From Cladochytrium replicatum (Eukaryota > Chytridiomycota > Chytridiomycetes > Cladochytriales > Cladochytriaceae): DNA of 64,000 bases. The notes below the pieces were generated by a model that was not told where the DNA came from, ran no database searches, and saw nothing but the letters and a program-made list of their open reading frames with translations. The DNA lies in NCBI GenBank assembly GCA_025526935.1, contig JAHLKD010000013.1, forward strand, positions 186,001 to 250,000, in the 5' to 3' direction. Shown here in pieces: positions 1 to 64,000 of the stretch. Every line of letters begins with the position of its first letter. Position 1 is the stretch's first letter. The position numbers were made by a program, and so were the translations under genes.

Positions 1-180
1 GGTCTTGTTGGGGTGTGAAGTACTCAATTAGTCAAAGACCCATGGGCCTAGCGATTTTTGGAACAAAGTTGAACGACATGCTAGAAATAAACAACAGAAT
101 TGCATTCCCGAAACAGCAGAGAAAGTTGGCACGACACGCATGTTCATTAACCCATAATAACCGTAAGTCAATCTCGGTAT

Positions 181-1431
181 CTAAACCGATTCTACCAATT
201 GGTCATTTCCGGCCCCACAGTTTGCTTCCTTTCCCATATCAGCGGCTGAGGTGCATGATCCCGGTCCCCCACAGCTCTTCTTGGTGAAAACACCATTTGA
301 TTGTCCTTCTATCGTCGTGCACTTCACCATCATGCTGTCGCCAAGGCAGTATGAGTTTGCGACTTTGCAGGGACATACGTTGACTCCAGAAATGTGGTTA
401 CGCTGGACTCCGAACACGCCGATCCCGTTCACGCACGTTGCAGGAACAGAAAGTGCTGAACTTCCTAATCTGATGGCTTCAGCAGCACAAGTGGTGGGAA
501 TCCATTTCAATAACTGCGTGTCGCATGTGAACAGATTTCCATCCTCGCAGAAATAGGCCTGTTGGCACATTAATTTGGTGATTTGATATGACTGCGAACC
601 ATTACTTACTTCTGAAGTGCATTGTTGAGCTAATGAGTTGCCACCCGTTGGTGAGGCAGAAGGAACATACGCAGATAAAGTTTTCGTGGCGGTTTGCGTG
701 GATGAGCTTGCGCCGGGTTGTTGATCCGAACCAGTTGAACGAACCAGCGTCCATCCTCCAACAACTCCGGCAATTATAATCAAAATTGCAACAGCCACAA
801 ACATGGCAAGGGTGGTCGGCGACCAAAAAGGCTTCTCTTCAACTTTCTTTTCAATCATCGCAGGAGGTTGCTGTGGAGCTTCGTGGACAGACGAAAGCGT
901 TTCAGGGGCAGGGAGAGCAAATGCATTGATGATCAGAGGCAAGGATGGTCGCCTAATTGATCGACTGGATACCGAGGCGACAGCCGTAGTTCCCAATCCT
1001 TCCGTGTTACCAGGGCCGGCCGATGAACTTTGAGCACCTGCAATAATCGCCTGTTCAGGCAGATCTATTAGGCTATCCTCCACTTCGTTTAAGCACGCCC
1101 AGGGTAGCAAACGCATGGGACCTTTCGGCGATGACCCCTCCGTGGTGACGTTGAAACCAAACACCCATCCTGGCCTTGTTTTGCTCACACCTTCGACGTA
1201 GATAAGATCACCGGGGTTCAAAGTGCACTCAGAGGACGGGTTCGATGGGACAAAGCCGATACGGGAGGTGTATGTGGTTTGGGTGCGGAGGGGGGTTGAG
1301 GACGTCGTTGCAGAGCCGTTTTCAGTTGTTTGCAGGGTCACTGCAAGGGTAGAGTATTCCGGAGGAGGGAGATCCGTATGCACTGGTGAGTCAGCTTCGT
1401 CCGCACGCTCCCAGCGATGCTTCGAGTCCAT
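181..1431 (-). CDS. Single-pass membrane protein: SH3-like module, TM segment, Cys-rich C-terminal region (paralog A)
   Basis: Intronless frame of 416 residues; the start is the ATG at 1431, because two codons further upstream is only a TTG. A Pro/Ser-rich head is followed at about residues 50-115 by an SH3-like stretch (RIGFVPSNPSSECTLNPGD, then a GWVFGFN core and a LLPWACL end). A hydrophobic segment (TTLAMFVAVAILIIIAGVVG) lies near residues 205-230, followed by a Ser/Thr-rich stalk and about 120 residues with some 15 cysteines. The layout suggests a cytosolic SH3-like head and an extracellular Cys-rich, possibly ligand- or wall-binding, region; the binding partner is unknown. No N-terminal signal peptide is visible, so the TM segment must act as signal anchor. 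The next gene on the same strand (1770-3473) has the same architecture and is a tandem paralog. Function is inferred from architecture only. Confidence 0.8.
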   Translation of the reverse strand: MDSKHRWERADEADSPVHTDLPPPEYSTLAVTLQTTENGSATTSSTPLRTQTTYTSRIGFVPSNPSSECTLNPGDLIYVEGVSKTRPGWVFGFNVTTEGSSPKGPMRLLPWACLNEVEDSLIDLPEQAIIAGAQSSSAGPGNTEGLGTTAVASVSSRSIRRPSLPLIINAFALPAPETLSSVHEAPQQPPAMIEKKVEEKPFWSPTTLAMFVAVAILIIIAGVVGGWTLVRSTGSDQQPGASSSTQTATKTLSAYVPSASPTGGNSLAQQCTSEVSNGSQSYQITKLMCQQAYFCEDGNLFTCDTQLLKWIPTTCAAEAIRLGSSALSVPATCVNGIGVFGVQRNHISGVNVCPCKVANSYCLGDSMMVKCTTIEGQSNGVFTKKSCGGPGSCTSAADMGKEANCGAGNDQLVESV

Positions 1432-1769
1432 CTCCAAGAAAAGAAAGACACCAGTTTTCGAACTTAATTGAAAGACCCTTGTTTTCTTGGCGACGGGATC
1501 TTGAAAATCCGCTCATCCAAATGAACGGAATGCAGTGTTGCCAATCTACTGCTCGTAACGACCAGGCAGACGGCACTCAGGTGGCATAGAAACGGCCGTA
1601 TTACCATATCCTCTCGATCCACCAATATTATTATCTTTTTGAAACATGGCAAAAAAAAACATGCAAAAAATTTAGACAGCTGTCCATATGCAAAAGTTAG
1701 GAGAGTAGCAAAGAAAAAGAAAATGTACGCGTGCAGTCATCTACTAGTTATCTCCAAAAAGCTTCTACT

Positions 1770-3473
1770 CTATTCATCACCTGTATCACCCTGACACTGT
1801 GCTGCATTTGCACCCGCAAGGCCAGTATTACCGTTGCACACCCTCCCATTGAAGTTTTCACACTGCTTGAAAACGAACCACGCCTTCCCGTTGCACCTGA
1901 ACAGATGCGAGCCAGAACAATGGGCCGTCTTTGTTTCCGCGCATGGGCAGACAACAGTGCCTCCGAACTGGCCAGGCAAAGACGCCAACGTTCCCTGACC
2001 TTCGACACAGGTTTGTTGGAAAGTAAAACCGGTGGAGCTTCCTGCCTTTCGCTCCGCTGAAAGTTTTGAAAAGATATGTTAGTCGGGGCTGGTGTAATTG
2101 GTTTTACCGATGATACCTTCGGCTTTACATCCATTTGTCCGGGTCCAAAAGGAGTTCTGGCAGCGGTAGAGTACACCTCCCGAGCAAAGGAATTGCTGGG
2201 AATCGCAACTGTCAACGTTTGATATGTACAATATTTCGTTTAACCGACATACCTCTTGAGGAGTCAAAACACAAGGGAGCTGGGCAGGGGCTGTCGGGGA
2301 AGTTGCAGGGGCAGGAGGAGAGGTTGATGTTACCGCATTCGTAGCAGCAGCATTCGACGTGGTTGTTCGGCCAGTCGTTGGTAATGATTGTGTGGCCTCA
2401 GCAGCAGAGGAAGTAGGCGACGCAGATGTTGCCGATGACGAGGGGCCACTACCACCACCACTACCACCACCAATGGCTGGAGAGGATCCACCTGGGTTTG
2501 AGCCCTGAGAGCTTGAATCTGCCGTCGCCGTCGTTTGGCGACCCAGAACTACACCCGCGATGACCCCAAGCAACCCAAGCGCAATGATGGCGGCGATAAT
2601 CAATATCCAATGCAATCGCGTCAGCTTCTTTTTGCTTTCCTTTTGAGGCTGGGATGGTGGGGGATAGGGAGCAGGTGCAGGAGTACCAACTGTTGCCAAA
2701 GCCCTCGAATGTAATCGAGGATCCTGTGGGTTTGCGAGGGCGTCGTTTCGATCAAAGTAGTCCTCGCGGCTGAGGTTCGAGTCTACCGATCTCGAGCGCG
2801 ATGGAGAGTTCGCGGTTGCGCGTCTCGATGGCGAATCATAAGTTCCAAACTGCTGGGCGTGTTGGGCTAAACGGTCGTTCGATCGTGGGGAATACAAATG
2901 GGAATGAGTGTTTTGAGAGGAGGATAGCGAGCCCATGGAAGGATTTGTGTCCAGCAATCGATGCTGCGATGTTGTCGTAACATTTCGCGTTAGGTATCCG
3001 TCGGGGTGGGAAGAGACAACATCGAATGTCGACACAGAATGTGGAGGTGAGTTTGGAATGACAGCGGCTTCGGGAATACGAGGGGGAGTTTCGCTGGTTG
3101 TGTTTGAATCGGAAACAACACCGGTCAAGCAAACAGATGGCAAAAGCTTAAATCCCTCTTTCGGCCTAGGGCCATCTGTAGTGACATTGTAACCGAGTAC
3201 AAAACCAGGTCTATGCGTGCTGATACTGTCGACATACACCACGTCCCCAGGTTGAACAGTACATTCCACTTCCGGTTTCGCGGCCACAAACCCAATACGG
3301 ACGGTGAACATCATCTGAGTTCTGATAACGACTGGTCCTGGCCCTTGCGAGATCGGCAACTGAAACCCAAAGTCGTTTCCATCGTATGCTGGAGGGAGTT
3401 CGGACATGGGACGGAGAGGCAGGTTCCCACCTCGAGTTGGGGTATTGTAGTGCCAGGGGTGTTTGGTGTCCAT
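1770..3473 (-). CDS. Single-pass membrane protein: SH3-like module, TM segment, Cys-rich C-terminal region (paralog B)
   Basis: Two exons, 3473-2108 and 2056-1770, separated by a 51-bp intron (donor GTAAAAC, acceptor TTTCAG); 550 residues. The SH3-like part (RIGFVAAKPEVECTVQPGD, GFVLGYN, KLLPSVCL) aligns throughout with that of the neighbour at 181-1431. A longer Ser/Pro-rich linker, a TM segment (WILIIAAIIALGLLGVIAGV), a Gly/Ser/Thr-rich stalk and a Cys-rich end follow. The intron splits the Cys-rich region; if it is left unspliced that region is lost, as the frame hits a stop 22 bases after the acceptor. Same orientation, same domain order and 338 bp spacing argue for local tandem duplication, followed by growth of the linkers. 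Probably a surface sensor or adhesion-type protein with a cytosolic SH3-like head; ligand unknown. Confidence 0.8.
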
Positions 3474-4154
3474 TGTTCACAAAAAGCTCAGCTCAAAACC
3501 CTTCCTTCTAATCACGTTTGTGCCGAGAAAAAGGCACTATATCAGTGGCGATGACATATAAAATTTATGCACCTTGCAATACATGTTTTCAATGGTATCA
3601 CCCCGCTACACCAATAAGTCCATCATATATAGCTGAAGAGCGCACTAACTCTCCTTTGCAGAATCTATCCGACGCGCAGAGCTTTCAATTGTCTGGTTTT
3701 CAGCCTCGGTGACGAAAGAAAGTACGTTCTAGCCACCCTCAAATTTGTTTAATAGGAGAAAAATAATTTTGAAAGCACCATGTGGCGTGAGATGAAGGCT
3801 CGGAGATATGAGATATTGAGGCATGAAAGCCTTGTAGAGGAATCTGGGAATTTCTAATTGGTTGCATGGAGTAAAAGCAATATTCTTATTGTGTGTTTTG
3901 CAAGGAAAATGGAAAGACATTTCAGCGCTGTCTGTAGTCCGATAATTCGTGTTCACGCAAGTGCGGGCTTACAGGCAGGTCCCTTAACCTCTTTCCTGTA
4001 TGACATGACATCTGCTGTGAGCTTGATAAAATTGCTTTTGCACTCCCATGCAGAACACGAACTTCATAAAACTGGCGAATATAGCTGCTCACAAAGCTAA
4101 TGTTTTGTGCGAATATTGGTTCGAGTGAATATGCCATACGTGGGAAAAAATCGA

Positions 4155-4433
4155 CTAGTTCAACCATTGTTTTGGATTCATCGGAGGAACGGCAGGCGTA
4201 GTAATTTTGACATGATGGTCATGCATCTTGCTCTTGGCTGCTTTGACTGAGTATCCTCTCGAGATACATGGAATAGCCCATGGTTGCGGAATACCAAACT
4301 CCTCAAAACCATAAATGCCAAGATCCATGGGTGATGTTTCTTCGGCGCGTTTCCAAGAAATGAAATTCATCCCTTCGTTTACTGCGTTAAAGGTTACCTT
4401 CGGGCCTGAGCTCCACCTCCCGCAGACAATCAT
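4155..4433 (-). CDS. Short hypothetical ORF, possibly a fragment
   Basis: A 92-codon frame with an ATG at 4433. I recognise no family and no signal peptide or membrane segment. It lies in a 1.4-kb stretch (3474-4917) that holds nothing else I can support, and could be a remnant of a larger gene or chance. No splice partner was found on either side. Confidence 0.2.
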   Translation of the reverse strand: MIVCGRWSSGPKVTFNAVNEGMNFISWKRAEETSPMDLGIYGFEEFGIPQPWAIPCISRGYSVKAAKSKMHDHHVKITTPAVPPMNPKQWLN

Positions 4434-4917
4434 TTCGTTATGCGAGCCAGGTATTTAAGTCGGCGATGAAATAGTTCTTGCTTGGGTCAAACTTTCCAAA
4501 GAGATAGGTTCTAGGCTCACGCTTATTCTATCCTTTGTGCGCTCGGAAACATCTCCTTGTGAGGTCGATCAGTAATTTGATCATTGAAATAGTGTGTGGG
4601 AGCTAAAGCCATCCATACATTAACGAGATGCTCCTTAATGTCGAGTTCTCCATCTTTTGAAATATGTTCCGAGCACGGCATATGGTTTGATTGAACGGAG
4701 CTTAGAAAATTGATTGATCATACGGATTGACGGTCAATTTTAACTAATTATACGAGCAGTTCTCGATCTGAGTGATTATTCTCAAGCTGCACATGATATT
4801 CCGTTAGAAATGGGTCTGTGTTACAGATCAGCCATCACGAGACTGATGTTCCAAAGTAACCAAGCCACTCGTACCGACGACGTGTCGTTTTGTGTTTTGT
4901 GGGGGGAAAACTTCACC

Positions 4918-5806
4918 ATGGAGAATCAGCAGAAAAATCTCGTCTATTATCTTGCCTATGGCTCAAACATGACGTCGAAAGTTCTGACAGGACGTCGGAA
5001 AGTCAGACCCGTGGAATCGTTTCCTGTTACAGTTCCTGGCTACCTTTTGGCATTCTCCATCATCGGGTGGCCGTACCTTGAGCCATGCTATGCTAGTGTA
5101 ATGCCGTGCCCAAATCGCTACCTTTCGTACGAGAAGGCACTCGAGGTACACGAGATGTGCAAGTTCGGAGGGCCCTTCGAATACGACAGCACCAATCCGG
5201 AGAAGAGTTTGCCGCCGGTTCTCAGCGGAGTGGCACACCACATCACAGAAGAAGATTGGCAGCAGATTGTTCGAACTGAAGGTGGATTTGGCCAAGATGA
5301 CGTTGAGGTTGGTGTGATGAATCTGAGGAACAAATCGGACTAACTCCTTTCAGTTTGGCTATAGATCGATTGAGGTTACTTGCGTCAAAAGCTCCGGGGA
5401 GACGATAACGGCACGAACGCTCATTTCTCGTGATGCCTCGACCAGTCGGTGCATGCAGCCTACCCGGCGCTACCTCGATTTGCTGATCGACGGCGCGAAA
5501 GAGCACAAGCTTCCTGAATCATACATTGAATATCTTCAGAAGCTTGAAGCGTATCTGCCTCCTAAAACCCTCAAAACAAGGCTAGCTCGTTGGATCTTCG
5601 TCGGTCCGATGCTGCCCTTGATGATTCCTGTGGCGTTGATTGCAATGATATGGATTGGTCTGCTGAAGAAGCCTCCGCCTAAGATCTTGGTTCATGTATT
5701 TTCTATGCTGAACAACCTGGCTCGTTCATGGCATGACCGTGTGGTGTCACGAGTGTTTGGTTCTGGGTACTATTCCCCTGGAGTCAAGCATGTGAAAAAG
5801 GATTGA
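4918..5806 (+). CDS. Gamma-glutamylcyclotransferase-like protein with C-terminal membrane anchor
   Basis: Exons 4918-5307 and 5354-5806 around a 46-bp intron (GTTGGT ... CTAAC ... TTTCAG); 280 residues. The ATG at 4918 sits in a good context (CACCATGG); an in-frame ATG at 4810 would add 36 residues that do not resemble the family. The N-terminal half has the family signature (LVYYLAYGSNMT), a hydrophobic core and a GYRSIEV strand just after the intron. Enzymes of this fold release 5-oxoproline from gamma-glutamyl peptides in glutathione turnover. A hydrophobic stretch (FVGPMLPLMIPVALIAMIWI) follows near residues 205-230, so this copy is probably tail-anchored with the catalytic part in the cytosol; many plant and fungal relatives are similar. 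Substrate not determinable from sequence. Confidence 0.8.
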
Positions 5807-5879
5807 TTTATGGACCTGTTTAACCCTGATCTACACATAAATTTTTGCTTCTGGTGGCCGTGCCTGTTGTCCCTTAAAA

Positions 5880-7290
5880 GGCTGTGCAATCTCAGCGCTC
5901 ACAGGCTTTTGAACGTTGCGGTGCCGCCAACGAAGGTCCGAGGGAGTCTGGTGTCGCGACTGGGCCAAACCCCGGCATCTACACCTGCTGTGAATGCAGT
6001 GCTTCGATGACTCCGAGGCTACCAACTTAGATTTCGACGAACCCGATGATCGCAAGAGTTCGTGCAAATGCCAACAGGAACAATCTCTGCAGCGATGTCA
6101 GTGATGCAAGCGAAGATCGTAAAGGGTCACCCCGCCCCAAAACCGTAGCCGCTGCTTTGAAGAATGCACCAAAAATAAGCGATTGAGTGATAAATGGGGG
6201 ATCCAATGCCTCCCATCGCCGATCGCGATCATCCGATGGCCTTGGCGAACTTTGACGTGCAATTGACGCTATTGGAAACACAGAACTTGACCGTACTCAG
6301 CTGCAAAGCGTCGATACGGATGATGTCACCGAGATGTATATGCGTCGCCGGTCAAACGCTGACACGACTGACACGCATTCAAAAAAAGTCAACTAGCAAT
6401 ACCCTCACCATTCGCCTGCGCCGGTCCATGGGCCAGCTTATACAGGCAAAGGATGAATCCGATACAGACTCCGATCACGGAGATGCTGGACATCGTGCGC
6501 GTCCTCCACTTCCCAGTGGTTCAGACCAGCCCTATGATCGCTTTGCGGGAATCGCAAACAAATTTAAGGAAAGGGCGGGCTCTGCTGCTGTCGTTGCGAT
6601 GGAGCGTTCGGCAGGATGGCGCACTGAGCTGTCGGTGAAAGCAAAAGAACTAGGAAAGCAAGCCTCATCTATTGCGGCGAATTTCATTGAAGATCGACCT
6701 CTCCCGCCCACGCCGTCATCGGCAAGCAGTACGGGATCAAACCAGTTGATCACAGAAGCAATCCCGATGGATACCGATGAGGTGTCACCCCCGATCAACA
6801 CCACACAAACCGGGGCCCCACCGTCGTCTCAGCAGTCACAGCATTCAAACAATCCGCTCTCGCCGACATCGAGCAGAAAGTACAACAGGCTTTTCGCACC
6901 ACATGCGCCTGCGGGGTCACCCTCGCGAAATCTACACCGACCAACCCATTCGGTTCAACCGGATCCGGGGTTCCGCCGATGACTATCTCACGGCGCTCGG
7001 CTTCCGGGCAACCAACCTTACCCAATCCGCAACCGACGTCGCCGTCATCGGCATCCCCGACGTCAAAAGTTCCCCACTTGTTGAGCAGCGATGATATTAG
7101 GAGCTCAACTTGGAACAGCCACCCGCGAAACCGGAGCGAAGCATGGAGGAAATGCAGATGCACAATCCTTTCGGAAAGAGCGTCGATGTGCTGCTTCAAG
7201 GTGGGGGTTAGTCAGGTGGCAGGACTGGGTGGAGCTGGAGGAAATGCGGGTGTTTGGTGGAGAAAGGAGGATGGTGGAGGCATAAGATGA
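5880..7290 (+). pseudogene. Eroded gene: protein-like segments in all three + frames
   Basis: Consecutive stretches look like Ser/Thr/Asp-rich protein but the frame changes every 100-300 bp and in-frame stops occur (for example TAG near 6397, TGA at 7092, TAG at 7098). The clearest pieces are a segment around 6256-6400 ending in HSKKVN, a 350-bp stretch around 6440-6790 containing DRFAGIANKFKERAG, a frame around 6800-6990 containing ADIEQKVQQAF, and a tail ending at 7211 with NPFGKSVDVLLQ. The switches do not coincide with convincing GT...AG introns of normal length. I read it as a decaying gene, or a gene with sequence errors; the family is not recognised. Confidence 0.45.
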
Positions 7291-7489
7291 TTGTGAGCGC
7301 AAAGGTTTTTGGTTTGGCCTTGGAAATGTTTGTTTTTTGCCTTTTCATTGAATATATGTCGGCTGCTTCGTTCATTACTTGCTTTCGTGAAATCTAAGGA
7401 ACTTGTTTCACAATCGTGTATTTCAGTTCATGCTGTCGAAGATATGTACAAGCAGGTACAATTGCTACGAAATAGAATCGCTTAACTGA

Positions 7490-9034
7490 CTATCTATAGT
7501 ACATAGCCCATGCTTTCCGATCCTCCTCGCTGTCGAAAGTTGGAGTAAAAAGAATGGTGTGCACTGCATCGAACCCTTCCGAAACCTTTGGCTCCTCAAA
7601 TTCTCCATTAAACTTAGCGAATGCCATCCTAGGCACTTTTCCGTCCCTTTCACCTTTGGCCATCCTAACAGCATCGTTGTGCTTGCACACTTCTTCTGAG
7701 CAGGCAAAATAGAAACACCGTATGCGTGCACCGTGTTTCTTCGCCAACGTGGTATAATGCTTCCGAGTAGCAGCATCGCGGTTGGTGTTATCGATGACCA
7801 CAGAGAGCCCTTGCGAAAGATACTCGCTGCATGCTTTGATGCACTTCTCTCGCGTTTTTAGCGTGTCCTGATTGACGTGTTTGTATCCGAGGGGAGAAAA
7901 GTGTCGACGGTAAAATGTTGACTTTCCGCTACCCATACGTCCGCAAAGGACAACCACTTCGAAACGCTTTTCTCCCTTTGAAGGGACTAACGCCGCCAAA
8001 TCAGATGATTCTGACTGCGCTGAGTTGGCTAGAATGCGAGGGTTGAATTGAGGCTCGGCGAACGTTGCGGTTGGATCCTCCCGTCCCGTAAAGAAGGTTT
8101 CTGGTGTGAAAAACTCGACAGGAATATTTTTTGCAAACTTCCAATCGGTGTCTGCAAAATCATCCTTCGGTGCGCCTTTCTTTCCACGACCTGAAGATGC
8201 TCCCGCTCGTTTCCGGCCAGCTGCGTCGCCAACATAGAAAGATGCTTGAAGGTCCACCTCCTCTGGTTTGCATCCCATCATATTCCGAACGAAATAGTCC
8301 CACATCCCAAGGCAAGGCTTCCGAAAGTTGTCATCGCTTGCAGCAGCCAAAATAACTATTGGCAGCCCCAGACTCCTGGCAAATCCTGTTGCGCGGCCTT
8401 GGAATGTTTTGATTTTCGCAACCGTCTTAGGATCTGTGCCAGGCATATTTGCGATAAACTTTCCTACCGAGCCGATTCCCGCTTGGTTGGATATGACGAT
8501 TACTGCGAACCCTTCATCCAACTTCCTCTTCAGCTCTTTGACGATTGTTGCGCGATTAAACAAGAACTGCCAATCATCTGTGTCCTTTGCATGCACGTTC
8601 CCACTCTTCGTTGTGACGAGAGTGCCATCGAGATCGTATGCCGCTATCTTCAGGCGTTTTTCTCCGAATACATCCTTTTTGAAAATGCCTGGTGCACCAT
8701 TCACTTTGGCAACCAGAAGCGTATTGTGTGGGGCCTCCCACCGCAAATCAAAACCTGTTGCGGAGTTCAATGCGGAGTCGTCCGTCCCTGTCGAGGATAT
8801 TGCAGGCTCAGTTGGTAATTTCATGGCATTCTTCGAAGATGTGTCTGACTTTTTGCTGCTGCCGCCAAGGAAAAATGGATGGATTGATCGAGGGACGAAT
8901 TCGCCGTCTGCCCCTTTTGTACGTTTAGCGGGCGGTGGGCTCGATTCTTCATCAGTAGTTGCATCTGCCGGCGGATCATCGTCGACCACAACAACTCGAT
9001 TGACTGCGCTTGCGGATCGCTTTCTGGAACTCAT
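7490..9034 (-). CDS. PNK1: Bifunctional polynucleotide 3'-phosphatase / 5'-kinase (PNKP)
   Basis: Intronless, 514 residues, starting at the ATG at 9034. A basic Ser-rich head is followed by a HAD-type phosphatase with the nucleophile motif AAYDLDGTL near residue 130 and a VISNQAGIG motif. The C-terminal kinase has a Walker A loop (CGRMGSGKST) near residue 365 and a VIDNTN motif. The enzyme removes 3'-phosphates and phosphorylates 5'-hydroxyls at DNA breaks so that ligase can seal them; it acts in the nucleus in single-strand-break repair. It lacks the animal FHA domain, as the fission yeast protein does. The divergent neighbour is thymidylate synthase, so two DNA-metabolism genes share one promoter region. 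Confidence 0.95.
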   Translation of the reverse strand: MSSRKRSASAVNRVVVVDDDPPADATTDEESSPPPAKRTKGADGEFVPRSIHPFFLGGSSKKSDTSSKNAMKLPTEPAISSTGTDDSALNSATGFDLRWEAPHNTLLVAKVNGAPGIFKKDVFGEKRLKIAAYDLDGTLVTTKSGNVHAKDTDDWQFLFNRATIVKELKRKLDEGFAVIVISNQAGIGSVGKFIANMPGTDPKTVAKIKTFQGRATGFARSLGLPIVILAAASDDNFRKPCLGMWDYFVRNMMGCKPEEVDLQASFYVGDAAGRKRAGASSGRGKKGAPKDDFADTDWKFAKNIPVEFFTPETFFTGREDPTATFAEPQFNPRILANSAQSESSDLAALVPSKGEKRFEVVVLCGRMGSGKSTFYRRHFSPLGYKHVNQDTLKTREKCIKACSEYLSQGLSVVIDNTNRDAATRKHYTTLAKKHGARIRCFYFACSEEVCKHNDAVRMAKGERDGKVPRMAFAKFNGEFEEPKVSEGFDAVHTILFTPTFDSEEDRKAWAMYYR

Positions 9035-9064
9035 CAAATTGCCTAATTGGGACTAATTGTAGAA
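9035..9064. promoter_or_regulatory. Very short intergenic region between divergent PNKP and thymidylate synthase
   Basis: Only 30 bp separate the two ATGs if thymidylate synthase starts at 9065. If it starts at 9218 the shared region is 183 bp. No TATA-like element is evident. Confidence 0.35.
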
Positions 9065-10228
9065 ATGGTTGCTACTTTTGAACGGAACGGGCAGCAGCGC
9101 ACAGAAGTCGACGAGCAGTCGGGGAAGTGCCTTGCAGGACTGCAGCACCAAGGCGAAAGGGTGGATGACTCAGCCCCAGTTCAGTCCGCTGATGTTGGGG
9201 TGTCCACTGCAACGTTCATGAACCCATACCTTGTTGGAACACAACTTCACGAGGAGTACCAGTACCTGAATCTCGTCCGCCATGTTTTGTCTCAAACCTC
9301 TCCTCGGACCGACCGCACTGGTACCGGAACTTTATCGATCTTTGCACCTCCCCAACTCCGCTTCTCGCTCAAGAACGGAGCGCTCCCGCTTCTCACCACC
9401 AAGCGCGTGTTTCTCCGGCCGATTTTCGAGGAGCTGATGTGGTTCTTGCGTGGCCAGACGGACTCATCCATCTTGTCCAAGAAGAATGTGAAGATTTGGG
9501 ACAAGAACGGCTCTCGTGAGTTTCTTGATAAAGTTGGGCTTTCGCATCGTCGGGAGGGTGACCTGGGACCAATCTACGGATTCCAATGGCGTCACTTTGG
9601 TGCAGAGTATACTGACGCGGACGCGGATTACGAAGGGAACGGCGTTGATCAATTGAAGGAGATCGTTCAAAAGATCACGACTAATCCAACTGATCGACGA
9701 ATTATTCTCTCTGCTTGGAATCCAGCAGGTTTGAGAATCCATATGCTTTACTACCAGAGAGTGCTTATCTCACTCGGCCATACAGCAATGCGAGACATGG
9801 CCTTACCCCCATGTCATATGTTTTGCCAATTCTACGTAGCTCTGCCGTCGACTCCGGACGCCAGGCCAAAGCTTTCCTGCCAGCTCTATCAGCGCTCGTG
9901 CGACCTCGGACTTGGCGTTCCGTTCAACATCGCGTCGTACGCGCTACTCACACATATGATCGCGGCTGTAACTGACACCGAGCCTCTTGAACTAATCCAT
10001 GTAATGGGTGACACCCATGTGTATTTGGACCATGTGGATGCTCTCAAGTTACAAGTCGAGCGTGAGCCACGGAAGTTCCCGACCTTGACGCTTCGGTTTG
10101 GAAGCCAAGACGGAAGATCAAAGTCCGTGGAGGACAGGCTATCACAACTCTTGGCGTTTGAGTACGAGGACCTGTCATTGGACGGGTATCAACCCCATCC
10201 AAAGATTGAGATGGGGATGTCAGCTTAG
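9065..10228 (+). CDS. Thymidylate synthase
   Basis: Exons 9065-9728 and 9786-10228. The intron (57 bp) is a multiple of three and has no stop, so the unspliced frame stays open and carries a false 19-residue insert right before the active site; splicing gives [21 protein letters not shown]-type continuity. The catalytic Cys lies in PPCHMFCQF, the folate/dUMP motifs DRTGTGTLS and [17 protein letters not shown] are intact. The enzyme methylates dUMP to dTMP with methylene-tetrahydrofolate. From 9065 (purine at -3, G at +4) the protein has 368 residues, with about 50 extra at the N terminus; from the in-frame ATG at 9218 it has 317, close to the family norm. The start is therefore uncertain. Confidence 0.95.
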
Positions 10229-10286
10229 CGTATTTGTTTATTCCATTGTACATGATATATTTACAAACGCGATTTTGAGCAAAGTA

Positions 10287-13200
10287 TCATTCCTCCATAC
10301 GCTCGAGATTTAGCTCATCACTGTATGGTTTCAGGATTCGTTGAAGTTCACGGTTTCCAGCTACAAGATATGCAAATGAGATCAGATCAATCTCGAGATT
10401 GGCACAATATCCCACCTAAAATTGGAAGGATTTCACGCAAAAGATCGCGTTTTGGAAAACCCTGCGGGAAACTCTGTTATCAATCCCTGTTACTAGTCCC
10501 ATTCAAGGTCGTTACAAACCAGTATCGACGGCTGCCAGCTTGCCTTCTTGTCCCGCAAAAATTCCAGTGGCGATCTGTTTGAAAACAATTTGGCGGACGA
10601 GCTAACGATCATTGAAAACAGACTTACGGATAAAGTGGACCCAATAGATCGTCACACAGCTCCACGATCTTGGTGATTGCAGCTTCATCCGAGAGCCTCC
10701 TCGCATAAACGTGAAATCGTTCCCTGAACAATTGGGGCTGATTCGAAGCGATCAAGCAAGCAATTGTGTTCTAGAAGGAATAAATTAACCATACTTCGGT
10801 CGAAAGATACTGTAGGCGTTACCTCCATCGTTGATAGAAGCGTAGCCTTCTCTCTTTCTCTCATCGCTGGACTTGAGAGCATTTTCAAGCTTCCAGCTTG
10901 AATTTCGCTCGGTCTTGGCACTGCGTACTTGAGCCACAACCTCATAGTCGGATGAAATAGAAAGTTTGTAGAGTCCGAGAGCGAGACCATTGGAATCCCG
11001 TTGGCTCGCACCGTCGCTGCCACAATCGTCAGCATCAATTGTGCCGGATCCCCGTTTCCGTTTCTTTGGCTTCCTCCACAGTCGGTAGAGCCGATTTCGG
11101 GTCTTATTAGATGTGCGACACTCTCTCGATACAAAGTACACGACTGTTCCAGTATGTTCCTATGGACAAATTAAATGGAATGCAAGTGGTATGAAAACAA
11201 TTACCAGACGTAGACTTGAGCCTTTGTAGTGAGACACATGAGGTAAGACTCTCGAGTGTCCATTAAACAAACGGGATTCTCCACGTGCATAACTGGTAAG
11301 AGTCTTCAAATTTTAGAAAATTGACAGAATTAAGAGGATAATCCTGAAAGAAGAACAGCACCTATTTCACCTTCGTCCTCCTTGCGAGTATACAACGAGT
11401 GAAGAATCGACGCACGAGACCGCACAGAACGATGGAGTTCCACTCACGTGCAGTGCAAGGCTATTGATTACATCGGTCCAAACAACGGATCTGTTTTGCG
11501 ACAAAGTGACCTTACATGTCCCTGCAGAGAGTGGACTGTATTAAAGCACGGATGGGTTAGATGCGAGCAGATTTACCTGTATTCAGATTGTTCTCGCATG
11601 CGAGCTGCATCCATATTTTGACTTCAGCGGAACTCCCCGATTCGAGACGTTGTTGCTGTATGTTTGCAACTTGACTCTCGTCAAGATACGGAGGCTTCAT
11701 GTTATTCGACGCTAGTGGAACCATGCAGGTAATTCGATCCTCGACTTTCGGAAGAGCAAGCAAAAGCGGCCGGGTCACCTCGCTGAATACAGTGGGAAGG
11801 ATGTATTTGACTTCCTTTGCCCACTTCTGCAATCAGGTCAGCCAAATCTATTCAAAGTTTGTGAACAAGGCTCACCGTTTCGTTTGACGTGTTTGATCGC
11901 TTTGAGGGAGGCTGATCTGCATCATCCGGTGCCTTTCGTTTTGAGTGTATGGAGGATCCAAGAGTTGCGGGTATCCCTGAGGAGGGAACTCTGCTTCCCG
12001 ACACCAGAATATCTCCGTTTCCAAATCCGAGGTTGTGTTCTGTTGCCCGCTGCGGAAGTAGTGAGCCTTCCGAGCTTCCGCCCTCTCCGGAGAGACTATT
12101 TTTGTGAGCTTAAAGTGCTTTATGGTTCCTTACGCTGTTACCTTGACACAAAAACAGGGGTTATTCGTTTTTTACCAGATTTTGTTGTTTCTTCCTTTTG
12201 CTGTTGCTGGAGAAGATTTACCGGAGTACCTTGTTGCGTTGCGTTCTCGCTAGACGAAAAAAGTGATGCCGTAGAGTCGGATGTGCTGTTGGTTATTATT
12301 GAGATATTTGCTGACACTCTTTCCTTCTTATCTTTACCTTGAAACCAAGATCGGTGTGATCCGCTTTTTCCCGTTTTTCGTTGTCTCCGTCTGCTTCTGG
12401 GTACCAATTGTTGAACCGTTTTGAAGCGAGCCCAAGCTCATTGATGCTGGGACCGAGCCAGTCGCAGTCTTCCCACCTCCTAACACGCCGTCTAGTTTCC
12501 GCATTTTCTCTGCCGCACCTGCCTGTTGCTCAAGTTCAAGCTGTGAAGGTAGCTCAACGATAGCTTTTTGTTTGCGCTTGTACCCATACTTCATCAGAGC
12601 CCTGTTCTGTTCTGGCCTTGGGATCTCATTTATCCATGAACATTGTTCAACATACCTTTTCTTCATCTGGGAGCGGAGTACCAAATTCTTCACTTGTGAA
12701 TGTCATCACCGCAACTGAGCCATCGTATGAGCAAGCTAAGAGGGTCAATCCATTTGGTGTCCTGCCATTTCTAAATGAGCGAAGTACTGAGTATTCGGAT
12801 GAAATTGAGCCATACCAAGCCAGATCCATGACGCTGTGTTTGAATAGATCTTTTACAGCGGCGGCGGATCGAGCCTTTCCCGTCCACCAAACTGAGACAC
12901 CACAGTCTTGGCTACCTAGTGCACAAACTCCTGTGATGATCTTGTGTGAATCAGGATCGTCTTCGGATGGGAGCTCAAACATAACAGGGTTGAAGAGCTG
13001 AATGGGATGGGTTCAGATTAAAGATCATTCTGGATCTTATAGAACGTACTGCCACTTCAATTGGTGCTTGATGTCCCACGAGGCTAACTTCGGAAGTCCA
13101 TCCGTCACGATTGACGATTGGGGCCACCGGAACGGAACCATTCTCGCCATTTGCAGTAACAAGACAACTTCCTTCGGGAGACCAGCTGATAGCACCCGGA

Positions 13201-14242
13201 TGATTAGGCGTGGTCTGCAGAAGTAGAATATAATCACCTCAATCGACGGAAAAAGGTGGTGGAAGCCCCTTGTGTGTATGGCTCTGTGATATTCTGTTCT
13301 TCCGCCCAGTCCGAAACTCGGAAAATTCTGAGTGATTTGTCATCCGACTGGGCTGCGAGGAACTTCCCAACCGGGTCCCAGGTCAAGCCCTTCACAAATC
13401 CTTTCTGTATGACAATTTTGTGAAGCCTCTCTGTCAATCAATCGTTCAATTTCGTTAAAAAAATGTCTGAAGCAGATTCAATATTACCAAAAGATTTTGC
13501 GCTCCAGATAAAGATTGCACTGTCTAGACCGCATGATGCTAGGATGGTGTTGTCTGGCGACCACGCGAGGTCTGTAACATCTTCAGGCAGGTGGTTGGAA
13601 CAATTTTTCGCCTCGCTTACAAAATGTGCATAATCTCACCAGATTCATGTCCAACCAAGACCTTTTTGGCTTTCCATGTCTCTTTGTTACGCGATCCATC
13701 ATCTCCAAGTCCAATCAGATTGCCGTAAGCGCCGGCTGATCTGTAGATTGTGTGTCAGTTGAGCATTAAATGAAAGGTTGATCAATCCTGAATGCTCACT
13801 CGTTAAGTTCCCAAATCACAATCTTTGTGTCGTCTGATCCACTGGCAAGCAGACGACCGGAATCCGAATCAAAACGTGTACACAATACAGCTCCTGCACA
13901 AACTATAAGGACAGCTAATTATTTTAGCTTCTCAACTTCTTGACTACCGGCATGAAGGCTCAAAGTGGCGAGCTGAACATCTTTCGTTTCCAATTCATCT
14001 TCTTCATCAGCTTCCAATTTTCTTAATATTAATTCCATGTCCCATATCCTGAGCTTGAAATCTGATTTGGTTGTTAAATGTTTGTTAGTGATTGGTTGAT
14101 TCTGTGGGCTAATCTTTTTTCCCGCACCTAGTCCTCCAGTCACAAGCTTCCTCCCGTCTGGACTGATGTGCAGCGAGTATATGGTAGACCTCTTTTTCTT
14201 TTCGTCGAGGTGACCAATGCATTCGGGAAGTGCAATGAGCAT
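10287..14242 (-). CDS. HIR1: HIRA-type histone H3.3-H4 chaperone, 19 exons, doubled B-domain motif
   Basis: Exons (descending): 14242-14128, 14061-13948, 13893-13800, 13740-13640, 13580-13488, 13430-13238, 13185-13050, 12997-12656, 12606-12338, 12285-12142, 12095-11876, 11826-11577, 11521-11371, 11303-11205, 11159-10823, 10770-10628, 10574-10520, 10461-10416, 10360-10287; all phases agree, 991 residues. The N-terminal half is a WD40 propeller (IYSLHISPDGRKLVTGG, ASGSDDTKIVIWELN, LAWSPDNTILASCG, FFRRLSWSPEGS). Exons 9 and 10 each end with a KKRITP motif, the Asf1-docking B domain. The C-terminal HIRA domain includes YILPTVF, GIPMVSLSD, LCDDLLGPLYP, RDLLREILPIL. It deposits histones independently of replication in the nucleus. 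The first intron is also stop-free and a multiple of three. Exon borders near 12606 and 11303 are the least certain. Confidence 0.92.
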
Positions 14243-14608
14243 GTTGGGGAGAGTGCCACACAAGCCCCTTTACGTGGTGTGTGGGAACACACATCATTTT
14301 TGGGAGTGCGAGATGATGTATTCGGCAACGGTATTCAGCATCAAAGAATTTGCTGTGAGGCGATTTATTGAAGGGTCAAGGCGATGGTTCTGGTGGTCTC
14401 ATTTTCAGGTGTTGACCAGTTTTCGAGCAAGTTCGGTTCATTTCAACCTACGAGTGATGACAAAGTAAACCCTCAGTCATGTTGTTTGCACATATCCAGC
14501 CAAGAAGAGTTACTGAATAAGCGCTTTCTAGGATTTGGATGTGTTGACTAGGTTGTGCATCCCTTTTGGTGCTGAAACGGCGTGTGATACAAACGAACCT
14601 TTCCATGT

Positions 14609-15450
14609 CCGACTTTGACTTTCAAAACATCAATTGTTGCACAACCCATCATTGTTTTCTCTGATGAATGCCATCAAAGCACCGTGGCAGCTGGCTGGCC
14701 TTAACCCCGATTCCAGCGACAATCTTACACACAAGCTGGCTCCTCCGCAACAGCTCATCTTGGTACTCAGACATGGGCAGACGTTCTGGCCGTTGAATTG
14801 GGCAGCCAGCGAAACGAATTCATCATGCCCATTAACGCTCTGTCCAAGAACGAAATTGTTGATAGACTGATATTGGAGCGTGCGACGGCTTCTGTTCCAC
14901 AACCTCCTTTGACAGTCGACCAGGACTTGCTGCTAGCACTGCAAGTGGAAAGCTTCCCACCGGTGCAGAGATAGTTCTGATTATTTTGGGGAACAGCCGA
15001 GCCGAAATGGTAAGCAAAAACCGTCCATGGGGCAGGCTCACCAGTGATCCAGACTTCCCAAATGATAATATTCTCATATCAGAACCGCCAGCCTACTCAA
15101 CCAACCCCATGCGTCAGGAGCTGTCTCGTTTGCTACAGGTTCCATGTCCACCGATACCCACGACAATGGATGGACGCCGAAAGGTGTGGGCCTCCATTCC
15201 AGAGATTCAGGATGCACCTGCTGGCACACCATTTGGAAAATCCCCGTTCCACATCGGTCAGATAAGAAGATCGAGAGTGCCGAGCTTGCCGTGAATCTCA
15301 ATCAAAAAAATCAAGAGCAACTCTTGGCGCAACTTCCGCTGAGCTACGGAAACAAGCTCAACGGGAACTGTATAATCTTGTCCGAAGGCTAGCCAGTCAT
15401 GTACTCTCACGGGGAAGCAAGGAGCAAATGCGGCAAAATTTTTGAACGAT
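14609..15450 (+). pseudogene. Fragmentary coding-like region, probable decaying gene
   Basis: Protein-like pieces run along the + strand but shift frame repeatedly: TWADVLAVELGSQRNEF to FPPVQR (14766-14972), DSSDYFGEQPSRNG (about 14970-15010), DPDFPNDNILISEPPAYS (about 15046-15100), and a basic helix-like tail RKQAQRELYNLVRRLASHV ending at a stop near 15450. No combination of GT...AG introns of usual size joins them. No family recognised. It begins about 370 bp from the HIRA start, on the opposite strand, so it may once have shared that promoter. Confidence 0.35.
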
Positions 15451-15791
15451 CGTGATGATGACGCATGAGGTTGACCAGATTTGCCGTTTTTGAGAGAATT
15501 ATTGAGATGCTGTTTGTTTGCCCAATGTTGATACCTTTCCTACTCACTCACGTTTTCCGCTGTTACTTTGAGTTTCTGATTTATTTTTACCGCTTTACAC
15601 TCGTTTTCCTTCTGCTGCTGACTCCTTTCTATGATGTGCTTGTCAGCCATGAAAATTAAAGTTGAAGTGGATCGCCCTTATGGATATGAGGAAACGCGAG
15701 ACGCGTCAGCCACAATTGAACCAGACTCGGAAACCACTTTTCTGATTTTTTTGTGCTACGAGCGAAATTCAACCTGAGGAACGTCAACAAA

Positions 15792-18236
15792 ATGCCTGGA
15801 CTTGAGAACGACCCCGACTCCATTCAGATCGATGAATCTGCCATCGACTTCTCGGATATCGAAGCAAACTATGCAGTGGACATTCCTACGGGGTTCGAAA
15901 CCATGATTGTCGTCGACAACATTCCCATTGTCGATGCTGCAAGGGAGCAGAAGCTCGTCAACTGGTTCCGCAAGTTGTTTGCGAACATGGACGTTAAAGA
16001 GGATGGTTTCATTATGCCAAAGGACCCGAAAACTGGCCTGTCTAAAGGGTAATGCAAAGTAATGAATGGTTGGCGACTCATTCATTCTGTAATCTATGAA
16101 TTCAGGTACATGTTTGTTGAATTCAGTAGCCCTGAGCAAGCAGAGGTTGCAATCAAAACCGCTGATGGTATCGCGATGGACAAGAAACACATTATCGCCG
16201 TCAACGCTTTCGACGACATAGGGAAATATGCGAATGCTCCTGAAGAATTCAAGGAGCCTGCGCGAGAGTCGTTTGTTGAGAAGGACCACTTGCGTGGTTG
16301 GCTTTTGGACGAGCGCTGCCGCGACCAGTGGGTGCAGATGAGGGGAGATGAAGTTTCGATCTGTTGGAACAATGCCAGTGTCGTATACACGTCAAGATCT
16401 GATCCGCCGGAAGTTGCTCATGCTCGGCAGGTATGAATCACTCCAATTATTGTAGATCTTAAGTGACCTAGTCATGTTTTGCACAGAACTGGACCGATTC
16501 CTATGTCGCCTGGTCTCCACTTGGTATATACCTTGCTACATTCCACAAGAGAGGTATTATTCTCTGGAGCGGGAAAATGGATGAAAAGGGCGATCAAGGC
16601 AAAACCCGTTTCCCACACCCGAATGTCAAATTGGTCGACTTTAGTCCCAATGAAAGTCACCTTGTGACGTGGAGCCACGAACCGATCATCACTCCAAAAG
16701 GCGAACAACATGTAAGGAATTCATAAAGTTTTTTGGCATCTATTTCTGAAGAATATGTTTCAATGTAGCACATTATTGTGTGGGATGTGCGCTCTGGTGT
16801 TCAGCTCAGGTCTTTCCCTGTTGAACCCTCCAGCATTAAGAATGAGCCCACCGGACCGGGTGCTCGCGGAGCTCAACCAATGAAGATTGACTGGCCCATT
16901 TTCAAGTGGTCGCACGATGACAAGTATCTGGCGAGGTTGAGCCCTGGTACTATCAGTGTGTACGAAACTCCTTCGATGAACTTGGTGGACAAAAAGAGCA
17001 TTAAGGTATCTGTTTTCAGTTAGGAAATGTCGTGGCTTTCCTGATTGCCGCTTTGTAGGTCGAAGGTGTTGTGGCATTTAACTGGTCTCCGGCTGATCAC
17101 ATCATTTCTTACTGGATTCCTGAGGCCGGTAACATCCCCGCTCGCGTGACTTTGATGAAGATGCCGAGCCGTGAAATTGTGCGAACCAAGAACCTGTTCA
17201 ACGTTCTTGATGTAAGTTACTTAAATCGTCATTCATTGGTTCAGCGATGCTCATTGTCCAATCACCACAGGCCAAGATGTTCTGGCAAAACGCAGGCGAC
17301 TACCTGTTGGTTAAAGTTGACCGAGCAAAGAGCAAAACCAAAACGGTCACCAACTTCGAAATCTTCCGTCTTCGCGAGAAGGATATTCCTGTGGATGTCC
17401 TCGAAATTCGCGCGGAGGAGACCGTTGACGAGATTTTCTGGGAGCCTAAGGGCAACCGCTTTGCGATGCTTACCCGGGAGGGCACCACCAATGCCAAACT
17501 CTTTGTTTACTTCTACGAAGTGCAGACTGCTGCCACTGCTGCTCCTGCGGCCAAAGCTGCCGAGACCGCGGCCGGTGGCATCAAACTTTTGCGTAAGTTT
17601 GAGCCGAAAAATGTGGTGAATCGCGTTATTTGGTCACCGAAGGGACGTTACTGCGTCCTCGCCGGTGTGTCGAAACCCCAGTCCCCCCCTCTCCCTGGAA
17701 ACCTGGAGTTCTGGGATATCGACGAGATGGTTTTGATGAACGCTGGCGAGCACTACATGGCCACCGACGTCGAGTGGGACCCCACTGGTCGCTACGTCGC
17801 CTCCTCGGTGTCGTGGTGGCACTTCCAGAACGATACCGGTTTCTGCATCTGGTCCTTTGCAGGGCAGAACCTGGTTCGCCAGAACGTCGCCACACTGAAG
17901 CAGTTCTTGTGGCGTCCTCGCCCACCGACGCTTCTCAGCAAAGACCAGATGAAGAACATCAAGAAGAAGCTCAAGGACTACTCGACGGTGTTTGACAAGG
18001 TGGACGCTAAGGCGGCTAACCAGCTTTCGCAGGAGGCTGCCGACAAAATGCGGCGATTGTGGAACGAGTGGCAGGAGTACCGCGCCAGGTGTGCGGAAGA
18101 CTACGAGCGCGACTACGAGGCCCGTGTCGAACTGTTCGGTTTCGATCCTGACAAACCGCCGCAGAATGAGGAAGAGGAGGCGCTGCAGGAATACGTGGAA
18201 GAAGTTGTGGAAGAGTTTGAAGAGATAATCTCGTAA
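15792..18236 (+). CDS. PRT1: Translation initiation factor eIF3 subunit b (Prt1)
   Basis: Six exons: 15792-16048, 16106-16430, 16487-16711, 16769-17005, 17059-17211, 17271-18236; 720 residues, the usual size. An acidic head precedes an RRM ([10 protein letters not shown], with [13 protein letters not shown] just after intron 1), then a WD40-type propeller ([58 protein letters not shown]) and an acidic coiled tail that binds other eIF3 subunits. It is a scaffold of eIF3 on the 40S ribosome in the cytosol. All five introns are 53-59 bp. The large antisense frame over exon 6 is a codon-bias shadow. Confidence 0.97.
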
Positions 18237-20619
18237 ATTTCTAAAATACAGAAAATGAGATAGCCATGGAAAGTATGATCCAAAGAAAAGATTCCCAGGA
18301 CGTTGAGGTGGAGCGATTAATCGGACGGGTTCCGTGTCACTCGCACCAATATTCCGGCCGCTAGGCATTCATATCCTCTCAGCAAATTACTGAGAATCTG
18401 ATTATGTCCAGTGACCCCCATATCCAACGTCTATCATCCCTTTTGGGAGACTTGGCTCCGAATTCGTTCTGATTTACATCCCTGTTAACTGTGACCACAA
18501 GCGATTGAAAGTTCTCAAGTGTCTGTTGAACTATTCGCATTCAGCATGCTTACCCCAATCTTTCGTCCGTGCTGTTCAAGATTGCTGTCGTATTGGCCAT
18601 GATGATGAACCATGAGCTAAACTGCGCTTATCCTGGAGTTCATTCAGGCGAAGGAAATTCAGGTGGTTGCTGTCCTTGTCCTCAACGCTGCCGAGGGAGA
18701 CGAGAAGCTTGGTTGTACGTTCACAACGAAAGATATTGACTTCCAAGTCGTTGCCATAGGGCTCAATCCCGAGATCACTTCAGTCGTGCACGTTCTGGAA
18801 TGTGCTCAATGATTTTGTACCTTCAGACTCTTCGCAGTTAGCTATAGGAACTTGTTGCAGCTGCTCAATGAATTTTGAGTTAGCCACTATTGACATCTTC
18901 CCGTTCTCGATGGTTTCCGCTGGTCTCATCGACGTGCCGCAACATTCGATGGCCACATTAAACTTTTTGGTAGGTTAAGCAAACCAATCGCACTGATTTA
19001 GCTGAACGAAGTGCACAGATCTGCAAAGATGCCTCTGATGAGTTTACTTCAAGACTGGCGGTCGTGTGAACAGTACGTCCCAACGTCGGTGGTTCGCGCG
19101 ACTGTGCTACATTCTACGACGGAGGCAACGTCTCCCAGCACATACTTACTATCTTACTATCGACTGCATACCTGCCCGCTGGTGCAATCTTCAATTCAGA
19201 CTTGCTCACACCTTGTCCACGACGGAATGGGATGTCCACGACGGAATGGGAGTGGCATGTCCGATCCTGATCAGATCCATGATTCAAAACTAAGACATAT
19301 GCGCGATTTTGCACCTTTCCTCCATGATTGACTGGATGGTGGCGGGGTTAGGAATATACAAAGTGATTGTATCCGAGATTGTTTAACGTCAACGCGTGCG
19401 ACAACAGGGACTGCAAGTGTGCTGCTGGCACTTGGAAATGCTGAACAAGGTCAACATGCACATAGCAGGTGGGGAAGAGTGGAATGCAGTCTCAACACAT
19501 ATTATCGGATCCCTTATGAGTCATGATTGCAGCTTGCTGATTGGTTCTTTCACCCTTTTTTGTTGCTTGTGTCTCGCCGACCAGTCGTTTGAAGTTTCCT
19601 CAAGTTGAGCCGTAGTATTTCTTTGATATGCGATTCTGTATTTTTGATGTGCATGTGTTCACTCTTCTTTCCGTTTGTTCCCACTGCTCTGGCGAGTGAA
19701 AAATGAAAATGTCCCAGTTATTCTTGGTGCGCACTCTTCTGCTATCTCACTGCTTCTCCCTTTCCGAGCCCAGTGAAACAATTCTTTCAGCGGCGATTCA
19801 TGGAGTGCCATGTCAATACGTTTGCAGCACAAAACAATTTCGAGAACAAAGGGGTGTTGGATGTGCTTGATGAAGCTCCAAGTGAGTGTAGAATTACTTT
19901 AAGGAAGATTGCCAAGATTTTGATCGGCAAACGAGACCAATTTGGGCGAAGTTCGACATCGCAGTCAGCAGGGGATCAAATGTATGGATTGAAGAGAACG
20001 GCTGTTATCTCAGATTGTAATATTGCCGCAACATATGCAACTGGCGACATCCAGATTGGGACAAACTCGAGGAAGCATTGGAGTGGGCTGCATTTGCACA
20101 AATGCGTAACTTTCTGCACAAAAAATGTTTCGTGCTACTCAATGATGTTACAGTACCGTCTAGCATTGAACTGAAAGGGACGTTTTGCTTGCAGACATTA
20201 AAGTAATCCGGAAATTCTTCAGGGAGGACAATCAGTCAAAGGAACAATTGGTTTCGATGTACAGGAACTGCAGCAGATGCTTTCGTTCGCGAACCTCACT
20301 TCTGGAGTCCAAAGGAATGGTATATTAGGATAGTCCAGCGATCAAGAGAACGATGGAAAATGGATGGGGGAAAATGAAACTTGGCAAAATGATGATTTGA
20401 AGCAAAATAAATGACGACATAATGATAAACCTGATATGAAGGAAAACCAAAATTTGTGAGAAAGATAAAAATACTAATGCTAAGGCGATGGTCCTCTAAA
20501 CTGAAGCCACCACGGAAGTTCCGAGAAAGGACAGCAGCGAGCCGAAAAACTCAATGTGTCCTCCCAGGAACAAACGTGCCATTGTTGAAGCGAGACAGTG
20601 AATAAACAATATGACGGTT
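18237..20619. other. Intergenic stretch with coding-like debris, no supported gene
   Basis: The first 800 bp contain short protein-like runs on the + strand in changing frames, such as one ending CRIGHDDEP near 18613, one containing TFTTKDIDFQVVAIGLNPE near 18720-18780, and NFELATIDIFPFSMVSAG near 18870-18910. Stops and frame changes prevent a gene model, so this may be an old pseudogene. A 133-codon frame at 19773-20174 is without recognisable features. The rest holds nothing I can support. Confidence 0.3.
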
Positions 20620-22902
20620 CTAAAGACTCATCAATATTTCCTTGCGAAATTCGTGTCCAAGTCCCTTCGTCCAATATCGCAAAACCATTACATCATTAGT
20701 GTGCGCACCGACATAGTTGAGGAATTCCTCTGTGTTCCTGCTTCCGTTTGTGCTGCTCCCTTTCTTGCTGCCGTAGAGCCCGAAAACTGAAATATGTGCC
20801 ACGGGTTTGTTGTTGTTGAGTGAAGTTGGGGTATCTGGAACATCCGTGCCGTTCTTATCAGATACTGTTTTCGAGAACCTGAAGTATAGCTTTGCTTTGC
20901 TGAACGAATAGATTTAGAACACATTTGAAGGTAACCTCGTGCAACGCTCACCTAAGCCATTGCTCTTTAATGAATACGAGCTGCATTTTGAGAAGCTCTG
21001 ACTCGCCCTCCGGGGCCTTTGTAATGGCCTTCCACATTTCCTCCAGAATTGTGGGAGTCGCGGAGGATGAATCAAGGTCAGCCGAGCCAGTGGTTCGCTT
21101 GTCTGGAGGTGGAACACGCAGCTCGTAGTCGGATACGCTTTTAGGTTCTTGTTTCGTTGGAATAACCTCTTTACTCTCAAGATCAGCATGAAACTCCCGA
21201 GACAAAAGGTTTTGTGCTGCTCACCAATTAGGAAGACGTGATTAGAGCTCAAGTCTTTCGGTAGTGCAGTATTTCGTGATATTCCAATAAAATTATATTT
21301 CCACGACTCTTCGTACTCTTGTGAGAAGTCGAGTGCTGAAACGCAATGGTGGGGAACAAGTTCCTGGAACAATCTCGTCAGTGGGGCACAGCTTCATAAA
21401 GACACCAAGAAAAAGCTTACCTGGAAAAGCTGGAGAGTGGAGGATACGATTGCAGGCTCGTCTCCGCGAACGACGATCTGATTTCCAATCAGGACCTGAT
21501 GGATAGCAGAGCGAAGGGTTCCGTGTGAGGAGAATGCACGCAAGAGCTGGTGGATGCTGGTAAATCGAAGGTGCAAGGTTTCCGTCCGTGATGGAATATT
21601 AATCGTTGAGCTGGTGGGCGTGGATGGAGTAATTGGTCGAAGAATAGGAGGAGTTGGTGGGTCAGGCGCGACGGTGCCGATCTAAACGTACAAATTTAGA
21701 CGTGAACGATGTAGCATGTATTGTGCTTACAAGTGCACGGCCATTGAAAGATTTTTCCGTAACACGAATGCCAAATGCTTTCAGGAGCCAGGTGAAAGAC
21801 TTATGAATTTGGAAGAACAAGTCCTGACAACTCTATTAGTTCGAACTTCAAAGAGAGAAGTGATTGATATCCTACCCTAGAGCCCAAAAGCTCGGAGAGA
21901 AGCCGAGGAGGTTGACTTCCACGCCGTCTTATCAGTTGTTCTAACATAATTGAGTCACATGAAAAAATTGACTATAATAGTCACTCTGGACCAACCTTGT
22001 GAGTGGCTAAGATTTCTTGAATGTGGCCCAACTCCAACAGATGGATCGCCAGACCGTTCACGCTCCATTTTAAATACTTTATCAGCCCTACTTCTCAAAT
22101 CCATCGCGATTGCCTTCATTTGCCTGTTTTCAACAGTAAGTATAGTCCCACATCTAAAGTTTCTGACCCATACGCGACAAGGAAAGGCCATGAGGCTACG
22201 AGGAAACTTCTATCCCGATTGAGGAACAAGAGGGCATAGATCCTCTGGAACCCACGGGCTTGGTTATCCGGGATTTTGAACAAGTAGGACAGTATTTCTC
22301 CTTGTCCTTCGTCTCCAAACAAGATCGGGCCTTCGCGACCGGGGCAGAATTCGTAACTAAGACTTTATCACAAGATTTAGATATAAGTTTTACAGGTGCC
22401 GAAAGTAAAAGGGAAAACTGTACCTTCTAACGCATGCTTGTCGAATCGACGAGTACATCGCTGGGATGTACGGATACCGACCCGTATAATAAGCTATACC
22501 CGTGGTGTCGTCGAATGAACGGTATCCTCTCAGTTCAACATTGCTATTAGGTGACGTATCCAGATTTTGAACGCTTGGGAGAAATGTTGGAGAGCATCCG
22601 GAGCATATTCCAGGTAGACCCGCGGCGACAGCGAGTTCATTTGGAGTTGGTTTGGGGGAGCCAGAGTATAATTTTTCCATTTTGCCTCCAACCATACTTG
22701 GTGCTGGAAATGGTGGAGGAACGGGCGGTGGTATTGAGGGAGAAGTACCATCTTGGACGGCCTGCGTGCAGCTCACAACTGCTGGGCCGTGCTGGTCGCA
22801 AAAGCATGCCAAGACGACTGTTCCATATATGCGTGGGAGTGCGCGCAGAGGAGACGCAAAAGAGTGATGGGGAATGTCTGCAGACAGAAGATCGGAGCCC
22901 AT
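20620..22902 (-). CDS. LST7: Folliculin / Lst7, Rag-GTPase regulator (longin-DENN protein)
   Basis: Exons (descending): 22902-22424, 22356-22174, 22123-21996, 21940-21876, 21823-21731, 21681-21421, 21363-about 21225, about 21205-20940, 20899-20620. The ATG is at 22902; the longer frame begins with GTG. Family hallmarks are present in order: VVLACFCDQHGPAVV, CSGC, RQACVR, CPGREGPILFGDEGQG, ARGFQRIYALLF, SWPFLV, then the DENN part with HQVLIGNQIVVRG and the C-terminal LRYWTKGLGHEF. Folliculin, with its Lst4/FNIP partner, acts at the lysosome/vacuole in amino-acid signalling to TORC1. The junction near 21200 is not resolved: the frame changes there without a normal-sized intron, so a small indel or unusual splice is possible. 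Confidence 0.88.
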
Positions 22903-23525
22903 TGTGGGCGAGCGAGGGGTGGACAAGCAGCACACCGCAGAGGATATGCGGTGTTACGTTTCGCTTCAAGACTCGGCTTTGACAGACCCTTGTGCTGCTA
23001 CGGCTGAGGGTAATTTTTGCGCAGGCGCATTTTATTTGAAGGGCGCGACGGCGGGTGATGTTACACGTGAACGGGAGATGCAAGATAAAAAATACAGTGA
23101 TTGCGGTGCTGGTAGATACGGGCACAAGAAAGAGTCAGGGGGGATTGCTGCGTTGTTCGTGTTGTTCGTATATCGGCGGTTGAGTCCGGTTTCTTGTCAA
23201 ATAAAGACGAATTGATAGCATCAGAGGGACTGGCTCACAAAACGAAAAAATTAGAATTCGGGAGAATATGCATGTTCATGACTGATCCAATGAAAGTGCC
23301 AGCTCTTGCTGCACGTTCGACTCCTCCATCCATCCATCCGTAAATCCAGAACAAAAAGTTGCGAATTCCTCAACTGCACAGCCACTCTTCCCAAAAAGGG
23401 TAACAGGGCGACTCTCATTGCGCTCGCGCCGCCGCCGACCGTGACGTGTTCTCAGGCGCTTACCTCTATCCACACGCTTTGGGAGAACATCACTCACTTT
23501 TAGTCAGAATTATCCCACTTAAAAA

Positions 23526-26500
23526 ATGGCCTCGACGTTTGGGATTGGCCCGCGATTCGTGGACTCCGGTATATATGGCAAAAACCGTTATCCACGCAAC
23601 CACCCACTTACCTTTCCAATCCATCCACAAAAATGAAAATCCACTTCAGTAAAAACGGATACACCTGCGCCCGGTCAGTACTCTGTTAACCAGAGCTTGC
23701 TGAACAACGACAAATCAAAACACTTTGGATTCCTAGAGAAGTCTGAGAGGTTCGCAAAAAGTACGAGGATGTGCTCTCTCTTGAAGACTTTAGACCCATA
23801 AATTTTATCAATCCACAGTGTCAGCCTCTCTCGCATCAACACCGACACCTGGCGAGGAAGGGAAAGATCCTGACTTGTCCACCGCATCGTGCGTCTCCCG
23901 AACAGACAAAAGGGATCGAGAAGAGCTGGCACGTATCAAGAAAGAGGTACTATGACAGAGATAAAAGATTTTGGATCGTGTTCTAACACCTCTCATGCAG
24001 TCACAACAATTCAAAGAGCAAATTGTCCGGACAATGGAGAGACAAGCTCTCCAATTCGAAAAAGATCTTAGCATTCTGGAGGAAAAGTACAACCAGGCTG
24101 CCGCACAACTCCAGACTGTGCAGAAGGAAAAGAACCAACTGTCGAGCAACATTGCGGTCAAAGATAAGGAGATAGACGAGATCAATCGAAAGTACTCCAA
24201 TTTACGGGCCAATGTAAGTCTAAGGACTTCTTCTAATCCAAATCGATCTGATTCGCTTGCACCCAGCTGGAGAAGTCCGAAAAGCTCTCTTCTTCGTTTC
24301 AGGAAAAAGCCTCAAAGCTCGCTGCTGTCAGCAAAAAGTGCGAGGAGCTTGAGAAGCAATCGCAAAAGAACAAAATGCTCGTCAGTGAGGCCACCCAGAT
24401 TCACGAACGATGGAATAAGGAAAAGGAAGAGATGACCACGCAGGTCTCTGCGGCCCGCAAAGCCCTCGACACAGCAAAAGCCGAAAGAGAGCGATTGAGT
24501 GAGGAGCTTCGAGCAGCTCAGCGGCGGTTTGCGGAAGAGCGGAAGGCCTATGACTTCCGCATTGAATCCATGACGGAAGAAGTGCGAGCACTGAGGGAAA
24601 GCGAAGGCGCGGCAGAGCGTGAAGTAGCAGAGGCACGGCTTTTAGTTGCGCGGCGTGAAGGAGAAGTAAAAGCGGCGAAGGAGGCGCTGGATGCATTGAA
24701 GAAGACGATAAAGCAGAGGGAAAGCGATATCCTGCAGATGCAGGAGCAACTCAAGGAGGCGAAAAATGAAATGAGTGCACTGGCTGCACGGACAGATAAG
24801 GAACGGTCAGAAGCTGGCGCTATGATTGAAGGGTTGCGGGTTGAAGTGCGGGGTTGGGTTGCGAAAGGAGAAGAGTTTGAACGGGATCGCGCAGAGCGTG
24901 AAGGTCGAATCCGATCTCTTGAGGCAAAATTCGGATCTGCAAAGGCTGACGCTGAGCGAGAGAAGGTCGAAAAGATGGCGCTTCAACGCGAGCTTGATAG
25001 TCTGCGGACAATGTTGGATGAGGAGAAGTTTATGCAAACTGCTGCACAGGCCGAGTTGAGGGCCGTCCAACTGCGAACTCTCGATCTACAGGCACAGATT
25101 AGCCACGCGCACAACAAAATGGACGATTATTTATGCGATCTCTCAGCAGCCGAAAAGCAAATTGAGGAAGCACGAATCGCAAAGGTTGAGGCAGAGGGTC
25201 GTTTACGCGGTGCAGAAGCCGAGCTTGCAGCGCTGAAAAGCCGCCACGAAGAGGCTACTGCTAGTCATCGTGCGGCGATAATGGAGCTCGAGAATGCAAT
25301 GAAGAGCCACGTCGATGACATGGAATGGAACCATAAGAACGCAGTTGAGGAACTACGAGATCAGCTCAGGCATACAGAGGAGATAGCACGAAAGGCTGCC
25401 GAAGAGTTCAAGAAAGAGATGGCGGAGATGCAGGATCGTCACCGTTTCCAAGTTGCACAGATCGAGAGGAACACAGCCGCTACAATTGAGAGCATAGATG
25501 AGCAATATAGGCTTGCGATCGAGGAAGCTGAAGTGCTCAAGAAGGAACGAGATGATATGAAGCGAAAGTTTCGTGCCGAAGTTGACCAGTGGCAAAACGA
25601 CCTTATGCGCGTCACCGATGAGCACGGATCTGACACAGAACAGTTTAAAGAGCGAATTACCGAATTAGAAGGCGATGTCATCAGGCGAGAAAAGACAATC
25701 GCGGACATGGTTCGGGCACAGAAACAGCGCGAAGAGCAGTTTGCTTCGCAGGTCGAGGCATTGGATGCCGAAGTGAAGGAGAAAGCGATTGAAATCGAGC
25801 GCCTTATGGCGGATCTCGCCCGCATGCGACGAAGTATGGAAGAGAAAGAGAACGAACACCTAGAAGCAAGCGAGGAGTGGGATGCGACTAAGAGTAGGCT
25901 GGAGGGCGAAGTTGAACTATTGGAACGAGAGGTGGCTCGTCTCATTCAAGAAGGGAACGTTCGAGTTGCAGAAGTTGAAGCACGTCGGCAGGAAGAGACG
26001 TCGGATCTGCGAATGCAGCTCTTGGATGAACAACGCAGAACCGCGGAGGTTCAGGCAATACGCGACGCTGAAAGTGCGGAACATTCTGAAAAAGTGCGCA
26101 AGTTGAAACTAAAGCTCGATGAAACTATCAAGGAAGCGAAAACGATGGCGGATCGTCATAATGAGGAAATCGAAACTCTGACAAAACAGTTGAGCGAGCG
26201 GTATAGAGCGAGCGAGGATGCTGAAACGGAGTGGAATGCACTTAAAGAGGAATGGACGAGCCGAAACCTTGAGTGGGAAGGCAGAGTTCGAGACTTGGAA
26301 AGCGAAATTACGCAGCTCAAGGAATCAAACCATCACCTTGAGCACTCGTTGGCCGACAAGGAGTATGAGCTGCAGCAACTTGCGGCCGAAATGAACGAAC
26401 GAATGTCGAACTTGGCACAGGCAAAGGCGCAATCGGAGGCAAACCTCCGTACTGAGATCGAGCGCCGTGACAACGAAATACGCATGCGTGAGAAGCACAT

Positions 26501-29091
26501 AATCGAGGTCAAAGGAATGTACGAAAAAGCCAAAGAAAATATCGACGCCCTCAACAGCGATGTTGCTGAGCTTACGGAGCAGTTGAACGAGAGCGAAGAC
26601 ACCGCGGACGCTCGACTTGAAGAGATCGAACAACAGAAACGGCAGATCATCGAATTCGAAGCTGAAAAGGACAGGCTGAATGCGAACCTTGAGGATATGA
26701 GGGAACAGTTCATTGTAAAGGTGGACGAATTGAACACAATGCTGGAAGCTGAGCGTGAAGCGATTGAACGACAAAGGGAACAAACCGCCAATGTTGAGCG
26801 ACAGAAAGACGGACTGATCTCTCAGCTGAGCGATTCGCAAAATGAATGCTCAAAATTCAAAGCTCTCAACAATCAGCTGAATGAGCTTATTAACGAGACT
26901 GGTGAAAAGTTGAAACGTGCAGAGTCCTTAAACGCACAACTTAGCCGTGAGAAGGAGGAGACTAACACTCAATTACAAGGCTCCGAAAAGGAATGTCAGA
27001 GGCTCAGGAACCAGTATGCAGAGTTGAAAATCGACATTCAGGACTTGCGCGAGAGGCTGGAGTCGGCGTTGGAGGTTGGGCAAAGGATGAAGGACGAACT
27101 CAAAGTGAGGGACGGCCAGCTAAGCGATCTCGATAGTTCGTATTCCGAACTCAAAGAAGTGCATGATCAGCTCAACCTTACAGTACAGCGACTTAAAAAC
27201 GATCTGGAAGCCGTGAACAGTGAGAAAACTGATCTTTGGCGCCAGAGAGATGAGGTTACAGCGCGGAGTGGACAACTTGAGCTTCAATGCGCACATTTGA
27301 GCGGGAAAAATGAACAGCTGGAAAATGAGTGCAAGCATCAGAAAGTTCAGCTTGAGAATTATGAGCGAGAGTTTGAGAAGTGGAACGCAGAATGGGCGTC
27401 GCGAGCTGGGGAGATTGAAGGAATGAAACGAAGGTTAACGTCCGATGGAGCAACGATCAAGGGTTTGGAGGAGAACATCACAGCGAAAGATCAGCTGCTG
27501 GAGGATGAACGTGCGCTCCATGAGAAGGTTGTTTCAGACTTGGAGGGAAAGATTGGACAGTTGCAGCAATCAATTTCCGAAAGCCAAAATCAGGTACAGG
27601 AGCGAAACGTGCAGATTGTTGCCTTAAAAAATATGGTTGCCGAAATTGAGAACCGGCTCGCTGTCTTGCAAACGCAACATGGAGTTCAAATTGATGGGCT
27701 TCTGACAGAACTGGCTGCTGTGAAATTAGATGCCGAAATGATGGTCCGAGAACGCGATCTACGCATTGCGACACTCACAACTGCGAACAAAGATTACCAA
27801 TCAACCTTGGAAGCAAGTCAGGCATTGGAGAAAATCAATCTGTCGAAGATTGACGAGCTGAAGTGTCGTTTGGAGGAGCGTGAACTCCTAATCGAACAAG
27901 AGCGTGCGGCCCGCGATCGTGCAGAAGCCGAAATTGAATCAATGAAGCGTACGGGTATCGAAACCGCACGCCGCTGCAGTGAGGAGTTGACTGAGTACCG
28001 ATCCGCTCTCAACGATGCTCGCACGCAAGCGGCCCGTGCGTTCGTGGAACGTGATGCGGCACAGAAGGCGAGCGTTGAGATCGGTGCAAAGCTGAAGAGC
28101 GTGGAGTTGAAGTACGCGCACGAAACTAGCGGTCGGGATGTTCACATCAAGTTTATTGAGGAGAAGCTGGTGGAGACCACAAACAAATATGAATCTGAAA
28201 AGGGAGAAAACGATGCGAACAAAAAATCTCTCAAACGACTAGAGGGTAACATCGCAGAATTGAAGAGATCGGTTGAGGATGTCCAGAAAGAAAAACATCA
28301 AGTTGAAGAGATATTGGTCATCATTCGTGAAGAACTTGTGCAGTACGTATGAGCAACAAAGAGGATTTAAGATTGCTAAATAAATCTTTCAAGGGCAAAC
28401 GAGCGCGCTGATGAAGCTGAAACGGTTCGGTCGGATCTCGAGACCAAGCTTCAGTCTCAGGTGGATTCGTTGTTGCACAAGCATCACCTTGCCGATTCTG
28501 AGCTCAAGAAATTAAGTGAAATCAATGCAGAATTGCTTGGGCACACGAATGCTCGACAGAAGATTAAACACGTTGCACATATGAAGGAAGAAAATATTAA
28601 GCTAAAGAAGGTGTGGTAAATGGAGAACTTCGATATGTCTCTGGCTTAACATTTTATATCAGGAAAATCTTTCGCTGTCGAAAGCTAAAGACGATCTTGC
28701 GCGCAAGTTAATGACACTTCAACGAGAAATGGAAGCACTTCGTGCGATCCCCTCCACAAACGGATTGAAAACATTGGCCACCTATGATCCCCTCGCTCAA
28801 ACTGGCACTCCGAATGTTGGGTCTAGCCTCAACAGAAAAACTGTTTCTCGGGTTGGACGCACGGTGCTGGCCATGCAACAGAATCGCGAGTCCCACCACC
28901 ACATTCTTCAGCAGCAGCAACAGAACCTTCAACAAGCGGTTACCTCAGTTGGAGTTGCGGACAAGGTTGCTGCTGCTGCGATGCCAGATAGTGGGAAGGA
29001 TGTTCGTGTGGAGTTTGCCAGGAGTGCTGAAGGAGAGAACGGGGAGGTGGTTGTTGAGGACAAGAACGGCTTCTTTTTTGTCCCCATTTAA
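23526..29091 (+). CDS. RHAMM/HMMR-like giant coiled-coil spindle protein
   Basis: Seven exons: 23526-23568, 23650-23760, 23819-23946, 24001-24213, 24267-28342, 28394-28610, 28663-29091; all phases agree, 1738 residues. The N terminus (MASTFGIGPRFVDS, then TPAPGQYSVN) resembles the Pro-Gly start of HMMR proteins. About 1500 residues of coiled coil, rich in Glu/Lys/Arg, follow. The tail carries LLGHTNARQKIKHVAHMKEEN, which matches the conserved C-terminal HMMR motif needed for centrosome/spindle association. The exon 5/6 acceptor is AAG. It ends 136 bp from the end of the pericentrin-like gene on the opposite strand. A role at centrosome or spindle is inferred from the family; the middle coiled coil by itself would not discriminate. 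Confidence 0.85.
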
Positions 29092-29226
29092 ATTTTACAG
29101 TAGTTTTTCTGCTCCAGGAGGATTTGTATCATTACTTTATGCATGTTTATCCATTTTTATCGTGCGAAAAAGCGCTTCATTCTATTTCGGCAACATGATA
29201 CATGCCTGCCCAATGTCCATAATTGT

Positions 29227-32200
29227 TTAACGTCGACCAGCTCCCGTTGTGGGCGACTCGCGACGACGGAAATCATTATTTGTGACTAGGCCAGGCCGAA
29301 CCCCAGGACCAATTCCACGATCCCCCCGAACATTTGTCGATATTTGTAATCCCACCATTGCCGGTGAATTTGGCCGCCTCGAAGGTTGAGCTTTTGCTTG
29401 AACAGATGGTGCCGCAGGCTGACTTCGAGACGTCAAATTAACACGATACTGAGCTGTGCCAGTGTTCCGCACAGGAGGTGCCGTTGGTGGCTTACGAGAA
29501 GTCTCACCGTTCGAGCGGGCAGACAATGCTGGTGATGAAGGTGTTCGGCGGGGAGATGATCCCTCGATTGATGGTGTATGCTTTGGACTGTACAGAGATC
29601 TGGTGTAATGGAGTTGTTCATCCTGTCCGCCAGAGCTTTGAGGTCCCGGTGAATATCGTGAACTGAGTGGCTGCTGTAGCTCATGAAGCGCTGCAACTAG
29701 ACGCTCGTTTTCTTGCTCAATTGCATGCTTACGAGCTTGTTCTTTTGACAGAATCCGTTCCAGTTGTTGTTTTGCCCCAATTAGCTTGGTCATCTCATCT
29801 TCTAGGCCCTGAACCCTTCGAATCCAAATCGTTGGAGACGCACGGTCACTGTTGGCTGATTGCCCCCTGCGCTGATAGTATAGAATGTTGTCGGGAGTGG
29901 TCATTTCAGACTTTGTTGGTGAAAGTTCGCTGCCTTCCGGAAGTGGAAATACTTCTCGCGAGCTCTCGCTCACCACTTCCTGCCAAATGCGCGCGAGAAT
30001 TCTTTCGGAGTTGTTAGCAGACAGATCAAATAGCTGCCCGCAAATTTATGCTTACCTCATTCTAAATATACTGATTACAGCGAGTGACGCAGTGCGGAAG
30101 CGCTTGATAGGGGTCAATGGACCTTGGGCGGTAAAGTTGGGGTTAATTCCCATTCCCTTTATGTATGTCAGAGTTGCTTTTTGGCTGAAAGCTATGACAT
30201 CAGTCTGTGGAAGTTGTTTGAGTGGGAAAACATACCTCGTCAAAAGGTCGGCGACCTTGAGCGACAAATACATCTTTTGGTACTGTAAGTCCGCTCGCCA
30301 GAGTAGCATTCGATTGACATATGCGCGCAAGTATACAACCTCGTTAATAAGTGCGCCACAGAGCTCCTTAAGTCTATGAGCAGAAGGAAATTAGATCGTT
30401 CGTGCAGGCTCGACTCTGCAATGTTTACCCACCGGAACACATCGAATTGCGCTGGACCTGAGTCTGTTGAGCTCAGGGACTGTGCCCCGGGAGATTCTAC
30501 GACAAGGGCACTCTTCACAACATGAACAACTTCAAAGTTGGCTTGTTTGACCAACCGAAGCTCACGTCGAAGCTCGTTGATCTCATTTTGTAATGCATCC
30601 TCCTAAACAGCGGTCAGATGCTGTACATATGAAATACTCTAAGTACTAACCTTGGAAGGCGATGCTGAAATCCTACCGGCGTGTTCAGCTGCAGTGGCCT
30701 GGAGCTCATGCACTTGGTTTTGGAGCTCCTGGCAGTGCTGGCGAACAATTTCATGCTTTTTCCGCTCATCTTCAAACTTACGTGCATACCGCTTGCTTCG
30801 ATCCCCCTCATGCTTGTACAGCTCCTCGGCGGAGGTCTTAGCCTTCAATTTTATCAGATGGCAAAGTCTTTCAGAAGCTCATAGTAATTCTCACCGCCTC
30901 GAGCTGAACTATTTGCTGCTCCAAAACGCGAATTCGCTCACCAAGTTGTTGCTCAATTTCTTAGCAAAAATAGAGTGAGCTCCAGTTCCTCCGCAGAGTG
31001 TTTCCTACCGTGAATAATGTTATTCGCTTCAGCATTTTTAACGAGTAAGCCCGATATTTCACGTCCCGCCTTTGCGAGATCGTCTAAGAGTCGAGCCCTT
31101 TCAGAAACCCATGACGCTTCCTCGGAGCTTTGCGTGCTTTGAGATTGTGTAGTCTGTGCGGCAGCACTGGTTGCAACAGCACTAGGTGGACCCCAGCGAC
31201 CCATTCCGCTCTTCAGTGTATCCCGCATGCGAGCCACATCGTCCAATAGTTGGCGTTTCTCGACTTTCCAAGCTGTTTCACTGTCAGCAAATCGACGTTC
31301 ACTCTCCCGCCGCTCATACAGAACTTCTTCTTCCTTCTCCGCCAGACGTTTCTCGGTCTCGCGGCGTTCTTCGACCAACGTTCGCTCGCGTCGCTCGAAT
31401 CGTGCCTCAAGGTCTCTTCTCGCATCATTAACAGCTTTCTCGCGCTTTGCGAGTCTAGCTTCTGCTTCGCGTTTTTCGTCTTCTATGATCCGGCGTCTTT
31501 CTTCTGCTTCGAGTATGCGCTGAAGCATTGTTTCTCGCTCTTCTGCCCATGTCCCTTCCATTTCAGTGAGGCGCTCTTCAGCTCGCCGTTTCCCGAGACG
31601 CACTTCCTCGAGCATCTTTTCGTAGCTGCTTCGCATCTCGGCCAGCTTTTGGGAAAACTGATCTCGAGATCTCTTCAAATCCGCAATAAGTGATGCTCGT
31701 CCTTCTTCAGCAGCCATGATCTCCCGCTCCCTCATTGACTGCTCACTGCGACGCAGGTCTTCGATTTCATTCTGCATCCTGGCGCGTTCACTATCCCACA
31801 TTGCCTCAGAGAGGCTCATTTCCTCAGCGCTCTGAGTCTTGAGTAACTCAAGAGTTTTCTGTGCCTCTCGTAATTTCTCCTCTTCTTTTCGAATGGCAGA
31901 AGTGTGCTCGCTGTTACGCTCTTCAAGCTTTCGTTGCAATCCATTTATCTCAGCCTTCATTTCCTCAAACTTCTTGCGTAATCTATCTCGTTCCTTCTCT
32001 GTCTGGGCAACTACTTTGCTTAATGCCTCCATTTCGCGCAGCTGCATATCCTCAAGCGAATTAGTGTGCTCCTGGTGCTCCAAGAACTGTGCGTTCAAGC
32101 GATCGGCAAATCGGCGCTCAGCTTCCCGTGCCCGCTCGTAGTTTTCCGCGGCTTCCTGCTTGAGGATCGACGCTTCTTGATCTAAGCTATCAAACAATTC

Positions 32201-35200
32201 AACCAACTCGTCAAACTCCTCGCGAGCTTGCTGAAGCTGGCGCTGGTAGCCCTGCTCAGTGCGCATTGTTTCAGCCTGTGCCTTTTCGAGAAGGTTGCGC
32301 AGAACCGCATTGACAGAAAGCTCATGGAAGCATAATTTCCTCATCTCTTCCGCCTGTCGACGAAGCACTTCGTTCGCAGTTGAGTTCCCTGCACTGCTTC
32401 CCCGAGTTGTGGAACCACTGCTTGAAGCTGGTGGAATAATGCTGGTTAACTCCGTGAGCGTCTGAACGCATGCTTTCAGCGCGCTGATTTCGTTTACTTG
32501 CTCGTTAACAAACGCTTGCACATTCTCAAACTGCAACATGTAACTTTCAGCGGCGGCAGCACGTGTTGATAGCTCAGCGTATTCCTGGCTGCTGAGGTGA
32601 TATCCACTGCTGTGATCGTTAAGAAATTCGCTGCCGGCACCGCTCGTACTTCCTCCCAATCCCGAAATTGATACGCTTCCTCTACCCCTGGCCGATACAC
32701 TGTGTTTCCTATTGGACACAGATGCTCGATCGTGAAGCTCTTCTCGCATATCATCTAGTTCAGACACGATGCGCCTCTGCTTATCCTGAACACTGCGTAA
32801 AGTTGACAAAGTTAGAGAAAGACTGCCATTCACACGGGAGGAGCTCCCTGCTAGAGCTCAATGGTCAGAACATTTGCATTTAAAATCTCTCCGAAACAAA
32901 CCTGCATAATCGTGCTGCATTGCTTCCACACTTTCGACGAGGACCAGGAGAATTTCTTCATAATCCGCAACAGCTTCAACAACCTTTTCAACTCTGTCCT
33001 CGATGTCTGCAGTCTCCTGCCTTTTATCAAACGAGGAACTTGGCCGCCTCTGTGCACGCACTGTGTGCGAACGATCCTCAATCCACTTGGACATGGTTTC
33101 AAGGGTTTCGAGAAGTCGTCCTTCCTCTTCGATCAGACTTCCCTGGCTTTCGATCATTTTCCTCAAACGACGGCGGAGAGCACCCCGTCGTCCCTGGTTG
33201 TACCGCCTTCTTGCCTCAGAAGACGAATGCCCGCTTAGTGGTTCCGAAACCTCCGGGTACTCAGAATCGTCATCAGCTTCTCCACTGACGTCGGCCCCAG
33301 TTGACCCCATACTGTCCTCAGCTCTGGTTGGTGACATTCTTGATATACTTGATTCACGCGCACTCATAATTTCTTTGTAGATCTGCTGTGAAATGCCCAT
33401 ATTCGAGCGAGTAGCCTTAACCAGACTGGAAACCTGATCTCCAAGTGACTGCAGAATACGGACAGCTCGATCATCACTCCTAGATGCATTTTCTTTCTCA
33501 ATCCATGAGCCCGGTCTGGCTTCAGCTAGCGTCTTAACAACTTCATCGATAGCAGCTAAGTTGCTGCCCGCTCTCAAAATGGAATCTTCCAACCCTTCAT
33601 CGCCACTTCCATCATCATCTTCCAGTTCCTTGTTGTTTCCTCGTCGCATTTGCACCAATTTCCATTCTAATTCTTCTGCTCGTCTCTGCGCTTTCCCCAT
33701 TTCCTCACGGTAGAGTTCCATCGTGGCAACAACGGATTCAGACATATGCCTGTAACTTTCCACTTTGCTTAACGCTCCTTCTAGCTCGGCTGCCTTCTCA
33801 GAGCGCAATTGATCGACTTCAATCGCTTTCAATTCAAGTTCTGCTCGTAAAATCTGTACGTCCGGGCTCTTATCGGCAGTCGAGCTGGCGTATGCCCCAA
33901 ATAATTGGGTGACATCTCGTGGTCCCGAGCCGGTTTTCAGGTCATCAACCTGCCTCTTCAATGCTTCGAGACGTGGAACTCGCTCCTCCAGCTGCCTCAA
34001 ACGTGCATTTGCCTCCACAAACTGTGCCGCTCGCTCTGCAAGCGCTTGTTCGGCTTCCCTCAGCTTTGACTCTGCACGCTCCGCGCGTTCATCAAGCTGC
34101 ACACCTCGCGAGCGCAAATTGTCAGCCATCTTGAGCTGCTCCTCCATTTCGGCTAGTCTGACTCCTTCGTCTTGCAACGCCAGGCTGAGCTTCTCGATAT
34201 CATCTTCGTACTCCAACAGTCGAGCGTCGAGGGTTTTAATAACCTCCGCTTTGGCTCGAACTTCCAACTCCAGCGCTTCGACACCACGACGACGTGAAGG
34301 TCGCCCGTCACTTACCAAATTGTCGCCTTTCAGAATCGATATTGTCCTTTCTTTTTCTTCCACTAAAAGCTGGAGTTCTCGTATCCTTTGCCTTGTCTGG
34401 GCCGTATCAGTTCTTTCTGTCTCCAAGTTACGCTCTAAGCCTGCAACGATCTCCTGCAATTCCTTTTTGCCTCCTTCGAGAGCCTCACATCTTGCAATCA
34501 GGTTCTGCTTATCGTCCTTGATCACATCCAAATTCAACTTGAAAGCTTTGTTTTCGTTCTCGAGAGCCAGAATAGCTGCTGTTTGCTCCTCCCATTTTTG
34601 CCGTTCCTCCTCCGACCATCGCTGCTTCTCTCTCTCCAATGAGCTTCGCATCCCCTGCAGTTCTTCTGTTAATCTACCGACAGCATCAAAAGCGCTACGA
34701 CGTTGCTCCTCTAGTTCCAGTGAGAGCTGCTGCTTTTGTCTCTCTAACTCAAGTATGGACTCCTCCAAGTTCGCCCGAGTCAGATCAGAGGATGCAAGGG
34801 TTCCTTCAATCCTTTCTCTTTCCGTCCCGATCTCGTTAAGCGATTTTAAGAGACTGTCACGCTCGACTTGAATAGCAGAGAGTTCCTCACTCTTCTCTCG
34901 CACAATTTCATCCAACGTCACAACAAGTTCTTCAAGCTCCTTTACCCTTTCCGCCAGCTCATCTCGCTCCACTGTTGCCCTCTCAAGCTCCCGGATCCTT
35001 GCAGCTAGAACTTCGCGGTCCTCTACCGCGTTCTTGAGCTCACTCATGCGCGCAAGGAGCTCTTCGTTTTCTAAGTCAACTTCGGCTTTTGCGGCTTCGA
35101 TCTCCCGGACACGTTCTTCGGCTTCAATCCGCAGCTTCTCGGTCATGTTGACGGCATCCCGGCGCACAGCTTCAAGGTCTGCTTTCAAATCATCGAATGC

Positions 35201-38181
35201 ACGGGATCTTTCGAGCTCGTCAGCTTCGTGTTCAGCAATGAGCGTCTCGTGATCAGTAGCGAGTGCTTCATGATCCGCTGAGAGGGTTTCGTACGCATCC
35301 TTGAGAAGGAGTAATTCCGCTTCAAGGCTAGTGACTTTTTGGCCAGACTAAATCGCACAGTTTAGAAATTGTTGCAGCCCTTACTTCCAAACATCTTACG
35401 TTCTCATCGAGCCGTTTAAAGTTCATTTCCATCATCATCTTTTCAGCTTCAAGACCTGCAATTACCCCTTCTCGGTCCTGGATGACACGTTTCGCTTCCT
35501 CTACTGCCCTTCGAATCTCTTCACGTTCCTTTTTAGCTGCATCGAGTTCGTTTTTGATGTCCTCTGAAACTGCAGACTCACGATCCAGTGCATTCTGAAG
35601 ATCTCTCAGGCGGTTCCCAATGGCACTTCGTTCCTGCTCGATAGCACGCTCGATTTCGTCCTTCTCTGCTTCTTTGGTCGACAATACATCCCGGAGAGAG
35701 TTACATTCCTCCGACAATGCTGCAATACTTTGTTCGGCACCACCAAGCAGTCCCTGAAGTTCTGCTACTTCTGCCGACTTCTGCTTGAGCGCAGCGCCGA
35801 CGTCAGCCGCGTAGTTTTGCATCTGCTCTTTGAGTTGTTCTTGCTCCCTTTCGATCAATCCGGCAGTGTCCCCAATTCCATTTGGTACGTTTGGACGAGA
35901 CTCGAGGTCGGCAATGAGTGTATCTCGCTCATCGAGCAAGTCTTCCAGTTTCGCGATGTGTTCCTCCAGCTCGATCACCTTCTGCTCACCGTATGCCGCT
36001 CGATTTTTCGCATCGTCGCATTCCGCGATCAAGGCGTTCTGCTGGTTCTCTACCAACGCGACCAGTTCCGAGTATCGCTGCTCCAGTAACTCCGCAGCTG
36101 AACGAGCTTGCTCCACACTTTGACGCTCAACATCTACATCTGCCCTCAGAGACTGTTCCAAATCCAACAAGCGTTCGATTTCGGTATCCCGGTCGGCCAA
36201 GCTATTTTCGAGCTCCAGAGTGCTCTCCCTCAATTCTCGAACAGTTTCCGTCAACTCATCCCGCTGTCGATTAAGGTCCGAAACGGATGAAATTACTCCC
36301 TGATAGTTGATAGATTTGATTAGCTTGGACAGTTTTGAAGTTTCTGACAACTCTTACTTCTTTTTCAGCAAGAGCCGCTCTCGAAACAGATAAATCATGC
36401 TCAAGTTCTACGATTTTTGCGACGTCGTCAGCTTCGCGGGAGTTTTCAAGATCATCGATTCGAGCTTGCAACTCTCGCATGGTCTGCTCGGCACTTAGCT
36501 TAACACGAGAAAGCTGCTCATCTCGTTCTTCCAACGCCAGTCGTGTGTTTGAAAGCATCTCCTCCAGTTCTTCGACGTTTCTGCTAAGATTCTGCTCCGT
36601 GGACTTTGCTTGAAGTGTGTTCAGCTCGTGCTCAAGCTGAGAGTTTCGAAGCTCTGCGGCATTCTTAGCCAAGTTTACATCAGCTAGAGTTGTACTTTCT
36701 GCGGCTAACGCGATTTCAAGCTCTGTCACCTTCTGCTGAGATGACTCAAGCAGACCCAAAAGATTCTGCTTTTCGAAGGTTCCGTATTGTTCGCTCTCTT
36801 TCAAAGCCTTTTGTAGCTCCACTATTTGAGAATCATTCTTGCGAACCAATTCTTCCAGTTCAAGCACGCGTGCCTGGAGCTCCGGATTGTTGTCGTTGGA
36901 CACTAGGGCATCCTCCAACTCTTTGATGCGCAAATCCATTCGATCCTGGATAGCGCGCGCAGCTAGTTCTCCATCACGCTCACTGTCCATGACAGCACCC
37001 TCGAGTGTACTCACTCTTGAACGAAACTCTTCGCTTTCACTTTGTGCAATCCTCGTCGCTTCAAGAGCAGCAGCGAGGTCCCCCTCTAGCTCTGACACTT
37101 GCTCGTGAAGTGTGGTCACTTCAGACTTTGCAGCTTCAAGGGCGGACAACAGTTCACGGACGTGTTCTCTAAGCTCGGTGCGTTCGTCGGTCAGGTTCCG
37201 AAGTGTATCCAACAGCTGCTGCATATCTGTCTGATCATTTTCTTCTCCCTTGAGGCGCTGTGAGAGTAATTCGTTTTCGGCTTCGAGCTCTTCGATCCGC
37301 TGAAGAGGTTCGATTGAAATGAAAACTCGGCGAGTTTGGTCTCCGCTTCCGGAATCCGAATCCACTTGTTGCAGTTGAAGTTTTAGAGCACGATTCTCTT
37401 CCGTTAGAGTGGTGAGCGTGTCGATGAGCTTCTGCTGATCAGACCCGGTATAATCGTCGTCCACTGGGGCGGGAGGACGCGTCTCCAGCTCTTCGCGTAA
37501 AGACGCGTTCAGTATCTCCAGATTCTCTATTCTGAGCTCAAGCTGAGCAGCGCGCGATTCCTCGGAAGCAAGCATCGTTTGCAAGTGCGCTAGTGCGTGG
37601 AGGTCAGAAGTGAGATGCTGTCGCTGCTCCAATATTTGGGTAGAAACTGTAATGTGGTCATGGGAATGTGCCGGAGAAAGTCGCGGCGGTGGAGGTGACA
37701 GGGGATAGACGGATTGCGAGTGCGATGGTGGAGTAAAATCTGTGTAACCCGGCACATGAGACGGCACGTCCAAAACCTCCGCCATGGACTGGTCGGCAAC
37801 AATCGAAAGCTGTTCTGGAACCTGTGCATCGATTGTGATGGATGGTCTTGGTGGGTCGATCCCTAAATCCTGCACAGATTGCCGCCTCGATGCCACATCG
37901 ACGTTTGATTGAATCTGCGAATCGACATCCACGTTCGACGTGCTGGGGGAATAGGGAACGTCAAGAGACAGATTTGAACCTTGTAAAGAGAGGATTAGCG
38001 GGGTCGTTGAGGCTGATGGATGGCCCGATGAAACATTGGCGAGTTTTGATTGTTGGCGACCCTTCTGAAACTTCTGCAGCTTTCGCTTCGCCGACGCAAG
38101 TTTAAGCTCACGTGAGCGAGTCGCAGCAGGCGACAGGGGGCCAACGGAAGGCAATGACCCTGTGCCTTGATTCGAGCTCAT
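29227..38181 (-). CDS. Pericentrin/Pcp1-like giant coiled-coil protein with PACT domain
   Basis: Nine exons (descending): 38181-36358, 36299-35400, 35347-32902, 32847-31009, 30959-30895, 30842-30651, 30602-30433, 30373-30056, 30001-29227; phases agree, 2842 residues. The N terminus has a KLASAKRKLQKFQ motif like the KL.AGK.KL..F start of AKAP450/pericentrin, then more than 2000 residues of coiled coil. Near the C terminus lies a PACT-type centrosomal targeting domain: YLRAYVNRMLLWRADLQYQK, KYL-like core, GMGINPN, RFRTASLAVISIFRM and ILARIWQEV across the last intron. A Ser/Pro-rich tail follows. Such proteins anchor gamma-tubulin complexes at centrosomes or spindle pole bodies. Three introns end in AAG. 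Family assignment rests on the PACT domain. Confidence 0.88.
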
Positions 38182-38829
38182 CGTTGGTTGAAGTGTTTCT
38201 TCACAGGAGAACTAACATTCCAACGAAATGATGGGCACGTGTGGCGAAAGTTGAAATTTGTCGCTGCTTTACTTCTGAGATTCATTTATTGATGTATCCA
38301 GTGCAGTACTATGCTGGTCGGCTCTTAGTTAAAGTGTCGATACCTCAGCAAATGTGAGGAACCATGGCATCAATATTTGATCGAGGTACATCAACCATTA
38401 TTTTGGTGACAATTTTACAGTGGAGCAGGAAGGCCAAATCTTGAGACCGAATACACATTGTTCCAGACGAGCAACTCATTGTTCATTTTGGGCAACTCAA
38501 ACATGTTGATTGATGTTCGTCCCAAAAAAAGTTATCACAGAGGCAGTGCCTGTTTTAGGAAAACGTATTTGAAATCTCTTCAGGGCTTGTGACACAAATA
38601 GCCTCTCATCGTGATCGCACCTCGTCTCGGCAGCGCAATTGGCGCAATCATACACTTCAGACATGGCGAGGCAGCTGTCATCAACACTGTGCATCTTTGA
38701 AAAATGGCCCTAAAAATCTTTCTTTGCTTCAACCCCAGGCCAAAATTTTCCATCTCTCTTCTGGTTGACTAGTCCATGAGAACACCTTAAAAGACCCTTC
38801 ATTTTCAGTCCGACACCTGAGAAATCAAA

Positions 38830-40232
38830 ATGGGAAACGCTCTGAGCAGGCGAAACAAGGATCGGGATCGTCAGTCGCTCGACTACATCTATGACACAAA
38901 TTCTGCAGCAATGCAGAAATCCCCTTATAGTCCACCAAGTGTGCTAAGTGGAACTGGGAGCGGCGCATCCAGCAACGGCTCTGTCCCTCCACCTGACCCT
39001 TTGCTCAAGTACTTCTCACCAACCATGGTAGGCAATTGCGCAGCGAAAATCATTTTTACTTTGTTCTCACCAGATCTGAAAGCTTCCAAGTATAACGATC
39101 GGAACACGCCTCAGCATCCAGCAGTACTATCTCGTCAGATGGCTCTTCAAGAAAAACTTTGCCGGGATTTCTCCAAAATTTTTGGCGGGGAGGTGCAAAG
39201 TGCTTGAAGCAGGGTAAATTTAGCCGAGTGCTGGTTTAAGTGAGATATCACCTAAGTTTTCTTCCATAGCTCGTCGACGGGTATTTGGTTGGCTGAAATG
39301 GAACGAGACTTTCCGAATGGCCAGTACTATGCACTTGACCTACCTATGACCATGTGGCCCGACACCCAGTTCATGAATAACAGCAGAACACTGAACATTG
39401 TCGAAAGCAGCACTCTCAGCCAATTGCCTTGTAAGTTATTGTGATCTGTAATCAGGAGGAAAATCGTTTGATAATGTCTGATCTCTCGTATTAGTTCCTG
39501 ACAACTACTTTGACTACGGTAAGTCCAAACTTTGGACCACTTCGAGTAATTTTATATCACTTACGAGCATTCACAATGAAGTGCACGAACAAGCTCAGTT
39601 GTTCATCACACCGGAATCTATTTGGCCCCCCGTAATCGCCGAGCTTACTCGAGTTGTCAAACCTGGTGGATACATTGATCTTGTGGAGGTACTTGCCGGT
39701 TCGTTCATGAAATGGCAAGCAAATTGATTTTCATTTTCTAGCTTGATCCCCACCCGTCCACTTTCCCAACTCCGCTCATCTCAAATTTCCTCGACCGGCA
39801 CCTGGAGAAAATGCGGGCCGACGGTTTCTTCCTCCACGGAGGTGAAAATAGGCCTTTTTCTTCTGATTACTCCGCTGATCTCGTGAACAGCATCTCAGGT
39901 TGAAGCCATTCTCGAAGCTACTGGGCAGTTTGCTGACGTCCAAGTCGTGAGGCACACAGCACCAATCGGTTGGGATGGCCAGCACGGAATGCTTTGGCGT
40001 CAGCACATGAAAGAGGGTTTTACAATCATGCGGCCTCTTATGGGTCCCAGCACAACGCCCGATGGACGTATGCCCAGCGAATCGGAGTTTGATCGATTCC
40101 TTGATAGGTTTTTCGACGATTGCGCGATTCATCAGTGTTTCTGCAACGTGGTATGTTTATCGTTGTTTAGAAACATCCTTATTTTATTACTTATGCTGTG
40201 TACAGTACCGAATTTCTGCGCGAAAGCGTTAA
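38830..40232 (+). CDS. SAM-dependent methyltransferase, probably N-myristoylated (intact copy 1)
   Basis: Eight exons: 38830-39027, 39083-39213, 39270-39430, 39495-39518, 39582-39688, 39742-39841, 39891-40150, 40206-40232; phases agree, 335 residues. It starts MGNALSRR, a good N-myristoylation signal with basic residues, so it may sit on membranes. Class I methyltransferase motifs: VLEAGSSTGIWLAEM (SAM loop, split by intron 2), YYALDLP, NYFDYVHEQAQ, VVKPGGYIDLVE. It belongs to the fungal methyltransferase family that includes UMTA/LaeA-like proteins; the substrate is unknown. Exons 4 (24 nt) and 8 (27 nt) are very small. Introns 1 and 4 end in AAG; the decayed copies downstream have TAG at the matching places, which supports these borders. 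First of a three-copy tandem array. Confidence 0.85.
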
Positions 40233-40579
40233 TCTCCCTATTTCAGAATAGCATTTCACCTTTTTCTCATCTCTGTTCCATGGCCGTCTGCGTAGTAATT
40301 CAATTACTGTTGACCATTCAACAAAGACAATTGCATTTTTGCTCTGAAAACACTTTTCTTCGCCTTGACTCGGAACCGCCGAGAAAGATATTTAATGCAC
40401 CGAGCCACTGATGACTGTGATCTACTTGACGCTGCGCGATCTCATTTCCACAATGGCATGGTGGCACCAGCACGGTCCGAAATAAAAATTTTCTTGGGTC
40501 CGAAATGTGAAGTCCGTCTGTGCCCCCAAAAGATCACCGCTGTGATAAAAGTTGGAGATCAAACAACTCCTCTCCACAA

Positions 40580-41065
40580 CATGGGCCATATCCAAAACAG
40601 GCGCAAGAGCGAGGACTCGAACACGATCCCAGAACGTGCCTCTCGGCTCACGTCGCCGTGACGAATTGACAGCTTCAGCGCACATTTCAATCCCGCTGGC
40701 ATGGTGACGTATCCTCCCGACCTGTTGTTGATGTATTTTTCTCCCACGATGGTAAGAATCGAAGCGATCAAGCTTACTATGCGCTAAAGTTGAATTCTCG
40801 TCATAGTTACCATAACCATGGGAACAAAACTAACGATGCAGCAATACTATCTTACAAAAACTTTGACGACGAGTAGCTATACAGGGATACTCGCTCCAGT
40901 TTTGAAGCTGGGTTTAGGTATGGTATTGTAAGCAGGGTATGTTGCTCGAACGATCATCATATGCTTGTTAACCCCAAAAGCTCTTCAACTGGCATTTGGC
41001 TTGCAGAAATGGAGAGGGACTTTCCGAACGGACAGTATTGGGCAATTGAATTGCATCATTAGATC
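40580..41065 (+). pseudogene. Truncated methyltransferase copy 2
   Basis: Resembles the first three exons of the gene at 38830: an ATG at 40580 with NRRKSED, then PPDLLLMYFSPTM before a GTAAG donor near 40752, an exon with MQQYYLTKTL near 40840-40870, and SSTGIWLAEMERDFPNGQYW at 40982-41041. A stop (TGA near 40659) and a 4-bp deletion in the second exon break the frame. It ends abruptly after the SAM-loop exon and runs into copy 3. Confidence 0.75.
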
Positions 41066-41100
41066 GCAAGAGCTGGGAATCTGCTGCTCGGCTCACACAA

Positions 41101-42507
41101 TGGGCAACGCATTTAGCAGGCGGTGAAGCAATGGGGTTTATTCCAAACGACAAATTCCACCGATTAGCCCATCGTCTTCACTACGAAGTGATACGCACGA
41201 CTACGCCGGAGGGTATTCTAAGAGATCTGGCCCGGCCCACCAAGTGCAAGTGAACCGGGGAGTCCTGCATCTAGCGGTTTCGATGGAACTTCACCTCCCG
41301 ACCCGTTGCTCAGATACTTTGCGCCTGACCAGGTATAAAGGATCATCCAATCAAATTCTGGTTCATGTTGGTTTCCCCTGTCAAAGTCTCCGGAAAACTA
41401 CAATCAGAACGAAGCCCAGCATGCAGCACTATCTGGTCAAGGGCCTTTGTAAAGGCGCCTTTGCTGGGATTCCGCACTTGAATTTGGACGCGGGGGCAAA
41501 AGTGCTCGAGGCGGGTTATGTTTGAGCGAATGCTGGCAATTTGATAACCAATCCGCTGTCCAATAATTAAGGGGATCCACTGGCATTTGGCTCACCAAAT
41601 GGAAAGGGACTTCCCAAGCGGACAATACTGGATGATCGATCTGCCTGCGAACATGTGGCCGGATACACAGTTTCTTAACAACAGCAAGCGTTTGAATTTC
41701 GTGGAAAGCAGTTCACTCAACCAGTTTCCATGTAAGTGGGTTGCAGCCTCGATCCAATATCATTCTCACTTGGTCAACATCACTAGTATCGACAATTGCT
41801 TTGACTACGGTACGATTGCGCCGATTCGATAGTATGATCCCTTTTGTCGACTAATTTTGATTGGCCAAATTAATAGTTCACGAGCAAGCACAACTGTTCA
41901 TCACACCAGTCAAGCTGGCCACCAGTCATATCGGAGCTCACCCGTGCTTTTAAGCCTGGAGGGTACATTGATCTTGTGGATGTGAGATGATTTTGAATGC
42001 TTCACATTCATTCCGTTTGACCCCAACGTCGCAAACAGCTGGATCCCCATCCTTCCACCTCCCCAACACTTCTAGTGGCTAACTTCTTGAATGAGCAACT
42101 CGGAACAATGCGCGCTGGGGGATTTTTCCTCGTGGAGGTAAGCTTCCATCAAATCTGGCTTGTACAAATCTAACGTATGTGAACAGCGTCACAGGTCGAA
42201 GAACTGCTCGATGCAACAGGACAGTACACAGATGTCCAAGTGGTGAGCTACACAGCACCCATCGGCTGGGATGGTCAACATGGAGCTCTATGGCGGATAC
42301 ATATGAAAGCTACACTAATCATCTAAATACATCAGACGAACACATGCCCAGCGAGGAAGAGAACGATGCATTCCTCGAACAGTTCTTTGACAATTGTGCG
42401 GCTGCTCACTGTTTTGCCAATGTGGTAGGTCTCAATTACTGATTGACCATGCCATGCAAGTTCATTTTGTCTTTTTAAAGTTCCGGATTTCCACTCATAA
42501 GCAGTGA
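41101..42507 (+). pseudogene. Full-length but broken methyltransferase copy 3
   Basis: Begins MGNAFSRR like copy 1, then has TGA at codon 9 (41125-41127). All later exons can be matched, including KVLEAG (41499-41516), ERDFPSGQYWMIDLPANMWPD, VHEQAQLFIT, and a last exon FRISTHKQ ending at 42507. One base is missing before ERDFPSG, two bases after FITP, and one base near 42130. These independent lesions make it a pseudogene, while intron positions remain recognisable. Confidence 0.8.
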
Positions 42508-42692
42508 CCCTCAAGTTCAACGTTTTCTCCTTGCTTTTTGTTCTCTTTTCAACCTATTATTTTTCTGCTGTGCCTTTATACTACAAGGGACACTATAATG
42601 GGTGGGGTTAAATCACCTCAGTTCGAGTGTTGTGGTAGTTGTTGGCACTAATAGCACTAATACGGTTATAAGAAAAGGGAGTCATCCCTTAG

Positions 42693-43965
42693 CTAAGCTT
42701 CTCCGTGGGTCGCGATTTCGTACACCAGCAGAGCTATTGCACTCGGAGGTGCAGCCCGTACCAGTTGTGCACCGACTCCCGTATAGAACGGTCGAACGCC
42801 GTACTTCCTCACAATTCCTATGATCTCGCCGGCACCTGGATGATCAGATGCAGTCACACTGGCCATCTGCGTGAGAGGATATGTCACGAGATTATATCCT
42901 GCTCCACCAGCACATCCCGCAACAACAGTCGCGCATCCGTTCCAAAACCCCTTTGGCAAACCTCTGAGCCATCCGTTCGCGTCAGTTGCAGGCGTTAGTC
43001 CTGGTTTTGATGGAGCAGCGATATTTGAATCCGGTATGGTAGTAGCCATCCAAGTATCCACAGCCCCTCGCAATCCACGTCGAACGTTCTCGTATACACC
43101 GAAGAACAAACTGAAACCAATTGATTCCTTGACAATGATATGCGGCAGTCCACGGAGAAGCACAGCTCGTGTCCATGCTACTGGGTTCGCGTCCGTCGGA
43201 AACTGGGCCTTCAGATTTTCAAGTGCGTGCTTTACGAGACTGGTCTGCCGTCTTTGACTTGAAAGCTCATTCATGTCAACGTACCGCTGAATATTCTCGA
43301 GCGGTGTGGCAAGGAAGGATTGACTGACGCCAGCCGCAAAACCGGCAATGAAAGGGTGTTGCGGGCGGTACTCCGATTCGTCTGGTCCAGCTAGACGTTC
43401 GTACGTTGTTGAAAAGGTGTTGAACAGAACCGCTCCAACTGCGGCGTTTGCGAAGAGTAGCGGCAGCACATTTTTACCGAGAAGTCCGAACTAATTTTGA
43501 AAATGGAATTGATCCATTTCTTTTGATGAGAAACAAAATCCTTAATGGTGAAGGTCTGGGGGTTTTGGCTGGCACGCGCTTACCCCTTCCGTTTGGATTG
43601 TCTCCTTGACAAAGGTCATGTTCAGCTTCCTTCCTTCCTGTTCGGCGATAGTTCGCATCACCAACCATGGATTTACAGCAGCAGGGCGAAAAAACTTGAT
43701 AGGGTACTTGAATAACCTGAGAATCAACTTAACTTTTGAAAATATTAGGGGTTCATGTTTTTTCTACTTACCACTTTGCCAACCCTTTCAGTGCCGCTAC
43801 TCCAAGCAGTGCGCTTTTAATGGCTAAAGGTCGCACCACTCCTGCTACAAACCCTGGCCAGAGCTCTCTCCCTTCTTCTGATTCAATCTTCTCCGCATTC
43901 GTTTCTTCCATCTTCTGTTTGTGTGCTAAAGTTGCCCGTCTTCCCTCATCGCCAGTTGTTCCCAT
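42693..43965 (-). CDS. Mitochondrial carrier (SLC25-like) protein
   Basis: Exons 43965-43772, 43716-43584, 43490-42693; phases agree, 374 residues. The start chosen is the ATG at 43965 (MGTTGDEG). Carrier-type features: repeated hydrophobic helices, HPFIAGFAAGVSQSFLATPLE with the Px-acid turn of a carrier repeat, and YNLVTYPLTQM in the third repeat. The first repeat (PLAIKSALLGVAALKGLAKW, KYPIKFFRPAAVNPW) is divergent, so this is an atypical carrier; transported substrate not predictable. It would exchange metabolites across the inner mitochondrial membrane. Its start lies 38 bp from that of the divergent AMSH-type gene. Confidence 0.8.
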
Positions 43966-44003
43966 TTGCCCAGCGCCACACTGCCCGTCCCATCTCATCC
44001 TTG
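43966..44003. promoter_or_regulatory. 38-bp spacer between divergent start codons
   Basis: The carrier ATG (43965, minus) and AMSH-like ATG (44004, plus) are this close, so promoter elements and 5' UTRs must overlap the opposite gene, unless one true start lies further in. Confidence 0.4.
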
Positions 44004-46286
44004 ATGTCCCAACCACAAGGAGCGAACCCTCAAAGAAGGTTGGCGTTGGACGATATTTCGGGAAGAGCTTCTTTCTCTGACATTGGGCTGCCCTCGGGTC
44101 CGCGTGATTCAATTATTAGCTCTGCCGCTGTGGTCGGGACGCCACCACCAGTTCCCCGCGATCCTCCACTCAATCGCCCACGCTCTGTGCTACTGCATGA
44201 GATCAAGTCAATTGCAGAGTTAAATAAGCGATCGGACATTCGCTTGGATCCTACAAAGTCATTCAACATCTATGTGAGGTCCGAAACAATCTTCCGTTTG
44301 CCTTGAACATTTTCTCAGCGTCAATTCAGGTCTGCAGAGGCGTTATATAAGCAGGTCATTTGAGGGTCTCTTTTCCGCTTTCAGTTTTATTAACGCATCG
44401 CCATAGGCTGCAATGTATGAGAAGGAGAACGACAACATTACTGCGTACATGATGTATATGAAGGTTCGTGGGTGAGAGAGTTTCCATTCTGATGACTTAA
44501 CAATTCCATTTAGTTCAGCACGTAAGCTGAAGTTTACGTACGTGTTCGGTCGCACCGCTTAAACGTTAATTTGCAGGCTTGTTGTCCACGAATTGAGGAA
44601 ACATCCTGATTACAATAATCCGAAATCGCAAGCACAAAAGAAACAGCTGTCAGAGGTGTGCAATCTCTTACCAGCCTACGGACATTACTGATCTTCTTTG
44701 CTAGAAATGCAATCACGCTCTCTACGCACTTGAGACAATTAAACCCATGTTGGAAGCGCATTTCGCTGATCTAGAGCGTGCGCGACGTATTCGTGAAGCT
44801 CAGCGATCTCGAATTCCTGGGAATGACCATCAATACATTCGAGAAGTCCACTCGCAAGCAAGCAGCACGGGCTACACAGCTTCGTACTACAAAGCTCAAC
44901 CCCTCATTCCCGCTAGTTCAGATCAGGAAGCGCCATCATTGAGTCTAACGTCTTCGGCCCCTTTTCCGACAAGTTATGCATCTTCGACTGTATCTACTGT
45001 TATGGATGAGAATTGGTGGAAAGCAGACAGTCGTGCAGACAAGCCTGCTAGAACTGATTCGTTCAACCCACATCAAAGACCCTCCAGCGCGCAGGGATAT
45101 CATGCTCAGTCGGTACGTACATGAGTTCTGTCATTTTACCTGTACACTTATGGGTGTATTTGAAGTCACAGTCCCTGGATGGTTATCCTTCTCTTCAACC
45201 GCAGAATTCCAGCGCGGCGTTCTCGTACGCTTCAGCGTCACAGCAACCGCCGGAGATACCTCCCAAGGAACATTATATTAGATCTTCTTCGGACATTCGT
45301 CAGCATTTTCAAACCGGTGCTGTTCCATTCACCCCTGCCGCACCTCAGCAACCACTTTACTATTCACATCAACAAATTCCTCCTTCCTACGCTCAGCCGG
45401 CTCTTCCAGTTGCAAAACGAAACCAAATTCCTCCCCCGCTCCCACCAGGACGACCCAGCTCTGCTGGACCGCAGCTATCATCTCAATCTCCACCAGCTTT
45501 GAGACCTTCTTCTCCGGAAGCACCACCAAAGGTTCCTGATCGTCCAGCCACTGCGAAGGCAATGCTTGCAGCGTTCGACTCTTACGATGGTAAACTAGCA
45601 GCTGTTAGTTGTTAAAGATTCAACTAATGAGGGCACATCTAGATAGTCCGGCGTTTTCAGAGTCGGGCGAGCCTCTTCGTCCCGTCGAGGTCCCTGCCGA
45701 GCTTCTCAATCTGTTCCTACAAGTCGCCTCCAACAATACGTCTAATAACCTCGAAACATGTGGCATACTTTGCGGTCGTCTTTCAAATGATGTTTTGCGA
45801 GTTCTTACGCTCATTATTCCAAAGCAAACTGCAACTAGCGACTCCTGCAGTACCACCAACGAGGAAGAGTTGTTTGAATACCAGGATAAGCACGATCTCA
45901 TGACGATGGGGTGGATCCACACACATCCAACCCAAACGTGCTTTATGAGCTCTGTGGACTTGCACACACATTGTTCTTACCAGTAAGTCCGAAAGCTTAT
46001 TTCTTTACTATTTTCATACTGAAATGGTTATCTCAGGCTGATGCTCCCCGAGGCGATAGCTATCGTTCTTTCACCTCGACACAATCCCTCACACGGGGTT
46101 TTCCGTCTTACCGACCCACCTGGACTTGACACAATCACCAATTGTACGGAAAAGAATATGTTCCACCCGCACCCTGAGGGTTTGCAGCTGTACCGGAGTG
46201 CCGTATATCATGCTGGTCGGTCGGGCACTGGCCATGTTAGAGTGCTCTCGGGCACGGGTCTAATTAAGGTGGTCGATATGAGATGA
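44004..46286 (+). CDS. SST2: AMSH/Sst2-type K63-specific deubiquitinase (USP8-dimer + JAMM)
   Basis: Nine exons: 44004-44278, 44330-44354, 44407-44463, 44514-44521, 44577-44655, 44705-45112, 45172-45589, 45643-45982, 46037-46286; phases agree, 619 residues. The N-terminal part ([28 protein letters not shown]) is a USP8-dimer/MIT-like helical domain. A Pro-rich middle region follows. The C-terminal MPN+ domain has ETCGILCG, the JAMM zinc motif [18 protein letters not shown] and the family insert. The enzyme trims K63-linked ubiquitin chains at endosomes with ESCRT proteins. Exon 4 is an 8-nt microexon, forced by frame and homology. Donors of introns 1 and 2 (GTCCGA, GTCATT) are weak. Confidence 0.92.
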
Positions 46287-47489
46287 AATGGAAACATACT
46301 AGAGCGTATTGGTTGGCTGTACTTTGTCAAGTGGTGATATCAACTTGTCCATAGTTTCGCAAAATAAGGATCTGTGTCGATGAGTAAGTTCCAAGTTGAG
46401 CGATGTAAACTAAGGTTCGATCGCAACAGCAATATTTCAACTGAGCGGCCAGCGCGGCCCGCCAATGCATATCAAACTCTGTCGGGATGATCCATGATTG
46501 ATTGTCCAAGTCCAGGCTAGCCATTCCAGCTATGTTGATGTTCGATCTTGATTGGTTGACACATTCGTTATCCAGAGGAAATCAATCACAGGAGGATGAT
46601 GTTTGGAGGAGGTATGTCTTGGAAACGAAGATTGGTAGAACCCAATCAACTCATTGAAACTGCAAATCTAGCAAAGCAGTCAGAGAACTTTTCGAGTATT
46701 TTATTTTGTGCGAGGAGATACTTTCGTGGTCTTCCAAAAATAGGAAGTAATGCGTGATAGCGTTGAAATCCAAAACAATTATTCCGTTTTGACAAGGTGT
46801 CCTGAAATGCCCATGTAGATTGTATTCATCGCTGCTTGATGTTATAGTACTGCTGAAGAGCAAGCCGAGATCCGAATGTTATATCACGGAACTGTATCGG
46901 CTGGAGTTTGAATGCGATTGAAGCTCCTCTGAGCCATTGTTCTGGAAATTTACATTGAATGGATTGAAGTGAAGGAGTGGGTCATGTTGAGGGCTCAGGT
47001 TGGTGATTTGAAATGTGGGCACAAGGGTTGAATTGCTGGAGGCGTATCTCTTCCGCTGGCTGGGGCCTACATCCGTCTCATTCGGTTCCGTGACGTCACT
47101 GATGCGGAACGAAAAGAGGGACTTGGGCCTAACGGTACGCTGCCCGACTTGCTCGATAAACATCTTACCAAACCAACGAAGAGTGAAAACTGGCCATCCC
47201 CAAGTGGACACAACTCGCCGGTAATAGATCTCTGTTGAGAGATCAAAAAAGAGTCATATCTGGCAGGACTCATTCGAAGAGAAGATTAAGGCAAAACTTC
47301 TCAATGTCCCCATCCAAACAATACAAGAGAGTTCCGGTAGTTCCCGCAACCTTTGAAACAAATAGCAGATGTGCAACTCGAACAACCAATCTGAAAGCAA
47401 ACCTGATTCCTTCTTCGTACGGTTGGCAAATTTCGTGTGTGAACAAATCTTTTTAGGAAACAAGAATACATTTTTTTTGTATGACACTC
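46287..47489. other. Intergenic stretch, nothing recognised
   Basis: About 1.2 kb between the AMSH-like gene and the 3' end of RPL3. Only short frames without family features; presumably terminators of the two convergent genes. Confidence 0.5.
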
Positions 47490-49016
47490 TCAAGCCTTGA
47501 GAGTGCCGTAGAACGCCTGCTTCTCAGCATCCGACTGGAATCTACCGTGTCCGAATTTGGAGGCTGTGTCGATCCATTTGAGCTGAACCTGCTCAAGTGC
47601 GGACCTCTTTGTGTGGACGAGCAGCGACTTCCTTAGAGTAACAACACGCTTCTTCACACCGGGAGTGGTACCCTTAACCATGACCCAGTCGTTGGTAACC
47701 GCACCGTAGTGGGGGAATCCTCCCATGGGAGTGATGGTCTTCTCGGTAAGGTCGGCCTCGGTGGAAGCGTTAGCTTTGTCGTCACCCTTTCCGATGCGGT
47801 AGATCTTCTTGTTCATCTCGGTACGGTGGTGGTAACCGTCCTGACCAGCACGGGCGACCGAGCTTAGTTAAAGAGCGAGAAATCAATACTGGTTGGGATG
47901 ACGTTGACGCGATTTCTACTTACTACATGACCCGGGACGGGTGCCAGGCTCCGATACAAGCAACCTTACGCAGACCCTTGTGCGTCTTACGGGGAAGCTT
48001 CTTGGTACCCCAACGAGCAGTAACTCCTTCGAAACCTTTACCCTTGGTGACACTAATGACATCGATCATCTCGTTGTCCTCGAACACGGCACCGATAGCG
48101 ACTTCCTTCTCGAAGTGCTCCTTAGCCCAGTCAACCTTGTCGGAGACGCTGCCACCGTTGACCTGGATCTCCATGATGTGTGCCTAGAAGGAAGAAAATA
48201 GTTAAATATATTTGCTCTTACACTCATATCGTATGTACCTTCTTCTGGCCAACGTTAACCTTGCTCATCTGGGTGTGAGCCAAGACACGGACGACCTGGC
48301 AGTACTTCTTAATCCTCTCAAGCTCCTGGTTGATGGGCTTGCCCTTCTCCTCCGCGTATTTCTTCGCGTACTTCGTGAAGGCCTTCTTCTTCGACCTGTA
48401 CCAGTTCTTGTAGAAGCGACGCTTAAGCTCATCCGACAGGTGTTGTGCCCAAACGGTGGTGAGAGACCGGAGACCATGGGGAGTCTCGACGTAACCGACA
48501 ACACCGACAACAACGAGAGGGGGAGTCTCGATGATGGTGACAGCCTCGACGACCTCCTTCTTGTGCATCTCTGGAGAAAAATTTGCGTGAGAAAGGGAAT
48601 GATGTGAGACTTCTGCTTCACTCACTGGATCCGGGACGGTCCAAGTCACGGACAACATGGGTCATACCCGCCTTGTAGCCCAAGAAGGCGGTAAGGTGGG
48701 GCTTCTTCTTCGGGTCATCCTTGGGGAAGGTCTTGACCTTTCCACGGTGACGCCTTGCACGCTTTCGGGGGAGGAAACCCAGCGAACCGTGACGGGGGTG
48801 CTCAAACTTCCTGTGAGACTGTTAAGGAAAGTGATGTCCAGTCAGTGTCCGATCTTCGGCAAAGGTCTCAAAACTGCCGGCCCAAACTGTCCATCCATCC
48901 ATCATACGCATCCGCAGCGATCGCCATCCTGCATCCTACATCGACGGTTGCAGGCACACTCGCTCGTCACCGGCAAAGTCTCTCCACCCAGACCCCTTTC
49001 CTTCCACACGTACCAT
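47490..49016 (-). CDS. RPL3: 60S ribosomal protein L3 (uL3)
   Basis: Five exons: 49016-49014, 48818-48626, 48570-48239, 48183-47924, 47862-47490; phases agree, 386 residues, the family length. Exon 1 is only the ATG, followed by a 195-bp intron, the longest among the resolved gene models in this window, as is common for ribosomal protein genes. Diagnostic stretches: [68 protein letters not shown] and [12 protein letters not shown]. uL3 reaches with its loop to the peptidyl-transferase centre and is an early assembly protein. The last intron ends in AAG with the branch-like TTTAAC only a few bases upstream. Confidence 0.97.
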
Positions 49017-49740
49017 AGCCGGAGCGTAGGACTGAGAGTGGCAATGCTCGAGACCTGGCTAGAGACGATCACGTGGGTGAGCAGCTTTCCCACGTGTGGA
49101 GCATTGAGGCCGAAAGCCGTGCTCTGAACTGGTTGAGGGAAAACCGTTCCCAATGCCAAAACGGACAGATGAGAAAAATGCTCTTGCCCATCGGCTCTCA
49201 GATAGAAAACCTCTGGTGTGACCCCTGGATATTGCGCCGTTGACAGCACGCACAGGAGCAGTCACAATTTTGCAACAGCAAGGGGTTGGGCGTTTTTTGT
49301 TTGGCATCGGAAATTAGCAACTCTTCCGTCGATACTGAAGCTCAAAATGGCCAGTTCACTTTTAGCAGGCAAAGTTGGAGACGATTCTTTGTGCACGGTT
49401 GAAATATGTGACACCTTAGTTTTCATGATTCCTGATTACTTGTTGCTTAAATGGCGGTCATCCTGCCTAATCAGCAAGACTTCAAGTTGTAGTTTTCGAT
49501 GAAACTGATTGCATAGATACATGGGCTGATAACCAGGCAATAACCGGGCTGTGCGTACATGTTGGTGGGTAAGCTCTTTGTAATGCGCTCGAGATCCTTT
49601 TAACGATACTTCAGACAGTGAACCAATGTAAAGTACCAAGGAGTTTATTGATAGGGAAAAACTCGTACTTAAACAAGTGCGGGTGAAACAATCCTCCAAC
49701 CTTCCATGATTCAAGGTTGGAACAGTAAATGATAAGTAAA
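49017..49740. other. Upstream region of RPL3 and unassigned sequence
   Basis: Presumably holds the RPL3 promoter. Sequence from about 49400 onward may already be the tail of the decayed retroelement further right; no frame is supported. Confidence 0.35.
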
Positions 49741-50730
49741 CACAAACATGATAATGAATGTTTTAACTTTGTCTCGCCAAGTAGTCAAAGTGACACAGTG
49801 GCTTCGCCTGAATACTCCGCCCATACTTCGCCTTGACCAATCCCAACAAAGTGTAGTGCACTCGATTTGCAATTCCTTCAATTGATCAACTAGTGTTTCT
49901 GCAGCAGCTGAACATTGGGCATGATGTTCCAATGAATCGATAAGGGCTCCTCGGCCATTGGTATATATCCCAAATCCTGTTCGAATCTGGTAACTCTCAA
50001 AGGCTCATTCATAACTGGCTCAAATTTGTGAATTGATTGCAAACTCAACCATCAGAAGGTGAAGCTCCCATGCTAATCCACAGTCATCCCCATCGTAAAC
50101 TGCATAAGCTAGTTTGGTTAGAACTGCAACTGCCAGTTTCACTGTGCTCTCTGCATATGGTTAGCCTGTGGATGATGAGCTGTAGTAGAATGCTGCTCGA
50201 TTCCCAATCGCTTCAGGACTGTCTGCGTCATCCCACTAACAAAGGCAGATCCTCTATCTGATGTGAATATCTTTGGTAAACCATGGAGTGGATAATATCT
50301 CTCATATATCAAACTGGCAACGTCTTCGGAAGTTGGGTTGATTTTAGACTCGTAGAGATGACATTGTGAAGAGAAGCAACAGACTACAACAAGAATGCCA
50401 ATGAATGGATAACAACCCCAGAATGGAGCTGCATTGTCTTAAGATGAATGAGTCTAACGACCCGTTGTGGCTGCAATATTCCAGAGGGAAGTTGAATGAG
50501 GGGGTGCTCGGGCATGATCTTGACACACGTGGCAACCTTTGACCACCTCCTGATCTTATGCAGCATCTTTGGAAACCAGAAGACTGTAGCTAATGCGGCA
50601 AACATCTTTTCAGACATCTGATACAAGGAAAAAGTTTATCCATGCCTCTGCTGACTTCTCTCATCACAACTTCGAAGTGAAGGCCTCCCCGAGCCAAGAT
50701 TTGGTCTCAATTGCTACCTCCTATGGTGCC
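49741..50730 (-). mobile_element. Decayed Ty3/gypsy-type integrase fragment
   Basis: On the minus strand, shifting frames spell a retroviral-type integrase: a zinc-binding/head region with YQMSEKMFAALATVFWFPKM and CVKIMPEHP (50620-50510), then the core with PLHGLPKIFTSDRGSAFVSG (about 50310-50230, including the second catalytic Asp), LGIEQHSTTAHHPQ (about 50215-50175), and a C-terminal stretch near 49930-49800. Several frameshifts and stops, and the normal catalytic Glu context is altered, so it is dead. No LTRs or reverse transcriptase were found beside it. Confidence 0.8.
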
Positions 50731-50911
50731 CACGTCAGTACGCTCGTTTTGGCAGGAGAAAAGGCTTAACTCTGGCCGCTTTCCGTTCAAGTGAAGTAAG
50801 CTTTATTGTTTAGTTCCAATTATCACTTCTCATCTTTGAGCTGATACCAAGGCCAGTCACTCTAATGGGGGACCTTTCCCCTTTCTCTTGCCACGAACAT
50901 CACTATCAACG

Positions 50912-51017
50912 GCCTGTCCCCCGAAAACAGGCTAGTTGAATATGTATGCGGCAAATTCCAGTCTGCCTGTCCCCCGAAAACAGGCTAGTTGAATATGTAT
51001 GCGGCAAATTCCAGTCT
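50912..51017. repeat. 53-bp perfect tandem duplication
   Basis: The 53-bp unit starting GCCTGTCCCCCGAAAACAGG at 50912 is followed directly by an identical copy from 50965 to 51017. Lies between the dead integrase and VMA10; within each unit GCCTGT...ACAGGC forms a short inverted repeat. Confidence 0.9.
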
Positions 51018-51270
51018 TATTGCGATCTTGGGGACCCTTTTGACCAGCAAGGAGCTACTTTTCTCAACGTTCATCTGGGATATACGGCCGAGTATAGCTC
51101 TGCTGCGGCAGCTATTGTAAAACGAAAGCTTGCGGATTCGTATCTGAAGAACTTTTTGTCCGTCTTTGCAATTGTGTAGTTGAAATTGGGTATTAATAGA
51201 GTGCATTGGATTATGGAACACATTAAACAAGCAGCGGTGACCAAACGGACGTTTCGGCTAGTCACAGCGA

Positions 51271-51924
51271 TCAAGCTTTTGGCTTGACGTTCACGTGGAG
51301 CTTGATGCATGAGATTAGAAAGACTTCCAATGCTCTAACATTTATCTTCGTGCTCACCTTTGGTTTGACATCCAGTACCGCACCCATCAGCCTCTCAAAC
51401 ACCTTCTCTTTGTGCTTTTCGTAGAGTACGTTAATCTCTGCGAGCTTCGCATCAGTGTCCTGAACAAGCTTCACGTTCGTCTCGTCCGAAGATCCCGAGT
51501 GCTGAAAGGATGTTCAGCGTTAGCGTCACATCAAAGGCATATCGAAGTGAGTCATTATTCCAAAATTCCAAAGAAAACAATTTCATGTGAGCGAGAAATC
51601 TTGGTTCGCTTGCTTACCGATTTCTCAAAGGCGGCAAATTCTTTATTCTTTTCAGCTTTAAGAGCTTCGATTTCCTTTGCGGCTTCTGTGCGAGCATCCT
51701 TCAGACGCTGTACACGATCTTTTGAATTGGAAATGACTCGTTTTAGCGCATGAGTTTGCAGGCAGAGGGATCTTTTTACATTGACGGGCCTTTTGAACGA
51801 TCTTCGAGGCTTCCTTCTCAGCTTCGAGGAGAGTTTGGATCCCTTGAGAGTTTGCCTTTCCAATGCATTAAAAGTTAGGAATGTCAGTGGAGGTAATTCC
51901 GAGTTCGATTGAGAAACAGACCAT
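51271..51924 (-). CDS. VMA10: V-type proton ATPase subunit G
   Basis: Exons: 51924-51922 (ATG only), 51855-51780, 51718-51618, 51501-51358, 51300-51271; phases agree, 117 residues, matching the usual 110-120. ANSQGIQTLLEAEKEA at the N terminus is the family signature, followed by an Arg/Lys/Glu coiled coil (QRLKDARTEAAKEIEALKAE) and a helical C terminus ending LHVNVKPKA. Subunit G pairs with E in the peripheral stalk that holds V1 against rotation; the complex acidifies vacuole and endosomes. Three of four introns end in AAG; the first donor is GTCTGT. Divergent from ERG28 with 121 bp between starts. Confidence 0.9.
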
Positions 51925-52045
51925 TTTTGAGTTGTGTGCAAGACTTGGGTTTGACGAGATCACGCGTTTCTGGCTGCTCGCTCAAACCAAGAAATGTTTA
52001 AAATGGGTGAGGGATCCTCGGCGCTGCGATCCAAAATATTCCGTC
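51925..52045. promoter_or_regulatory. Shared promoter region of VMA10 and ERG28
   Basis: The two start codons face away from each other across 121 bp. No motif stands out. Confidence 0.4.
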
Positions 52046-52602
52046 ATGAGCAGCTGGGTACCGTCGACGTGGATGGGATGCTGGACGCTGTTCGTTGGGG
52101 TTACAGCTTTGTACAACACCTATCAGTGCTACACCAAACCGCCGTTCCGACAAACTGAACGAATCTATGCTCTTCAACCAAAGCAGAGTACGAAGGTGAA
52201 GCTACCTCTTGTTCGCATAGGCTTAAGTCTGGGATTTGTGCAGTCACCGACTTTGCATCTCGCATGTTTGGAAACTACACGTTGGCAGTTGCCGTGATCC
52301 GAATCATTTGCGCCTATCACCTGTCCATTGAGCCGTATGTCCAAGCATTTACTGTTGGCTCTTGTGTTTAATGTGAGATGCTATCTTTCTAAGGATGTAC
52401 AAGCTGCTGATGTTGACGTATGTGATGTCGGGAGGATCGTACATACTAGAGATTTTCGTTTACAAGACCGCTCCTGTGAGCTCCCCGGGCGTATGGCCAG
52501 CTCTGATCATCTCATGTGAGTGAAATCATATGCCCTTCATTGTCTGTGATGCTCACAAAGTTTCGAGCGGGAACGTTCACTTGGATGGCGTTGAACTTGT
52601 AA
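52046..52602 (+). CDS. ERG28: Ergosterol biosynthesis scaffold protein Erg28
   Basis: Exons 52046-52187, 52244-52334, 52394-52515 and a short last exon ending at 52602. About 130 residues with four hydrophobic helices, as in Erg28/C14orf1: WMGCWTLFVGVTALYNTYQ, the central FASRMFGNYTLAVAVIRIICAYH, and SGGSYILEIFVYKTA. Erg28 tethers the C-4 demethylation enzymes of sterol synthesis (Erg25-27) to the ER membrane. Intron 3 end is uncertain: the frame fits best with an acceptor GAG at 52564-52566, giving a GTFTWMALNL end. Intron 2 ends in AAG. Confidence 0.87.
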
Positions 52603-52659
52603 TGCCACCAGGTTGCACTTTCATATGCATGTGTAATACAACTCCCTCTCCACCAGGTG

Positions 52660-53870
52660 TCATGAGCTTTCGCCGTCTTTTCTATTGTAGACATAGGACC
52701 TGCTATCAAACCCCCCAGTCATACTACCGCCACAATCAACTGGTTCTCTAAGGACTACTTCTCCCAATGTATTTTTTTTGATTTTCATTGAGTTTACATT
52801 ACCTTCATTCTTTTCAATAATTGAAATAGATGTAATACGGCGTACTCCATATCTTGCATCTATTAATGCTTTCATGCCACCATGTTTCCAATTACTCCCC
52901 AACGTAATCACCTCTCCAGGAAATAAATATGGTCATCTTCACCAATTGCAACTTTTCCTTCATTTTTATACTCAGTTAAATGCTCACATGTTCAGTGGAG
53001 TCACAAAAGATACAATTCTTCGAAGTCTCAATTTGCCTCACTTCAGCATTCTGTTCATTTTGTTGTTGCTTAATTAGTATCATTCAAAATAGGTTGAGCG
53101 TTCCCACTCTGAAATTTTAACAGATTCAAGTTCAATTCTGTCATTCTTTTCTCTAATGACGACATAACTTACACCAGGAATTGTGGATGGTTGAGAATGA
53201 AGTTGAGAATGAACATTTTGATAAGTCTCATTAGGCTTATTTACTCCACTACTAATTAACGGTGTCAAACTACTATTTGACTAACAGTGTCAAACTACTG
53301 TTTTGATGTAAAGGAGGCATTTGACTAATAGAACCGTATATCAAGTTTCTTCCTCTTATCATTGATCTTGTCATTTTCATCAACTTCTTCTAAAAATGCA
53401 GCTTTCAGCTGATAATAAGTTGTATTCTTCTCCTCATTCTTTTATTTCAAAATTGCTAAAAAATTCTTTTACAATGAAACATCACGAAGTGAGAATTCTT
53501 TGAAAAGTCAATATCAATCATCAGCATTGGTATTTCCAATAGATTTCATCAATCTCTCGAATCTTGTTACAAACCCAGTAGCTGATTCTCCAGCAACCAT
53601 TGATAATGACTTAACATCATCCCAAGTAGGTCTTTGATATTTGAAGATAGTATCTAATTTGTACCAAACACTTCGACATCATTATCGTCATATGTGACAG
53701 TAGGAACAACAGTAGATCCACCTGGTGTTGTAATTCCTACACCTCCTACTTGTGCTTTCGCACTATCAGTTGCGCTCTTAACTACATCATTGACAACTCC
53801 CTGAATTAAACCGACATAATCTTCTTCAGTTAGTCCATTTTTCTTTTCTCGCCAGTCTACAATAACTGTT
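52660..53870 (-). mobile_element. Decayed retrotransposon gag region with zinc-knuckle remnant
   Basis: Minus-strand pieces in several frames: LTEEDYVGLIQGVVNDVV and GGSTVVPTVTYDDNDVEVF (about 53840-53670), a gag core stretch YQRPTWDDVKSL and ATGFVTRFERLMKSI (about 53630-53530), a Ser/Gln-rich linker (53268-53080), and CIFCDSTEH, the start of a CCHC knuckle, near 53010. Stops and frameshifts between them. AT-rich compared with flanking genes. No intact protease or reverse transcriptase follows. Confidence 0.6.
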
Positions 53871-56081
53871 TCGAATAGCTAGATAATTTGTACCATTCAA
53901 AACAACCCATTCATCCCTTTTGCGTTCCTGATGACATCATCAAAAATCTCTCAGCAGTCCAGAAGATGTAGAAACCTTGTCTCTATAGTCTATACTCAAT
54001 CTCCTCAAAACTGTGATTGTCGACACAGATCAGCTCAGAAAATCTGGAATCAGCAAAATTAAATTGAAGTGAATTGTCCTGGGGTCCGAGACAAATTATT
54101 TTTGACAATCTCCCTGTATGGAGCACCAACTGTCAACCTGTCTCCTGAAAGTTAAATAACCTTCAGGTAACTGTCCTTGCTTCTACAGCAATCGGCAAGG
54201 CTAAGTCCGAACACTAGGAGCAAGTGAACCAACCAACTGCTTCTGAAATCGTCTTCAGGTCACTCAGTAGTCAGTCTAGGATAATCTGTTGCTATTTGCA
54301 ACGCGCTCTTAATTCTGTGGTCACGTGTTCTTTTTCTAAGCCATTAACGTAAATCTGAACAAATCAAAAATTAATTAAATTCTAAACAAACGAAAGGAAA
54401 TCCCATTCCCCCAACTCTTTCCCCAAATCTCTTTCTATGCCGCATTTGCGACGCACAGCACGACAGTGTATCGCCTGCGAAGATAGCCCGGATTCCTTGC
54501 ACTTGGTCGAATGCATGATCAAGCGATTTGACAAGATCGTATTAGACTGGAAAGCATTCCTTAAGGATTGACTTTGCAACTTGATTGTTCAAGTTATCCA
54601 CTCTCCAAGTTGTCATGTTGTGATTATATTGTTGTTTGGCCTTACCATTCTCAGATGTGACCATGTTGGAGAGTTACAGTTCCACATTAAACGCCATGAC
54701 TTGCCGGTTCCTTAAAGTAAACCTTGAATTCATGAAGCAGGGGTCCGTTGAAAGGCTTTAGTTTCGTGAATGTTGACGACATCATTGGATTGATATTCAG
54801 CTTGTGGAATGATTGTGAAATATTGAATTCGTGATTGTTGTAGTTGTTTGGTCCTCAACGCTATTGATAGTCTGTCAATAATTGTTATGTGGAATGTTGT
54901 GGTGAATCGGCGTAGTGGGAGTAGGGTGTACTCTGTTCAAACGTGATTGAGTAGACTCAATCCCGAGACTCTTACACGCCATTCAATCAGTGTTGCATAC
55001 TAGTATGGCTTGATTACTAAACTACTGTTCCCAATAAGTAAATATTACTGTGATTACTAAATAGTGTGTCAATCAGACAATGAAGTATTTGTTCCTAAAC
55101 TGGAACAAAGAATTCCCTTGGACTGATGTAACGCGTAATGTAAGTAATATTACCTAGAAGCCACATAAGTACGTGTTTCGACCATCATAAATATCTATTA
55201 CTTTTCCAGAGTAAACGATTGTTATCGCCTTAACAATTATAACCGACAGGTCTCTCTGCATCTCGCATAGTAAACTCCTGGACGTCTCCAGTCCATCTGT
55301 TATGTCTTAGTGTGTTATGTGTATGGTTGTTGAAGTGACTGTAGTAAGTGGAAGTGACTGTAGTAATAGAGTCCTATAACGTTCATAATTCAACAAGATG
55401 TGGTTTACTTTTTTAATTTCTTATGGTTCCCACGGATTGTTACCAATAAGTGGAGCTGGATGACGATGAGATTTTTTGGAGCAATTTGTTTTGCTATTCA
55501 CTTGTGATGTGCATTAGTACGAAAACATGCCTCGTTGTACAATGGTTCTCGGCCATGAGTGTATTTGATCAGTGATCGGGATTGAATGAGACAGCAAGAC
55601 AAGCAAGGTTTCATGGACACCCAGAATTGTTATTGTTTCGAATTGTGTAATATTAGAAATGCAAAGCGGAGGTCGTATAAGGTCAAGATCAGCCCGCAAA
55701 TCGTGTTTTTATAATTTTTGATTGGAAGAACACTGCGCCCTGCCATTTGTTTGGACGGTCCGTCAAAATTAAGTACCTGCAAATTGTTGCTGAAATGGCA
55801 CAGTGATAATCAACCTGCTCAGCATCTGTTCTGAACCGGTCACTGGAATGCCTTTCTGCTAAATCATGCTGTGATCCACCACCACCGATCCGTGTGATTC
55901 TCCAATTATAACCCCACATTCTAGGGCGGTGGCTCTTCCTCTGCTGGCTGCAAGTGGCTGTGTTGCTGAGCGCCACAACGCGTCCCAATCCGTCGCGTTT
56001 CTCATTTTCATTCTTAAACCCACTCCGCCCCGATACAGCCTGCAAATCCACCCCACCGCTGTCGAATCTTCACACGTCGCC
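53871..56081. other. AT-rich gene-free stretch, possible LTR remnant
   Basis: About 2.2 kb without a supported gene. The piece 54883-55395 begins TGTTATG and ends TTCAACA, which would suit an LTR of the gag remnant to its left, but I see no target-site duplication and no second copy. The last 150 bp hold the promoter of the surface-protein gene. Confidence 0.3.
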
Positions 56082-56999
56082 ATGCTCTTCGCTGCTGCTA
56101 CCCTTGTCGCTCTTGCCGCCAGTGCCTCCGCTGGAAAACTGTGTGATGTTGCACGCTACCCATGGCCTGGTCAGCAACCTACTTTCGCGATCGGCCAGAC
56201 CACCCCTCCTCAGCGTTACACCAAGCTCCCTGGTGTTACTGGAGCACTCTTGCTCAGCGGTAACATCAAGGTTCTTAACGGATGCACCTTCCAGATGGTT
56301 GACGTGAGGGTGGAAGGCGCATTCAAGGATGCCAATATGTAAGATCATTTCCAGTCGAGCTATCGAACTCTGAAACTGACATTGGTAAATAGGCAATGGC
56401 TCGGTGGAAGTGCGGTTGGTTCGAACGACGGTTTCACATTGTCGGACCAGCAGTTCTTCGTTGCTGGCAATGCCTCTGCAGTTGTCGCCGAAGGACCTAT
56501 TTTCAGCCTAACTCAGGTTGGGGGTCGTGAGATGTCTTTCTACGACTTCAAAGTGTAAGTTATTTGATTAATTTTGTTGTTTTTCGCGTCTGACATAACT
56601 CATAGTATGTCTTTGTACTCGTGGTTCGAGAATAATGCTTTCGCCACTGCTACTCTCCCTGCTGGTGACTTCACCCCCCCTGGCATTGGTGAGGCCCCCA
56701 AAGCCGCTGCCCCTGGCCTTCCTGCGAACGCTCAAGCACTGGCGGCCCCCATCTGCTCTGCATGCCCCGGTGGAAGCCAGGCTGGTGGATCGACAACTCC
56801 CCAGGGCCCCACTGGCGGTAGTACAGGCGGCAACTCGACCACCGGCGGCTCTGGCACTTCGCAGACCACTGCTGCTGCTGCATCCTCAACCAACCGCAGT
56901 ACATCACCTACTGGCGCAGCTGCTCCTTCGTCTGCGGCACACACCCTCACCACAATCGTTGCTGCTGCTTTCGTTGCAGCCATTGCTTTTGCTTTCTAA
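56082..56999 (+). CDS. Secreted, probably GPI-anchored cell-surface protein (DM13-like?)
   Basis: Exons 56082-56338, 56393-56554, 56606-56999; phases agree, 270 residues. Clear signal peptide (MLFAAATLVALAASASA). The folded part of about 110 residues has SGNIKVLNGCTFQMVDVRVE, WLGGS and SNDGFTLSDQQ, a pattern reminiscent of DM13-type beta domains, but this is a tentative match. A Gly/Ser/Thr-rich stalk follows and a hydrophobic C terminus (TTIVAAAFVAAIAFAF) after small residues, as expected for GPI attachment. Likely exposed on the wall or zoospore surface. Confidence 0.8.
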
Positions 57000-57615
57000 G
57001 AGTGTTCTGGAGCATGCGCTTGATAATTCGTTCTTTTTATTTCGTACTCATAGCACCAACGCTACCCCACTACCATGGACTGATTTGATTATCAAACACT
57101 CTTTTCACATTCAAATTTCGATTTAGAGCAGCATTCTTTCTGGAGTTTACTCCATTTGTTATTCGGCTTGGGTTATTTCTATTGGTACGGTGATGATGGT
57201 GGATTGTACGAATTGTAGGTAGTGCTCTTGCGGTTTCCTACTGATTTTATGCAATCGTTTGTAATTTTGATGTGTTCGTCGGCGAATACTACTTCGAGAT
57301 TGTGTTAGTCTTTCATTTTCCATTCATTTTCCACTTTTAGACTTCTATCAAAGACTAACGATTTTTCTTTTCTTTTTTCTTCCTATGTGAGCCGAAACAC
57401 TTCCATTATTGCTTCCGTAAACCGAATGCAATATAGAACGTTGAAACAAAAAACATTTGCTATTTTGGTATCACTAGTTATTGGAAATGATTGGCAAGCA
57501 TAGCCAATTTCCTCGTCTCTACAGAGCTTCAACTTGATTCGAGGGAGACAGCTCAGGACCGCACTCCAAGGCACTAACCTTCTATCATATTATTCAAGTG
57601 AACATCTTTGTGGAA

Positions 57616-59267
57616 ATGACGGGCACTGAAGTATTAGGCGTGGATATAAACAGCGAAGTTGAACAAGAAGTTCTAGACGATGAACCACGATCAATCCTAC
57701 TCGGGCTTATTTCCCAGCTTCGAAAGGGCATGGATCTTCATCGTGTCACGCTTCCCACATTCGTTCTGGAGCCAAGATCGATGTGCGAGAGAGTGACAGA
57801 CTTCATGAGCCATCCAGAGTTAATTATCCAGTTGAGTGCTCAACGCCAAGTGTTGTATAAATCTGGTTACTAAATCGAGATCAGCACCCATTTAAAGGAA
57901 GATCCGGTGGAGCGGTTTATTGATGTCGTGAGATTTTTCCTGTCTGGTTGGCATATCAAACCAAAGGTGCGAATTCTAAAACACGAGCAATTTCAAAAAA
58001 TTATTCACTTTTAGTTGCAGGGCGTCAAGAAGCCTTACAATCCAGTCCTGGGCGAATTTTTCAGATGTCGCTGGAACTTTTCTACGCCTACCTCTCCAGG
58101 CGCAACTTCCACAGTCCCTTCAACCTCGCTCTACGTGAGCGAGCAGGTTTCCCACCACCCACCAATTTCAGCATGGTACTATGTGAATCCTCGTCACAAG
58201 TTGGTGATCTCTGGCGACGTCCGACCAAAGTCGCGATTCCTAGGGAACTCGGCGGCAACTCTCATGGGCGGGACTACAAGGATCGTGATGAGAGATCGCC
58301 CAGACGAGGTGTATGAGATGGGATTACCCAACGTCTACGCGCGCGGGATTGTGTTTGGAACGATGTACATGGATGTTGCGGATGCAGTTGTGGTTCGATG
58401 CAAGAAAAGTGGGCTGGTTGCGGAGATCGACTTTAAAGTCAAGGTAAGGTCTGAAGTCAAATCTATCAGAAGTTTACATGGAACGGGTTTTATATAGGGC
58501 TTCTTTGGAGGGGAGTATAATGGTGTTGGTGGCCAGATCAAACGAGAGAAATCAGGGGAGGTGCTACACACAATATCTGGAAGGTGGTCCGACACGATAT
58601 ACATCCAGAAGGGAGACGCGGGTGGAGTCAGCCTTGGTGGCAAATCCAAACCGCAGGTGCTGTTTGAAGTTGCGAAGCACTCGATTGTTCCAAAAATGGT
58701 ACCTACGGAGGCAGAGCAGGAAGACTTTGAGTCAAGGAAGTAAGGATTCAACTACCCAAAAACAAACTATGATTCTGACCAAAACAGGCTCTGGTCAAAA
58801 GTTACTCGAGGTTTGGCGACAAGAAATCTCGATGCGGCGACTGCTGAGAAGTCAGCGATCGAGAATCGACAGCGCAAACTCGGAAAAGAGAGGGCCGAGA
58901 AGGGCGTGGAATGGAAACCTCGGTTTTTCAGTTTGGATGCTGAGAACGACACCTACAACTTCAAACTAGGAATGTGAGCAAATTCTTCAACCGGTGAATT
59001 TCCTACTCTTGACGTCATATCATCAGTGAGGACTTACCACAGGATCCAGAGGAAGCTACCAAACGCATTTCAAGCATAATTTACGCTCCTCCTTCGAACG
59101 ACGCATATGCAAACTTCTGGGGTCCACCTGGAACACTTCCCTCGCCAGTCGAATCGGATGGGAGGACACCATCTCCGACAAGAAACTTCGATGATTCAGA
59201 GATCTGCCCTATGGATATCACGCCCCTGACTCCACCCTCGTCGCCAATGAAGCCGGACGATGACTGA
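57616..59267 (+). CDS. Oxysterol-binding-protein-related lipid transfer protein (Osh/Kes1-like)
   Basis: Exons 57616-57830, 57885-57966, 58021-58443, 58498-58739, 58788-58973, 59027-59267; phases agree, 462 residues. The ATG at 57616 is used because the longer frame starts with GTG. It carries the ORP signature EQVSHHPP, the lid/entrance LHRVTLPTFVLEPRS, KPYNPVLGEFFRC and GFFGGEYN. There is no PH domain or FFAT motif, so it resembles the short yeast Osh4/Kes1 type that exchanges sterol and PI4P between membranes. A Ser/Pro-rich C-terminal tail is specific to this protein. Confidence 0.95.
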
Positions 59268-59518
59268 GAGGGAGATTGATTCTGACAAAAACTACTGAAT
59301 ATTATAATTAGATTTTGCATCGAGCACGACTATTATGATGCTGGTGGATATTTTCTGGTGTTTGTCATTTCCAACCCCCGTCCTGATACCACATAAATAT
59401 AACGTACTGAACAGAACTACTGAATGTGTCAAGCACGACTAACGTATTTACAGTGAGCTCTACATGAGTATCCTCCAATGCAGCGCTTCCAAATGGCAAA
59501 AACTCTTTCCTGGAGTCA

Positions 59519-60169
59519 TTACACCATATCCTGGTCATCATGGCTCCCTTCAGGTCGACGATTAAGAGGAATGTAGTCGACTGTTGATGGTCGCTGTCTT
59601 CGCAATATGCTTGCCATCAAAGTCGACAGCACTGCCCGAGCTGCTTCACATATCAGTGCTATAGAAAGGCCGCACGCAGTTCCGATGAGATTTGCAACTA
59701 TATCGGAGGAATCAAACGATCGATACTGTAATCCTGGTCAGAACTGAAATAAAAACAACATAGGGAACCCACGGGAAGTAGTCCCTGGACAAATTCGGTG
59801 AATATCGCAAGAGTTCCGACAGCTCCAGCGGTCAACAATGTGCTTTTGACGAGACTGAGGTCCCACACGAAATAGGTGCAAAGGGAGAGAGTCGCAAAAC
59901 CGAATAAATGGAGAAATTTGTCTTGTGGTAGAAAACTGAGCAGTTTCAACATGAGAAAGCCCTGAGTTAAAAGCAATGGTGCTACAACACCATTCACCTG
60001 GGAAGTGGAATCTGCGGAATATGAAGGTCTTCGTTTCGATTGAAACCGAGAAATGCGAGCACCTGAAATTGTGGAAGATTATGAGCTCAAATATATGGCA
60101 GAGCTTATGGAAGCACCGAAATCCTACCGCCAGGCAGAGTACAACTGTCAGTACACAAGCAAAACGCAT
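59519..60169 (-). CDS. VanZ-like small integral membrane protein
   Basis: Exons 60169-60128, 59997-59773, 59725-59519; phases agree, 157 residues. The protein is mostly hydrophobic helices. DKFLHLFGFATLSL and EFVQGLLPYRSFDSSDIVAN match the conserved D-K-x-x-H and Q-x-x-x-P-x-R ... D-x-x-x-N pattern of VanZ-like proteins, first known in bacteria and widespread in fungi with unknown role. The second junction restores the motif exactly, which supports the intron. The first exon is less certain. It is convergent with the OSBP-type gene, about 250 bp away. Confidence 0.75.
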
Positions 60170-60960
60170 ATTTTTTGGTCGACAAATTTTCTGGCGAAAA
60201 GTTGGCCAGTTCAAAAATGGAACAGTGGTTGCATTAGTCTAGGCGTTTTATGAGCCACAACTTCAATTCACATTCTTTAGAAAGCCTCGAACTGCCTGGC
60301 AGTTAAAAGGCGAGAGGCTTCCGTGGCCTGAGCGGTGTTAAAAACATGTAGTTGTTCCGGGTCATCCACTATGGTGAAGTGAATCAGCTAGTGGACGATC
60401 TAAGCGGTTCAGACGACATCGACCAAGCCCTGAATCCTTCTTCAATTGCTTATACGATGAAATCCAACTTCGTCAACCCTCGCATGGTAGATTGCTCCTC
60501 AGTTACCCTTTCCACAATTGCTGATTCTGTTAACTTATAGCTTGCTGATTCGGGGACCACGCCTTCCATGAAAGTTGTCTCGAGATGGCTCTGCACAGCC
60601 TCCCTTCACTTATTCATTGACATTGCTTGAATACCCAAGATTCCTTACGGTGTTTCCAAGATTCCGTACGGTGTTTACCCAAAATTCCTTACGGTGTTTA
60701 CCCAAGACCCCTTTCGGTGTTTATCCCTTCCGGTGCTTAATAAGTACACACCAATGCCTTGATTTCAGTCTCCGACCTAATTTGCGTGGATTTGTTTCTA
60801 GTCGGCCCACATGTATACCCCGAAGCGAAGCAACAAGCCATTGAAACGTTCTGCGCCAACTTCGTCGAACAGTTACCTAACTTCAGCTCAGGATAACAAC
60901 TAAGATTTCTTCTCGACGTACTCCGCAATCATGAACTTCTGATCCGCGTACTTTCTGTGG
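60170..60960. other. Gene-poor stretch
   Basis: Includes the VanZ-like gene's upstream region and a small tandem repeat. A 62-codon frame at 60352-60540 has no recognisable features. Confidence 0.4.
60632..60740. repeat. Tandem repeat, about 24-bp unit, about four copies
   Basis: Units centred on CCTTACGGTGTTTACCCAA, varying at a few bases (CCGTACGG, CCTTTCGG), repeat about four times. Confidence 0.8.
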
Positions 60961-61560
60961 CTCGTGTATTCCTTACTCGATGCATTACTGCGGCGCTACT
61001 CATGCAACTCTTCTACTTTCGGCGGCCCGTGTTCCGCACTCGATGAATTACTGCAAACTACACTGCGCGACTCTTCCACTTTGGCGGCCCGTGTTCCGCA
61101 CTCGATGACTTACTGCGGCTCTACTCATGTAACTCTTCTACTTTCGGCGGCCCGTGTTCCGCACTCGATGACTTACTGCGGCTCTACTCATGTAACTCTT
61201 CTACTTTCGGCGGCCCGTGTTCCGCACTAGATGAATTACTGCGGCTCTACTCATGTAACTCTTCTACTTTCGGCGGCCCGTGTTCCGCACTCGATGAATT
61301 ACTGCGGCTCTACTCATGTAACTCTTCTACTTTCGGCGGCCCGTGTTCCGCACTCGATGAATTACTGCGGCTCTACTCATGTAACTCTTCTACTTTCGGC
61401 GGCCCGTGTTCCGCACTCGATGAATTACTGCGGCTCTACTCATGTAACTCTTCTACTTTCGGCGGCCCGTGTTCCGCACTCGATGAATTACTCTGGCCCT
61501 GCTCATGTAACTCTTCTACTTTCGGCGGCTTTGTCCTCCGCACTCAATGAACTTCTGCTG
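60961..61560. repeat. 63-bp minisatellite, about nine copies
   Basis: Unit begins TGTTCCGCACTCGATGAATT and includes CTACTCATGTAACTCTTC and a GGCGGCCCG end. Copies from about 61085 to 61490 are nearly identical; the first two and the last are degenerate, and GCGGCTCGTGTTCC-like debris continues to about 61880. The unit is a multiple of three, so frames stay open; one copy has a TAG at 61228-61230, and I do not read it as a gene. Confidence 0.9.
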
Positions 61561-62428
61561 CCCGTTATTTCTACGGCTCGTTTTCCCCACAGCGACTCTC
61601 TGCAACTCGGCCGCCGAAACATGCCAGACAATTAACTTCAAAGGCTCCTTGTTCTGCACAGCTATATTCCGCGGCTCGTGTTCCTCGCAACTACTTTGTG
61701 CGGCTCCTATCCTGGACAACTACTCTCTGCGGCTCGTGGTCCGTATAACTGCTCTCTGCGGCTCGTGTTCCGCACAATGTCGCTATGGTGAACGCACGCT
61801 CCAACGCACCACAAGAATATCTCGTCATTGGAGTTCCAGCGTCTCGTGACTCACCATTGCCAGCAACCAGAATACTTGCGGCTCGTGTTCGCTATCGGTT
61901 TCTTCCAAACAACAATAAAAAGCTATTCACGAAAGTCGTGGCAGTGCCCTTGTAGCTCATTCTCATCTCAATTTGTCAATCCCGGCCACTCAATTTGTCA
62001 ACACGGATCCCTATTCAACAGCATCCTTTCCTCAGCGCAGTTTTTGATGTGCAACCATATCGATCCCAAACTGGGATAACTCGCGATCCGACGATGTTCT
62101 CCGATTCGATAGTTTAGGAATTTCATGCAATCTGAGTCTGTCATAGTTCTCTCCTACTGGATTCGTTTCGTTTTTTTTTGCCCAGTTTCTCTCCAAAGGA
62201 ATTCTTGTCGCAACCTACATTTGTTTTTAGCCCTCAGCATTGTGTGTACCAACTATTTGGATCCAAACAAGTCAAAAACGTGGTGAAAAGAACTCTTCGT
62301 CTCGTCATCTGACAGTAAATACAATGAAACTATGAAACTAACGAAAATGAATTTCTCTGTCATCATCCTTTTCCTGTTGATCGTCCCAAAACCCCTCTGA
62401 AATTCTGCCGACCCTTCGGAAACTACTG

Positions 62429-62543
62429 TTTGCGTTTGGTTGATTTCGGAGAGAGAAATAGGACAGTAGTTTGCGTTTGGTTGATTTGGGAGAGAGAATG
62501 GATCTGTGTCCTATTTCTCTCTCCCAAATCAACCAAACGCAAA
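62429..62543. repeat. Foldback: two direct copies and one inverted copy of a GTTTGCGTTTGGTTGATTT element
   Basis: Copy 1 at 62429-62465 and copy 2 at 62470-62498 are direct repeats. The arm at 62507-62543 is their reverse complement: it pairs with copy 2 perfectly over 29 bp (8-base loop) or with copy 1 over 37 bp with one mismatch. Confidence 0.9.
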
Positions 62544-63720
62544 GATCCGTTTCAGGAAACACCCCAACTGGCAGTCCGTAACTATTTGGATCGCACATTT
62601 GGTGTCCTTGGCAACACTCTATTCCCTGACTCCAGTGATGGAGTCAGAGAGTTTATCCAATATTACGCAGCCGAGCCGGTGGGTGACTCCTCTGAATCCC
62701 CTTCTTTAGTTTACGATGGGAGCTTTGCTGATCTTGCACCTGGAGGTTAGTTTCATGCAAGTCGTCGAGCGTCGTCATATAGCTTTTCAATTCCAGGTCA
62801 AGAAGGTACAACAAAATCTCGCTGTCAGGGATTTCATTCAAACTTCTATGGCCAGATAGGTGGTTGGTTTTACTTTCTGCACACTCCATATCGAAAGCGG
62901 TTGAGAGGACTTAGAATGGGACCAGTTCACAGTGTCTCTTCATTAACAGAGCAATGTCTGTCATGAAGAATTTGGGTGGAACGGTTCAGAGGAAGTTGTT
63001 GTTCATGTCAAACCAGGTGAGTCCTCTTTTAGCGGATCGAGATATGATCAACGCGATCAGATACTAGCCTGGTATGGTTAAATTGTTCTGAAAGGGACCC
63101 GCTCAAGCCACAGATTTAAGTGCTGTCATATCCCCTTATTTGGTAGCATTACAACTTGGCCCAAGGTGGCTTGTGACAAATTTTCTTGTTGGAAGTATTT
63201 AAACGTCCAGGACTTCGGGAAAGGTCATATCTCCTCATCTCATAGAAGACAACCAACGCAGTCTGCTGAGATTAACCACATCAAGCTGCTTTGGTTTTCT
63301 GTCTATTGGCTGTGCGTGGATAATTCCTACAGCATCTTTATTTGGTAGAGTTGGTATGAGGTCTTTTTAATCCTCGACCGAGTTTATGCTCGCTCAAGGA
63401 TTAGATAATGATTCTCACTCCATTAACAGCCCTTCATCAGTCTTTTCCAGCGAAGATGATAGGAGAATAAAGGTTTTGAAAAAAGTATTTTAAAAAAATC
63501 CTTAAGATAGAAGTGCCTTACTCCTCAACTACAAACTTAGTCCAAATGAGGGAAAATTGCAAAAATTAAAAATACATTGTCATCTCCATTTATTTTCTTT
63601 TTCCTTCACACAAGCTAATACTAAAATGTATACAAAGGAGAAAAAGACAAGAAAAATACCATTCTTTCCAAATGATAATAACCCTTGTAAATAAGAAAAT
63701 TGTAACAACGCTTGTAAACC
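62544..63720. other. Stretch with coding-like fragments, no supported gene
   Basis: A + frame around 62550-62750 (AVRNYLDRTFGVLGNTLFP, FIQYYAAEPVGDSSES) reads like protein, and may continue after an intron-like break at 62746, but no family is recognised and no full model emerges. The rest shows nothing. Confidence 0.3.
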
Positions 63721-63730
63721 AATTTGCGTC

Positions 63731-63890
63731 TTCTTCGTGTAAACACTATTAAGAAATTGAACTGTCTTCGTGTAAACACTATTAAGCAATTGAACTGTAC
63801 TATAAATGGAGATGAAAGATAAGGCATTTTCAATGGAGATACAGATGGAAGATAGGGCATTTTCAATGGAGATACGGCATTGAAAATGCA
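63731..63890. repeat. Two small tandem duplications
   Basis: A unit of about 34 bp (CTTCGTGTAAACACTATTAA with AATTGAACTG) occurs twice at 63731-63798. Next, GCATTTTCAATGGAGATAC occurs twice at 63823-63876, followed by the inverted GCATTGAAAATGC. Confidence 0.8.
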
Positions 63891-64000
63891 TAACACTGAG
63901 TGGAATGTGACAGCGTAATAGCACGGAAAAGAACGTCACAGACCGATGTATTCCGCCCACATGCGAGCGGGACAGAAACACATCACATTTAGATAACCAA

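Follow-up and report, generated by a model that had tools for sequence, protein, structure and literature searches.

A probable HMMR-type protein gene next to a pericentrin-like PACT gene in the chytrid Cladochytrium replicatum

Two genes encoding giant coiled-coil proteins lie tail to tail in the genome of Cladochytrium replicatum, a flagellated fungus belonging to the chytrids (Chytridiomycota, Cladochytriales). One of them resembles HMMR (RHAMM) at its end and the other resembles pericentrin, which raises the questions of whether an HMMR-type protein exists in a fungus and whether the two neighbours belong together. The stretch of DNA analysed, referred to below as the window, comprises 64,000 nucleotides of contig C13. 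The exon borders of the two genes, A and B, represent our own reading of the sequence and the joins are predicted; the splicing is supported by domains that span exon borders, both in exons 6 and 7 of gene A and in the PACT exons of gene B.

The HMMR-like gene

The predicted gene A occupies positions 23526-29091 of the plus strand and includes seven exons encoding 1738 amino acid residues. A single reading frame runs unbroken across the predicted joins from the ATG at 23526 to the stop codon at 29089-29091, and all six introns have GT-AG borders. Exon 1 (23526-23568) encodes residues 1-14 and part of codon 15, and exon 2 (23650-23760) contains a SHIPPO-like (sperm-tail PG-rich) stretch at residues 19-49, detected in the first 71 residues by profile PF07004 (23.2 bits, cut-off 20). 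Exons 3 (23819-23946) and 4 (24001-24213) follow; when 277 residues were searched, the HMMR_N profile (PF15905) aligned its positions 4-142 with residues 19-162, exon 3 included, at 36.4 bits against a cut-off of 30.1. Exon 5 (24267-28342) encodes the coiled-coil rod within a stop-to-stop frame of 1366 codons. Most of the HMMR_C leucine zipper, with the GHTNARQKIKHV motif, is encoded by exon 6 (28394-28610), and exon 7 (28663-29091) encodes its remainder, followed by a tail of low complexity.

The initial annotation had recognised an HMMR motif in the region 28500-28680, and the profile search bears this out. The C-terminal 215 residues of gene A match HMMR_C (PF15908) with 51.3 bits (E 2.1e-13, cut-off 28.6), and a piece of 59 residues around the motif still gives 37.2 bits. 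In the 50.5-Mb genome, gene A is the only locus over the HMMR_C cut-off (47.1 bits in the genome search), with one additional weak match on contig C16 (16.5 bits) at E 10. The N-terminal HMMR_N assignment, made by profile comparison, is of moderate strength: the first 71 residues alone match SHIPPO only and give no HMMR_N match, so the HMMR_N score derives partly from the coiled coil. No HMMR_N match was found genome-wide when exons were searched one by one at E 0.1. That HMMR_N/SHIPPO and HMMR_C flank the rod in the expected order was counted in favour of the HMMR-type identity of gene A.

The middle of the protein is a very long coiled coil. Proline is absent between residues 69 and 1626 (about 1,560 residues), and the hydrophobic residues recur with a period of 3.511 (power 40.1; 95% level in 100 shuffles, 8.8). 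Fully helical, its 1,557 residues would extend about 230 nm at the textbook value of 0.1485 nm per residue. E, A, L, R and K are abundant in the rod, and 13 other coiled-coil-like families match the 59-residue zipper piece weakly, which is what would be expected if gene A were an unrelated long coiled coil whose HMMR matches result from compositional bias. However, all 13 remain under their own cut-offs, whereas HMMR_C exceeds its curated cut-off by 22.7 bits with the 215-residue piece. Neither the 1358-residue rod exon of gene A, whose best match (Filament) lies under the cut-off, nor four exons of gene B (608, 300, 815 and 612 residues) match HMMR, SHIPPO or PACT, and SHIPPO is, to our knowledge, not a coiled-coil family. 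A chance coiled-coil match is rejected by these controls and is the least probable of the readings considered here.

The zipper alone cannot separate HMMR from kinesin-12 (KIF15/Xklp2), whose C-terminal zipper is of the same kind as that of gene A. The accessible part of PMC7226759 gives a homology of 72% between the HMMR and KIF15 zippers, and the HMMR_C profile covers the region reportedly common to KIF15. Gene A could thus be read as a kinesin-12 tail that has lost its motor. Unlike KIF15/Xklp2, however, it has no motor part, since no kinesin domain was found in the scanned pieces, which together make up the whole protein, and its N-terminus appears to be SHIPPO/HMMR_N-like. In addition, the genome contains 100 exon matches to the kinesin motor family, but HMMR_C exceeds its cut-off in gene A only. 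The absence of a kinesin domain and the single HMMR_C locus do not support a motorless kinesin-12, and this reading appears unlikely.

As described in the available passages of PMC7226759, the N-terminus of HMMR binds microtubules, and its C-terminal bZip reaches the centrosome and resembles that of Kif15; the Kif15/Xklp2 zipper works with TPX2, through which it is reported to reach minus ends. Gene A is similar to animal HMMR in its putatively HMMR_N/SHIPPO-like N-terminus, long rod, C-terminal HMMR_C basic leucine zipper and lack of a motor. It differs in occurring in a fungus, whereas the taxonomic range named for HMMR in those passages is chordates and many insect orders (PMC7226759), and a hyaluronan role is not assumed for it. 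The predicted protein is also longer, with 1738 residues. Human HMMR has about 725. Judging by the sequence comparisons, this fungus probably does have an HMMR-type microtubule or spindle-pole protein. Gene A is the new element of this locus.

Among the matches listed in a search of the open-licence literature, there was no report of HMMR in a fungus, and HMMR, TPX2 and pericentrin all go unmentioned in the part of PMC11153136 available. The zipper region of gene A was compared with 5.8 billion proteins, yielding 207 candidates, none at E 0.01, and a 166-residue C-terminal piece yielded 93 candidates in the protein database, none at E 0.1. The protein of gene A itself was not returned, so the absence of relatives in the protein database says little. 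The zipper piece gave 261 pattern matches in GTDB contigs and 34 in viral contigs, with no relative among them. A search of solved structures by sequence returned nothing relevant for either end (best E-values: 0.088 for a keratin and 0.86 for a ribosomal protein).

The PACT gene

The predicted gene B is located on the minus strand at 38181-29227 and encodes a pericentrin/PACT-like protein of 2825 amino acid residues in ten exons. It begins with the ATG at 38181 and ends with the stop codon at 29229-29227, and nine of nine introns are of the GT-AG type. Five predicted exons (38181-36358, 36299-35400, 35347-32902, 32847-31009 and 30959-30895) are followed by five more (30842-30651, 30602-30433, 30373-30236, 30184-30056 and 30001-29227). 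The PACT domain, which had been proposed for this protein from the sequence alone, was confirmed by a profile search at its C-terminus (PF10495, 59.9 bits, E 3.2e-16, cut-off 25). It lies at 29983-30315 across three exons, a span computed from residues 163-238 of a 489-residue piece; a short piece gave 64.1 bits. A genome search at E 0.1 found PACT in gene B only. Apart from PACT, no Pfam family exceeded its cut-off in the pieces covering gene B, and no CM1 (Cnn_1N) motif was detected.

Like animal pericentrin and AKAP450, gene B encodes a very long coiled coil that has PACT at its end and no CM1; it differs in having no family over the cut-off outside this domain. The first 45 residues include a K/L-rich stretch that we take to be reminiscent of the start of pericentrin and AKAP450. 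According to the parts of PMC6559791 and PMC6070874 available, PACT is the conserved end of pericentrin, located at the centriole, with calmodulin and SAS-6 as binding partners, and yeasts retain the PACT-type proteins Pcp1 and Spc110. Gene B shares with these a fungal host and a C-terminal PACT-type end, which in gene B would bind calmodulin as it does in the yeast proteins (PMC6559791, PMC6070874). The yeast proteins, in contrast, are described in the accessible text as binding the gamma-tubulin complex via N-terminal motifs (PMC6070874); no CM1 was found in gene B, and this motif lies on two other contigs instead.

The database search with the PACT region returned 1010 candidates and a single match, a hypothetical protein of Cladochytrium replicatum (P0001, 382 residues), which is 100% identical to the end of gene B over 83% of the 268-residue query and carries a PACT domain (60.5 bits). 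Its search against viral contigs gave two pattern matches and no relative. It seems, from a comparison of the two sequences, that gene B has been annotated short, because P0001 covers the C-terminus only of the predicted 2825 residues. This bears on the statement, found in the available part of PMC12659703, that chytrids lack clear pericentrin orthologues: clear members of this family may hide behind short gene models.

Partner genes and a proposed role at the spindle pole

The genome contains further genes of the centrosome and spindle. The genome search at E 0.1 gave five SAS-6 matches, the best on contigs C62 (72.7 bits) and C44 (68.9 bits), and another on C106, of 30.9 bits, that contains three internal stops. 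The SAS-6 matches are in keeping with a centriole-bearing host. Two of the 14 CM1 (Cnn_1N) matches at E 1 exceed the cut-off (C12, 39.0 bits; C46, 36.4 bits). For TPX2, the best matches on C32 and C55 reached 25.2 and 24.1 bits, with a weaker one on C83, and one of five was over the cut-off at E 1. Since the best TPX2 match is close to the cut-off (26.0 against 25 bits) and the ORFs on C32 and C55 match TPX2_importin below its cut-off, these loci are called TPX2-like here. The setting proposed by the initial annotation, a fungus with centriole genes, is supported, and the SAS-6, CM1 and TPX2-like loci were counted in favour of the explanation given below. Each of these three is found on two contigs, whereas HMMR_C (over the cut-off) and PACT occur at one locus each. 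No match to SACK1/FAM83 was found in the genome at E 1. No match to Aurora-A_bind was found at E 10, but this profile was also silent in every control and is therefore uninformative.

The best explanation, to which we assign a probability of about 0.7, is that gene A encodes an HMMR-type pole protein and gene B a pericentrin/AKAP450-type scaffold, both located at the centriolar spindle pole, and that their adjacency is accidental. We infer the functions, the partnership with TPX2 and the location in the cell as follows. By analogy with HMMR, the N-terminal SHIPPO/HMMR_N stretch of gene A would touch microtubules. The zipper, being of the HMMR/Xklp2 kind, would be directed to minus ends and to spindle poles, with TPX2 as the most likely link, and between them lies the long coiled-coil rod. 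The PACT end of gene B would sit on the centriole wall, where PACT reportedly binds calmodulin and SAS-6 (PMC6559791 and PMC6070874, parts available). Its coiled coil would reach outward and hold pericentriolar material. For both proteins, the expected site of action in the chytrid is the centriolar spindle pole.

It may be that chytrids kept an HMMR-type protein along with their centrioles and that other fungi lost it at centriole loss; we consider the odds for and against this to be even. The name HMMR still refers to hyaluronan, yet a fungus would seem to have little need of a hyaluronan receptor. If true, an HMMR-type protein in a fungus would date the origin of HMMR before the animal-fungal split and would argue for an original function at the spindle. 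As stated in the available part of PMC12659703, chytrids are under development as models of centrioles and centrosomes. Gene A, if its identity holds, is a pole factor that could be tested in such models alongside pericentrin and TPX2.

Adjacency of the two genes and the duplicated block

The convergent ends of the predicted genes are separated by 135 bp between the stop codons (29092-29226), and the strands, ends and coding regions of the tail-to-tail pair are as the initial annotation had described them. It had also proposed that the pair is an ancestral centrosome module lost in yeasts. The two genes would then have been kept together for joint work, with a linkage ancestral to fungi and animals. 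It speaks for such a module that two single-locus genes adjoin whose products probably belong to the same cell structure, and that, assuming 12,000 genes, a given pair is adjacent by chance with a probability of only about 1.7e-4 (about once in 6,000). However, the pair was noticed after the fact, and chance alone would place about 1.9 pairs side by side among 150 centrosome and spindle genes, both gene numbers being assumed. The genes are convergent and, consequently, have no common promoter. In humans, PCNT and AKAP9 are located on chromosomes other than that of HMMR. Vertebrate HMMR is positioned head to head with NUDCD2, according to the available part of PMC7226759.

A further argument comes from the surroundings of the pair. 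The window represents one copy of a duplicated collinear block, the other copy of which is located on contig C15, with a DNA identity of about 65-87%. The block covers window positions 7442-23038 and 38788-48853 and C15:149447-182606 (loci L053-L065). A DNA search with window positions 7400-23500 gave 14 matches, 11 of them on C15, where the collinear block is 72-87% identical, and the region C15:157000-206999 was then compared with the window. The collinearity stops at window position 23038 and restarts at 38788. Two stretches on C15 correspond to window positions 23433-23571 (70.4% identity) and 23690-23882 (73.8%) and constitute a relic of gene A, with its promoter side and parts of exons 1-3. 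The relic is broken: the start codon is out of frame with the downstream part, a stop follows the exon 3 remnant, and the first part of exon 2, where SHIPPO starts in the window, is unrecognisable. From the relic to the homologue of window position 38788 there are 426 bp on C15, compared to 14,905 bp in the window. No match to gene B better than E 0.28 was found in the gap (C15:166894-172430), and a whole-genome DNA search with window positions 27500-31000 returned the window itself only.

The relic indicates that both copies of the block once had gene A, which is now complete in one of them only, while its neighbours are still double. Since both genes are missing from C15 but the flanking genes are retained, the pair seems not to have been kept as a unit there. 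Together with the points above, this makes a conserved linked module very unlikely, and the adjacency of A and B is most likely accidental. The interpretation offered initially stands as to the two identities, HMMR-type and PACT/pericentrin-type, and the host with centriole genes. The ancestral module lost in yeasts finds no support, given that yeasts keep Pcp1 and Spc110, that HMMR in vertebrates adjoins NUDCD2 (as above), and that the C15 block is without both genes.

On the near side of the gap, about 4.75 kb of C15 have no match to the window, where the corresponding distance is 395 bp. A reverse-transcriptase ORF (RVT_1, 83.8 bits; L064:4035-4550, minus strand) stops 97 bp short of the gene A relic, and the loss at C15 may have involved a retroelement. 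Another ORF of the same locus (L064:449-1006, minus strand) encodes a succinate dehydrogenase/fumarate reductase flavoprotein C-terminal domain, and its DNA is absent from the window copy; a second ORF nearby (1414-1794) matched no family.

Other paired loci of the genome show similar relations in their longest alignments: the identity is 76.7% for the TPX2-like loci, 77.9% for SAS-6, and 81.6% and 84.1% for two kinesin pairs. The two CM1 loci match over 119 bases only (73.1%). A whole-genome duplication or an old hybrid origin of Cladochytrium replicatum would explain both the block and the paired loci compared here; no report of genome duplication in Cladochytrium was found in the open-licence literature searched. 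Within the block, window positions 38788-40386 and 41096-42431 match each other's C15 counterparts, and it seems that a tandem pair of related genes adjoins gene B in the window and is also present in the duplicate block. Elsewhere in the window, an ORF on the plus strand (61047-61550) is built up of a unit of about 21 residues, repeated almost perfectly.
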